Of a DNA stretch of 64,000 nt, positions 1 through 64,000 are shown one piece after another. Both the position numbers and the translations under genes were made by a program. The notes below the pieces were generated by a model, which saw nothing but the letters and a program-made list of their open reading frames with translations, ran no database searches and had not been told where the DNA came from. How positions within the stretch are numbered: the stretch's first letter is position 1; every line of letters begins with the position of its first letter. This DNA comes from Onthophagus taurus (taxonomy: Eukaryota; Arthropoda; Insecta; Coleoptera; Scarabaeidae), in assembly GCF_036711975.1 (NCBI RefSeq), contig NC_091970.1, forward strand, positions 5,649,501-5,713,500, read 5' to 3'.

Positions 1-1900
1 GAAGTTAAAGGAAGCCAATTGTAGCCAGGGGATATTATAGGAAGTTAAACGAAACCTAAGACTTGAAAAATATTATCCACTGACACTTACAAAAAGTAAA
101 AATTTAAAAAAGTAATAATAAAGAAGAAGACAGTAGAACCCAGTAACTGTTACGCTGCGATGCTCACCCCAATGTTCAACGAATCATGTAGCTATGGCAA
201 CATGGCAAAGAGAAAAATTGCACGCATGGCCTCCGATGAGAAAATAACGTCCGTCCATTTTTACATAATCACCTACCATCGTTTGAGTGAGTTGGGCTTT
301 CTAAAAAGAAAGGAAACGGAAACGAGAACGATATACCCACCACGCTATTTCACACATAGAAAAATAATTGTTGGGAGAAAAAATTGCAACGGAAGTTGTA
401 CGAACTCCAATGTTTCTACTTAAGAAAAAAAATTTTTTTATGAATGAAATCGTATGTAAGGATGCTTCTTCGGTTGAATGCTAATCAGTGGAACAATGGC
501 GAAGGCCGGAAACGCGACCAGAACAAGTAGTTTCCGGCGCGGAAGGACGCTAATTGCGATTTCTGTCACACAGCACACAGAGAACTTATGAATGAAAATA
601 TTCGTCGCGGTCGTAAAAGCCGGGCCACGTTCAAGGTCCACACAGAGATTGTATGCTAAATTTATCTACTCATCGAGTTGCAAGTGCAACGATCTGGTTG
701 AATTTCTAAAACAATAATAGAACATATTGAAAACGAAAAAACTGATCGAAAAAAAAATTAATTTTTAAATGCAAAAAAAGAATATTTCTTAATGGTACTC
801 TTGAAGATCGTTCGAGAAAGCACCTGCTTGTTACAAAAAAGGGCGAACACGCGAAGGGAATAAACAAAAACGTCGAATAATCGCCCCCCAATCATGCAAA
901 TCGCTCGAAATCGACCGTTTCTTCCTTATTCCAAACCAGTCCATGCTTGTTTTGCGCCCTACCGAAACTAAACTCAAGACTTTTTTTTTCATCGGTATTG
1001 TTGGCTTGACCACCTGCGTAAAAGAAGCGGGATGGTTACTTTGTGCCCTTTGCGTTTATCGTTTTGTCATAGACACGTAGCGAAAAATTCCAGGTTTCAG
1101 CGACAAGTAAGGATTAAACACGTTTCGAACCTAAAATAGATGTGTTACTATTTTAAAGGGAAACCTTTCTTCTTTGTTTCTTTGCTTAATACGTGATGTA
1201 TCGGTTAAGAAATGTATTAATATTTTCTAAATATTCTAAAAAAAATCCCTTTTTGTCCATTTCGTTATTACCTGCACTTAATGGATCGATTTTCTAATTG
1301 TAAGAGAAAGTTGGATTTAAAGCAGTAATGGTGGGTTAATTGAGGAGTAATTTGTATTTGGTAACGATCTGAAAACTGGGTTGGATTAAAATTTTAAGGG
1401 TGTGTTAAGTAAGAGGAGAAAATTAGATTTAACGACATGGTTAATAAACTAATTAATATTTTGAATTTTAGAATGAATTATTCCGTTAGAAAGATCATCG
1501 AGTCCCATATGTTCTTTTAAACTTTTTTTGTACTTAATTAATTTAATTTGAGTGAGATTCTGATTTGAAATAAATCGATTTCGACATCACGCACATGTTA
1601 AGTGAAAATAATTTCATCATCATCGAAAAATGATTCTCAAACACTAATTGAGATAGCCTCATGAAGTTATAAACAAGTAGAAATTTCGTAAAAATCAGAA
1701 AATTTTAATCAAATTTGATGTATCACACTTTATATATTTTATAAAGTTTATGATTACAAATACAGATGGCGCTATCTAATTTCGATTTCGGCCATCTTGA
1801 TTTTGTTGAAAATTTAGATATCTTGGATATTATAATGTAATAAACTATATGTCAACTTTGACTCCGTTTGATAATGATTGAAAAAAAAAACAGAAATTTA
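1..1900. other. Gene-free left edge
   Basis: I see no exon with convincing splice sites and no recognisable protein on either strand. Open frames here are short and lack family motifs. The sequence is AT-rich with a slightly more GC-rich patch around 480-640. Confidence 0.5.
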
Positions 1901-1902
1901 AA

Positions 1903-2125
1903 AGCTTGTATCTCAAGTACGAATTGAGATATCCTGATGAAATAAGATATCCCATTTTAAAGCAAATTTAATATTGAGTTAGTGTACCATAAATTATTTC
2001 TTAGATTCCATAAACTCCGGAATTATGATTTTTTAAACTCAACTCTGCATATTTGATTATCATAGATTTTAAGAACAGTAACTGAAAAAATCGTATTTCA
2101 AGAACCAGTTGAGATATCACAACAA
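1903..2125 (+). repeat. Diverged copies of a ~180-bp repeat with an ATCTCAA/TTGAGAT box
   Basis: Two related segments begin near 1909 and 2094, about 185 bp apart. Each opens with a near-palindromic box (TATCTCAAG...TTGAGATATC) followed by a shared tail (AAGCAAATTTAAT in the first). They belong to the family that forms a cleaner array at 6541-6985 and lies inverted at 41080-41410. Confidence 0.6.
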
Positions 2126-2157
2126 AATTTTAAAGAATTGGGTAATATCGAACTTAC

Positions 2158-2243
2158 CTGCTTTTGCTATTAAAGGTGTGGAAACAGGATGACGATTAAG
2201 ATATCCTGCAAGGGATGAGGAACCCCGTCCAGTTCTTGAACCA
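2158..2243 (-). CDS. Candidate orphan coding exon (86 nt)
   Basis: On the minus strand a pyrimidine-rich acceptor (TTTCTTTTCTTGCAG) precedes an 86-nt segment that ends CAG|GTAAGTT, a near-perfect donor. Only one of three frames is open, giving a Gly/Ser/Arg-rich peptide that starts GSRTGRGSSSLAGY. I do not recognise the protein and found no partner exon in the window. The rest of the gene would have to lie left of the window or be missed. A chance pairing of good splice motifs is possible. Confidence 0.3.
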
Positions 2244-2760
2244 CTGCAAGAAAAGAAAAGGGTTTAAGTACTTTGAGATAGAAAAGATTCTCTATTAGAT
2301 ATCTGCATGATAGTCTCAAAACATACAGCAAAAATTAGCAAAATTATATAACTTTAACTGCCAGGCATAAATCATTTGCAACTTTTAGACTTAGACTCTG
2401 CAGCTTTATTTTGCTCAAACTCAGAAAATGTTCCTTTGTTTATATAAAGGGGGTAAAATATATCAAACGCAAATGTCGAAACTACTAATCGAAGCAGAGT
2501 ACCATCCGTGCTTCTGGATATATAGACATATCTTGAGATGTATAGCACAGCTGACCAGTTTGTAGCAATTGCTAGTAAGATAATTTGGTCAAATCAAAAT
2601 AACGTTTAATACAATTGATTGAAATTTGTGTTATTGTAACCTAAAAACCCTCAAAAGAATATCAATCGATAGAGCTGGAGCTTTTGCAAAAGAGAGTTTA
2701 GAACAGAAACCCCGCCTTATTTAGCCCCCACGCTAGATGTCGCATCGACGCGATTGGTCG
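2244..2760. other. Gap before the rhomboid 5' exon
   Basis: No gene seen. A TATATAAAG motif lies near 2440 but sits more than 300 bp from the likely transcript start, so its role is unclear. Confidence 0.4.
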
Positions 2761-2772
2761 TCGTAGTCGAGT

Positions 2773-3080
2773 TCAGTATACCATCGAGCGGCACATCACG
2801 TGGTTTTAATACAGAAAACGATGAAAATTTAGCACGCCACTTCACAGTGATGGCGAACGGGTATTATTAGTAGATCGACGTTTAAAAGTGTGAGACGACA
2901 GTATACGACTCGTAGTCTTCATTTCGAAGCCGTTTTCGTTGCACGTGTTTGGTGTGCAAGTTTGTGCCGGCAACAGCTCGAATGTGCGTGTTTCTTGTAC
3001 CGCTCGTGTTTTGATCTTTCACATCTACAAGTTTTTATTTTTCGAGTCAACTTTAATTTTTAAGAAAGGATCGAAAATGG
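2773..3080 (+). promoter_or_regulatory. Probable rhomboid 5' exon with initiator
   Basis: A TCAGT initiator-like motif at 2773-2777 opens a GC-richer segment that ends ATGG|GTATGT, a good donor at 3080/3081. I infer a mostly untranslated first exon of the rhomboid gene because the next coding exon begins right after an acceptor at 8820. The ATG at 3077 cannot be the main start: spliced to 8821 it reads ten codons and stops. It would act as a short upstream ORF. The link between this exon and 8821 is inferred. Confidence 0.45.
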
Positions 3081-3639
3081 GTATGTATTTAATTAATCAT
3101 TTCATTTTTAACCAATAAAATTTCAAAGGAAAAAGAAAATGTTAATATTTGGGTTTTAACTAGATAAATGACACTCCTTTGAGTGAATCATTAATTTCGC
3201 GCATATCCCGGATATATCCGGGAAAGTTTCGGCCGGGAAATGTTGCAATCTTGTGCAAATATCGAATGATCGAAGCTTGAAAATATGCAAAAAGGAAGTA
3301 ATTATTTGTGAGGTATTTATGAAGGTAAAAAAGTTTATTTGATATATGTTTTGTGTTATCAGCTTGTGGTTTTATGCAAAAAAGATGTCAATAATGAACA
3401 ATAACATTTCAACAATAATATTTACAACAATGTTTCGGTTGTTATCAATTCCTTTCAACAAAAAAGTGTGTAGAAATTCAGACACAACACTTAAAAGACT
3501 TGCTTGGTGACAAATCCCGTTATATTTAGACAGTTTTAAAATTTTATGTAATACTGGGTGTTATAATAAAACAAAATTTGAATCGACTTAAAAATAAACT
3601 TAAAAAAATGGACAAAAATTAAAATTATTTAATCCAATA

Positions 3640-3860
3640 ATAAATATAAGGATGATGTAGGAAATAAAAAATTCTTTAAAACAAGTCCAAACACGACCAA
3701 TTTATCTTAAAAAACACGCGAGATATGATTAATTTAATACATCGATCGTCAATTTTTTATTTTTGACAGTTGACGTTTAATGTTTCAAAATCACCATATC
3801 TTCCGTGTTTTTGAAAATAAGTTAGCCGTGTTTGGGCTTATTTTAGAGAATTTTTGATTT
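3640..3860. repeat. Dispersed repeat with GTCCAAAC motif
   Basis: Contains GTCCAAACACGACC...ATTTATC and related short blocks that recur at 14880-15300 and 44830-45430. It is an interspersed repeat of unknown class in rhomboid intron 1. Confidence 0.45.
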
Positions 3861-4559
3861 GGAATCAAAATTTTTTAGTTAAATAATATTATCTCAACTA
3901 AAAAAAAAATTTTTTTTAATTTATAAAATTTTATATATATTTTTTTGTTTTTAATTTATTCCAATTAATATAAAAAAAATCATAAGTCACTCTGTATACA
4001 ACACCAACCCATTCTATGTCCAAACAAGAAAAAAAAAGAACACGTCCCTCTTAATTGCCCGGTACATTACGAAACAACACTCACTCGTTTTATTCGAACC
4101 AGATTTCCCACCGCCAAAACAATACGCCCGGCGACACACTCACACATAATATTGTCGTAGTATAGTAATAATAATAGCAGGACTTCGGAGTTGTACGCTC
4201 ACCGGTATCCGGATAGAGAGATTTCGCAACGAATTCACACGCATTTTAATTGCGAAAAAGGTTGCGACATTACCGACTTACTTCTCTATCTTTTAATGAT
4301 AGTTCCGGTTTTAATATCCTAAATAATTTTTGAGGTGGGGTGGTAAACACTCAATCATTGCTACCGATCGAGAGAGTTCTCCACAACGCTGAGTCATACC
4401 CAGCCTACTAGACGTGGAATCCCCATCGTCTGACGTTCGATTCGAATTGGAACTCAACTCCAATCCAAGTTGAAACAATTACTTAATAATTATCGTTGAG
4501 ATTTTTATTTGTTGATATTCTTTTTTTAATTCCGAGTTGAGTATGTTTGGTGTTTTTAG

Positions 4560-4960
4560 GGTGTGGGTTCGCGTGGGTGTACCATAGAGAGAGACACGTG
4601 GGTCGGACCGATCCTTACCCACGTTTTCCCACGATGGGGACCACATCTCGCGTCGTCCGTCGTTCTGCGTTGAACGGGTTATTCTTCGCACATGGTGAAT
4701 TTAGCCGTCAATTGGACGTCGAGGCGCGCGACAAAGCCGCCTCGATTCGGATTGTTGTGAGAGTGTCCGCTGCGCCGCGCCGCTCCGCTCCGCGTGTATA
4801 TGTGTTGAAACACCGCGGCGCGCGTATGATTTTTGCAATGCTAAACGACCGGCGCCGCGTCGGTCGCCCCGATACAGTTTTCTCACGGGGCCGTGTTCCG
4901 ACCGGTGCTCGGTGTGTACATGTATGTGTGTGTGTGTGTGGCAACGTCCTGGTTATCAAG
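4560..4960. other. GC-rich CpG-dense island in rhomboid intron 1
   Basis: This block is far more GC- and CpG-rich than its surroundings and ends in a short TG tract. Long open frames exist on both strands, as expected when stop codons become rare, and none resembles a known protein. A regulatory island of the rhomboid gene is a possible reading, without direct proof. Confidence 0.4.
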
Positions 4961-5789
4961 GATATGCGGTCCGTGGTATTGTCTCGTTCGAATTCCTGCG
5001 ATAGGTTTTTTCTAAACTTCCTCTCAATTGTTTAATGGTTCTTTTCAATGATCGATCTTTGATGATGAGGAGAAAATTGGGAATGACTGTTACAACTAAT
5101 TCTTATATGCTCGGAGATTTATTGAGTCAATACATTTTTCTTCTCGGTATGTAGGTCATTCTTGGTTGGTGTTATTTATCCGGAACGAATTTATAAATCC
5201 CCATAAATTCACTAAATTTTTCACAAGGATAAAGGCTCGAGAATTCTGTGGCAGCAATCAACACTAATAACTGAATTATAATGTGCTACTGGCGTTAATG
5301 ATTCATTATGAAATCAAACATTATCTCAAGAATAAGATATTAAAGCAAACATGTTGTGATTTATCACTTTGCTTAGTTAATAACGAGTATGATCTTTATT
5401 GCTTGTGAAATTCCGATCTCAGTGATGAGTGCAACCCTTTTCTGTTCAAGCTTTCCAACACATTCTTTGCATACCATTTTGAGAACTTCTTTTTTTTTAA
5501 TCTATACCTAAAAACTAAATCTTCTGACACCTTTCTAAATCTATGGGGAAGAAACTACTAAGATTTAATTAAAAATTGTCCCAAACGTTCCATCCTAAAT
5601 GTTATTAAACTGTTGGTGCTGTTTGATTTACAATCAGGGTATCATATTACATATGTTGTTTATATATTTTCCGTGTTTTCGATTTGCTAAATTATTTCCT
5701 AAGCTTAACCGTTGGTATTGATCCTGCGCATTCTCGCTTTAGGCTATAAAGCGGCTACTCGAACTTTCTGACAGCTCCATTTAATCTTC

Positions 5790-6500
5790 TTCATACACTA
5801 TATAGCTTTCTTATAATCATATTGTCCACATCTAGCACAACATGGTCTTCTGCAATCAACATTTCTTCTCAACAACCCTTCTTCCAGCACTATTTAAGTT
5901 TCTGCCGCAAGTATCTGATCTTCTTCATGCAGTATCTAGCTTTCTTATGATCATATTGTCCTTAATTAGTCCTATATAGTCTTCTGAAATCAACATTTAG
6001 TATCCTCCCAGGACGATCTGTTCTACAAGCAGCTTTTAGTACCATAAAGAAGTGTCTATCCTTCTATAGGCAGTACCTTGTCATTTGTAACCAATATCTA
6101 GTCATCTACATGCAGTTTCTACTCTTTGGCAACGGTATTTAAGCAGTATCTAGTGTTCCGGTAGCAATGTTTAGTCTTCTGTCACCAGTATTTAGTCTTC
6201 TGCCAGTAGTAGCTATACCTTTTTAATTTAGTATCTACCTTTCTACTGATCACATTGTCTTCAAGATCTTTTGGAATCAACATGAGTCTTTTTTCAGCAA
6301 GATCTATTCTCCTAAAACAGCTTTTAGTATTATATAGTTATAATTAAAATCCATCTTACCAGTTGTTAGTATTATGATGAACTGTCCAGCTGGCTGTTGA
6401 CACTATTTCGTCATTTGCATGCAACACCCAGTCCTCTGCAAACAGTTTTTAGTCTTTTGTTAACGGCATCTGTCTGCTGTGGGCACTACTTTAAACACTC
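5790..6500. repeat. Degenerate short-unit repeat tract
   Basis: Loose reiterations of blocks such as AGTCTTCTG, AGTATCTAG, GCAGTATC and AATCAACATT recur every few tens of bases. The units are too diverged for a precise period. It looks like an old minisatellite in rhomboid intron 1. Confidence 0.5.
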
Positions 6501-6540
6501 TTGGAAGATAAGCGTATTTACGCTTAATGTTAACAATTAA

Positions 6541-6985
6541 AATTGTCGTATCTCAAGAATTAATTGAGATATCATGATGAAATAAAAAGCATTTTAAAGG
6601 AAATTTAATCTATTTTTGATGTGCCATAAATGATATCTTCGTTTTCATAAATCAAGTTGTTATGATTTTTTGAACCTAAGTGTGCAGGATTATATTTATG
6701 GAGGTTATCGTCAAAGTTATAAGTATCGTAACTCAAGAACTACTTGAGATATCATGATAAGATAAAAAGCATTTTGAAGCAAATTTAATCTATTTTTGAT
6801 GTGCCATAAATGATATCTTTGTTTCCATAAATCAAGTTGTTATGATTTTTTGAACCTAAGTGTACAGGATTATATTTATGGAAGTTATCGTCAAAGTTAT
6901 AAGTATCGTATCTCAAGAACTACTTGAGATATCATGATAAGATAAAAATCATTTTGAAGCAAATTTAATCTATTTTTGATGATTT
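6541..6985 (+). repeat. 180-bp tandem repeat, about 2.4 copies
   Basis: Units start at 6541, 6721 and 6901, exactly 180 bp apart. Each opens with CGTATCTCAAGAA...TTGAGATATC (the second unit has CGTAACTCAAG) and continues with AAATTTAATCTATTTTTGATG. The third unit is cut off near 6985. The same family occurs at 1903-2125 and inverted at 41080-41410. Confidence 0.85.
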
Positions 6986-7239
6986 CTTCGAAGCAGATCT
7001 GAATCGAACTACGACTAAATGAAATTTAGAGCGATTTTCGAGCAGTTTTAAAATAACCACAAATCTCTGCTTACAGTATAAGAACAAATGTGTTTCTACA
7101 TGTTTATATGACCGTGCTTAATATAATCGCATACGTAAAAATTACCTAACACGCTTCGTCGAAAATAAAAGCTAAAACTTGAAACATACAGGGTGTGTAA
7201 TATAAACTTTCTTTTCTGTTTTTGTTTCAAAGAAAGAGT

Positions 7240-7475
7240 AATTTTTATGAGACCCCCCGCAAATCGCGAGCAAAAGGAGTCGACAGGAAAGTCCAAAAAT
7301 ACACTCGGCGAACGATTTCGACGCGTTCCTGTCGGGTTAATTAGGACTTCTCGGAAGAGGGGCGATAAAATCTGGGCGATTTCGGTTGGACGTCTCTCGC
7401 TAATGACTTTATTACGGCCACCTTTGATTTTTTGGCGTCGTCTGGAAGATAAAGGGGGCCCGCGATCTTAAAGGT
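7240..7475. other. GC-rich block in rhomboid intron 1
   Basis: A 230-bp GC-richer island in AT-rich intron sequence. An open frame crosses it without known motifs or splice signals. It could be regulatory. Confidence 0.3.
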
Positions 7476-8820
7476 ATTTTATCAGAGCGGGTTGATCTTT
7501 AACGTAGATAAGAGTTAAGTTTAGAGGGAAATTCTTAATAATCGAAGAGCTAACTGTTTAATTAATTAAAAAAAGATGAAACAGTAGTAAGTTACCACTT
7601 ATATATGACCACCGCGGTAATTAGAACCGCTTCCATTGTTCTTTGAATTCATATTATAATTACTCAGAAACCGTGGAAACGATTTTTATCTCGCGCTTTC
7701 TTTCAGCTGTGGGAAGGTTCTCTCTGGAACGAACTTAACCGTTTTGTGAGAGATAGTATTGTTGTATTTTGATTTTTTTTTTGAAATTATATATTAAGGT
7801 ATTACGTAATCATTCCATAGTAAATTGGCCATCAACGCTGTTGTCTTTTAGTTTAGCCCACAACTTCTCCGTTTTGTATTGCTCAGAGAACCCAATATCG
7901 CACGATTCACAACGGGGCTATATAGCAGCAGCTTACTGCGTTGGCAGAGAGACCATATTTGGATACAGTCGACTGGAATAAGTGACTCTCCTGCCCACAA
8001 CTTCCTGCTAAGCCCCCCTATACAAAGGTCATATTAATCGGAAGTAGTCGAAAAGTTTTATTTTTGAAAAATTCGAAGACTTCAAAAACACGTGTGTACG
8101 GAAATAGCCTCCACTCTTTCTGGCTGACTTTCCAAAAAAAAAATTAAAATAAAATAAAAGTGTTGGGATTTAAAAGAGAGATACTTAGCGACGTCGCCGA
8201 CGACGAGAATAGATTAAAATAGAATAAAAATGGAAGAGAGAGGAGTAGTGACCCATTGACAATTTTTCGTCGCCGTCGTCTTAGTTGCAAACACAAAAAG
8301 TCGACGAGCAGCGGTTTTCGAAGATCTCGTTCCCATGAAACTCTGGGAAACAGCTCAAACCGTGAAGAGGACTCTGTTGTGTTCGACAAACGCCGGCCGA
8401 ACCAACCGATCAGAACGAATTGTGTAAATTATAACGATCGCTTTTAACGTTTTTACTTGGTGAAAAACCAAAAACCAAGGTTCCCATTATTGTTATAATA
8501 TTGTCACGGACAGAAATGATCTTATTATCCAAAAATAATCTTATTATCAAATATAGCGGTCGAAGTAACCATATAAATAATTTTGACACTTACAATTCAA
8601 CCTAAAATATAAACGTCTAAATCTTGCTTGTGTTTGTATTAAAAATGAACGAAAGAAAACATGCTGTAGGAGTAACAGAAAAATCAATAACTTGGTTCTG
8701 TGTGTTTTCGCGATCAATACCAGGCGAGGGCTTTCAGAGCTGGCACGCGATGCGTTAGCATTTCCAAGTTGATTTTTTAATACGTCTTTTTTTTAAAACT
8801 ATCAAATTTCTTCTTTACAG

Positions 8821-11800
8821 ATGACCGGCAAGCGAACGAGAAGCTTTAAATGTGCAGTACACCACAGGGACAGGGAGGTATCCTCAGAGAACGATTTCCA
8901 CTTGCTGCTAGTCGAACCTACTTTATTCACCAGGTAAATTTTATATCCACAAATTTATCATAAATTCATTAACTTGCATTTTTGACGAATTAAGTTCGAT
9001 TGCTAATGTGAAATTTTACGAAAATGTGTGAAATTATATAAAATATGTAGAAACTTGTGCAAAAAATTATTAAATTACAAAAATTATGTAAACTTAAATT
9101 TCTATTTCGAATTTATATCTCAAATATTAAAAGTGATATTACAAAACGGAGTTGATCATTGAAAAATTGATACTCTAATTTATAATTGGTGATAATTTCA
9201 TAAACATTTTCCAAAAAATCGATTTTTATCGAATTTTCTGTTTCATAGATATCCGTGATATTTACTTACAAATCAAGAAAACATAGAACATTTTAAAATA
9301 ACATCACAGCAAGTGTTCGAAGTTATTTCCCATATTTTCTATCAATTAGATTCCCCGAATCCACGATCTGCAACTAGCGCAGCCTAAACCAAGGTGTTGG
9401 CGGATTGTCTGTGCAGCAGTATGTACCTGATTTTGCAATATTTGCTCAGTATTAACTTACGTGGCGTACATTATGCTTTTTAAAATTACGGTGGCCAGGC
9501 CATTGAACCATCTCGACCTATCCATCCTCCAGGAAACACATGATCTAGATGTCGCCGATTATATCGGATATCTAGGAAACTAAAAAACTTTTACTGCAAT
9601 TTGTTTCATCTATTAGTCATTATTTGTCATGAGGAATAAATCTTCAAGTTTATGCGTATGAGTTGAGAATCTCCTGTATGTATATACTCCGTGTGAATGA
9701 TTAACCCAACGATAGAAGTCTCGTTCCCTTGAGACAACTGGGCCATACTCTGGCAGAGGCTATATCTCTATACTTTTCCATCCCTATTTATCCTGACTTG
9801 TGACAGGATTCGGGAAGTTGGGTTGGGTTGAAAAACTTAGCCAACAACAGGCAAAAAATATAGGAAATGCCTCAACTTTCGACACAGTCAGGTAATTAGG
9901 AGAAGACAAAGAAGAATGTCAGAAAAGATCATTTCATTTTATCATGTCTTCATTTTTATAAATCATTGAAACAAAAGTATCACTTTCTTGGTAAACCACA
10001 TTAAGTGCAATATGTAGAATTTGAACAACTTAATTCCAGACATCATCTTGCATTCTGAAATCAATGTAGTATATATACATATTTATACAGTTATTATTGA
10101 AGTATAATTTCAATGCTGTGTGATTAAAAACTCTTCTTTGCCATCGAAAATTTGTCATCTGTATGATCTCTATGATTCGTATCTTAATCTTGCGTTATAT
10201 GATTGTAGAGAGATAAATGTTGACCTTTTTCTTGGAGTCCACATACACCAAGAACGACAGAAGAAGTATGAGTGAATTACTTGAAATTTGTGTTTAACGT
10301 TGAATTTCTAACAAATCCAATAAAGATCTCGAGGTTAACAGAGACATCTCAAAATAGAGTTTATGTTTCCACTTCTGCGCAGAGAGTAATTTTACTCAAT
10401 TCTTGAATTTAATTTATTAAAAAAATAATTTAATCATGTATTAAAAATGATTTGTTATAAAAATTTCAAGTGGGAGTAAAAACGCCTATAAGCAAAAGGA
10501 TAACGCGTGTATCTAAAGAACAATGCCAACCACCCACAACACGGGCTGCTGCCATTCTTTCTTTTTTTGGTTTTGAGAACGTGATAGGATTTGAGTTAAT
10601 AGGCGTTACATTGCCCATTGTGTTTGGTTTTCTGGTCTCCTCAGTCGTCTTCGAAGCGCGTTTTGACACCTTAAAACGGAACGAAATCACCACATCTTAT
10701 CTTCTCGTTCTCTCTTTTACAGAATGGTTCGAGCTGTCGCGGAGGAGTTTCTCACGGACGAAAGGGACCGGAAATATTTCGCGGACCAATACACTTGTTG
10801 GCCACCACCGATTTTTGTCATCTTAATCACTTTAGTGGAGGTTAGTATAATTTTTTTTAAATTCCTGACGAAGTTTTCGATCGCCACGACCGACGGCGTC
10901 GAAGACTTCGGTCAGACGTCTTTACAGGAAGGCTCCGGTGGCGGTCCAGTTAGTGTCGCCAGGAGTCCTGCCGGCCGCAGGTGCGCAATCAATTTGCGCC
11001 GCTTTGTGACCCTTAGAGGCGCCCCGCGAACCCGCCAAATTGAATCCCTTACAATTTAAATTGCGTCAACGTTCGGCGAAAACCAAAGAAACTTTTCATT
11101 CCCAACTAAAAATTTTTTAAAAAGAAATTTCTCATCTCCGCTCTTCAAAGAAGATAAATAAGCGTGTGTCTTGATTTGTATGTTGTTTCTGTACCTAACA
11201 AGTACCAGTTAACTGGGAGGTTGTTGAAAAAAAGGAGCCGTTTAAGTATCCAATCTGTTTCCGCTAAATTTAGCGAATGCCGGAGTGAATAATTTCACGT
11301 TTATTGTGTTTAGAGTTGAAACAGATTTAGCCTTGTTCTGTTTCTTGTTATATTTCAACGATTTTTATTTTATCCATTGATAACTAATTCAATTATTTAA
11401 ATCGTTTACTTTAGAACTTACGTAGACACTAACAACTCTACCAAAATCACTTGAAATATCCAAATAAACCGGGTCTTTATATAAACTAAGCGGCCGGGGT
11501 CTTAATTTAAACCTAAAGAACATTCCGGTTGCGTTTCGAGGTTGGTTTGGTTTCTGTTTTCTGTACTTTGGGGTAACGTTTTAAAACCGCACCTTTAAAC
11601 AGTTAAAATACTGAGAGGGCGGTTTCACGTATTTCTGGAAATCCGGAACACATGGCCTTCATAACATAATAACGGGGGTGATACACACGTGCGAAGACAC
11701 GTGCCTTCTTTTCCTTATTTCCCCCACATTGCAAAAAGCAGATGTTTTCGAATTTCATTTCTAATTTGATTTATTTTGTTCCAGTTGGCATTTTTTGTTT

Positions 11801-13915
11801 ATTACACTGTGACAACGGGTGAAATGAATTCATCCGGACCAGTACCCATCGATTCAATATTTATTTATCGGCCAGATCGAAGAACGGAAGTGTGGAGATT
11901 CGTTTTGTACATGATGTTACACGCCGGGTAAGTTTTTCGATAACGTTCTTTTATTAAAAGTTTAAAGTCGACCGGATATTCTAATTAGTCGAAAATTCTC
12001 CCGCTGGGAAATAATAAGGAAACGCCGAATTGGCTAAACGCTCCACTTACTTTTTCTCTTCTTTAACTCGCCTCGCCGCTGCTTAACTGTGAACGCAAAA
12101 CCTAATTACGTTATAAACCGAGTCGAGAACTCGACAATGGGAATAATTTAATGGAGTTTTAAAAAAACGTTTCTTCTTCTTTGCTGTACGGTACCGATTT
12201 TTACCGCTACAAAAAAAAACAAGAATAGAATAAGATAACAACAATAAAAAAATCTAAATCTTATTGATTTGGCGTTTTAAGTCATTTTATTTTGACATTT
12301 GTAAGGTTAAATCAAAGCAAAAATTATGATACGATTTTTAAGCAACAAAAAATGTTTCTTTCATAAAATAATTTTTTACTTACCCCCATAAAATATCACA
12401 TAAACAAATTTATTTGTCGATAACACGATAAAAACGAATTAAATTAAATAAATTTAAGAAATTATTTTCACCACTTCAAAACGTAACTAAAACGTTTCAC
12501 TCACTACAATGACATAACGTCAAATGTCAAATTAATTCTTAATTAAAACGTAAATAAATCTTATATAAAATAAAATTTATTAATTAAATCTTTAATTAAT
12601 ATTAATGAAGCGGATTGAAATCGATGGTTAATATAAATAATAATTAAATCGCCTTAAAATTATATTTGCAAATAATATTTTTTTAGTAATTTTTTTATTT
12701 TCATATTGGTGGAATTGGAAATCGGCCATTTTAATGATTTAATATTTTAAATTCCTGAATTTGAGGTTATCATTTTCAATACTATATGGAATATATTGTG
12801 GGGGTTATGATTCCTTTTCAAGTTCAGAATTGTTACCATTTAGCATCGATATATGTTCAGGAATATCCCCACACCCATAAATCCCATCTTCCAAATACTT
12901 CTGGATGTTCGATAATGATGAGGCTTTGTTCAATTCCGTTTTGAGGTACCATATTAAAAGATATTGAAGTTTACAAATCGTTTCAATCAAATATATTGGT
13001 GTGAAGGATATCATTCTTGTTGGTTCTTTGTACTTGAGTTAGGTTTGTCACCAATACAATCCAACTCAACTCAAGCAAACCAAAGGCAATCCAACCTAAC
13101 CCAACCCAACTCAGCACAACCAAACTCAATTCAAGTCGACCTAAATTAACCCAAACAATCAAGGGTTGTAAACTCGAAGAATAATTTACAAATTTTTCAT
13201 TCCTAACACTTTATCAGAAATGAATTTTTAAAGTTGTTTATGTCATGAATTAATATTAATTAATTATTATTTTATTTTCAGATGGTTACATTTAGGATTC
13301 AATTTGGTCGTTCAATTATTAGTTGGTTTACCCTTAGAAATGGTTCATGGATCTGGAAGAGTTTTCGTAATTTACATGGCTGGCGTATTAGCTGGTTCTT
13401 TAGGCACTTCCGTTTTTGACACCAAAGTTTGCCTTGTTGGAGCATCTGGCGGAGTTTACGCCCTTTTAGCAGCTCATTTAGCAAACGTATTATTAAATTA
13501 TGTTAATATGCAATGCGGAATTTTAAGGCTATTAGGAATATTTGCTATTGGTAAGTTAAAATTAATTAAAAAAAAATTTTTAACTAAGATTTTTGTTATT
13601 TTAGCTTCCTGTGATGTTGGTTACGCAATTTTCTCTCGATACAACGTTGAGACTTTAGGTCCGCCAGTCTCATACGTTGCTCATTTAACTGGAGCTTTAG
13701 CTGGTTTAACTATAGGATTATTAGTTCTTAAAAATTTCGAGCAAAAACTTCACGAACAACTTCTCTGGTGGGTTGCTTTAGGTGTATATGCGGCTTGTAC
13801 AATATTCGCCGTTTTATTTAACGTTATGAACCCATCGGTTGATATCAAAACGATAGATAATGTTGATGACGGCGTTAAAAGTCAATATGTTTATAACAGG
13901 CTTTTTGGAGTGTGA
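8821..13915 (+). CDS. rho: Rhomboid-family intramembrane serine protease (rho/stet type)
   Basis: Five coding exons join in frame: 8821-8933, 10723-10840, 11785-11927, 13282-13550 and 13605-13915, giving 317 residues. All introns have GT-AG ends. Rhomboids of this group cleave EGF-receptor ligand precursors such as Spitz inside the secretory membrane, which is known for the family. Seen here: a cytoplasmic N-terminus with the [15 protein letters not shown] stretch, several hydrophobic segments, the GASGGVY motif with nucleophile Ser about residue 180, and [10 protein letters not shown] with catalytic His about 241. The spacing fits Drosophila Rhomboid. The C-terminal LHEQLLWW stretch favours stet or an ancestral rho/stet gene over more distant rhomboids. 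The start at 8821 lies immediately after an acceptor, so the upstream exon is probably untranslated. AATAAA signals follow from about 14285. The gene converges on Exo70. Confidence 0.92.
8934..10722. other. Rhomboid intron 2
   Basis: I see no gene in this intron. The stretch near 9360-9830 is less AT-rich and may be an old repeat, but I recognise nothing in it. Confidence 0.5.
10841..11784. other. Rhomboid intron 3
   Basis: The first 200 bases after the donor are CpG-rich, and the exon frame runs on into them before a stop near 11059. The rest is AT-rich. No other gene is visible. Confidence 0.5.
11928..13281. other. Rhomboid intron 4
   Basis: AT-rich, with a low-complexity CAACC/CAACTCAA tract around 13040-13150. 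No exon seen. Confidence 0.5.
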
Positions 13916-14879
13916 ACTAAAACAATTTTCTTTTTCATGTAAATTCTTCATGTAAATAATAATTTATTATTCAGCGAAAGCCAAAGACTGAAAACAACCC
14001 GAAAAATGTCGCCTTTTTCAAAAAAAAAAAAAGAAAAAAACATTACCTTAGAGTAGTTCTATTTATTTTGTGAATTTATTATTTAAGAGAATAATTTATT
14101 ATTTCTATTATTGTAAAAAAATTTTTTCGTTTTATTTTACGTAGAAATAAGAAAAAAGTTTTGATTTTTTTTTGTAACCGAGTATAGCACCTTATAAAAA
14201 AAAGTAAACTGTGATTTTGTAGCTCGGTTTGAAACAAAAAAATTTCCTGAAACGATTGTTATTAACTATTACGTTTAAACGTAATAATAAAAAAACATTT
14301 TATTACAATTTTTTTGGTCTCTAGTCACACTTATGTAAACTATTAATAATATTTATAAGAATATATCAGCGATTATAGAGAAGCAAAAATAAAACAGTCG
14401 CTTTTCGTATTGTTTATAAATGTTGATCCATCCACTCGTAAACATCACGATTATTTATTAATACTACCAAAGAACTTTGCTAGTTTCTACTTATTGTACT
14501 GCTATTTAATGATATCTTTATTGTAATAAGGTTAAATTAAAAAAGAGAAATAAAATAATGAGATGAGCCTTAATAAAGACAAAATGTAGCCCTAGATAGA
14601 TTAGATTTTTATGAGATACAATGTATTTTTTTACTATCACTCAGGTAGAAATTTTTCGAAGATGTTTTAGTTCATTTTTATGTTCTTATTGATATAGAGA
14701 AACGATTTTCTGTTTTAAATTTGAAATTAAAATGTAAACCAGAATAAAGCATTTACTTTATATTCTATTTATTTGCTTTTAATCATATACTTTACTTACC
14801 TATTCATATTGAAGTTAAGCAGCTGACATTACTCATCTTGTGGTTATTGTTGAAAGTCTGTATTCAGTTCCACCACCAA

Positions 14880-15300
14880 TGACATCCTAGGATAGCAGCT
14901 TTTTAGCACCGGTTTGAATCGTCAATTTTGACATATTCGTCATCTTCACTAAAAAAACCTTTAAAATGAGTCCAAAGATGACGCACTTATCTCAAAAAAC
15001 AAAAAAGTTAGAATAGAAAACATTAAACCCGAAGTTAGCAATTTAATTTTTAAATATTAATACCAACCTTAATTTTTTTATTATATTTTTGTTTTTTTGA
15101 AATGTTAAGACATTTTATAAAAATTAAGAATGTCAAAATGATATTGACATTTCAAACCGGAAGTTGCTTATATCTCGAGTAATATTGGAATTAAACTTAT
15201 CATGTTTGGACTCATTTTAAAGGATTTTCCACGACGATTACAAATATGTCAAAATTGACATTTTTAACTGGAAGTTGAAAAATAGTCTCAAATCTTCATA
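14880..15300. repeat. Dispersed GAGTCCAAA repeat between rhomboid and Exo70
   Basis: Shares long blocks with 44830-45430, including AAAATGAGTCCAAAGATG, CATTAAACCCGAAGTTAGC and repeated CAATTTTGACATATT. It is an interspersed repeat without an open frame, lying between the convergent 3' ends. Confidence 0.65.
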
Positions 15301-15424
15301 AATAAGTTTAATAGCCTTTAAAATATTTATATATTCAAATTAATCTTAAATATATGTTGTAATTTTTGTATTAACCGAAATAAAATTTATTTATTATTAT
15401 TAATAAAATTTTGTAAGCAGCATT

Positions 15425-18400
15425 TTAAGCAGCAACATCAAAAATTTTATCAAACAACGTCGCAACTTCATCCGGTTTATGCTTAATATACTTATCTGGA
15501 TTTTTTGTAAACGAAGTTCCCTCAAAACTAAAAGAAAATTATTAATTAAAATTATTTCATTCATATTTTTAGTTTAATTTAAGTTCTTACTAATTATAAA
15601 AAGCGTTGTATTTAGGAAGAATAAGTTCCTTATTATCTCGCTTTAAACTTTCTCGAAGTTGAACATCTGGGATAGAATATCCTCGTTGAACTTTAACCAC
15701 ATCTTCGATTTCTTTATTAAAACCCTAAAATTTAATCAGTTAAAAAAAATATAAATAAAGTATTAATTAAGGAATTTACAGCAAATTTTTCTTTAATAAA
15801 AGCTCGCTCTTTATCCTTTAATTTATCCCCATGTTGAATATTAATTGGGCAATCCTTTATCGATATATAATTTAACAATTTCGACCAACTAAAAAATATT
15901 TAGGATAAAATAATAAATTAAAAAGAATTTTTTGAGGACCTTTGAGTCGAATATTGATTTTTTTGATCTTGAATAGTTTTGTAATAAAAATCTTCGCATC
16001 CCGGCTCAGCAATTAAATACAATTCTAATAAATTACTTCTTTGCAACGATTTTAATACGTAATTATTATTATTTAAGCGAAAAATTGCTTTTAAAGCTGG
16101 ATCACTATATTGCTCACTCTTACTGTATAAAGTATGATTTAATTGAACCAAAACTTTCTCTAAATCAATAAATTAAGTTATTAATATAATTAAGATATTT
16201 TTATATTAAAAAGTACTTATATAAAATCCTAAAAGAACTTTATTTTTGTTACTGGTTTTTGCTTTATCATATTGGAGATCGTAACTTGGATCTTGCGATA
16301 AAACTTTTCCAATCGTTTCGGTGTATTCTAATAATTGCTCAAGGAACATTAATACGTTACTGGTTAATTCATGTACGGTTCCATCTGGTGGTAATTGAGT
16401 CACTGAATCGGTTCGGAGACTTTCGATGAAATCTTCTAAAGCTTTTACTCCCTAAACAAAATTTGTGTAACAATTAATTCTTTTTAATTTTATTTTATTA
16501 CTTATTACAGTTGAATGAAGAGTATGAAGGATAGAATCGAATTTCGCTTTAATTCTTGCATCGCATTCTTCAACAGTTCGCTCAAATTTCGGTTTTAACG
16601 CAATTAATTGCTTCAAAATGGGGAAAATCACCAAAACCGAACTGAAATCATGCCTACTTATACTCCGTTTAGCCCTAGCTGCTATATTCTAAAATCAAAA
16701 GTAAATCATTATTGATTAAATTATTTTTTTTAATTTACTTCTCCATCTTGCACGATCGAATCTAACGCTTCTTTAACGATTAACTCAAAAACTCTCGCTT
16801 GATGAGTCGATTCGATGATTCCTTTCATTACGTAGAGTTCAATTTGCATCAATTTGTGTAACGCGACGACGCAAACTAAATAATTTTCCATTTCTTGCTC
16901 GTTTTCAAGTTCTTCTCCGATTGCCATAACATCTTTAAATAAAAAATAAGTTTGTATTCATTTAAAAGGTCATAAAATTACCTAAATGTGACGCTCTACG
17001 TCCTCCTAAATTCAACCCGGTTGATTGCTCGATGGTTTGAGAAGCCCTCAATAACATTCGATTTGCCTTTTTCTCAAAAACTTGGTGTAAACGCCGAGTT
17101 GAAGGTCTACGGGTTGATTCTTGTTTCGATTGAAATTTGGGTTTCTTAATTTCATAAAAAATTACTTCATTTGTTAATAAGATTGATAAGAAAAACGTAC
17201 CAGCATGGGTGAACCAGAAGTGCCATGAACACTTCCTCCGCTAACCGATTTTTGATACTTTTTTAGCGATGTTAACGATCTTTGAAGCACATCACCTCGT
17301 ATTTTCCCATAAACCGTTAAATATTCATCCCTTCCGTTATTGTATAACCAATCGGCCATGATTATTAAGCTCGATTTGATGGTATCGGGGAAAATTGGGG
17401 GTAAAATGTTGATATCGTCAGTGACACCTCCATCTTTTTATAATAAAAATTAATTTATTATTTTTTTTAATAATTAATAATTACCTTCATCCGTATTAAT
17501 TAGATTCATTAAAGCCACCGGTAACATGGGCTTATTATGTTTATCCAAAATTGTTTTAAACTCGGCGTTTAATTTATCGCTTCCTTTATTAAATAAGCTG
17601 GACTTAAAATTATTTATTTCAATTAATTTATTACTTAATCAAATTGTTTAAGTAATGGAAAAATTCAAGAAAACATGTGGCTTAAAAATGTGTCAATAGA
17701 CTCTGTGTTAAGGGGGGAAACCACATTAGGAGGCTCATTTTCATTGATTTTTTAGGATTTTTTTGAATAATTTTATCCAAATATAACAAAGTTATGCTCG
17801 GACGTCGTACCTAGAGTTCTCCAATTGCGAGACGTGTTTTGAAACCCGAATGATTCTAGTTCTAGGTCTTGTGTTAGTTCTAGTTTTATACTAACACTAT
17901 AACTAAAACTAACGCTACACCGAGAACTAGAAACATTCGGATTTAGCCGCACGTCTATCAAGACGGCTAAACCCGAATGATTCTAGTTCTCGTGTTAATT
18001 TTGGTGACAGTGCTAGTGTAAAACTAGAACTAACACTAGAGCTAGAAAGTATTGGGTGACCTATCCTAACATTCTTTCACGCTTTAATTAGGGTTTCTTC
18101 ACGCTTTAATTCGAGTTTCAAAAGAAAACTACCTGTCTTAACATTCCTTCACGCTATAATTAGGGTTTCAAAACAAAACTGACCTGTGTTAACATTTCTT
18201 CACGCTATAATTAGGGTTTCTTCACGCTTTAATTGGAGTTTCAAAAGAAAACTGACCTATCTTAACATTCCTTCACGCTATAATTAGAGCTGCAACACAA
18301 AACTGACCTATCCTAACATTCTTTCATGCTTTAATTAGGGTTTCATCACGCTTTAATTGAAGTGTCAAAAGAAAACTACCTGTCTTAACATTCCTTCCCG

Positions 18401-19405
18401 CTATAATTAGGGTTTCAAAACAAAACTGACCTATCCTAACATTTTTTCATGCTTTAATTGGAGTTTCAAAAGAAAACTATCTGTCTTAACATTAGAATGT
18501 TTCTAACCCAACCCAACCCAACCCGAATGTTTTTAGATCTAGGTCTAGTGTTAGTTCTAGCATAAGATATCAGTATGTTGCAATAAAAATATGCAACATA
18601 GTGATATCTTATGCTAACTAGCGCTACCAACCCAACATTTGAGAAATTTGCACTGGTTTAAATGTTAATTAACCCAACTCAAAGTGGAATTTCTACACAA
18701 AATTCTGAAATAAATTAGTTGGATCCAAATGTAACGTTTGAAGAGGGGGGGAGGGACATCAAGTATAGGTTTTAGGTTATCTTTAGTTTATAGATGGTAA
18801 ACAAGGACATTTTGAATTATTTGAAAACAAAATTGTCGATTTTTAAGCGACATAATGATTCTTGAATTATACCTTAAGTATAACTTACAACATTTTCTAA
18901 TTCTACACTTTGGGGAATGTGTTTCTCAAAATATTTTTGCGCTTTCGATAATTTATTCAATGAAATTAAATAAGTGTCCAAATCGATCCCTCCATCAGTC
19001 ACAACCCGGGGTCCTTTCTCAATTATATCTTCAACTTTCGAAGAAATTTCGTAATAATTAATGACATTGTCCAATAATTGAATCGTTTTATCAATATCTG
19101 TGTTAAAAAAATTTTAAATTAAAGGACAATCGGATATTAAATTAAATTTACTTTGTTTTGTTTTGTGTAAATTATCGGTTTCGTTATAAACCGGTAAGAT
19201 AGTTCCTTCTAATTTAGAGAGCCTATTTTCGAACGTATTTAATATAGTATCTATTCCTTTTGCGATTTGCTCACTCTTCGATAATCTTTCCAATAATATG
19301 TTCAAATTCGATTGTTCCTACAAAAAAGGTTATTAGATTATTGATTTTTTTAATTAATAATATAACTTTTTCAAGTTTAGTCCCAATATCGATTCTTTTA
19401 TCCAT
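15425..19405 (-). CDS. Exo70: Exocyst complex component 7 (Exo70)
   Basis: Thirteen coding exons join in frame, 5' to 3': 19367-19405, 19152-19317, 18889-19097, 17485-17602, 17201-17433, 16982-17144, 16739-16932, 16509-16688, 16217-16451, 15940-16159, 15780-15888, 15591-15724 and 15425-15527. They encode 700 residues, the usual length. Exo70 is the exocyst subunit that binds PI(4,5)P2 and Rho-type GTPases and tethers secretory vesicles at the plasma membrane (family knowledge). Diagnostic stretches include AIFRLNNNNYVLKSLQRS and the C-terminus LFDKIFDVAA. The N-terminal third is coiled-coil-like. The exon at 15940 uses an odd GTCCTC donor, yet joining there restores the family sequence QRSWSK. 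Intron 3 (17603-18888) is swollen by repeats. The gene lies about 270 bp downstream of RpI135 on the same strand. AATAAA lies about 40 bp past the stop. Confidence 0.95.
17810..18060. repeat. Palindromic CTAGTTCTAG repeat, copy 1 (Exo70 intron 3)
   Basis: Built of inverted blocks: CCCGAATGATTCTAGTTCTAG facing CTAGAAACATTCGG, with the connector GCCGCACGTCT...AGACGGCTAAACC. Related copies are near 18510, 20950, 44770, 55410 and 57340. There is no coding frame. It looks like a fold-back element or degenerate satellite. Confidence 0.7.
18062..18500. repeat. Minisatellite of ~60-bp units in Exo70 intron 3
   Basis: Repeated blocks CTAACATTCTTTCACGC, TTTAATTAGGGTTTC and GTTTCAAAAGAAAACT alternate about seven times, with some units shortened. 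No coding potential. Confidence 0.75.
18505..18630. repeat. Palindromic CTAGTTCTAG repeat, copy 2
   Basis: Contains AGCATAAGATATC facing GATATCTTATGCT around TATGTTGCA/TGCAACATA, a long hairpin. Part of the same hairpin recurs at 55600-55650 in another copy of the family. Confidence 0.65.
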
Positions 19406-19676
19406 TATTTTCTTTAATATATCAATTCACAAAAAAAAAAATTATAGGTTATGTTGATTTGACGTTTCTTGACATAACCTTGATAAAAATAAATCAATTA
19501 ATCAAAATATTTTTAAATTATTATTTAAAGTAATTATTAAATAACTAATCATAATTAATAAGATTAATCATTTCGTCAAAACCAAAAAAGAAATAAGTTA
19601 AATATCAAATATTAATAATAGGTGTATAATTGGTTGCCTAAATCTATTACAAACTTCAATTATATTTTTAATAAAT

Positions 19677-22600
19677 TCATTTACATTTAATCTTAACATT
19701 AATTCCACACGATGCTAATTGCGTTACAAAAAACTTATAAATATAAGGAATTTGTATTGCGTCAATATCCCTCCCGGAATCACAAAACCTACAAATTTCC
19801 TTCGTTTCCATTAAATTTGCTTTTTCAGCCATTCGAGTAACTTTAGTCATAGGTCCTAATAAGGAATGGCAAGAAGTGCAAACATAAGCAACCATTCTAT
19901 CCGAACAATTTAAAAGTCTATCTTGAATTAAAGCGGCCGCTCCGTGGCTTAATAAAGCGTCACGTTCCATTTCTCCAAATCGAACCCCTCCACCTCTTTT
20001 TCGCCCTTTTAGTGGTTGTCTTGTTAAAACATCCATTGGGCCCGTTGATCGAACTTGCCATTTATCTGAGACCATGTGTCTTAGTCGTTGGTAATGAACA
20101 ACTCCCATAAAGATTTGGGCTTCGAACATTCTCCCATCAATTCCGGAATACATTGTTTCTGTTCCATAATAATTACAACCACCGATTTGTAATAGTTTCC
20201 CAAAATAATCAATTGCTGTTGTGTCTTCGCCGAATCTAAATGGAGTCGCATCGTGGATTAGTCCGTGAATAGAGGCCGATTTACCAGCCATGATCTCAAT
20301 CATCATAGCGATTGTCATACGAGATGGAAATCCGTGAGGGTTGAAGATAATATCGGGCACAATCCCCGTTTCTGTAAACGGTAAATCTTCCGCGGGCCAT
20401 TTTTGAGAACAAATCCCTTTTTGGCCAGCCCTACTCGCGAATTTATCCCCTACAGAGGGATTCCTAGGAACTCGATAAGTTATACAAGCTATTTTCGGTG
20501 CTTTTACGTTAAAATCACCACATAATCGAACGCTGTTCACGTAACATTCTTCGCGACCTTTAAATTTATGGATTACATATTTCGATTCATCGGTGTTGTA
20601 ATAACAATATAAAGGTTCCCCTTCGGACATTTTTCTTCCAATGTATGGTAAACCATCGGAGTCGATATAATCGATTAAATTTTCTTTTGATGGGTCTCTA
20701 CAAAAGTAAGAATTTGAATCGTCGAGCTCGCAAAATTCCGATTTGTAAATTGAACCATGGGCAAAACCACGTTCTTCAGAACATTTATTTATTACTATTG
20801 CATCTTCCATATCGTAACCCTAGAAGTTTATCAAACAGAAATTACACAGGGGTACAAAAAAAAAATTTTTTCTGCGGCATAAGTTTGTGGAGTCAATTTA
20901 GATATATATATAATTATGAAGTACTCAGCCTGTACATTATATCCTTTAAAGACGCATGGCTAAACCCCGATGTTTCTAGGTCTAGTGTTAGTTGTAGTTC
21001 CATAACAATACATAATCTAGGGTTATTTAGTGCCAACTAACGCTACTTAGAACTGTTACTACAACTAACAGTAGACCTAGAACTAGAAACAATCGGGCTT
21101 AGCCGCACGTTTTTAAAAACGGCTAAACCCGAATGATTCTAGTTCTAGGTCTACTGTGAAATGGACAGACACAAGAAACCACCTTGATGATTGCTATTTT
21201 TGTGCTGTGAATGTAAAAAGTATGAACCGATACAAAACTTACTTCCTAATTAGACGATTGCTGTGATGATGTTGAAATTTGAAATAGTCAGAGTAAAAAC
21301 AATAGCGAAAATGACTTCGAATGATGCGAATGAAATTTATCTAAGACATCAGCTGAGCTTCTTGCGACAAGACTAAAAGAAAAACACGTATCACTAGCAT
21401 GTTATCGAACTAGAAAGCACGACATTCTTCCATATTTTAACGACCAAAAAGAGTATACTAACTAAAATCTAGCAACTTTTGATAAATAGTTAAAAAAAAG
21501 TTTGCAATGTCTATTACTGCATAATGGAAATAAATTAGCTTCAATCCCGATAGCTCATTCAACTATTCTTAAGGAAGAATATTAAACTTGTTTTAGAAAA
21601 ACTTCATTTCATAAATAGTGGTCAGTGAGTGTAGATTTAAAATTTTTTTCTTCGTTTGGGGAACAGTCGTGCGTAAAGGAGCAGTAAAAACTAGCCATAC
21701 AGAATGAATATGACTGGAGGAAACGCTCCATCGTTTATGAATAAAAAATTAGGAGCTAATATAAGTATCAAATAGTATTATGTGCGATGATCAAAGATTC
21801 CACCAGGACATCAAGATTATGGAGGAAAGATATCAAGGCCATTGGGAACACCATATGATGGCAAACTACAGCTAGAAGTTGCAAGGAGACTGTCCGGACC
21901 AAAAACACCATAGAAAACCCCATCCAAAACGTTTTTCTTAACTTCTAAAATGTGTTCGCATTTTATGATTAATTTTATTATTTATTGTATCAATTATAGC
22001 ACTTTATTTATTTGAAATAATTTGATAATAGTAAAATAATCGTTTTAAAAATATTCTCCTCTTTTTAAAATGTAATTTCCAGTATAAATGAAATTGACTA
22101 ACAAACCCCATGCCGCAGAATCAGTGTGATCTTACCGTGTAACTAATAACAGCAACAATAGCGTTAGTCCCCATTGAAAAATGATCCAACCCAATTTTCT
22201 TATAATGATACGGCCTAAATAAAGCAGCCGTTGGCGTTTGTAACCGATAAAGTTTCGTTTCAGCTTGCAAATCGTAATTATGACACGGAGTCCCCATAGT
22301 TTGTTTCCCCATTTGACACTGATACATATTCCTGGGAGATTGATTACAATCGGGCATTGGAATTAATTGGGCCAAATTCGACAAAAACGAAGTTTTTGAA
22401 AGCTCCATATGCGTCGTGACTCCTTTGTAATATTCTTGTGGTTTGATACAAACCTCCAAATAAACTTGTTCGAACGTTCCTACGTACTCAATTTTATTTG
22501 CGATTAGATTTCTTAACGGTCTCATCATCCGAGCGGCTCCAGTGAATAAAAATAATCCGGGGTATTGAGATGTCACTTTTTTGATGGGTACCAAAACGAT

Positions 22601-25600
22601 TTCGGTCGTAAAAGGGATTCTTTTACCATCAATTTTTAACATTCGCAAATTTTCAACTAAAGTATCTATCCGGGCTTGGGAAACATAACCTAAAAATTTT
22701 CCAGAGTTGAGGGGGCTTCAACTTCACCGGAGCACGGGGCTGAAGTTTAAGGTATGATTGGAAACAAGGTATTAACCAGTAGTACATACATACAAAATTT
22801 CAAGTTTTTGTAAGGTTTTGTAAATTTTTGGCTCAACTTTGACAGCTCATAGCTCGAAAACAAAAGAATTGCGACCCTATGCTTATATATAAAACTTGTG
22901 TTATTTTGGTAAGTACTACATCCTAGTAAAGTTTCCCGATTAAAAACTGAACCACCCTGTATATATACAGGTGTCTCATGTAACTGGTTCGTTAGAACTT
23001 TTTCAGGTTCCTCTATTCGTAGAAATTTCGGTAACATGGGTTGTTCATTCGAAACTTTCGATCTAAAATATTTTCAAGATGGCCACTAAGTAGACCGGAA
23101 GTAGACTATAACTTCGTTATTTTATATGGAATGCTATACTTTTTATTAAACCGTTTAATTGTACGTAGAAAAATAGGTTGACTTTGATAAAACTTATTAG
23201 TAGTTAGCGTTTTTCGTTTTCGAGTTATTTTGGTTTTAAGCTTTCTTTGGTAAATTTCAACATGCGCTTTAAAACCCCATATCTCAGCCAACGTTCATTC
23301 AAAAAAGATCTACATTGGCACGATTACTCTTCAGATGCTGTCAAATAGATTGTCATTTGTTGTATTGGAGTATCTTATACAACCTGGTCAAAAATTTAAT
23401 TACTGTTTCTCCATATTCAATGGCGAGAAAGTCGAAAATTTTAAATGGAACGCCCTATATTTTTTTAGCCTATCAGAAAGGGAATTTAATTCTCTACAAA
23501 TTACCTATAAACATTCTTATACCTATTTATTGTAGTTTGTCTCATATTGAGAGATTTATTAAAATATGCACGAAATGCAATTTTTTTATTAGAAGGCCAT
23601 GACATTTTGACGACAGTTTTTCGTTTAATTTATTTCTATTATTATTTGTACTATTAACTATTACGATTATAGCTTTTTCTTACCAAAAATAACAAACAGA
23701 AGATCAAATAAATGGAACAATAAAAACAAAAAATTAATGATAAAATTTAGATTTTTGACCAACCTGTATAAGATACTTTGATACAATAAATGACAATCTA
23801 TTTGATTGCATCTGAAGAGTAATTGTGCCAATTTAGAGCTTTTTTGAATGAACGTTGGTTGAGATATGGTCTACTTCCGGTAGATCGGAAGTGGTACCCA
23901 TGTTGAAAATATTTCAGATCGAAAGTTTCGAATTAACAATTCATGTTACCAAAATTTCAAAACCGTACGAATAGTGGAACCTAAAAAAGTTCCAATGAAC
24001 CAGTTACGTGAAATACCTGTAGATACATTGCAAGTATGCAACCAACATCACAGTGTAATACACAAATCACGTATACTGTGATATTGGTTGCATAATTGCA
24101 ATGATGACGTTGGATACGATAGTTAATTAACACACTGTATATATTGTACTGGAGAAATATTGTAAATTAAAAACAATAAAAATTATTATTACCTAAAAAT
24201 TTTCCGTCTAAAAGAACTGAATATGATTCGGAAATGTCGATCGTTTGGATCATTTCGGTGTCGTGTAACGGTATCATTCCGTACTCTAACAAACATTTTG
24301 GAATGTTTTTAACGAGATTTATATCGGGAAAATCCGTAATTACAGCATCCATGGTTAAATGATTTAATAACCCACATGGAGGTCCGTCGGGGGTGTGAAC
24401 AGGACAAATAAAACCCCAAGCATCCGGTAATAACTGCCTGGCTTCCGTTGTGCGCATCTCCAAGAAGAAAGATCCGCGATGAACCGCGCGAAAATGAGAC
24501 ATATACCTCATTCGGTTAATATTTTCAGGGACAATTGTTAAACCTTTCGATTGCATTAATTCGACTTCTTTAGTTACTAAATTTCCGGTTGAAATAAACA
24601 TTTCAAGATTATTCCCAAACGACATTGAAGATCCTTGATTAACCCTCGCAATTTGATTCATCTCGGAAGGTCCCAAATTAAAATTAACGGTCTCTCGTGC
24701 TTTTTTTAAAATTCTATATCGAAGATTTCTTAACCAAATTAAAATTCTTTCCTTTAAAACTTGAAGGTATAAATGACCACCAAGTAAAACTTCCTGCATC
24801 ATAACCGCATCGTTGTTTTCAACTTTACATTTACTTCTTGCAAAGGTAAATAATTTTTTCGTCATAAAAACTAAAGTATCAAATTTATCTTTTGGCTCTT
24901 CTAAACTTATTAAAATACTTCTTTTAATAATGTAATCGGTGACTTCTTTATCGGTGAACCAAGGAGCGCATTCTCGGACTTCCACGCGAAATAACCCTCC
25001 AATAAATTTCTTGCAATCGGATTGGTTGTGATAACCTTCTTGATGGAGACCTCGTAACATGTTTTGTATGCATTCGATGTAATATAAATCTTCTTCGTAA
25101 CCTTCAATTAGTTTCGAGTAAATGTAATGATCGGCGTAATTAACCAAAGCTTTTAAAATCAACATTAATGGGATGTAATAAGGTTTTTGTTGGATAGAAA
25201 ATTTTAATTTTGCAGAACCATCAGTGACGAAATGTAAAATATTAGTAACACTTGTTTGATCTGATTTAACACATCTCATAAAAACGCCAACATCCGAAAA
25301 TAAAGTTCCCTTTCCTTTCCATCCTGGTCTCCTCACAGCGATCGGATAATTACTTCTCGTACTCAACAACATTCTAACTAATCGCTCTAAACCCTTAATA
25401 ATAAAATAACCCCCCCATTCCTCTTCATGCTCCCCAACACCAACAAGTTGTTTAGGAGACATATTCTCTAAATGACACCGATTCGATTTCAACATAATCG
25501 GGATATCACCTAAATCTTGATCAATCGGAATTTGTTTTTCACCGTTAATTGACCACCCAAGTCTCATCTGAAATTTTCCTCGGTATGTAGCCCCTCTTTG

Positions 25601-25945
25601 CCGACATTCTGATGGGTAAACGTGAGGATTTCGCGCTCCAATTGTCCCCACGGCGATTGTTGGGTGCGAAATTGACGCTTCGAGTACGTTCAAATTAATT
25701 CTATCTTTATTTGGTAATTCAAAATCAACGGAAATATCTTTTATTGCTTCATCAAGACCTGCGTTGACCATATAGTTGAAACTGGTGGTGTGGGGGCTAC
25801 CAAGGCTTTGTAAATGCTTTAAAAATAAAATTGTGGTGAAAATATTAAGATAACCTAAAAAAAAAAAAAACGTGCTTACCTCGTTTTGTTTTTGTGGAGG
25901 TTCACCGTAATCAGTTACAGTTAAGTGTCTTAAAGATTCTTCCAT
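19677..25945 (-). CDS. RpI135: DNA-directed RNA polymerase I, second-largest subunit (RPA2/RPA135)
   Basis: Four coding exons: 25880-25945, 24193-25816, 22136-22689 and 19677-20819, giving 1128 residues, the expected size. It forms half of the catalytic cleft of the nucleolar polymerase that makes pre-rRNA (family knowledge). Seen: the lobe/fork region with [34 protein letters not shown] across the last junction; the hybrid-binding [11 protein letters not shown] and [15 protein letters not shown] motifs; and a C-terminal zinc site with CTSC and CRFC near residues 1056-1094. The first intron is only 63 bp, divisible by three and free of stops, so a naive reading runs through it and adds a false hydrophobic stretch. 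The second intron is flanked by a 15-bp duplication. The gene diverges from RpS9. Confidence 0.95.
20945..21150. repeat. Palindromic CTAGTTCTAG repeat, copy 3 (RpI135 intron 3)
   Basis: GGCTAAACCC...CTAGGTCTAGTG blocks face CTAGACCTAGAACTAG and CGGGCTTAGCCG, with the linker GCACGT...ACGGCTAAACCC. Same family as 17810 and 55405. Confidence 0.7.
21310..21960 (+). pseudogene. Decayed copy of a multi-copy transposon-like insect protein
   Basis: Separated stretches on the plus strand resemble a protein I recall as multi-copy in insects and other invertebrates. Recognisable pieces are [16 protein letters not shown] near the left end, [17 protein letters not shown] in the middle and [17 protein letters not shown] near the right end. 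They appear in the expected order but in a heavily broken sequence, so this is a fossil inside RpI135 intron 3. Its element class is not known to me. It looks old, with several breaks. Confidence 0.6.
22967..24020. mobile_element. Fold-back element with long inverted arms
   Basis: The left arm (22967-23401) and right arm (23745-24020) are reverse complements with moderate divergence. Both start at ACAGGT and share TAACTGGTTC, GAAACTTTCGATCT, AACGTTCATTCAAAAAAG and TCTTATACA. The left arm carries about 170 bp (about 23105-23280) missing from the right arm. The spacer 23402-23744 codes for nothing recognised. Class unknown; a MITE-like or fold-back DNA element is likely. Confidence 0.75.
24027..24102. 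ncRNA. Pre-miRNA-like 76-nt hairpin in RpI135 intron 2
   Basis: ATTGCAA...TATGCAACCA...ATCACAGT pairs with ACTGTGAT...TGGTTGCATA...TTGCAAT, about 27 base pairs with few mismatches, around a 20-nt loop. It can form on either strand. Size and shape fit a microRNA precursor, but a small palindromic element explains it equally well. Confidence 0.35.
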
Positions 25946-26280
25946 ATTTTAATTAACTGTTAGGTTATTTTGTGTAGAATTATAAATAAAATATAATTTT
26001 TATAAAATTAAAGTGACAGATTTAAATTTTTTGAGGTTATGTTTGCTTGGATAGTTTTTTCATGAAATATAATTGTAGTCAATAATATTGTTGATTAATT
26101 TAATCAATTATTATTTATCTCAAATTAATAACAAATTTATTTATATTTTTATGTTTTATTAACAAGAAAAGATTGAATTAAAATAAGTTGGTAATACTAC
26201 AAAATAAATAATGTTGGTACCAATACAAAGAATAGTGGGGGTAACTAAGCAACGAGCAAGTTTTTATACATCGACGACTT
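25946..26280. promoter_or_regulatory. Divergent promoter region of RpI135 and RpS9
   Basis: About 335 bp separate the RpI135 start codon from the probable RpS9 transcript start. The stretch is AT-rich with no clear TATA box for either gene. Its length and the opposite orientations suggest shared control of two ribosome-production genes. Confidence 0.55.
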
Positions 26281-26314
26281 CTTTTACTTCCCGTATGTCA
26301 ACCGAGTAAGATAG
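26281..26314 (+). promoter_or_regulatory. RpS9 5' untranslated exon with pyrimidine tract
   Basis: CTTCTTTTACTTCCC at about 26277-26291 resembles the 5' TOP tract of ribosomal protein genes. The exon ends GATAG|GTAAGC at 26314 and would join an acceptor at 26672, 13 bases before the RpS9 ATG. The exact transcript start is inferred. Confidence 0.55.
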
Positions 26315-26685
26315 GTAAGCAATAATTTTTCTACTTTTTCTAACTTTATTAGTTTTTTGCTAAAAATATTAATCATCCTTTATCATTTATTGTACAATAA
26401 TCACTTCAACATCAATTAAATTCTCTTTTACATCAGGATGAACGATATTTTTACAGCCTTATTCTTTGGGCAAGATACACGTTGCGGTTACATAACCTCT
26501 AAAGTGGAATCTAATCAAATAAGGCAAGAATAAACCTTGTTTAATCCCGGGATATAAAAATTATATACTCGATTCATGGCAAGGGAACATTTTTTAAATT
26601 AAATCGTACTTAAACTCATTTTTTTTTTTTTTGTAAACGTCGATTCTAACCTCACTTTTATTTTGTAATTAGTTGATACTCAAGG

Positions 26686-27704
<1,019 letters not shown>

Positions 27705-29374
27705 ATGTTACGCGTTTTTACCAATAAATTTTGGTAAATAATAAAAATTTAATTTCAAATTTGGTTTTTTTAAACCTTGAATTAACATTCCTTGTGTTTT
27801 TTCTTCCTGTATTGTTATAAAGATATGATAAGATTTGATTTTGTTCATTATTTGACTTTAATTAGACTTACAATGAATCTGTATATTATGTGTTAAATGT
27901 TGTATCAAAGCTTGAAGAAAAATTATTTCCTTTGCCAAATTTATCACAAAACTAAGTACACAATGAATTCATTAATTAGGAGAATGTGTAGAATAACTCC
28001 ATAAACTATTAAAATTAAATTTGTATGTACAAAAGAGAAGATACTTTAATGATAAATTCTATTGTAATGTATAATAAGAACGTATTTTAACAGTGCAATG
28101 TCATGGTTATCACACTTTAGCTACATAGTAGTTATAATACCTTAATTTTGCCTCCTTTAACATTAAAATATTTAATTTCATTATTTTAGGACTTTTTCAA
28201 GGCGATTATTAAGATTTTCAAGATTGTATATACCTTTGCAGAGAATATAAAAAGCAATTTTGCTTCCTATATACTAATAGGTGCATGAATCAATGAAGAT
28301 TTTGATCTATTTCAAGGATATTGCTTACTTTGCCAATGATTCTAATGCACCTGAATTATTAAGAGCTAGAAAGAAAGCTTTTTGTGATGGAAATGAGAGA
28401 AGACGAAAAGTATAGGAGAAATAAGTGATTTGATAAAGTTAATAACAAAGAGAGAGAGATGGCGAACAATGGAAGGGAAATGAGAAGTTATTAGGAGAAC
28501 TGCGAAAGGAAAGAGGACTGGAGGATAATAGTGATGGCGAAATCACTAGGCAGAGCAAGGAAATTGAAAGTAAAAGAAATCTTAAGTCTAGGAAGTAATA
28601 AAGTAGTAGTTGAGGAGAAGTTGATGAGATAATAGACCTAAAAAGTTTCTCCATTATATCTCTATGGTTTATCAATATTTAATTAATCGGAATGATTTTT
28701 CCATTTAAATTGATATTGATGGAGAGAATCTTATTCATGAATGCTTACCTTGTTATTGCTCTGGTATAATAAATCTCAAGTTCCGCATTAAAGTTATGTC
28801 AGCCTCCTCATGATCCCCAAAGGAAATGTCATAATGATCTATTATTTATTTGAATAGATTGTGCACCAACATATAGCATATCCTATCTTTTTCATTTTTT
28901 TTTATTGCGATTTCCGGTTGGCTAACCTAAATCTCAATTTTCCCTAGATATGTCGTTGCGTGACCTCTATACCAGTGTTATTATTATTTCATTTAATTAG
29001 ACATGGGAAAACCATTTGAAATCTCAATCCATTCAAATTTGGAGCTATTGAGAGTCAGTGACAGATATTGAGATGAACTGGAAGCCATTGGGGGTCATTC
29101 AGTGCAATTCGGAGTCATTGAATAGTAATAGTTGACAAGAATATTTGGCAGTTTCTACTCCAAGATATAGCAAAACGATTGTTATTGCCATTGTTACTGT
29201 TATACATGGAATTGATTTAGGATTAAGTCAAAATTACTTTAGGATTGATTTAGGACTTTAGAAAATTACAAACAAAATTAACCATGCGATATTTCTATTT
29301 ATTTTAAAATAAAACCATAATAACAAATTGCGATCAAATCAAATAATCATCATTCTGGACAACCCAATGAGAAC
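27705..29374. other. Gap between RpS9 and the hexamerin 3' end
   Basis: No gene seen. The region holds AATAAA signals of both flanking genes, a purine-rich tract (28370-28640) and loose repeats of GGAGTCATTG-like blocks near 29040-29115. Confidence 0.5.
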
Positions 29375-32300
29375 TTAATAGTTCTCATAGAATGGAGTGT
29401 ATGGGTATTCCCCGGAGAATTCGGGGGTGAATTCGTTGTAGATGACGACATCCTTGAAGTAAGAGTTTGGAACGTAGAAAACGCTTTCATCAATGGGTCT
29501 GTCGAATGGATACCCGTATGGGAGTTTGTCGAAGATGCGGTCCCAGTACAAGTGTGGTCTGTTTCCAAGGTAGCTTCTTGGCAAAACCTTCTCAACTGGT
29601 TGGTATGGGGTGATCAAGAAGTACATTTGGTATTCTTGGCCTTGTTGAGTACCCTTAGGAAGCATCATTCTAAACAAAAAGATTTTAATAATATAAAATG
29701 AGAATTAAAAATTGAGTGTGATACCTTTGTGGTAATCCCCAGTAAACTCTTGGGCTATATTGAATTGGAGTTTGGTAGTTAACCAATTGCATGAAAAGTT
29801 CCTTGTATGTGCTACGTTCTGGAACGTAACCGTAGAATTCCCTCGAGTTTCTTTCGATGGTGTTAAGTCCTGGTACTAAGGTGTATTGGAATTTGTCTAA
29901 TTCAACGAAACTCATTCTATCCTTGTTGATATCAATAGGTTCTCCATTAACGCTGTATTTTGGTCCCAAGAAAACTCTGACAACGGCTTCATATGGTTTC
30001 TCACTCATAACATTCATGTAATAGTTGAATGGTTTGTGGTTCAATCTATATTGTCTGACTTGAATTGGAATATCTTCAACTGGTCCCTTGCTGTGCATGA
30101 TGTTGGAGATGTCAGTGTAGAAATAGTCGAAATAAGTGGTCAATTTGTCAACTTTAACATCTTGGATTTTAACACCTGGTAATAAGAGTTCTTGTTCGGT
30201 GTACATCGGCATGTATTGCTTGAATCTTTGGAAATAGTAGATCATAACTTTGTAGAGTTGATAGAATGCTGGATCATGGAGGGAAGTTTCGTATTGTTCC
30301 ATCACAGATGGGTTGATGTAGTATTGATTGAGAGGATAATTTGAGTGTCCAAGAAGGTATCTAGCGAAGACTAGAATAGGTCCATAATACCTTGCATTGG
30401 GAGATTCGGGGTTAGCTTGAATCAAATTGCCCAAAATTTCAAAACCTTGCGGTTCAAAAATAGAAATAAATCTTCCATCCCTAGTTAAAACAAATCCAGA
30501 ATCGATAGCATCCAAAAGCCTCCTTTCGTACAATTTAATGTTTAACAAACTCAAAGTATCGTTATCATAATAAGCTGGTCCTTGATAGTATTCAAATGGA
30601 GAATGATCCGGCCTTTCTGGGAATGGCATTCCATTGGGGTACATCATTGGGGTGCGGAAACCAACTGGAACTCCTTGTTCATATTGCAAAAGTGGGATTT
30701 CACCGAGTCCGTTAGAAATACGTTCGAGGTTGTATCTAGCCAAGAGTTGTTGGTAAATGTAATAGAATTGTTCACCACGTCTTTGAGTATTAAAGGCGAT
30801 TTCTTCGTTCTTCATCCAGAATGGGAAATAAATGTGGTAGTAATAGTAGAAAGCGTTCATTCCAATATCTTGGGTGAAATAAGATAATTGGTATTCCGGG
30901 TTGAATTGGGCGTTGAAGTTGGTGAAATTAGCTGTGATTAAAATTCCTAAAAATTGAATAAAATGTTTATAAAATTATGAATTAATAAGTAGGATTAAAC
31001 CTTGTTGATAGTATTCAAGTGGTATCTTTTCTCTCTCCTGGTAGAATTCCGGAACTTCTTGTGGTACTTGAGAATACTGGATTTTTTGGAATATCTCAGA
31101 TTGAGATGGGGTGTATTTGAAGATTGATTTTTGGTAGAGTGGGCTGTTCACGAACGGCATCGGTTTGGTGAATTGCTTGTTCATTTGGAAATATGGGTAT
31201 TGTTGGTATTTTTGGTAATATTGTTGAGAATATGGCCTGAAAGATTCGGGCATCGGTTCTTCTACGTATTTTTGGTAGTAAGATGGGGGGAATGGAGTCG
31301 ATTTTTGTTCCATGTATGGGTATCTTTGTTGGAAATATGGGTATTTCTCGTAGGTTGAGATGTATTCGGGAGAATATGGCGGCCTGTATTCAGGTTCGGG
31401 CATATATTTAGATTGAGGCATATATTGAGATGGGAATTGGTTGTATCTTTGGAAATATTGTTGATTGTATGGAGTGTATTGGGTTGGTACTTGGTTCATT
31501 GGGTAAGATTTTTCATATTTCTCGGATAACAACCATGGGAGCTTGGTGGATTGTTGGAAATATTGTTCGCTTTGTGGTTCGTATGGGTATTGATAAGATG
31601 GATATTGGTTGTATTTTTGGTAGTATTGTTGACTGTATGGGATGTATTGAGATGGAACCTGATTCCATGGGTATGACTTTCCGTATTTTTCGAAGGAGAA
31701 CCATGGGAGTTTGCTCAATTTTTGGTATTGCTCAATTTGTGGTCCGTATGGAGTTGGATATTGGTTGTATTTTTGGTAGTATTGTTGGCTGTATGGAGTG
31801 TATTGAGTTGGTACTTGATTCCATGGGTATGATTTTCCATATTGTTTGCTGTATTGTTGGTAGTATTGTTCGGGTTGTGGTACGTATGGGTAACTTTGTT
31901 GGTATTGGTTGTATGGAACGTATTGAGTTGGGAATTGTTTTTTGGCATATTGGTATGGGTAAGATTGTTCGTATTTGAACGACCATGGCTGGGGAGTTTC
32001 AATCGATTCCATATATCTTCCATAAACTGGATTGGATTGCTCGTATTTGGAGAACCACGGGTATTGTCCGTATTTCTGTAAATATTGTTGAGTGAACGGG
32101 GTGGTTTTGCTCATTTGGAACCATGGTTGTTGACCGAATCTTTCATACAATTGCCCATATGGGTATTGTTGGTTTTGCAAATACTTTCCAAAGTAGTATT
32201 GGTATTTAGAAGTTGTTGGGTAGTTTCCAAAATAATATCCAGTCTTTTGTTCGGCTAATCTGAACACGTTGAAGTTGTAGAAATAGAATGGGTAGATTTC

Positions 32301-32903
32301 GTAGATCGGTGGTAACTCGAGATTCCAGGTATCGGGTCTGTGGACCAAAGCAACCGAAAGAGAGTAGATGTAAAGACCCTCATTCAAGTGCATCCTTCCC
32401 CAAACGGCGGTTTTGTAGAAAGTTTCGAAATCAACAGCGCTGTATAAAACCCTGAAGAAAGCGATCGCTTCATTTTGGTGCTTGTCGTAGAAGATGGAAA
32501 ATACTTGTCCTTTCGGTAAACTACCAACCTGGTAGTTACTCAAGAAATCAAGTACATATTTCGGGTTCTAAAAGAAATGAATCAAATCAAATTTATTAAA
32601 TAAAATTTAAAATTATAATTTACGCTGTATCCTTGCAAATTCTCCTCGAGGTTGTAAGTTAAACCAATCTTTTCGTATTCAGGCAAATAGTTGGGTTGGT
32701 ACACATATTGGAATAATTGATAAACAATCTTCTGCTGTTGCAAGAACTCTTCTGCATTCAAAATTAAATTAAAACGTTATTAAAAAGTAATAAAAGTTAA
32801 ACTTACCAGTTGGGTACACCGGTTCTTGTGTATTGTAGACGGGTTTTTTGAGAGTGGTTGCCCATGCAAGGGCCAAAAGCCCCAAGAAAACTAGAGACTT
32901 CAT
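29375..32903 (-). CDS. Hexamerin (larval storage protein) with long Tyr/Gln/Pro-rich insert
   Basis: Five exons: 32807-32903, 32624-32751, 31001-32567, 29725-30946 and 29375-29669, encoding 1102 residues. Typical hexamerins have about 700. They are secreted into haemolymph as hexamers, stored by larvae and derived from haemocyanins (family knowledge). Seen: signal peptide MKSLVFLGLLALAWA; the N-domain with PPIYEIYPFYFYNFNVF; the M-domain start LSYFTQDIGMNAFYYYYH; and the C-domain end DKLPYGYPFDRPID. Copper-binding histidines of haemocyanin are not evident. The extra length is one block, about residues 184-585, inside exon 3 between two conserved segments. A TATA box and initiator lie upstream. 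AATAAA lies near 29297-29306. Expression in fat body is expected from the family, not seen here. Confidence 0.93.
31040..32243 (-). repeat. Coding repeat: Tyr/Gln/Pro/Lys/Ser-rich hexamerin insert
   Basis: About 400 residues made almost wholly of Y, Q, P, K, S, F and N. The best units run about 52 residues and carry YGKSYPWNQVPTQY, YSQQYYQKYNQYP and LPWF (about 31345-31860), with more degenerate units on both sides. The open frame is kept throughout, so the insert is probably translated. Plus-strand open frames in this block are shadows. Confidence 0.85.
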
Positions 32904-32919
32904 CTCTATACTTCACTTT

Positions 32920-32957
32920 AAGTCTGATCCCCATTAAAACACACTCAAGTTTTTATA
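32920..32957 (-). promoter_or_regulatory. Hexamerin core promoter
   Basis: TATAAAA (reverse of 32951-32957) lies about 30 bases before ATCAGACTT (reverse of 32920-32928), a good insect initiator. The ATG is 17-25 bases downstream of the initiator. Confidence 0.75.
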
Positions 32958-32959
32958 GT

Positions 32960-34148
32960 AAAACGGTATCATGTTTTGCTAAAAAAATTCGGATAACCTA
33001 AGGCGTGGTGGTGGGTGAGGCGAGAAATTTCTTTCATTATCACACCTCATTAGGATGTCTTCTGCAACTCGCATCATTGTTATCTTATTGCTAAGGCACC
33101 GATATAAAAATAAACACTTTTTATCGGGTTAAATGCAAAATTTCCTACGACAAACTTATTTGTTAGTAATCTTACAATACAGTTTATTAAATTTTTCCAT
33201 TAATAATAATTTAAAAAAATATATTAAATCATATTAAATTTAAATTTTTAGAACAAATATTTTATTTTCATTAATTTTTATTGCAATCGGTATTTGTTCT
33301 TGTTTTTTTAACCAATGCAAGGTTACGCAATTGAGATAAACATGAAAAAATGTGTAATTCTTCATTTTGATTATGTTAATTAAAAACGTTTTTGTGTGAG
33401 ATTAAAAGAATTTAATCAATAATGAGTTAATTAACGATTAGAATTATTTTTTAATTAATATTTTAAATTAATAATTTTTGACTTATCATTTTTTATTATC
33501 AATATTTCCCAATGTTACCCATTAATACCTATTATTTTAATATCTATACTTTCGTGTTGATTACTTATAGTTTTATTCTATTTGCAGAAAAATACGTCAA
33601 CTTCAATGGATAAAGCAGCTTGACTTCAACTTCCTTCATTCGTTGTAGATGACAAACATCCTTGAAGTAATAGTTTGGTAAGTACAAAACATTTTTTTCA
33701 ACTTTAGATCATTTTGACCTATTGTATGTAAGTTTTAATAGATTCTTAGAATAGTTTCTAATTGATCGGAAACTTGGGTTATGCAAACAAGCTTATCTAT
33801 ATTATATATTTTGGATATTATATAAAATGTCTAAGACATTATTCCTTTTCTGGATGGAAGTAAGTGTTTCATCAAAATGTCATTTAATCATTTATCTTCT
33901 TCGCTGTTGTCTGGGTTGGAGTTGTTGTAATTATTTATGCTCAGAGAGCAAGAACCTTTTCATGTTATGTTAATTTATTGAAATATTTGTTTTATAATAT
34001 TGTATATAACAACTGTAACTAACATTATATTATTGACATCAACTATCTTGATAAACTAAATTCAACAGGAGTGTCATACTCATAACACAATTTTGACAAT
34101 GTCAAATAATTTTGATTCTAATCGTTTCAAAAAAACGTTTAAAAAGTG
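32960..34148. other. Gap between hexamerin and the SLC6-like gene
   Basis: AT-rich, with no gene apart from the hexamerin relic at 33635-33695. It holds the presumed promoters of two divergent genes. Confidence 0.5.
33635..33695 (-). pseudogene. Relic of a second hexamerin 3' exon
   Basis: The plus-strand sequence CGTTGTAGATGAC...ACATCCTTGAAGTAA...AGTTTGG matches the same-strand sequence at about 29432-29472 in hexamerin exon 5, in the same orientation. It covers about 60 bp of the region encoding YFKDVVIYNE and has no surrounding exon. I infer a remnant of a decayed tandem hexamerin copy. Confidence 0.65.
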
Positions 34149-36023
34149 ATGTCATCTACAGAATTTTCAATTTCGCATTCGAACTTGGGTGTGCTTCTTG
34201 AAAAGCATAAAGGTACATATGCAAGATTTCGATGGACTCGTTCTTGGGATTTTATAATGGGAACGATATGCTACACCGTTACTTATACCGGTTACAACAC
34301 GTACGGTGTCGAAAGTAATCCCGGAGTAATACAATACATGCTGGTGGGGATATTTGTCGGACTGCCCATATTTTATACTCATATATTTCTTGGGCAATAC
34401 TGTCAAATGGGGATGTTAAATTTTCGTCATATAATGCCGATGGCTAGAGGAATAATGTATACGTTTTTGGTGTGCGTTTTAATGAAAACAATTCGATTCG
34501 GATGCGCGCTAACCGACACGATTTTATATCTTTTAATGTCTTTCCAACGAAATTTGCCGTGGTCAAGATGTCCTAAAGGATACGAAGATGTTTGTAGTGG
34601 AAATAATTCTTCAGCTGGGTATCCACATACTGCCTACGTATTTTGGAGATACATTTACTCGGGAAATCCAACTTTGGATATGGAAAAGATTTCGTATTCT
34701 ATGCCATCATTTATCATGGTAACTTGCTTTTCAATTCAATGGGTTTTCATGTTTATAGTGGCAGTTGCGGCTTATTGGAATCATCTTAAATTGACGAAAA
34801 CGTTGTTTTACATACATTTTTCAATTTTATCCATTTTAATGGTAGCTTTAGCTTTTAAAGCGGAAAGCGGCGTCTCACCTTACACTTTAATTTTTTCTCA
34901 AACATCGGAATTATTTCAATTAGAACCTTGGCTTCTTGCCATACGAACTGTTCTCGTTAATTTTTGTTTGGCTGATTTATATAATATGTATTCTGGAGCT
35001 CATTTACCTAAAGGGGCTTTATCTGGTACTTTATCCTTTTGTTGTGTGTGTGCAATATCGGTGTTAAATTTAATGGCTTCTTCGCTATCGTATATTTGTT
35101 ATAGCATAATAAATAAACAATATCCTTCTGGTATATCTGTGAAACATCCTCACGAACTCAGTGCGGGAGTTGCGCATATCCTCATCATCATCCCCCAAGC
35201 TATAAGTACTCTAACCGTCCCTCAATTATGGTCCTCGTTATTTTTTATATCGTGCATTTGTTTAATTGTCTCAAATCAAATGCTTCATTTATTCAGCATA
35301 CAAATGACCATCACGGATATGTACCCCAACTTTGCAAAATATAGAACATATCTTTTAGCGGGTTGTTGTTTATTTGGTTGTGTCGCCGGAATACTTCTCC
35401 AATCAAAAACAATATATGTAGCTGCAAAATATGCCATAGAAAATGCGATGGACAATCTCGTCGTGATTTGTAACCTTATTTGGACCGTTACTATTTACTG
35501 GGTGTACGGCGTAAGCACATTATCCGATGATATACAATTCCTAATGGGAACACAACCAACGAAATTTTGGAAAATAACCTGGTATTTAGTACCCTCCATT
35601 TTAGTCCTAACTATAATCGCTTATTTCTCGCTTCACGCCACAATGCATCAAAATTATATCTTTATAAACGTATGTATGTTGATGATGTTGGTAACGCCGT
35701 TTGCCTTTTTTTTTGTCTCGGAATTATTCGTCAGTATAAAAAGGAAGAATTTATTGGGAACCTTTCAAGCGCACAGAAAATGGGGACCGCCGGATCTCGA
35801 AGACCGCATTTATAGAAAATTTTTTAACCCATCTACAGAAACTAAGTATCAAGCTCACAAATTGATATGTCATCATAATTGTTTATTGTCGAGTCCAGTT
35901 TTAAGGAACGTTGTTCATCAAGAAAACGCGTTAAGAGATAATTATTTTAACGTATCTTCGAAAACTGAGGTAATGGATGGATATGAAACTCAATCGAGTA
36001 TTGTTGGCAGTACTTCAATGTAG
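34149..36023 (+). CDS. Divergent intronless SLC6-type (sodium neurotransmitter symporter family) transporter
   Basis: A single 624-residue open frame starts at ATG 34149. About twelve hydrophobic segments fit the SLC6 fold. The TM2 segment FVGLPIFYTHIFLGQYCQMG matches the family, and a CPKGYEDVC loop sits where the extracellular EL2 cysteines lie. The TM1 ion-site signature (family G-NVWRFPY) is absent, replaced by GTICYTVTYTGYNTYG. The usual TM6 and TM8 sodium/chloride motifs are also not evident. Transport by the normal sodium-coupled mechanism is therefore doubtful. Substrate is unknown. Lack of introns suggests a retrocopy origin, but the intact frame argues for a working gene. The C-terminal tail is about 80 residues and polar. 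AATAAA lies near 36035. Confidence 0.8.
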   Translation: MSSTEFSISHSNLGVLLEKHKGTYARFRWTRSWDFIMGTICYTVTYTGYNTYGVESNPGVIQYMLVGIFVGLPIFYTHIFLGQYCQMGMLNFRHIMPMARGIMYTFLVCVLMKTIRFGCALTDTILYLLMSFQRNLPWSRCPKGYEDVCSGNNSSAGYPHTAYVFWRYIYSGNPTLDMEKISYSMPSFIMVTCFSIQWVFMFIVAVAAYWNHLKLTKTLFYIHFSILSILMVALAFKAESGVSPYTLIFSQTSELFQLEPWLLAIRTVLVNFCLADLYNMYSGAHLPKGALSGTLSFCCVCAISVLNLMASSLSYICYSIINKQYPSGISVKHPHELSAGVAHILIIIPQAISTLTVPQLWSSLFFISCICLIVSNQMLHLFSIQMTITDMYPNFAKYRTYLLAGCCLFGCVAGILLQSKTIYVAAKYAIENAMDNLVVICNLIWTVTIYWVYGVSTLSDDIQFLMGTQPTKFWKITWYLVPSILVLTIIAYFSLHATMHQNYIFINVCMLMMLVTPFAFFFVSELFVSIKRKNLLGTFQAHRKWGPPDLEDRIYRKFFNPSTETKYQAHKLICHHNCLLSSPVLRNVVHQENALRDNYFNVSSKTEVMDGYETQSSIVGSTSM

Positions 36024-36569
36024 TCTGTATAAAATAAAAGTAAAGTTACAATTAGTTATTGAGATACAAGTTTCTATTTTTTCCATGGATAACGTCAACT
36101 GTCATAACATCTCTTTCATCATTATCTGGTACCAATTTCTTCAAGATACTCCAATCTCTCGCTTGATACTCTCAATGTTCTTCTCCATCACCAATTTATA
36201 TTTCACCCAAGATCAACAGTTTTTCTTCATTCCCCACATCGCCAGATCCCCATTTCTGCTTCAAAGATAAGAGAGAGAATCCAGTATTATCTTATCTTGC
36301 TCCTTTTTGCACCTGCTTCGTTAGTTTTCCATTCGGGAAGTCTATCCACAACACCTTGTTTGTCTTCAACTTGACCTATTCTACCTCCTAAGCAACTCCA
36401 CCACAAACTCTTTTCATTACAAATAAATAAGCAAAATTCTAGTCATATCACATCGTAAACTAAATTTTGTAAAAGTATGAAAGAACACCTTATCTATAAG
36501 ATGTGTAAATATTGAGGGATTTTAATAAGGATGATTTTAACTTTATTACTTTTTAGGAAAACATTTTTA
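36024..36569. other. Gap between convergent SLC6-like and short yellow genes
   Basis: Pyrimidine-rich plus strand at 36100-36420 may be an old repeat read on the minus strand. Nothing is identified with confidence. Confidence 0.4.
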
Positions 36570-37630
36570 TTAGATTTTAACAACTCTCACTTGTATTTTA
36601 GGCAAATCTTTATAAATTCGATTAGTTTTATAACAAATTTCATTCTTAGCGGGATTAACAACAGCGAAAACGTCCCCAGATTCCAAAATAAAATGGGAAA
36701 CGTACGGGAGTTCCTTATAGGATTGTTTAACAACTTCATGATTTTCAGCAACAATAGGAAGATTTTCCATCCACTTCACCACGGCATAATCTCTTGTTAA
36801 GTAATAATATAATCTCCCATAAGAATCAGAAATCATTCCGGTTGATGGGCCCAGTTTTTCACCAATTTTATTTACTTCAATTTCACAGTCATCCTTAAAA
36901 AATAATATTTAAAAACAAGCATTAATATTATAATAATAATTACCGAATCACAATTATTTATATTGTTGAGATCTAACGAATATAAATCAACACTTTTTCT
37001 TGAAGTCAAATAAATGATTGGTTTGATTGAGGAGAAAGCTAAATATTGTGTGGATATTATTACATTTAAGGATTTCAATTTGATTTTAGTTAACCTCAAA
37101 GTTTTCGAAGAAAAAACTAAAATAACATCATCAACTCCTCCAATAAAAGCTCTCCCATTAAACGAATCCACTAAAATATAATTTAATTGTTCTCCTTTTA
37201 CATCCCATAATCTACTGCTTTGTCCAATCGTGTTATAATATAAATTATAAATAACAATTTTAGGGGAACATTTTTTATTCCCTTTGTCCAAAACCCATAA
37301 TTTAGCTTTTTTCTGATCAACGTCCAAAGATATCACATCTTGATGATCTTTACAATCCCCAAAATTCTGTTGTTTATAACTAGGATAAATCTTTTTTCGG
37401 AAAAGTCCGTATTTGTTATCATTCGGCCATGGAACTTCGATTAAAGTGGGATTTGATATGTTATTAAAACAAGAACTTCTTGGTAAAGCTAAAAACGCTC
37501 GATTTTTGTACACTGATATGCTCGAAACGAAATACGTCGGTGATATTTTTAAGTTGCTTAAATCCCACGTGGAATTTTCGCGTAATAATAAAATAAAGTT
37601 TAAAAGGAACAAAAAAAAGTTCAACGACAT
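36570..37630 (-). CDS. Short, divergent Yellow/MRJP-family protein
   Basis: Two exons, 36944-37630 and 36570-36893, join in phase 0 to 336 residues. Family members usually have about 380-450. Yellow proteins are secreted beta-propeller proteins linked to cuticle, pigment and eggshell (family knowledge). Seen: a hydrophobic N-terminus, the propeller-like FLALPRSS, KLWVLDKG, CSPKIVIYNL and LNYILVDS stretches, and a second half with GPSTGMISDSYGRLYYY. It lies tail-to-tail with the SLC6-like gene and upstream-adjacent to yellow-g2 on the same strand, suggesting an old tandem duplication. It has diverged more than its neighbours. A weak TATA-like TTTATAAATT lies near 37742-37750. Confidence 0.8.
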
Positions 37631-38159
37631 CTTCTCGTTTTAAAAATGCTTAAAAGACTGAATGAACTGTTTTTTTTGTTGATTACTTCTTTTAGAAATG
37701 CTGAATAAGACCGTGTATCCGATTCCGCAATTTCACTTTCAATTTATAAATAAATTTAACCATGTTAAAAAATTACTTATTACAAATACTAGAATATTAA
37801 ATATTTAAAAACTATACATTTCGTTTTACATGTGGAAATATTTATTTAGAATTTATAATTTATATCTGTTATTGATATATCGCGATATCGTAGCTTAAAA
37901 TCTAAAATAACACCAAGTTCTTTCCAGTTTCAGATCACCTCTCTTAATGCACTTCTATGGGTTAAGGATGTGTGATCTACAACTGGATTAATCTTGAATA
38001 GTGTTGTAAAACGACTATCAGACACCTCAAGAACGTATGGTATTAGAAAACAAAAAGGTTTAATATCATTTAAATCACAAAATACAAAAAAAAAACATAT
38101 TTATTTGGAATTATTTATTTATTATTTCATTTATTTCCAAATAACTCAAATGAAGTAAA

Positions 38160-39272
38160 TTATTGACCAATAATATTAACTTGTTGAACAGCACCACAAC
38201 CAACAGTATTTTGAATAAAATCTGGGAAGTTACTTTCCAAAACTCTAATTCTTTGTCGCTTGATGTCGGCAAAAGCGGAAGTAGCCAACATACAACTTTG
38301 CGATTTATAAACAACCACGAAATTTTCAGTGCTAAAAGTGGTATTAACATCCCACCTATAAATTTCTGGTCTTCCCTCGTATCTGAAAAAGATGGCCGAT
38401 CCCAAATCGGTACCAACAATAACTAATTTATGCGGTTTTGGTCCTAAATCAGTCACTTTTCCTGCAGCTGATCCAGCTCTTAAGTAATCGGTTCTTAAAG
38501 AAAATACTCTCGTTGAAGATAAATAGGTGAAAATGAGGAAATTGTTTCCGCATCCTTTTTGAACTAAAGCCATGTATAAGACGTCTCTTCTTGACGTTCC
38601 TGTTAGGATTGCTTTGGGAAGAGCAACTCTGTATCCTTTGTTTAAAACAATGTCGAAAACTAAAATGGATCTTGTAGCGGCATCACTCACGTAAACGTAA
38701 GGTTTTCCTTCGCCGCAGTATTCAACAGCAATGTATTGAAGGCGAGATGCTTGGACAACCAAACCAGATAAATCCAAAGTTTTCAACATTTTTCCTGTTT
38801 TCATGTCATAAGCGACTACTTTTGGTTTTGAGTGTCTAATTGGTTGTTCTAAACTGTTAGCAACACCAACATCCAAAATCCATAAGATTTCTTGGGCATC
38901 AATGAACAAATCTACAACAGAAATAAGACCATCTTGGCTGTTCTCATCTTGAGCGGACCAACAAGGGAATGGGGTAAGAACAGATTCGCATCCTTGTTGA
39001 TTCAACGAAACTTTCGCCAAAGTTACAGGAACCCCCGGTTTGTATCTTGGTAAAGCAAGGATAGCTTCATCTTTATAGATTTGACCACGAGTTGCAATCA
39101 CATTTTTGCCAATGTATCTCCCCGATTTCTTATAAATAGCTTTGGTCGCTTCGCACGGCCATTGGAAAAGACCCCCAGTCCATTCTAAAGGTCTGTAAGA
39201 AACCTCTTTATCACTGTACGCGTTACAAGCGATGATACCAAAGGTGATTAATAAGATGAGTTTTGGCAACAT
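38160..39272 (-). CDS. yellow-g2: Yellow-g2-like secreted protein
   Basis: A single coding exon of 370 residues with signal peptide MLPKLILLITFGIIACNA and a full MRJP propeller. Seen: SGRYIGKNVIATRGQIYKDE, ALPRYKPGVPVTLAKVS, TPFPCWS, EILWILDVGVANSLEQP and FPDFIQNTVGC. It is close to the plus-strand gene at 41986 and divergent from it, the arrangement of yellow-g/yellow-g2 in Drosophila. In flies these act in the eggshell. A 5' untranslated exon ends at 39340 with CAG|GTAAGA, the acceptor lies one base before the ATG, and TATAAAA (reverse of 39391-39397) sits upstream. Assignment as g2 rather than g is tentative. It lacks the NCE motif that follows the PCW segment in its partner. Confidence 0.85.
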   Translation of the reverse strand: MLPKLILLITFGIIACNAYSDKEVSYRPLEWTGGLFQWPCEATKAIYKKSGRYIGKNVIATRGQIYKDEAILALPRYKPGVPVTLAKVSLNQQGCESVLTPFPCWSAQDENSQDGLISVVDLFIDAQEILWILDVGVANSLEQPIRHSKPKVVAYDMKTGKMLKTLDLSGLVVQASRLQYIAVEYCGEGKPYVYVSDAATRSILVFDIVLNKGYRVALPKAILTGTSRRDVLYMALVQKGCGNNFLIFTYLSSTRVFSLRTDYLRAGSAAGKVTDLGPKPHKLVIVGTDLGSAIFFRYEGRPEIYRWDVNTTFSTENFVVVYKSQSCMLATSAFADIKRQRIRVLESNFPDFIQNTVGCGAVQQVNIIGQ

Positions 39273-39339
39273 TCTGAAATTTTTAAATTTGGATTAAATT
39301 AAATTGAAAAAAATGGTAATTTAAAAAATTATTTCTTAC

Positions 39340-39397
39340 CTGTTGAATTTCTTTTGCCAAATTGACACTTCAATAACTCTTCACTCGATGTTTTATA
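39340..39397 (-). promoter_or_regulatory. yellow-g2 TATA box and 5' untranslated exon
   Basis: TATAAAA (reverse of 39391-39397) precedes a short leader that ends in a consensus donor at 39340/39339. The intron is about 65 bp, ending TTTCAG just before the ATG. Confidence 0.65.
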
Positions 39398-39399
39398 CA

Positions 39400-40095
39400 T
39401 AATTTTATTTTGATTACATCAAGGTCGAATGTGAATAAATTTGAAATGTTTAAAAAATATGCTTAAATTGTTATTTTGGTTTTTTTCTTTTTTTAATAAA
39501 CAACTAGAGTAATCAAAACAAAATTATTGAGTACACCTTACGTAGACTGATCATGTTACGAAACTTTACTTAAAAAAGAAGATAAAAAGGAAAATTCTTG
39601 AAATTAGATAAATAAGTTAAATGAATGTTGTGGTATTTAATGGAAAATGATTTTTTAACAACAGATACGTATCCTTGTAAAATAATCGCGGAGTTACTTT
39701 CTACGTTCCCGCCCACATTTTAACCCATTTTTTTTTTTAATATTTAAATATTAAACAATGAACGGTTTCTTTTGTCCCATTTTTTATTAATTTTTAATAT
39801 CAACAAAAATTGTATCAGTTTCGAAATTAAAAGTGCTCACCTTTCGATTTTATTTGAAGTACAAAGTTAAACTTTGTGAAACAATAGATCATAATGGGCA
39901 TTTTTAAAATGGTTGATTTAGAAATTTATTATTTCAAATCGATCTGGTTGCAAAATTTGTAGTTATATTTTATTTTCTTGCATTTTATATTTTTTAATAA
40001 AGGTTAATTAAATCAACGATTTTTAAAAACGTATTAATAATAATAATTTATTCTTTCCCAGAAGGTTACAATTTATATTAAGTACATACAATACA
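39400..40095. other. Gap upstream of yellow-g2
   Basis: AT-rich, with no gene seen. It forms part of the region between the two divergent yellow genes and could hold shared regulatory sites. Confidence 0.45.
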
Positions 40096-40099
40096 TAGA

Positions 40100-40690
40100 A
40101 CTTATATAATTTTTATCCCTTTAACAAGTCTCTCCTTGTCACCCTACGTCTCTTCGTTGCCACCACCTCCCCCAGCCATCTCCATCCCTTCGCCTTCTCC
40201 CCCAGCACCTGCCTCCAATCCATCTCCTCTTCCCTCAACTCATTGGGCTCCACCAGCACATGGTGTAAAGACTCCCAGCCTGTATTCCTCCCTTTCTCGC
40301 TGCCCATAACCTCCCCTTATTTGCCTCAATCTGTCTGTAGTATTCCTCCAAGATTTTATAATATCTTCCTCAAAACCCTCACCTTATCCGTTGTGCCAAC
40401 CCCAACACTCACTTCCAGTACCTGGTCTGCACATCTTCTAAGAGCCCTTGCTCCATCCCCATATATCCATCCCATACATCATTACGCTTTTTATCAAGCT
40501 CTCAAACATTAATTTCCCTTTTCCCACATCTTTCCCAAAAATCCTTAACCATCAACAATCTTTCTGATATAGCAGCTCACTCAAGCCTGTAAATTGATTC
40601 CAGTGATTCCATCTCCAAAGCTTGCAGGTCCATATTCTTTCTTTTTAGTTCTAGTCAGGGCAAGTATATCTATTTTAGATTTATAGCCAA
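40100..40690 (-). mobile_element. Degraded LINE (non-LTR retrotransposon) 3' fragment
   Basis: On the minus strand, pieces of a reverse-transcriptase C-terminal region can be read: FESLIKSVMMYG.DIWGW near 40490, and ESLHHVLVEPNELREEE followed by VLGEKAKGWRWL near 40170-40260, in frames broken by mutation. The KSV-YG--IWGW and HHVL-E motifs fit the end of insect LINE ORF2 proteins. No complete ends are visible. Confidence 0.7.
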
Positions 40691-40989
40691 TTTACATTCC
40701 AAGTCCTTTTCCGGCGTTTTTTTCTCAGTTTTTGAATTTTGTGGGTAATGCTTTCAATTTCTCCTCTTCCACCATTCTTTGTATCAACCTCTCTTTCCTT
40801 ATCTCAACATATTTTCGTTAATTCTTTGATTTTCTTATTTAATTAATTGCTCCTTTCTTACATCTTTAATTTCTATCATTAAGATCACTTTCAATGACAT
40901 TATTTTATCTAACTACATTGTTCAGCCTCCAGTTTTCTTTTTGGGCTTAATACCGCATTAACATTACAATGTTGAAGTAAATGAGTTGT

Positions 40990-41410
40990 ATCATCGCGAT
41001 ATATGCTAATGAAAGAATTATTTTTGGTGTGTTGGTATTACATTAAATTTGCTATAAAATGGTTTTTATTTCATATTGATATCTCAATTCGTTCTTGAGA
41101 TACGATTTTTTTAAATTAACAACCAAAGCGCATTAATATTACAATGTTGAAGTTAATAAATTATATCACCAGGATATATAAGAACGAAAGAATTATTTTT
41201 GGCGTAGTGATTCTAGATTAAATTTGCCATAAAATGGTGTTTATTTAATCTTGGTATCTCAATTCGTTCTTGAGATATGATTTTTTAAATCTAACCTAGA
41301 CTATTAAACCATGTTGAATAATTATTTATAATAATTATTTTTGATGTGATGAATCTTTAAAATTATTAAAGTTTCGTGGTAATATCTCAATTTGTTTTTG
41401 AGATACAAGC
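40990..41410 (-). repeat. Inverted copies of the ~180-bp ATCTCAA/TTGAGAT repeat
   Basis: Boxes reading TATCTCAATTCGTTCTTGAG occur near 41080 and 41255, and a looser one near 41383. They are preceded by TAAATTTGC.ATAAAATGGT, the reverse complement of the tail of the unit at 6541-6985. Confidence 0.75.
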
Positions 41411-41855
41411 AAGAATTTTTGGAATAAACTTTATTTTTGTCGTTTATAACCACCACTTAGATTTCTACATGTAATTTTAGTAATTTTAGGATTGGCGAAA
41501 CTTTAATTTCTTCCTTACATTCTACTCTTTATAACGAGATTGCGTTATATCTTAACGATCGTACAAAATTGTTCGTTTTGGTTATTTATTCAAGCGAAAA
41601 CAAATTTTAGCTATTAAACTTAATTAAATCCAGTTGGTGTGCGTGTTGTTTTAAATAATTATTTTATTAAACAAATATTATTTTTGTTAATTTAGCATTC
41701 TTAAGTAGCCCAAAGTAACACACAGGTAAAAGAAACAAAAAAAATGTGTATTCGTACGTTTTGTTAGTTCATGGTCGTTTTAACGAAAAAAAAAAAAAAT
41801 AAAACAATCTGTTTGCAAATTATTGTGTCTATCAAAAACAATTTACGAAATACCC

Positions 41856-41917
41856 TATATAAACTGAAGCAGCATTTAGTAAAGTAATCCATAACGTCTT
41901 CGTCACATCTAAGAAAG
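41856..41917 (+). promoter_or_regulatory. yellow-g TATA box and 5' untranslated exon
   Basis: TATATAAA at 41856-41863 precedes a leader ending AAAG|GTAATT at 41917. The acceptor TTTTAG is at 41977, eight bases before the ATG. The leader intron matches the layout of yellow-g2. Confidence 0.7.
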
Positions 41918-41985
41918 GTAATTAACTATTAATTCTATTAAAAAAAATCTTCTAATAATTTTTTTCGTTAATTTTAGATTGAACT

Positions 41986-43107
41986 ATGTTCAAGTTACTA
42001 TTTTTAGCATCGATTGTAATCGCGCAATCTTGGGCGCATTACGATAGGAGTTCAGTTACGGATCTTAGCTTTAAAATATCCGGATCGCATTTGGAGTTTC
42101 CGTGCGAAAGCACCAAAAACATTTATTTCAGCTCTGGGAGATACATCTCTAAGAACATAATCGGCACTCGAATGCAAATTTATAAAGATGAGGCCATCGT
42201 CGCTTTGCCAAGATACAAACACGGAGTTCCCTTCACTTTGGGTAAATTCTCTTTGAAAACGAGAGGGTGCCAAGCGACTTTATCGCCATTCCCTTGTTGG
42301 TCGATGCAAGAAGAAGGAAATTGCGAAGCGATCCAATCCGCTGTTGATATCTACTTGGATCAAAATGAAATTCTTTGGATCTTAGACGCTGGAATCGTTA
42401 ATACTTTGGAACAACCCGTAAGGAGATGTCCCCCAAAAGTGCTTGGAATCGATATGAAAACCGGTCAAGTGATAAAACTTTTCGATTTGACCACTTTAAC
42501 TTCGTCCGAAACTCGCCTTCAATACATCGTGATTGATTACGCCGTTGATGGAAAAGCTTACGCTTACATTTCCGATGCCGGGGCTGGTACAATCATCGTT
42601 TATAACATTTTCGAAGAGAAAGGTTACAGAGTTGTCCTCCCTAAAGCTGTGTGCCACTCAGGAAAAGATGTTTTATACTTAAACTTGATCCATAAATCTT
42701 GCGGAAACGTTTTATTCTTCACCTACTTAGCCTCAAACAAAATCTTCTCCGTTAAAAGCGAAAATCTCCAATCTGGGCAAGCCGCTGGGGCCATCGTTGA
42801 AGCTGGAATTAAACCCGAAGGGAATCAAATCGTTTTCTTGGGAACCGATAACGGCGCTGCAATCTTTTTCAGAAACAAAGGCGAATCTGACATTTACATT
42901 TGGAACACCGAGAGTTGTTTCAAATCCGATAACTTCCTCCTTGTCCAGAAAGGTAACGAATGTAGGTTATCGACCCAAGTGGTTCCTGGATACAAGAGAT
43001 TAATGTGGACCATCGAGTCGAATTTCCACGACTTCGTTTCGAACACCGTTGGATGTTTAGGATCTTCAATTGTTGTTCATCCATTAGTTAAAACATGCGA
43101 TAATTAA
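41986..43107 (+). CDS. yellow-g: Yellow-g-like secreted protein
   Basis: A single coding exon of 373 residues. Signal peptide MFKLLFLASIVIAQSWA is followed by the MRJP propeller: SGRYISKNIIGTRMQIYKDE, ALPRYKHGVPFTLGKFS, EEGNCEAIQSAVDIYLDQ, ILWILDAGIVNTLEQPVRRC and FHDFVSNTVGC. In Drosophila and Tribolium, yellow-g proteins are made in the ovary and needed for a firm, water-tight eggshell (recalled). The gene is divergent from yellow-g2 across about 2.5 kb that contains a LINE fragment and repeats. AATAAA lies at about 43122. Confidence 0.88.
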   Translation: MFKLLFLASIVIAQSWAHYDRSSVTDLSFKISGSHLEFPCESTKNIYFSSGRYISKNIIGTRMQIYKDEAIVALPRYKHGVPFTLGKFSLKTRGCQATLSPFPCWSMQEEGNCEAIQSAVDIYLDQNEILWILDAGIVNTLEQPVRRCPPKVLGIDMKTGQVIKLFDLTTLTSSETRLQYIVIDYAVDGKAYAYISDAGAGTIIVYNIFEEKGYRVVLPKAVCHSGKDVLYLNLIHKSCGNVLFFTYLASNKIFSVKSENLQSGQAAGAIVEAGIKPEGNQIVFLGTDNGAAIFFRNKGESDIYIWNTESCFKSDNFLLVQKGNECRLSTQVVPGYKRLMWTIESNFHDFVSNTVGCLGSSIVVHPLVKTCDN

Positions 43108-44234
43108 AAAAATTATGTTTTAATAAATCGAAATAAAAATAAAGAGTATATGAATAAAAACAAATAAAAATTATGTTTTTTTTTTATTATTTAAATTATA
43201 TCTTGATTTGTGTCGTCACCTTGCAATATGTATGCATGAGTGTAAAACAAGACAATGGGATTATAGATCATTAGACTAAGACACAAAATCACCATAAAAG
43301 TGGGGAAATGAGTTGCGTCAAAGTATTATAGAAATTGGTTCAGCGACGATTTCCCACCGAGAGAAAGATCCGATCGCTGTTGCTGCGTAATTTGCACAAA
43401 ATTAACGTTTTTTTATTTACATTAGATAACAGTCCCCGATAAAAAAATGCAACTAATTAACAATGAGACGATTTATCCGTGGGGACAAGGTCTAAATTCT
43501 AAATCTTTCGTTTTTTTATACATTTTTTTAATTGCGTGACATCCAAGATGAAGTGTGTAGAGGAAAAGTATTGTTTTTTTTATGTATAAGATGTTTTTAA
43601 TCCTTAGTGAGGTAATGGATTTTTCCCGCAATAGATGCGTGAAATTACTTTGAACCTGTAAGGATTATCTACCACGCCATGTCCTTGTCTCCTCCACAAC
43701 TCAATATTATTTTACGTTCACTTCTCGTATAAAAATTTTAAATGTTGGATGCTATATGATTAAAGATAAAATTACTAGTTGAAATAGATTAGTAATTTGG
43801 GTTTTTTAACGAAAATAACCTTTTAATAAATAACCCTGGTGAATTAATGAAAGTTCGTTTCTTAATTTCCGCTTATAAAATAAAGAATTTGTTCTAGGTT
43901 TGGTTTAATCATCGAATTAATTAAATAATTAAAATGTTGGGGAAGAACTCCACTTTCGGTGAGACCTAGGTGGATTGAATAGCCCAGTAAAAATTCAACG
44001 TACCGAATGTCAGCAAAGCAAAAGAGGAAAGAGAGCGATTCTTCACGCTTTATATACAAGAAACAAGATGTCAGAATATGAAAACATCATGGAAAAGCTG
44101 ATTGATAGAACGACAATTTTGTTAGATGGAGGACAGGGCATGCTAAGTGATCGGAAAAGATGTTATATGCAAGGATCAAGATGTCAGAATGTGAAAACAT
44201 TTTTGGAGTTCCGGAGTTTTGAACGGTGAGAACG
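43108..44234. other. Gap downstream of yellow-g
   Basis: No gene. Near 44064 and 44178 the block CAAGATGTCAGAAT.TGAAAAC occurs twice, about 114 bp apart, beside the LINE fragment. Confidence 0.45.
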
Positions 44235-44690
44235 TGTTCACAGCTCACGGTATTTTTTTCTCCTCACAGATGATTTTGGCCAAACCCCAATCATCCGCTA
44301 CGTACCAACGTAATTTATCTCTGGTTGGACAGCGTTGGTGTTGTCGGAACGTGAGAAATGAACAGACATTAGAAGCTGTATTCTTCTTCATTAACACAAT
44401 TCGTCGTTCAGGGTTCGCAGCCAGCACCTTCTTCAGGCGGGAGACTTCGGTAGAGGAAGTAATTTCCTCACAGAAGTCCCTCCATGCTGCTCGTTTCTTT
44501 TGATAAATTGTTTTCTTAAAAGCTGACAATTTACTCTTATAGATCTGCCAGTCAGAATCGATCCTAGAGTCTTTTGCTCTGTTGAAGGCAGTCCGCGCCT
44601 CGCGTTTAAGTATGGCAAGTTCGGGGTAACACCAGGTGGTAGCGCACCCAGATACTGCCTCCTTACGGAGGGGACAGGCCTTTTTATAGG
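44235..44690 (-). mobile_element. LINE fragment (linker between endonuclease and reverse transcriptase)
   Basis: The minus strand reads ELAILKREARTAFNRAK, KKTIYQKKRAAWRDFCEEI and RLKKVLAANPERR across two overlapping frames. This pattern is typical of Jockey-like LINE ORF2 between the endonuclease and RT domains. Both ends are missing. Confidence 0.75.
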
Positions 44691-44759
44691 CAAGGACTAG
44701 GGAATAGCTTAAGGAATAAAATTGGAGTATTCCTCCATTCTGCAGCAGTTCGCTGGTTG

Positions 44760-45440
44760 TTTACGATATTTATTGAACTAAAACTAGAACGAGAACTAGA
44801 AACATTCGGATTTATTCGTGAAAAAAAACTTTCAGTTGTCAATGTCAACTTTAATTTTATTATTATATTCGTAATCTTCATAAAATAACCTTTAAAGTGA
44901 GTCCAAACATGACGCATTTATCTCAAAAACCAAAAAGTTCGAACTTTCAACTTTTAATTTCGAGATATTTGTCAACTTCATAAAAAATCCTTTAAAACGA
45001 GTCCAAACTCGACATATTTAACTTTAATATTAATGGAGATACAATCACTTCCGGTTTGAAACGTCAACGTCAATTTTGACATATTTGTCATTTTCATTAA
45101 AAAACCTTTAAAATGAGTCCAAAGTATCTCAAAAAAAAAAAGTTTGAATAAAAAACATTAAACCCGAAGTTAGCAACAATGAAAATAGCAATTTAATCTT
45201 TAATTTTTTTTTATTATAATTTTGTTTTTGTGACAAATATTAAGACATTTTATAAAAATTAAGAATATGTCAAAATTGACATTGACATTCTTAACCGGAA
45301 GTTGACCATAACTTCATTAATATTGAAGATAAATATGTCGTGTTTGTACTCATTTTAAAGGATTTTTAATGAAGATTACAAATATGTCAAAATTGACGTT
45401 GATGTTTCAAACCGGAAGTGATAGTATCTCCATTAATTAT
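44760..45440. repeat. Palindromic repeat remnant plus GAGTCCAAA dispersed repeat
   Basis: At 44770-44820, CTAGAACGAGAACTAG...ATTCGG.TTTA is a piece of the CTAGTTCTAG family. From 44830 on, blocks GAGTCCAAA, AACATTAAACCCGAAG, ACTTCCGGTTTGAAACGTC and AAATATGTCAAAATTGAC recur and match 14880-15300. Confidence 0.65.
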
Positions 45441-47190
45441 TACATTTTAAACTTCAAGCTTGAAACTTGAAGTTATCATATAATACATAAATGGACAACT
45501 TCATGGTGTTCTTTTATGATGTATTCTTTATTAAAAAAACAATTTTTAATAGTTTGAGCCTGTCTATTCTGAGAAGTCTTATATTTTTAGAGAGAAGAAA
45601 ATGAAAATCTCGTTTTGCTCAACATTGTTTATCATTTTAGTCAAGTGAACTAATTAAATTTAAATCTTGGGTATAATTTTGAATTCTTTGAAGTATTTTA
45701 TACAAAAATGTGCAGTTAAATAAAAGTGAAATTCAGTCGTTTTTCCATAATAGTACTTTGATAATTATCGGACAACGGAATTTTTCAACCAAGTTGACCA
45801 ACACCCAACTTGTAAATTTTTTCCACATATCTCAGAATAAGATCGTATATATCTCAGTAAGTGGAACGAATTTCTTATACAATCTGCACCTGTTTATTTA
45901 TAAAAAACTTACTAAATTATCATCATCACTCTATAATGATATGTTTATTAAGATTATTTGTATACACCGTTAATTTTTTTTTATTTTTCCATAATTACAC
46001 GCCTTTACATAATTACTTCATGTATGAACATGTTTTTTTTAAATGTTTTCATGATAAGGTTTTATTTTTAATAAGAGAAAGGTTGAATGTTTCCAGTAGG
46101 TATTCTAATTTTGGTAAGTTTTATTTATTTATATCGATCAGAAAGGCCAAAGATCGAAACCACCTTCTAAGTTATTCTTGTAAAATGTATTTTCGATTTA
46201 TGAATAATCATGGGGTTCGATTTAAAAATAATCTGTGAAATAATTTGCGGTTTAGTTTATGACACGCGATTAACGCTTACTTTTATTTGACATGAATTAT
46301 TAATTTTGACTATTTTCTACTTAATCGACATAATTTTTTACAAACAAAGAAAAAATAATGGGTTTAACAACAAAGAAAACTCTTTGTAATTTAATATCAT
46401 TATGTAAGTCGAAATTTAAAATTTTGTAATCGCATTTAAAAAATGAAAATTATCTTCGAAAACACGAAATCCTTTGTTCATTTCGTAGAATACTCGTTCT
46501 TTTTGTTGACGGTTCTCGGTTACAAACTTTTACTTTTCTTCTTCGAACATTTTTCCGCCCTAATTTCCCGTTCACCGGACAAGAACTTTATTTATAGTCA
46601 ATGCGCAGCATCGAATTTATCAGGTTTTGCGCTTTTACTTCCTCTTTTATGGTTACGATGCAACTTTTTAAATTTCGATTGATTTTCAATTTCGAATTCT
46701 TTAAGCGTTGTTTATTTCCCGCTAAGAATATATTTACGATCATGTACTGCGCGACTATGGCTTTACAATTCCAAATCAGTACTCAGCTTTACCTTTCTCT
46801 CTAAATTTGTGCAATTTCAGTTCCTCCTTTTTTAGTGTTAGAAGAGTTACGACATCAATTTTGTCTCTATATATAAACAAAAGCTTATTTATTAAACATT
46901 TATTTTTTATGTAGTTCGAGGTCGAATTTGACGAAAAATTTTAAATTAATTTGTGTTAATTTAATGCGTTAGTATCAAATCTCTAGATTTGATATCAAGG
47001 TCCCTTTTACAATCGTGCTCGATGACTGAGCAAAGAAAGTGCAATTGTAGTCGGTATGGTTTTGAAATTAAAGAATTTCACGAGGTGATATTACATACCG
47101 CTTCTTATATCAGCTTACGGAATTAATCTTTCTTTGAAAAATTTATAAAGCCAACTGAAAGTTAGAAATGCTACATCCGGTTTCATTTAA
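45441..47190. other. Gene-free AT-rich stretch
   Basis: Short open frames, such as one with hydrophobic residues at 46443-46682, show no family motif, start context or splice pattern. Nothing supported. Confidence 0.45.
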
Positions 47191-47199
47191 CTGCTTGTG

Positions 47200-47460
47200 A
47201 TTAAGTAATTAATTTCAAAAAATCCTCCAATTTATTCCTCTATAACTGGCAGTCTTGTGCTTCTTGAAGGGCACCTTGAAGTGAAGTGTCAAGTTTGGTC
47301 TTCTGCCTTCTACTTTTCCATGGATTATTAATATTTTCAGCTGTCTTCATCTCTTCTGATAATATGCCCAAAATATAAATATGCTGAATATCTATCTAAA
47401 GTCTCAATCTTTTTTATCAGCTTCTTTGATAGACAGTATAGAAAGATTTTAAAGATAACC
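47200..47460 (-). mobile_element. Decayed LINE 3' fragment
   Basis: On the minus strand, YLYFGHIIRRDED and then, in another frame, LIIHGKVEGRRP can be read. The FGHI-R...GK-EGRRP pattern is typical of the C-terminus of insect LINE reverse transcriptases. The copy is short and frame-broken and directly precedes the 172-bp satellite. Confidence 0.6.
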
Positions 47461-47533
47461 TATAAGAACATAAAACAGGCATTCTATTTTTCTTAAGGTT
47501 GATTTCAAAACTTATTTTCTAAATCATATATTT

Positions 47534-49378
47534 AAATTAAGAACCGAAATTTGGTGGATTTGCTTAGAAATGATTAAGAAATTTAATGCATCAAACCATT
47601 TTTGCTTATCATGTTTAGTTTTGGAGAAAACACGTTTTAAAAATAACCTAAAAAAACGTTTTTGGTAAAATTGACATTTAAAACTTCTTTTCTAGTCATG
47701 TATGGACATTAAGAAGCGATATTTGGTGGATTTGCTTAGAAATGATTAAGGAATTTAATGCATCAACCCCTTTTTGTTTATCATGTTTAGTTTTTGAGAA
47801 AACATGTTTTAAAGATAACCTAAAAAACGTTTTTGGTACGATTGACATTTAAAACTTCTTTTTTAAGTCATGTATAGACATTAAGAACCGAAATTTGGTG
47901 GATTTGCTTAGAAAAGATTAAGAAATTTAGTGCATCAAACAATTTTTGCTTATCATGTTTAGTTTTTGAGAAAACATGTTTTAAAGATAACCTAAAAAGA
48001 CGTTTTTTCTAAAATTGACATTTAAAACTTCTTTTCTAGTCATGTATGGACATTAAGAAGCGATATTTGGTGGATTTGCTTAGAAATGATTAAGGAATTT
48101 AATGCATCAACCCCTTTTTGTTTATCATGTTTAGTTTTTGAGAAAACATGTTTTAAAGATAACCTAAAAAACGTTTTTGGTACGATTGACATTTAAAACT
48201 TCTTTTTTAAGTCATGTATGGACATTAAGAACCGAAATTTGGTGGATTTGCTTAGAAAAGATTAAGAAATTTAGTGCATCAAACAATTTTTGCTTATCAT
48301 GTTTAGTTTTTGAGAAAACATGTTTTAAAGATAACCTAAAAAAACGTTTTTTCTAAAATTGACATTTAAAACTTCTTTTCTAGTCATGGATGGACATTAA
48401 GAAGCTATATTTGGTGGATTTGCTTAGAAATGATTAAGGAATTTAATGCATCAAACCATTTTTGTTTATCATGTTTAGTTTTTGAGAAAACATGTTTTAA
48501 AGATAACCTAAAAAACGTTTTTGGTACGATTGACATTTAAAACTTCTTTTTTAAGTCATGTATGGACATTAAGAAGCTATATTTGGTGGATTTGCTTAGA
48601 AATGATTAAGGAATTTAATGCATCAACCCCTTTTTGTTTATCATGTTTAGTTTTTGAGAAAACATGTTTTAAAGATAACATAAAAAAACGTTTTTGGTAA
48701 GATTGACATTCAAAACTTCTTTTCTAAGTCATGTATGGTTATTAAGAACCGAAATTTGGTGGATTTGCTTAGAAATGATTAAGAAATTTAGTGCATCAAA
48801 CCATTTTTGTTTATCATGTTTAGTTTTTGAGAAAACATGTTTTAAAGATAACCTAAAAAAACGTTTTTTCTAAAATTGACATTTAAAACTTCTTTTCTAG
48901 TCATGTATGGACATTAAGAAGCTATATTTGGTGGATTTGCTTAGAAATGATTAAGGAATTTAATGCATCAACCCCTTTTTGTTTATCATGTTTAGTTTTT
49001 GAGAAAACATGTTTTAAAGATAACATAAAAAAACGTTTTTGGTAAGATTGACATTCAAAACTTCTTTTCTAAGTCATGTATGGTTATTAAGAAACGATAT
49101 TTGGTGGATTTGCTTAGAAATGATTAAGGAATTTAATGCATCAAACCATTTTTGCTTATCATGTTTAGTTTTTGAGAAAACATGTTTTAAAGATACCCTA
49201 AAAAAACGTTTTTGGTAAAATTGACATTCAAAACTTCTTTTCCAAGTCATGTATGGACATTAAGAACCAAAATTTGGTGGATTTGCTTAGAAATGATTAA
49301 GGAATTTAATGCATCAAACAATTTTTGCTTATCATGTTTAGTTTTTGAGAAAACATGTTTTAAAGATAACCTAAAAGA
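47534..49378 (+). repeat. 172-bp satellite array, about 11 monomers
   Basis: The marker TTAAGAA[C/G]C-AT-TTTGGTGG recurs at 47541, 47713, 47886, 48057, 48229, 48401, 48573, 48746, 48918, 49091 and 49264, spaced 171-173 bp. Monomers carry GATTAAG.AATTTA.TGCATCAA and TTTTTGAGAAAACATG. Two variants (CCGAAAT and GCGATAT/GCTATAT) mostly alternate, a dimeric higher-order pattern of about 345 bp. Single frames crossing it are artefacts. Confidence 0.95.
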
Positions 49379-49384
49379 CATCCT

Positions 49385-49432
49385 ACAGTATCACGACAAT
49401 ATCTTGGTCTTTACACGATATTGTGGTACTGT
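49385..49432. other. Hairpin at the right edge of the 172-bp satellite
   Basis: ACAGTATCACGACAATATC pairs with GATATTGTGGTACTGT around a 13-nt loop, with one bulge. It begins where the satellite identity stops. Confidence 0.4.
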
Positions 49433-51100
49433 TTAGTGATATTGTATTAAAGTCTTTTTTATAAGAATTAAGAAACAATTTAAGTCACAAATGAAACTTT
49501 GTTGTAACACAAAGGTTACGCAAAACGAAATATGTCTCTTGAATACAAAGTATGAAAATGAACTCGCATAAATGAAAGTAGAGTGCAAAAACAATGCACC
49601 AACACATCAATTTATGTATCTCATTTACCTCTAAGAGAATTTATTAAACAATTACGGTTAGAACCTTGATATTTTCCCAAGATCTATTTATTTATTTTTC
49701 TTTAAAATCAAAAAAAAAAATCTATTTTGTAACTTACATTTTTAATATCCTTGTTATTTATGATCTATAGGTGTAATAAGAAATCTTTTAAAAATAAATA
49801 CATACATATACATAAAGTAATATCTATTTAGAATATTAAACGGAATAAATTTAAATTGTATTATTCCACATAAAGGTGGATTTTCGATTTAAAAAAGTTA
49901 AAGATTTATTTAACGAAAAGTTGTCGCAAGAAAAACTCGTACACATGGAGGGACAACTTTCAAAATCGATAATACATCAATCAGTTTCATTTCGCAAGAA
50001 AAAACTTCGTTTCTCAGATAATATCTCGAATTAACTCTAGAAACTGTATTAAAAAACATGTTCTTTTTAGATTTCGCAGTGTTAAGGTCGTACTCGATCT
50101 CGTACAGTATCCTGCTGTTGGTCCTGCTGTCTTTACATACGTCCTACGAGGTCATAAAAGAAGGTGGGGCTTTGGGGAAAGTGCTCTTGTATATCTCCTG
50201 AAATACACACAATTTTATCAGGTTGCCGCACAAAACCAAGCGGTACTCCACACACGTTGTGCAGACTACTTCTTTGGGTACCTTACAGGTACCATTTTTC
50301 GTATCAAATCAAATTTTGTGTTAAAATATTTAAATTTTTAGTTGTAGTGAATCATTTCGAATTATTTATTTTTCATCAATCATCACTGAGGATTTAGGAT
50401 TAAAATAGTTAAACAAAACTGAATCTTCTTAAAACGTAAGTCAATTTTTTTTTGTATTCAAAAATATTTTAAAGTGAAATTTTTGAAAATCCAATAAATT
50501 ACCTGGTTCTTAATTCCGGTTCTTTTTTTGGGTGTTATGGCTCGAACCCGGTCATAAAAACGAAAGTAGTTTTGGAGCCAATGTTAAGAACTGAAAATAT
50601 GTAGGTTAGCTATCTTAAAACCAGTTTGCAATAATTTTCTTGTCTCAGTCGTGATTAATCACAGTATCAAGATCATAAAAACTTTAAGAAATACTTATAT
50701 AAAAAAGAAATTAATTTAGGATAAAATTTAAATTACACAACCAAATTTGATCGTAATTATGATTAAAAGTTAAGTAATTATGTTAATTAATTAGTGATTT
50801 CCCATCATTTTTACCCATACACTCAATCGAAGTGAAATTCTTCACATCTTGTTGAACTAAAAAATTTTAACCTAATTTTCAAAAAATCGCATTGACTTTA
50901 TTTCTGGGAGTTAAGCGACGATTTATATCTTAAATTGAAGCTGAAATTATCGGTTTTATGATCAGGTAGTGATAATATATGGAAATATAATAAAAATTTT
51001 GAGAAATCATATTTTATTGCTCAAAATGTTAATTTTGAGATTGTGGAGATTTTAATATTTTTTATTTTTGAGTTGCTAAAATTAATGGGGTTTTAAAATT
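49433..51100. other. Spacer between two satellites, with one small open frame
   Basis: Mostly AT-rich. A 47-codon open frame at 50058-50201 has an N-terminus with SILLLVLLSLHTSYEV, a signal-peptide-like stretch, and locally higher GC. No homologue is recognised and no continuation exon is convincing. No other gene seen. Confidence 0.35.
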
Positions 51101-51104
51101 TTTA

Positions 51105-53867
51105 TTCATAATGTTTAATAAGATAATTAAGAACATTTTTTGGTTATAAATAATCTTTTCATCGATCCTAATTATTGAATTATAATCGATTTTGATGTTG
51201 AAATCGCAAATTTTTGAATTTTAATCCTTGTAGGTTGGCAACAACCCTTGGTGGATTAAACTAGGTTATTAAATACGTTTTTTGGGTTGATTTGAAACGT
51301 TTTTGTCCATAACAAATTTTTCCATTACTTCTCATTGTTGAGTTCTAACCTATCTTATTGTTAAAAACTTCAAATTCTAGAAATTCCAAATTATAAGCCA
51401 TTTAGGTTGGTAATAATTAATGATGGGTTAAAACACTTTATCCATAATGTTTAATAAGATAATTAAGAACATTTTTTTCTTACAAATAATCTTTTCATCG
51501 ATCCTAATTATTGAGTTATAATCGATTTTGATGTTGAAATCGCAAATTTTTGAATTTTAATCCTTGTAGGTTGGCAACAACCCTTGGTGGATTAAATTAG
51601 GTTATTAAATACGTTTCTTAGGTTGATTTGAAACGTTTTTGTCCATAACAAATTTTTCCATTACTTCTCATTGTTGAGTTCTAACCTATTTTATTGTTAA
51701 AAACTTCAAATTCTAAAAATTCCAAATTATAAGCCATTTAGGTTGGTAATAATTAATGATGGGTTAAAACATTTTATCCATAATGTTTAATAAGATAATT
51801 AAGAACATTTTTTTGTTACAAATAATCTTTTCATCGATCCTAATTATTGAGTTATAATCGATTTTGATGTTGAAATCGCAAATTTTTGAATTTTAATCCT
51901 TGTAGGTTGGCAACAACCCTTGGTGGATTAAACTAGGTTATTAAATACGTTTCTTGGGTTGATTTGAGACGTTTTTGTCCATAACAAATTTTTCCATTAC
52001 TTCTCATTGTTGAGTTCTAACCTATCTTATTGTTAAAAACTTCAAATTCTAGAAATTCCAAATTATAAGCCATTTAGGTTGGTAATAATTAATGATGGGT
52101 TAAAACATTTTATCCATAATGTTTAATAAGATAATTAAGAACATTTTTTTGTTACAAATAATCTTTTCATCGATCCTAATTATTGAGTTATAATCGATTT
52201 TGATGTTGAAATTGCAAATTTTTGAATTTTAATCTTTTTAGGTTGGCAACAACCCATGGTGGATTAAACCAGTTTATGAAATACGTTTCTTGGGTTGATT
52301 TGAAATGTTTTTGTCCATAACAAACTTTTCCATTGCTTCTAATTGTTGAGTTCTAACCTATTTTATTGTTAAAAACTTCAAATTCTAGAATTTCCAAATT
52401 ATAAGCCATTTAGGTTGGTAATAATTAATGATGGGTTAAAACACTTTATCCATAATGTTTAATAAGATAATTAAGAACATTTTTTTCTTACAAATAATCT
52501 TTTCATCGATCCTAATTATTGAGTTATAATCGATTTTGATGTTGAAATCGCAAATTTTTGAATTTTAATCCTTGTAGGTTGGCAACAACCCTTGGTGGAT
52601 TAAACTAGGTTATTAAATACGTTTCTTGAGTTTATTTGAAACGTTTTTGTCTATAACAAATTTTTCCATTACTTCTCATTGTTGAGTTCTAACCTATTTT
52701 ATTGTTAAAAACTTCAAATTCTAGAAATTCCAAATTATAAGCCATTTAGGTTGGTAATAATTAATGATGGATTAAAACATTTTATCCATAATGTTTAATA
52801 AGTTAATTAAGAACATTTTTTTGATACAAATAATCCTTTCATCGATCCTAATTATTGAATTATAATCGATTTTGATGTTGAAATCGCAAATTTTTGAATT
52901 TTAATCCTTGTAGGTTGGCAACAACCCTTGGTGGATTAAACTAGGTTATTAAATACGTTTCTTGGGTTGATTTGAGACGTTTTTGTCCATAACAAATTTT
53001 TCCATTACTTCTCATTGTTGAGTTCTAACCTATCTTATTGTTAAAAACTTCAAATTCTAGAAATTCCAAATTATAAGCCATTTAGGTTGGTAATAATTAA
53101 TGATGGGTTAAAACATTTTATCTATAATGTTTAATAAGATAATTAAGAACATTTTTTTCTTACAAATAATCTTTTCATCGATCCTAATTATTGAATTATA
53201 ATCGATTTTGATGTTGGAATCGCAAATTTTTGAATTTTAATCCTTGTAGGTTGGCAACAACCCTTGGTGGATTAAACTAGGTTATTAAATACGTTTCTTG
53301 GGTTGATTTGAGACGTTTTTGTCCATAACAAATTTTTCCATTACTTCTCATTGTTGAGTTCTAACCTATCTTATTGTTAAAAACTTCAAATTCTAGAAAT
53401 TCCAAATTATAAGCCATTTAGGTTGGTAATAATTAATGATGGGTTAAAACATTTTATCTATAATGTTTAATAAGATAATTAAGAACATTTTTTTCTTACA
53501 AATAATCTTTTCATCGATCCTAATTATTGAATTATAATCGATTTTGATGTTGGAATCGCAAATTTTTGAATTTTAATCCTTGTAGGTTGGCAACAACCCT
53601 TGGTGGATTAAACTAGGTTATTAAATACGTTTCTTGGGTTGATTTGAGACGTTTTTGTCCATAACAAATTTTTCCATTACTTCTCATTGTTGAGTTCTAA
53701 CCTATCTTATTGTTAAAAACTTCAAATTCTAGAAATTCCAAATTATAAGCCATTTAGGTTGGTAATAATTAATGATGGGTTAAAACATTTTATCTATAAT
53801 GTTTAATAAGATAATTAAGAACATTTTTTTGTTATAAATAATCTTTTCATCGATCCTAATTATTGAT
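51105..53867 (+). repeat. 336-bp satellite array, about 8 copies
   Basis: ATGTTTAATAAG starts at 51111, 51447, 51783, 52119, 52455, 52791, 53127, 53463 and 53799: every interval is exactly 336 bp. Units share TTCATCGATCCTAATTATTG, GTAGGTTGGCAACAACCC and GAGTTCTAACCTAT. Neighbouring units differ by only a few substitutions. The array ends abruptly near 53867. Inverted copies lie at 55795-57345. Confidence 0.97.
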
Positions 53868-55404
53868 GCCTAACATTTCAAAATTGTTATTGATAAAATC
53901 GATTTTTTTAAATAAAATGATAATAATTAAAGATTTTATTTTGAAATCTAAATGTCATCAATTCCTTAAATATTTCTTGGTTTATTATGACATGAAAACA
54001 TTCCAATAAAACTACCTCGACATTAAATTTCTTTATATACCATTATTAACGCTGATGTAGGTTGAAGTTGTTGAGAGCGGTTAAATTATATAAGAGTTCA
54101 ATTCTTGTCCCAGATCAAGTTTTATGGATACAATAACGAACGCATTCATTGAGTAAAACAGAAACTATTTTATGGGTTGTCTTAAAGAATTATAAATCGA
54201 GTTAAATCGCGAAGTTAATCGATATAATTTGTGGTGTCATTGTCAAGTTTACAAGTTGTTAAAAAAAGTAATTGTATAATAATTGGTTTCTGCAAGGTTA
54301 AATTGACAAGAAATTTCTAATAATTCATTCTCTTAGAATTTAATTTCGATAAATTCTAGATCAATTAAGGGATTTATTAGAAAAACATTTTTTTTCTGTT
54401 TGTAAACACAACATGTAATCTTAACCGCAGTAGTACATAAATTTTAAAAGTAATATAAAGTAACAAAGGCGACATTTAATAGGGACAACGCCCTCTTTAT
54501 ACAGAAATAACCTTGCCCGATTACTTTCATTCTTATTCTTATAGTGTTGTTTTCGCATGTTGTATGCCATACGGATCCTTTTTTTTGGTCCAATAATTAT
54601 GTCTTAGCTAAATACTTTTTTATTTAAATTAACAAGTTTCTTTAGTTCCATATTGATTATTAGTACAAAATAGCCCAAAGCAAAGAATAAACCCACAATC
54701 AATTCTTTTGCCATAGAATTGCATAAACATGCAATGTTTCTTGTCTTATACTAATGACACGGAATGTTGTGGCATTTTACTTCCTTTACGTTCACCAATC
54801 AATCTATTTCACAATAACACCCATTCAATTCTTTGTTACTACTAACATAAGATAAAAATAATCAAATAATCTTATTATGATTAAAATTACCATAAAAATG
54901 TTCTAATACTCTTAATAAGATTTACATAAACAAATTCAAAACTTAAACTTAATGAGTCATTACACGGGATAAATGTCAGAAATGCCAGAACAAGACAAAA
55001 TAGGAAAGTGATAATTTGTCGGAAGTAATCCGAAATGCAAATTCACCAGAATAATTATTACAAATATTGGCATTTATGCACGAGCTATTAATCACAACGT
55101 TACGAATGGGTTAAGTGTTTATAAAGCCGTAAAAAGTCTTGTTTTATATCTATTACTTTTTTTGTCTCCAAACAGTGATAATTACATATTAATCAAATGC
55201 TTACAATTTAATTTATGTTAATCCTATGCGATAATTAATGAGCGATATGTATTGCAAGATTGCTTTTGTAATTAAGATTTTCAAATGAATAAGAAAAATA
55301 TAGTGTGTTAGGTGTTAACAAAGTTGCCTACACTTTTTTTATTTATTTGTTCAGAACGAATTTATGTAGGTATCACCATGAAATAAAAAGTGAAATTTGT
55401 TGCC
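53868..55404. other. Gene-free spacer
   Basis: AT-rich unique-looking sequence with no supported open frame, RNA gene or repeat. Confidence 0.5.
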
Positions 55405-55794
55405 GAATGTTTCTAGTTCAAGGTCTAGTGTTAGTTCTAGTTTTATATCATTAAAACTAACACTAGACCTAGAACTAGAAATATTAGGGTTTAGCCGCAC
55501 GTCTTTCAAGGCGGCTAAACCCGAATGATTCTAGTTGTAGGACTTGTGTTAGTTCTAGTGATAGTGTAAAACTAGAACTAACACTAGATCGAGTTTTAGT
55601 GCAATAAAAATATGTATCATAGTGATATCTTATGCTAACTAGTGCTATCTAGCACTGTTACTAGGACTAACACAAGATCTAGAACCAGAATCATTTGGGT
55701 TTAGCCGTCTTGAGAGACGTGCGGCTAAACCCGAATGTTTCTAGTTCTAGGTCTAGTGTTAGTTCTAGTGATAGTGCTAGTGTAAAACTTCTAG
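55405..55794. repeat. Palindromic CTAGTTCTAG repeat, copy bordering the inverted satellite
   Basis: Several facing blocks of GGCTAAACCCGAATG.TTCTAGTT and its reverse complement are linked by GCACGTCTTTCAAGGCGG and CCGTCTTGAGAGACGTGCGG. They abut the first inverted 336-bp unit at about 55795. Confidence 0.8.
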
Positions 55795-56674
55795 GAAATT
55801 CTGGAATAGGTTAGAACTCAACAACTAGAAGTAATGGAAAAATTTATTATGGACAAAAACATTTCAAATGGAACGTAGGAAGGAACGTATTTAATAAACT
55901 AGTTTAATCCACCATGGGTTGTTGCCAACCTACAAGAATTAAAATTCAAAAATTTGCGATTTCAACATCAAAATCGATTATAATTCAATAATTAGGATCG
56001 ATGGAAAGATTATTTATAACCAAAAAATGTTCTTAATTATCTTATTAAACATTATGGATAAAATGTTTTAACCCATCATTAATTATTACCAACCTAAATA
56101 ACTAATAATTTGGAAATTCTAGAATTTGAAGTTTTCAACGACAAAATAGGTTAGAACTCAACAATTAGAAGTAATGGAAAAATTTGTTATGGACAAAAAC
56201 ATTTCAAATCAACCCAAGAAACGTATTTAATAAACTAATTTAATCCACCAAGGGTTGTTGCCAACCTACAAGGATTAAAATTCAAAAATTTGCGATTTCA
56301 ACATCAAAATCGATTATAACTCAATAATTAGGATCGATGAAAAGATTATTTATAACCAAAAAATGTTCTTAATTATCTTATTAAACATTATGGATAAAAT
56401 GTTTTAACCCATCATTAATTATTACCAACCTAAATGGGTTATAATTTGGAAATTGTAGAATTTGAAGTTTTCAACGACAAAATAGGTTAGAATTCAACTA
56501 TTAGAAGTAATGGAAAAATTTGTTATGGACAAAAACATTTCAAGTCAAGCCAAGAAACGTATTTAATAAACTAGTTTAATCCACCAAAGGTTGTTGCCAA
56601 CCTACAAGGATTAAAATTCAAAAATTTGCGATTTCAACATCAAAATCGATTATAATTCAATAATTAGGATCGAT

Positions 56675-56882
56675 AAATAGTATATTGTTTTATATGGAAG
56701 AGAAGCAGTGCTTTTTATGGCGTGGTCTGTCGCTTAGCGACGAACGCAGTGAGTCGCTAATGACAGATGAGCCGTTAAAATTGTGGCGTGTCCGACAGTT
56801 TGCCGGACGAACGAAGTGAGTCCGGCAATGACGGACCAGCCACAAACGAATCTGCTTCTCTTCCGAATAAAACATAGTATTT
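56675..56882. mobile_element. Fold-back element A inside the satellite
   Basis: Terminal inverted repeats pair GGAAGAGAAGCAG with CTGCTTCTCTTCC, extended by TAGTAT...GTTTTAT/ATAAAAC.ATAGTA. Inside, TTTATGGCGTGGTC faces GACCAGCCACAAA around two tandem hairpins at 56726-56767 and 56790-56836. No protein is encoded. It is much more GC-rich than the surrounding satellite. MITE-like; family not recognised. Confidence 0.8.
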
Positions 56883-57090
56883 TTTCTTCAAACGTTGCAA
56901 ATAATACGGCGCTAAAGTGAAATGTTCTTCAACGTTATGGCGCTAAAGTGAAATTTACTTTAGCGCCATAACGCTGAAGTACTTTTTTGCTATGTTGATC
57001 TTAGCAACCATCGTTATGCAACAATGACTTACTTCTACCGCGAGTAAACACGACAACAAAGTTGTCATTTAATGACGTTTGAAGAAAAAA
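56880..57090. mobile_element. Fold-back element B inside the satellite
   Basis: Ends are exact inverted repeats, TTTTTTCTTCAAACGT (56880-56895) and ACGTTTGAAGAAAAAA (57075-57090). An internal perfect 17-bp stem, CGTTATGGCGCTAAAGT with its complement, lies at 56933-56949 and 56957-56973. A partial direct copy of GGCGCTAAAGTGAAAT lies just before it. It is non-coding and MITE-like and adjoins element A. Confidence 0.8.
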
Positions 57091-57339
57091 GATTATTTAT
57101 AACCAAAAAATGTTCTTAATTATCTTATTAAATATTATGGATAAAATGTTTTAACCCATCATTATTTATTACCAACCTAAATGGCTTATAATTTAGAAAT
57201 TGTAGAATTTGAAGTTTTCAACGACAAAATAGGTTAGAACTCAACAATTAGAAGTAATGGAAAAATTTGTTATTGACAAAAACATTTCAAATCAACCCAA
57301 GAAACGTATTTCATAAACTAGTTTAATGCACCATGGGTT

Positions 57340-57495
57340 TCTAGTTGAAGATCTAGTGTTAGTTCTAGTTTTATATGATTAAAACTAACACTAGACTTAG
57401 AACTAGAAACACTCGGGTTTTCTAGTCCGTACTTCTAGTTAGTGTTTCTAGTTCTAGCTGTAGTATTAGTTGTAGTGATAGTATTAATTCTAGTT
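57340..57495. repeat. Palindromic CTAGTTCTAG repeat at the right border of the inverted satellite
   Basis: GTTAGTTCTAG...ATGATTAAAACTAAC and CTAGAACTAGAAAC blocks follow the last satellite base. Together with 55405-55794 they bracket the inverted satellite block on both sides. Confidence 0.75.
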
Positions 57496-57754
57496 TTAGT
57501 TTTTATTCATCACCTTGTCGTAAATTATCTTAATTGAGAGGGTTTCGTCGAGTTAAGTAGCATTATCCAAGTCACTCTAACCTGAAAATAATGTTTCACG
57601 ACTTTATAATTAAAAACGGGCTGATAAATTGCAATCGGAATGTATTTCGTTTGCAATTTTTTCGGAATGTATTCGTTTTATTTGTATTTAATTTACTATT
57701 TATTTATTAAGTACAAATTAATTTTTCCACTTTTAATTATTCTAGTTTCCCAAA

Positions 57755-59216
57755 ATGTGGTTAACACCCATCGCAATCATCACCTTACTAACATCATTCG
57801 GTGCTTGCCAAGATTTCGAAGTCATCAACCAATGGAATCTGTTAGATTACGAATTTCCCAATTACGAATTTGCTTCAAAATATCGGTAAGTAATTAATTA
57901 AAATAACTATTTAATTGTTTCATTACAAATAATTATTTTTTAGCCCAGAAAATTCGGTTTTTACTGGATTAGAAGTAACTGAAGATAGGATATTTTTGGC
58001 AACCCCTCGATTACGAGCGGGAGTTGCCGCAACTTTAGCAACGATCCCACGACGCACCCCCCCGGGGTCAAGCCCCGTTTTAAAAGCTTATCCAGATTGG
58101 TCGTTTCACTCCGCAGGAAATGATAATAATAATTGTTCGGGGTTAATCTCGGTTTATAGGATACGAAGGGATTCTTGCAATCGACTTTGGGTGTTAGATT
58201 CGGGGATTATGACTTCGATCGATGATTTCACGCGAGTTTGTACCCCTAAATTATTAATTTTTAATTTACGAACGGACGTCGTTGAGCGCCAAGTTATTTT
58301 TCCTCGGGAAGTTATTAGACCATCGTCTCTTTTTACTAATTTAATAATCGATGAAAGTGTTCAAGGAAGTTGCGATAACGCCGTTGTTTATATCAGCGAT
58401 ACAGCGGCCCCGGGGATCATCGTTTACGATTCGTTGAAAGACCAAGCTTGGAGATTTATCCATCCCACTATGTTCCCCGATCCCGATCATTCCGACATCG
58501 AGATTGATAGCGAACGATTTTCTTTGATGGATGGGATCGTTGGATTGGCGCATTCCCCGAATTTGAGGCTTATGTATTATCAACCTTTGGCGACCGATCG
58601 GGTTTTTACTATTTCGACGGATGTTTTGAGGAAGGGCCCTTTGGCTGAGGGGGAAGAGTTGCCCGTTCGATTGGCTGGGAGGAAATCGTCTCAAGGGTTA
58701 GGATTAACGGTTGATCCTAGGGATGATAGTTTATTTTTTAGTCCTTTAACTGAAACTTCGGTTACTTCATGGAATCCGATAACAAATCAACAAAGGTGAT
58801 TGTTTTGTTGAACCTTGATATTTTAAACATTCTATTTTATTTAATCTTGAACTAAATTTGAACAATACAATATTTTTAACTCAAATATTTAATCGATTCG
58901 GTTTAAAACCACAATTACCATCTTAACTTTTTTCTAAGTACCATTAAGGATTAACCATAATCTCGTGTATAAAGATTTATTATCATGTATTTTTTTTTTT
59001 AATAGATTATTGGCTTTCGATCGAAAACGATTACAATTTCCCGCTGAATTGAGATGGATGAATCACGACCCGGATAGCGTTTGGGCTTTAACCACGCGGT
59101 TTCAAAGATTTTTCAAAAGAACTGTAAAAAACAACGAAGTTAATTTGAGGATCGTTCGATTTCCGTTGAATTCTGTGCCTACTTTCCCAGTAAGCAACAG
59201 CGTATTCTTCAAATAA
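57755..59216 (+). CDS. Yellow/MRJP-family protein (not of the g type)
   Basis: Three exons, 57755-57885, 57944-58795 and 59006-59216, join in frame to 397 residues. Signal peptide MWLTPIAIITLLTSFGAC is followed by the family opening INQWNLLDYEFPN and the propeller stretches ATPRLRAGVAATL, GLISVYRIRRDSCNRLWVLD, VYISDTAAPGIIVYD and MDGIVGLAHSP, and the gene ends near PNSVPTFPVS-like FPLNSVPTFPVS. The strong CNRLWVLDSG match places it in the Yellow family. I cannot assign the subfamily; an h- or c/e-like gene is possible. The codons are more GC-rich than the flanking satellite DNA. An acceptor-like TTCTAG nine bases before the ATG suggests a 5' untranslated exon. It is stranded between satellite blocks, 14 kb from yellow-g. 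Confidence 0.9.
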
Positions 59217-59865
59217 TTTTATGCCATTTAATTCACAAAGTTAAAATCAAAAATAAGAATATATTTATTTCAATACAAATTAAATTTGAGCCAAGACTGG
59301 TCGCTATTTAAACATAAAACGCTGACATAGTCTGAAATGATTTATTATTTTTTTATTTTGTAATCAGTACTAATAATTTACCGTCACGACATTTAAGAAT
59401 TTGTTATAATATGTAGATAAGTGGGTTACTTTGTAAATTAAATAAAAAAGCGGTTTCCTTCAAAAGGAAAAATCGTTTGCGCACTAAGAACATTACATAA
59501 CATACTGTACATACGAAATACAAATAAAATTTCTTTGAAGGAACTTAAAGATTATTTTAATGGCGCATAAAGCAGGTTCCGATTTATTTTTAAATTACCT
59601 AACACAATACTGAAAAGTCGTAATGAATGCGCAAGGTGAAATGTTATCAGCTAAACATTCTTCTTGTATTCAAGTCGAAACACGTGTATGACCTGTTTGT
59701 GTCTAAACGAACCTGTTTTTGTTCTAAATCATTTTAATAGAGAGAAAAAAGCGATAACAAAAATTTTTTGTACGCAAAATTTATTGTAAACACAATATTT
59801 TTATGAAAGTATTTGAAAATCATTAAAAAATCAAAATAAAATGATCAGAAGTTGTAAATAAAACC
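59217..59865. other. Yellow gene 3' flank
   Basis: Contains AATAAA signals near 59438 and 59523. No further gene seen before the satellite begins. Confidence 0.45.
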
Positions 59866-59869
59866 ATCC

Positions 59870-62395
59870 CCTTTTCAATAAAGAAATCAGATTTAGAAAA
59901 TCTCAATTATTTCTTGAGATATAAACGTTTTAGCTTCATTGTGTTTTTAAGTTTCAAAAATTTCTGAAAAATCGATTTCCTTTTCAATAATTATGAAACT
60001 ATCACAACTTGTAAATAAAACTATCCTCTTTCCAATAAAGAAATCAGATTTAAAAAATCTCAATTACTTCTTAAAATATAAACGTTTTAGCTTCTTTATG
60101 TTTTTTTAACAATTTTTAAGTTAACACCGACTTTTAAAAAATTTCCAAAAAATCGAGTTTCATTTCAATAATTATGAAACTATTACAACTTATAAATAAA
60201 ACCATCTTCTTTGCAATAAAGAAATCAGATTTAGAAAAGCTCAATTACTTCTTGAGATATAAACGTTTTAGCTTTATTATGTTTTTAATCAATTTTTAAG
60301 TTTCAAAAATTTCTGAAAAATCGATTTCCTTTTCAATAATTATGAGACTATCACAACTTATAAATAAAGCTACCCTCTTTCTAATAAAGAAATCAGATTT
60401 AAAAAATCTCAATTACTTCTTGAGATATAAACGTTTTAGCTTCTCTATGTTGTTTTATAAATTTTTAAGTTAACACCGACTTTTAAAAAATTTCCAAAAA
60501 ATCGATTTTCATTTCAATAATTATGAAACTATCACAACTTATAAATAAACCCATCCTCTTTCCAATAAAGAAATCAGATTTAGAAAATTTCAATTACTTT
60601 TTGGGATATAAACGTTTTAGCTTCATTGTGTTTTTAATCAATTTTTAAGTTTCAAAAATTTCTGAAAAATCGATTTCCTTTTCAATAATTATGAAGCTAT
60701 CACAACTTATAAATAAAGCTACCCTCTTTCTAATAAAGAAATCAGCTTTAAAAAATCTCAATTACTTCTTGAGATATAAACGTTTTAGCTTCTCTATGTT
60801 TTTTTATAAATTTTTAAGTTAACACCGACTTTTAAAAAATTTCCAAAAAATCGATTTTCATTTCAATAATTATGAAACTATCACAACTTGTAAATAAACC
60901 CTTCCTCTTTCCAATAAAGAAATCAGATTTAGAAAATTTCAATTACTTTTTGAGATATAAACGTTTTAGCTTCATTGTGTTTTTAATCAATTTTTAAGTT
61001 TCAAAAATTTCTGAAAAATCGATTTCCTTTTCAATAATTATGAGACTATCACAACTTGTAAATAAAACTATCCTCTTTCCAATAAAGAAATCAGATTTTG
61101 GAAATCTCAATTACTTTTTGAGATATAAAAGTTTTAACTGCAATGTGTTTTTAATTCAATTTTTAAGATATACCGATTTTTTTAAAATATCTGAAACATC
61201 GATTTCCTTTTCAATAATTATGAAACTATCACAACTTGTAAATAAACCCATCCTCTTTCCAATAAAGAAATCAGATTTAGAAAATCTCAATTACTTCTTG
61301 AGATATAAACGTTTTAGCTTCTCTATGTTTTTTTATCAATTTTTAAGTTATCACCGATTTTTAAAAAATTTCTAAAAATTTGATTTTCATTTCAATAATT
61401 ATGAGACTATCACAATTTATAAATAAAACTATCCTCTTTCCAATAAAGAAATCAGATTTAGAAAATCTCAATTACTTCTTGAGATATAAACGTTTTAGCT
61501 TCATTGTGTTTTTAATCAATTATTAAGTTTCAAAAATTTCTGAAAAATCGATTTCCTTTTCAATAATTATGAAACTATCACAACTTATAAATAAAACTAT
61601 CCTCTTTCCAATAAAGAAATCAGATTTAAAAAATCTCAATTACTTCTTGAGATATAAACGTTTTAGCTTCTCTATGTTTTTTTATCAATTTTTAAGTTAT
61701 CACCGATTTTTAAAAAATTTCTAAAAAATCGATTTTCATTTCAATAATTATGAAACTATCACAACTTATAAATAAACCCATCCTCTTTCCAATAATGAAA
61801 TCAGATTTAGAAAATTTCAATTACTTCTTGAGATATAAACGTTTTTGCTTCATTGTGTTTTTAATCAACTTTTAAGTTTCAAAAATTTCTGAAAAATCGA
61901 TTTCCTTTTCAATAATTATGAAACTATCACAATTTATAAATAAAACTATCCTCTTTCCAATAAAGAAATCGGATTTAAAAAATCTCAATTACTTCTTGAG
62001 ATATAAACATTTTAGCTTCTCTATGTTTTTTTATCAATTTTTAAGTTAACACCGACTTTTAAAAAATTTCCAAAAAATCGATTTTCATTTCAATAATTAT
62101 GAAACTATCACAACTTATAAATAAAACCATCCTCTTTCCAATAAAGAAATCAGATTTAGAAAATTTCAATTACTTTTTGAGATATAAACGTTTTAGCTTC
62201 ATTGTGTTTTTAATCAATTTTTAAGTTTCAAAAATTTCTGAAAAATCGATTTCCTTTTCAATAATTATGAAACTATCACAACTTATAAATAAAACCATCC
62301 TCTTTCCAATAAAGAAATCAGATTTAGAAAATCTCAATTACTTCTTGAGATGTAAACGTTTTAGCTTCAATGTGTTTTTAATCAATTTTTAAGCT
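59870..62395 (+). repeat. Satellite with alternating 168/181-bp monomers (349-bp dimer)
   Basis: The marker TTATGA[A/G]ACTATCACAA falls at 59991, 60172, 60340, 60521, 60689, 60870, 61038, 61218, 61399, 61567, 61748, 61916, 62097 and 62265. Spacings are 181, 168, 181, 168, 181, 168, 180, 181, 168, 181, 168, 181, 168. The longer monomer has TTAACACCGACTTTTAAAA; the shorter has TTTCAAAAATTTCTG. Each carries CTCAATTACTTCTTGAGATA. One 168-bp unit is missing or replaced near 61038-61218. Confidence 0.96.
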
Positions 62396-62399
62396 GTTA

Positions 62400-62525
62400 A
62401 ATATGTCAATTTTTAATAAATCATATCTCCTTTATTTTTGAAGATTAAGGAATATTTTTTACATCAAATTAAAGCTAAAAGTGTCTCTTTTAAAATGATA
62501 TATATCACCTTCGCTGTTTTTTTGT
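62400..62525 (+). repeat. Dispersed unit with AAATCATATCTCC motif
   Basis: AATAAATCATATCTCCTTTA, GAAGATTAAGGAATA and TAAAAGTGTCT blocks match 63670-64000. It directly follows the dimeric satellite. Confidence 0.75.
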
Positions 62526-63085
62526 ATAACAAGTAGTAAAAAAAAAAATTAAGAATAAACAAAAAGCTTAATTATAATGGAGTGAACTATAATAACAATG
62601 TTTTATCGTCGGAAATCTAGAACTAAACTATAATTATATAATTTGTGGTTTAACTCGATTAAACCATAACAAAAAATGAAATAAATCAGCTAAAATTAAA
62701 TCCTTTTAGAATTTTAGTCTTAAATAGACTTATTTATTTACTTTTAATAATTACACATCATTAAAATTGCTTAATACACAAACAATATTTAATTTTCTAA
62801 ATACACAACGACCATTAGGTCAAATTAACATAAAACGTGATAACGCTCGAAATAAAATTGACGTCATAACTGTGATACTACGAAGCAGGGAAACCCAAAC
62901 GAAGAAAGAGAATCACCAACCAGGTCACGTTCGTAGTGATCATTTAAAAATCATTCGGTGATTTTTCTCGGTATCATCGTAAATTCAATTTCATATTTTG
63001 AATGGGGATTTATGATTTTCTTTAAGAAACATCATTCCGGGAATCCTGTTATGGGGAAATTATACTTCAGTTCCTATTGTTTGTT
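62526..63085. other. Gap before the right-edge gene
   Basis: No gene seen. GC content rises toward the promoter at 63138. Confidence 0.4.
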
Positions 63086-63146
63086 CTTGTCCCGGTCGGA
63101 AATCGGGACAAGTTCGCGTACGACGCGCGAACTCGCCTATATAAAA
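63086..63146 (+). promoter_or_regulatory. Two hairpins followed by a TATA box
   Basis: CTTGTCCCG (63086-63094) pairs with CGGGACAAG (63104-63112), and GTTCGCG (63112-63118) pairs with CGCGAAC (63126-63132). TATATAAAA follows at 63138-63146. Likely promoter dyads. Confidence 0.6.
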
Positions 63147-63233
63147 TCGAATCCGACGAGGATGAGCTAACATTCCGTGTGAGTATTGGTTCGGTGTGGA
63201 CAAGATTAATAAAATTTTGATTAAATTCGAAAA

Positions 63234-63246
63234 ATGCGTACATTCG
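63234..63246 (+). CDS. First coding exon of a gene that leaves the window
   Basis: ATG at 63234, about 90 bases after a TATA box, opens MRTF followed by G|GTGAGT, a strong donor. Only 13 coding bases are visible and no acceptor in the remaining 750 bases continues it convincingly, so the product is unknown. Confidence 0.55.
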
Positions 63247-63669
63247 GTGAGTGAAAAATTTTAATTTAAATTCCGATTTGCAGTTTTAAATTGTTCATTG
63301 AATCAAATCAAGGCGAAAAAATTGTTTGGTAATCGCGTTACGTCAAGATCCTTTTATTAAGGTGTCTTTTATTGAAAAGATAAAATTTTGAAATTACCCA
63401 ATGAGTTATTTTTTGGTGGGATTGCTAAATAACATTTTAAATCTGTTAATTAAGATTGAATTATTCATGAAGGTTCCTTAAAGTTGTTTTTTTAATAAAT
63501 TGTTTTTTTTTAAACAATTTCGAATTAAGATTTAAAAATTAAAAACAAAGGTATAAACTAAATTTATCGAAGTAAATGACCTGAAGAGTACTTAAATGGT
63601 TATGGTAGAGTCAAGGTGAAATAATTTTAAAAACCCGTCGTTCAATCATTAACCTTCTTGTTGAAGTTC

Positions 63670-64000
63670 TTAAAGAGATCAATTTTCAATAAATCATATC
63701 TCCTTTATTTATGAAGATTAAGGAATACTTTTTACATCAAAATGAAACTAAAAGTGTCTTCTTTAAATTGATATATAACACTTTATTATGTTATGTTAAA
63801 GTTGATTCTAAAATATTCTTTTTTAAATGGTTGTTTTAATCGTAACCTAACTTGTTAAAAATAAATGTCAAACTTTAATAAATCATATCTCCTTTATTTT
63901 TGAAAATTAAGGAATACTTTTTACATCAAAATGAAGCTAAAAGTGTCTTCTTTAAATTGATATATAACACTTTGTTATGTTATGTTAAAGTTGATTCCAA
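63670..64000 (+). repeat. Tandem units with AAATCATATCTCC motif, running off the window
   Basis: Two units about 187 bp apart (near 63691 and 63878) share AATAAATCATATCTCCTTTA, ACTTTTTACATCAAAATGAA and TTATGTTATGTTAAAGTTG. The second continues past the window end, inside the intron of the right-edge gene. Confidence 0.8.

Follow-up and report, generated by a model that had tools for sequence, protein, structure and literature searches.

The window analysed here is a 64-kb stretch of the genome of Onthophagus taurus. Host genes lie at 29685-43107 and 57996-58799 and include hemocyanin/hexamerin-type ORFs, a neurotransmitter symporter, and three MRJP/yellow-type genes. An AT-rich satellite with a 336-bp unit occupies two opposite-strand blocks, 55990-57100 and about 51170-53870, and one of its units is interrupted by a mobile element of 411 bp. 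The two tandem hairpins described in the initial annotation are the left end of this element. Its parts and flanks, in window coordinates, are as follows.

56664-56677, forward strand: target flank on the left, with AAA as its last bases; on the other side the flank starts AAGATTATTT at 57089
56678-57088, forward strand: whole non-autonomous Crypton copy, 411 bp, oriented as the recombinase gene of its full-length relatives
56678-56708, forward strand: left terminus, TAGTATATTG...GAAGAGAAGCAG, whose initial nine bases, TAGTATATT, are also present in a second Crypton family
56717-56775, forward strand: hairpin 1, with loop GAACGCAGTGA at 56742-56752, seen in DNA and RNA folds
56781-56845, forward strand: hairpin 2, with loop GAACGAAGTGA at 56809-56819, seen in DNA and RNA folds
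56839-56895, reverse strand: internal inverted copy of the joined ends (denoted J-prime), complementary to the left terminus and the adjoining right terminus
56905-56986, forward strand: strong internal palindrome of GGCGCTAAAGTG units, separate from the hairpins and found in the length classes compared
57075-57088, forward strand: right terminus, ACGTTTGAAGAAAA

Hairpin 1 is built from the stems TCTGTC/GACAGA and AGCGAC/GTCGCT around its loop, and hairpin 2 from GTCCG/CGGAC and TGCCGGAC/GTCCGGCA, all as first described, and TGGCGTG does precede each of the two. Folding, the check that had been proposed, gives 56660-56890 an energy of -59.1 kcal/mol as DNA (shuffle mean -24.5; z -10.25) and of -104.1 as RNA (z -10.22), and none of 200 shuffles is as good in either form. 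The strongly folding structure is real and is part of a mobile element. The initial annotation also envisaged a cloverleaf closed by the terminal repeats of the element. The region 56660-56890 does fold into a cloverleaf, with an outer stem formed by the left terminus (from 56678) and the internal segment 56839-56895 rather than by the two termini; the first 40 and last 40 bases of the element show no pairing (inverse score 10; 1762 of 2000 shuffles as good). A parvovirus-type terminal hairpin, considered because of the T-shaped fold, was dropped, as only one end of the element has the fold.

The ends of the element were set from the flanks of copies that do not lie in arrays, 27 on the left and 20 on the right, and from six paralogous empty satellite sites. 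Every one of the 27 left flanks ends in A, and 26 end in AA. The right flanks readable outside array junctions all start with A (20 of 20), and 16 of the 20 start with AA, which places the insertion at A^A, without target duplication. The empty sites are six other units of the 336-bp satellite in the window, two of them directly before the element and four in the opposite-strand block at ~51.2-53.9 kb; five read GATCGAT(GAAAA)GATT and one GATCGAT(GGAAA)GATT. At the five bracketed positions the window reads AAA, element, AA, so nothing was gained or lost at insertion, and all six paralogous sites agree on this.

The element is repeated across the 290.8-Mb assembly. Its 25-base right end is found at 217 places with up to two mismatches, against none for the reversed control, and the best 40 of 221 candidates for a 191-base query against the same assembly are all 100% identical. 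From the loci read, 30 distinct copies were gathered and told apart by their left flank. The unit TAGTATATTG...GAAGAAAA measures 411 bp in 13 of the 30 and 324-898 bp in others, with the right end of six copies lying outside the stretch read. Some copies stand head to tail with their ends joined exactly, GAAGAAAA running directly into TAGTATATTG. Junctions in arrays contain four A (GAAGAAAATAGTATATTG), where the internal inverted copy would template six. Right-end spacings are 597, 597, 464, 597, 597, 597, 464, 597, and 465 in the array at C3:10.246-10.251 Mb and 411, 387, 387, and 387 in that at C3:17.357 Mb.

The hairpin loop was also followed through the genome. At up to one mismatch, the loop pattern occurs at 528 places, compared with 111 for the control. 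Two patterns meant to reveal further hairpin families with this loop, BCGAACGNAGTGAGV and WGACGAACGNAGTGAGTCW, are found at three places (control 0) and none, respectively, and with so few matches the motif seems to be confined to the Crypton family of the window element and not to mark a wider hairpin class in the O. taurus genome. The matches to the motif in IMG/VR, 46 stretches with one apiece, are taken as chance.

The initial annotation had proposed that a protein-coding partner with the same ends be sought. Such a partner exists in a 2415-bp copy (denoted E2; C1:25328231-25330645), which has the same ends and AA flanks as the window element and contains two frames. The first of them, ORF1 (MSSEIN...YLGLK), leads into a GT...AG stretch, after which comes ORF2, a frame with the catalytic blocks of a recombinase; the two frames are probably exons. 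ORF2 matches PF00589 (Phage_integrase) with an E of 8.9e-10 and 39 bits, over a cut-off of 27.1, and ORF1 matches PF13495, a phage-integrase SAM-like domain, at an E of 1e-4, which is under the cut-off of that family. The segments GACRCDEL, GHSLRRT, LGGW, and EGYIEE are present in ORF2. Alignments of ORF2 to XerA (E 0.026) and to one further chain (E 0.01) are weak; from these and from general knowledge of the enzymes, we take its catalytic residues to be R-H-R-Y. A relative of the recombinase was not confirmed in IMG/VR.

Searching the genome with ORF2 yields 131 matches (150 of 168 candidates scored). Eight places are 100% identical, seven of them full-length and the eighth the first part of a 4020-bp copy (denoted E4; C1:15714822-15718841) that carries the same gene with a long insertion; one TAA is present in two of the eight. 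The second part of E4 matches at 98%. ORF1 has 104 matches, eight of them at 99-100% identity. Eight near-identical gene-bearing places, together with the near-identity of the copies read, suggest that the family has been active recently in the O. taurus genome. The remaining 122 ORF2 matches, 28-58% identical, represent many other Crypton-like families and their remains within one genome.

Because a gene for a tyrosine recombinase, split in two, is found in copies that have these ends, the window element is a 411-bp non-autonomous Crypton. The recombinase is the only protein, and there is no reverse transcriptase, as judged by frame lengths in E2, which has no further stop-to-stop frame of at least 100 aa besides the two recombinase parts. 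In the long copies, the start codon of the recombinase comes directly after the hairpin region. Terminal inverted repeats are absent, as in other Cryptons, and the internal inverted copy is an extra feature. The 4-6 bp terminal direct repeats of fungal and stramenopile Cryptons are also absent, the flanks sharing only A or AA, which agrees with the animal Cryptons, for which the accessible text of Kojima and Jurka (2011; PMC3212892) describes no terminal repeats. The host and structure suggest a placement in CryptonI: an insect host and a single tyrosine-recombinase protein are common to CryptonI or other animal Cryptons in the sections available of PMC3212892, as are non-autonomous derivatives that outnumber full copies, and no target duplication is seen here. 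Compared with the animal Cryptons described there, the window element adds inverted joined ends and a branched palindrome inside the left end.

The left end carries palindromic hairpins and then an imperfect inverted copy of both ends joined. When the joined ends (the last 40 and first 45 bases) are compared in inverse orientation with 56839-56895, the local alignment score is 61. Among 2000 dinucleotide shuffles of the interior the highest score is 40, so that none attains the observed value, and 400-base stretches tested along the first 56 kb of the window, in one orientation, give 36 at most. With the hairpins situated between the left end and J-prime, each end of the element has its own half of the inverted copy to pair with. 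The alignment is broken at the crossover, where the internal copy reads GAAGAAAAAATACTATGTTTTATTC and the joined ends GAAGAAAATAGTATATTGTTTTATAT. Mismatches sit near the crossover in both Crypton families.

The second of these families is represented by two copies, C2 and C7, whose recombinases are 43% and 44% identical to that of the window family, and in which the 428 bases upstream of the recombinase were read. In both, TAGTATATT follows AA where the flanks part. Next in C2 comes a single long hairpin (DNA fold z -9.05), unrelated in sequence to the window hairpins, followed by a T6 tract and GCACGATCG. The C2 copy is built on a plan similar to that of the window element, and an unrelated palindrome at the same place favours structure over sequence. 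C7 has neither a hairpin nor an inverted copy, though its two frames carry no stop.

The inverse of the C2 motif, TCGATCGTGCAAAA, was taken as the predicted right end before the search. At up to one mismatch it is found at 132 places, against 54 for the control, and 100 of the 132 were listed, comprising 22 exact matches and 78 that carry one mismatch. Six of the 78 listed one-mismatch places lie within 3 kb of a recombinase match, where ~0.25 would be expected. All six read CCGATCGTGCAAAA, share the strand of the recombinase match and lie 110-599 bases downstream of it, and the C2 and C7 copies are among them, at 183 and 259 bases. Six of the nine listed places with this spelling are near a recombinase match, and none of the 69 with other spellings. 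The exact places are spelled like the inverted copy. Eleven of the 22 listed are within 3 kb of a recombinase match (~0.07 expected). All eleven lie upstream of the match on the other strand, at distances of 244-771 bases for ten and 2440 for the last, and they include the C2 source of the prediction. Chance expectations were derived from base coverage, and the neighbourhood counts used the 104 ORF1 and 131 ORF2 matches. These places probably come from one or a few related families and so do not count as independent families.

In C2, joined ends with 30 left bases score 45 against the interior (shuffle maximum 30), and with 24 left bases 33 (shuffle maximum 32); with the 24 left bases alone, 62 of 2000 shuffles are as good. 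The hairpin foot falls within these 24 or 30 left bases, so that part of the support for the left half comes from the hairpin itself. The case for an inverted copy in the second family is strong for the right-end half and moderate for the left half. Elsewhere, at C1:25206382 and C1:25206616, CCGATCGTGCAAAA and TCGATCGTGCAAAA stand in opposite orientation with 234 bp between them, and the nearest 3 kb contain no recombinase match; the pair is probably a non-autonomous copy of the second family.

The differing stems of the two window hairpins, with pairing kept, had originally been read as covariation that pointed to a selected structure. Between the hairpins the observation holds to a modest degree. 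In a comparison of the two folds by eye, three aligned pairs are changed on both sides and still pair, one pair is inserted, and the middle stem shows a register shift. The 11-base loops differ at one base, and AATGAC is kept on the 3' side of the hairpins. Among genomic copies it fails. The alignment has 29 rows, one of them the window, and sixteen are identical across 217 nt. Seven substitutions are carried by five of the 29 rows; three break pairs, one leaves a G.T, and three are at unpaired positions. No compensatory change is present in the pair count of 21 of the 29 rows, from which eight rearranged copies were excluded. The copies are too young for covariation to show among them, and substitutions at paired sites mostly break pairs, which leaves the original reading of covariation unsupported in that form. 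Pairing between arms can also persist through hairpin-templated repair instead of selection.

The rearranged copies are informative about the tips. The tip of hairpin 1 is deleted in L065, L066, and L067, at three places with different flanks, one of which is the 2415-bp copy E2, and a tip deletion common to three copies makes the tip look not strictly needed. The tip of hairpin 2 is deleted in L063 and is absent from E4. The loop of hairpin 1 is inverted in L064 and that of hairpin 2 in L035, and these tip inversions indicate that events of the hairpin-templated-repair type do happen in these copies. The hairpin-1 deletion extends from one to the other of two GTCGCT copies at the hairpin foot and is consistent with slippage on a folded single strand. 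L068 has a large deletion. L069 has a net insertion of 334 bp inside hairpin 2, at about 1050-1400, which folds on itself almost end to end and is probably another mobile element. A Flp-like inversion between two inverted sites was considered and rejected, as it would flip the whole hairpin block, which occurs in none of the 29 aligned rows.

The reading that we tentatively favour, at somewhat below an even chance, is that a folded single strand brings the joined ends and their inverted copy together as a recombination site resembling the attC sites of integrons. The element would move as a circle, with the joined ends, GAAGAAAA followed by TAGTATATTG, as the inferred recombination site. During replication, repair, or excision, the circle or the donor strand would become single. 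Folding would start with the hairpins, which would place the joined ends opposite the internal inverted copy, so that one strand alone could provide a duplex recombination site with unpaired bases at the crossover. The recombinase would then exchange the folded site with an A-rich target, AA^AA. Transfer of only one strand would suffice, with replication completing the process, and a gain in copies would be possible. The stems of the hairpins would be free to vary while pairing holds.

Several observations bear on this scheme. Tip deletions and inversions fit strands that really fold, and the exact joined ends in tandem copies are an indirect sign of a circular intermediate. Against the folded site count the E2 copy without the hairpin-1 tip and the E4 copy without the hairpin-2 tip, which indicate that neither tip alone is needed, if their jumps postdate the loss. 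Also against it are the C7 copy, which is free of stops in its two frames and has no hairpin or inverted copy, the weak internal match of the 24 left bases in C2, the absence of compensatory change among copies, and the fact that an accessory binding site would also explain the inverted copy. That animal Cryptons in general move through a folded single-stranded site, with a hairpin-linked inverted copy of the joined ends at the left end, is less probable than not.

The serious rival is that the element is a Crypton in which the inverted copy and palindromes are double-stranded accessory sites for the recombinase or a host factor. This possibility is plausible, if on the whole improbable. Such sites would determine which way recombination runs or how much of it takes place, or would keep down the promoter of the recombinase gene, ~390 bp from the left end, and the hairpins would be by-products of palindromic sites and duplication. 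Extra binding sites are common among tyrosine recombinases, the region is located directly upstream of the recombinase start codon, and tips are lost singly, all of which would suit accessory sites. A site for one protein, however, predicts arms that agree and a spacer that is free, whereas here the loop agrees (one base off) and the arms differ. The palindrome of C2, moreover, has another sequence and no such loop.

A second alternative is borrowed from DIRS retrotransposons, in which the internal inverted copy would act as a splint, holding both ends of a single-stranded copy to give a circle that the recombinase integrates. The single strand would perhaps arise from RNA, with reverse transcriptase supplied in trans. 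In the accessible portions of PMC3266345, DIRS1-like elements have internal complementary regions inverse to both ends, which overlap at the circular junction, and integrate without duplication. The layout here resembles theirs: the window element has an internal region complementary to the joined ends, a tyrosine recombinase, integration without duplication, and a short junction, which is A-rich in several of the elements in that text. It differs from them in that its region is on the 5' side of the gene and adjoins palindromic hairpins. Genes for reverse transcriptase, RNase H, or methyltransferase and long inverted terminal repeats are not found, judging by the length and frames of E2, where no frame of reverse-transcriptase size is present, and by the termini. 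The lack in E2 of any other frame of at least 100 aa, the retention of a probable intron, and array junctions with four A rather than the templated six make the splint improbable.

The cloverleaf may instead act as RNA in the recombinase transcript, in translation control or as a small RNA. The RNA fold is very good and precedes the gene in long copies. The structure, however, takes in the extreme bases of the element together with an inverse of its far end, which are better explained as DNA ends, and no Rfam family reaches its gathering score anywhere in the 64-kb window, nor is a tRNA found in 56600-57200, so that a role as RNA is very improbable.

A non-autonomous Helentron (HINE), moved by rolling-circle replication with subterminal inverted repeats and 3' stem-loops, was considered and dropped as barely credible, since the long copies with the same ends encode a tyrosine recombinase and not a Rep/helicase, even though the minus strand would fit in its T^T insertion, T-rich start, and tandem joined ends (compare the accessible parts of PMC4067079 and PMC5148889) and TTTTCTTCAAACGT is at one end with its inverse just inside the stem-loops at the other. 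Asymmetric inverted repeats, T^T insertion, and 3' palindromes are likenesses to the HINE/Helentron elements in the text available of PMC4067079, which differ in being moved by Rep/helicase and in having, in the mite families treated there, 3' palindromes of 5-10 bp. No Rep/helicase partner with the same ends was found among the 10 of 12 Rep-domain hits examined: neither the loop nor either end motif (14-18 bases, one mismatch allowed) is present in the 10-20 kb around these Helitron_like_N hits, where shorter sub-motifs of 11-12 bases matched six times, singly and with one mismatch. Of the surroundings of 14 PIF1 hits, the analysis covered what falls within these stretches. Separately, an open Helitron Rep/helicase frame of 1674-1675 aa is present at four places, L051 2437-7461 (C2:29.12 Mb), C19:517498, C19:572210, and C26:21160, and the two that were compared have common satellite-like repeats of ~395 bp upstream; this is possibly an active Helitron.

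Folded recombination sites have precedents in bacteria. The attP of phage CTX is a folded site that is used by a tyrosine recombinase. It is mentioned briefly in PMC9345347. Integron attC sites, as described in the sections available of PMC2727003, keep their structure without keeping their sequence and have an unpaired crossover region. They share with the proposed site a folded form, a variable terminal structure, an unpaired central spacer, and a tyrosine recombinase. They differ in being bacterial and in that their folding is established, whereas that of the window site is inferred only. In the open PMC literature, as far as its accessible text goes and with Repbase Reports outside the search, no description of an inverted joined-end copy in Cryptons was found. 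A circle has been proposed for Crypton movement in that literature, and no experimental study of this movement was found in the text accessible there.

The recurrence of the joined ends, inverted, inside the left end and beside a palindrome is a candidate architectural rule that provides a testable substrate. The rule offers a way to locate the ends of animal Cryptons, elements in which terminal repeats are reported to be absent, and forms a structural link between DNA-only tyrosine-recombinase transposons and the DIRS retrotransposons. If the folded single-stranded site is true, these Cryptons would be a eukaryotic counterpart of integron cassettes, which could explain how Cryptons gain copies and how the internal complementary regions of DIRS elements originated.
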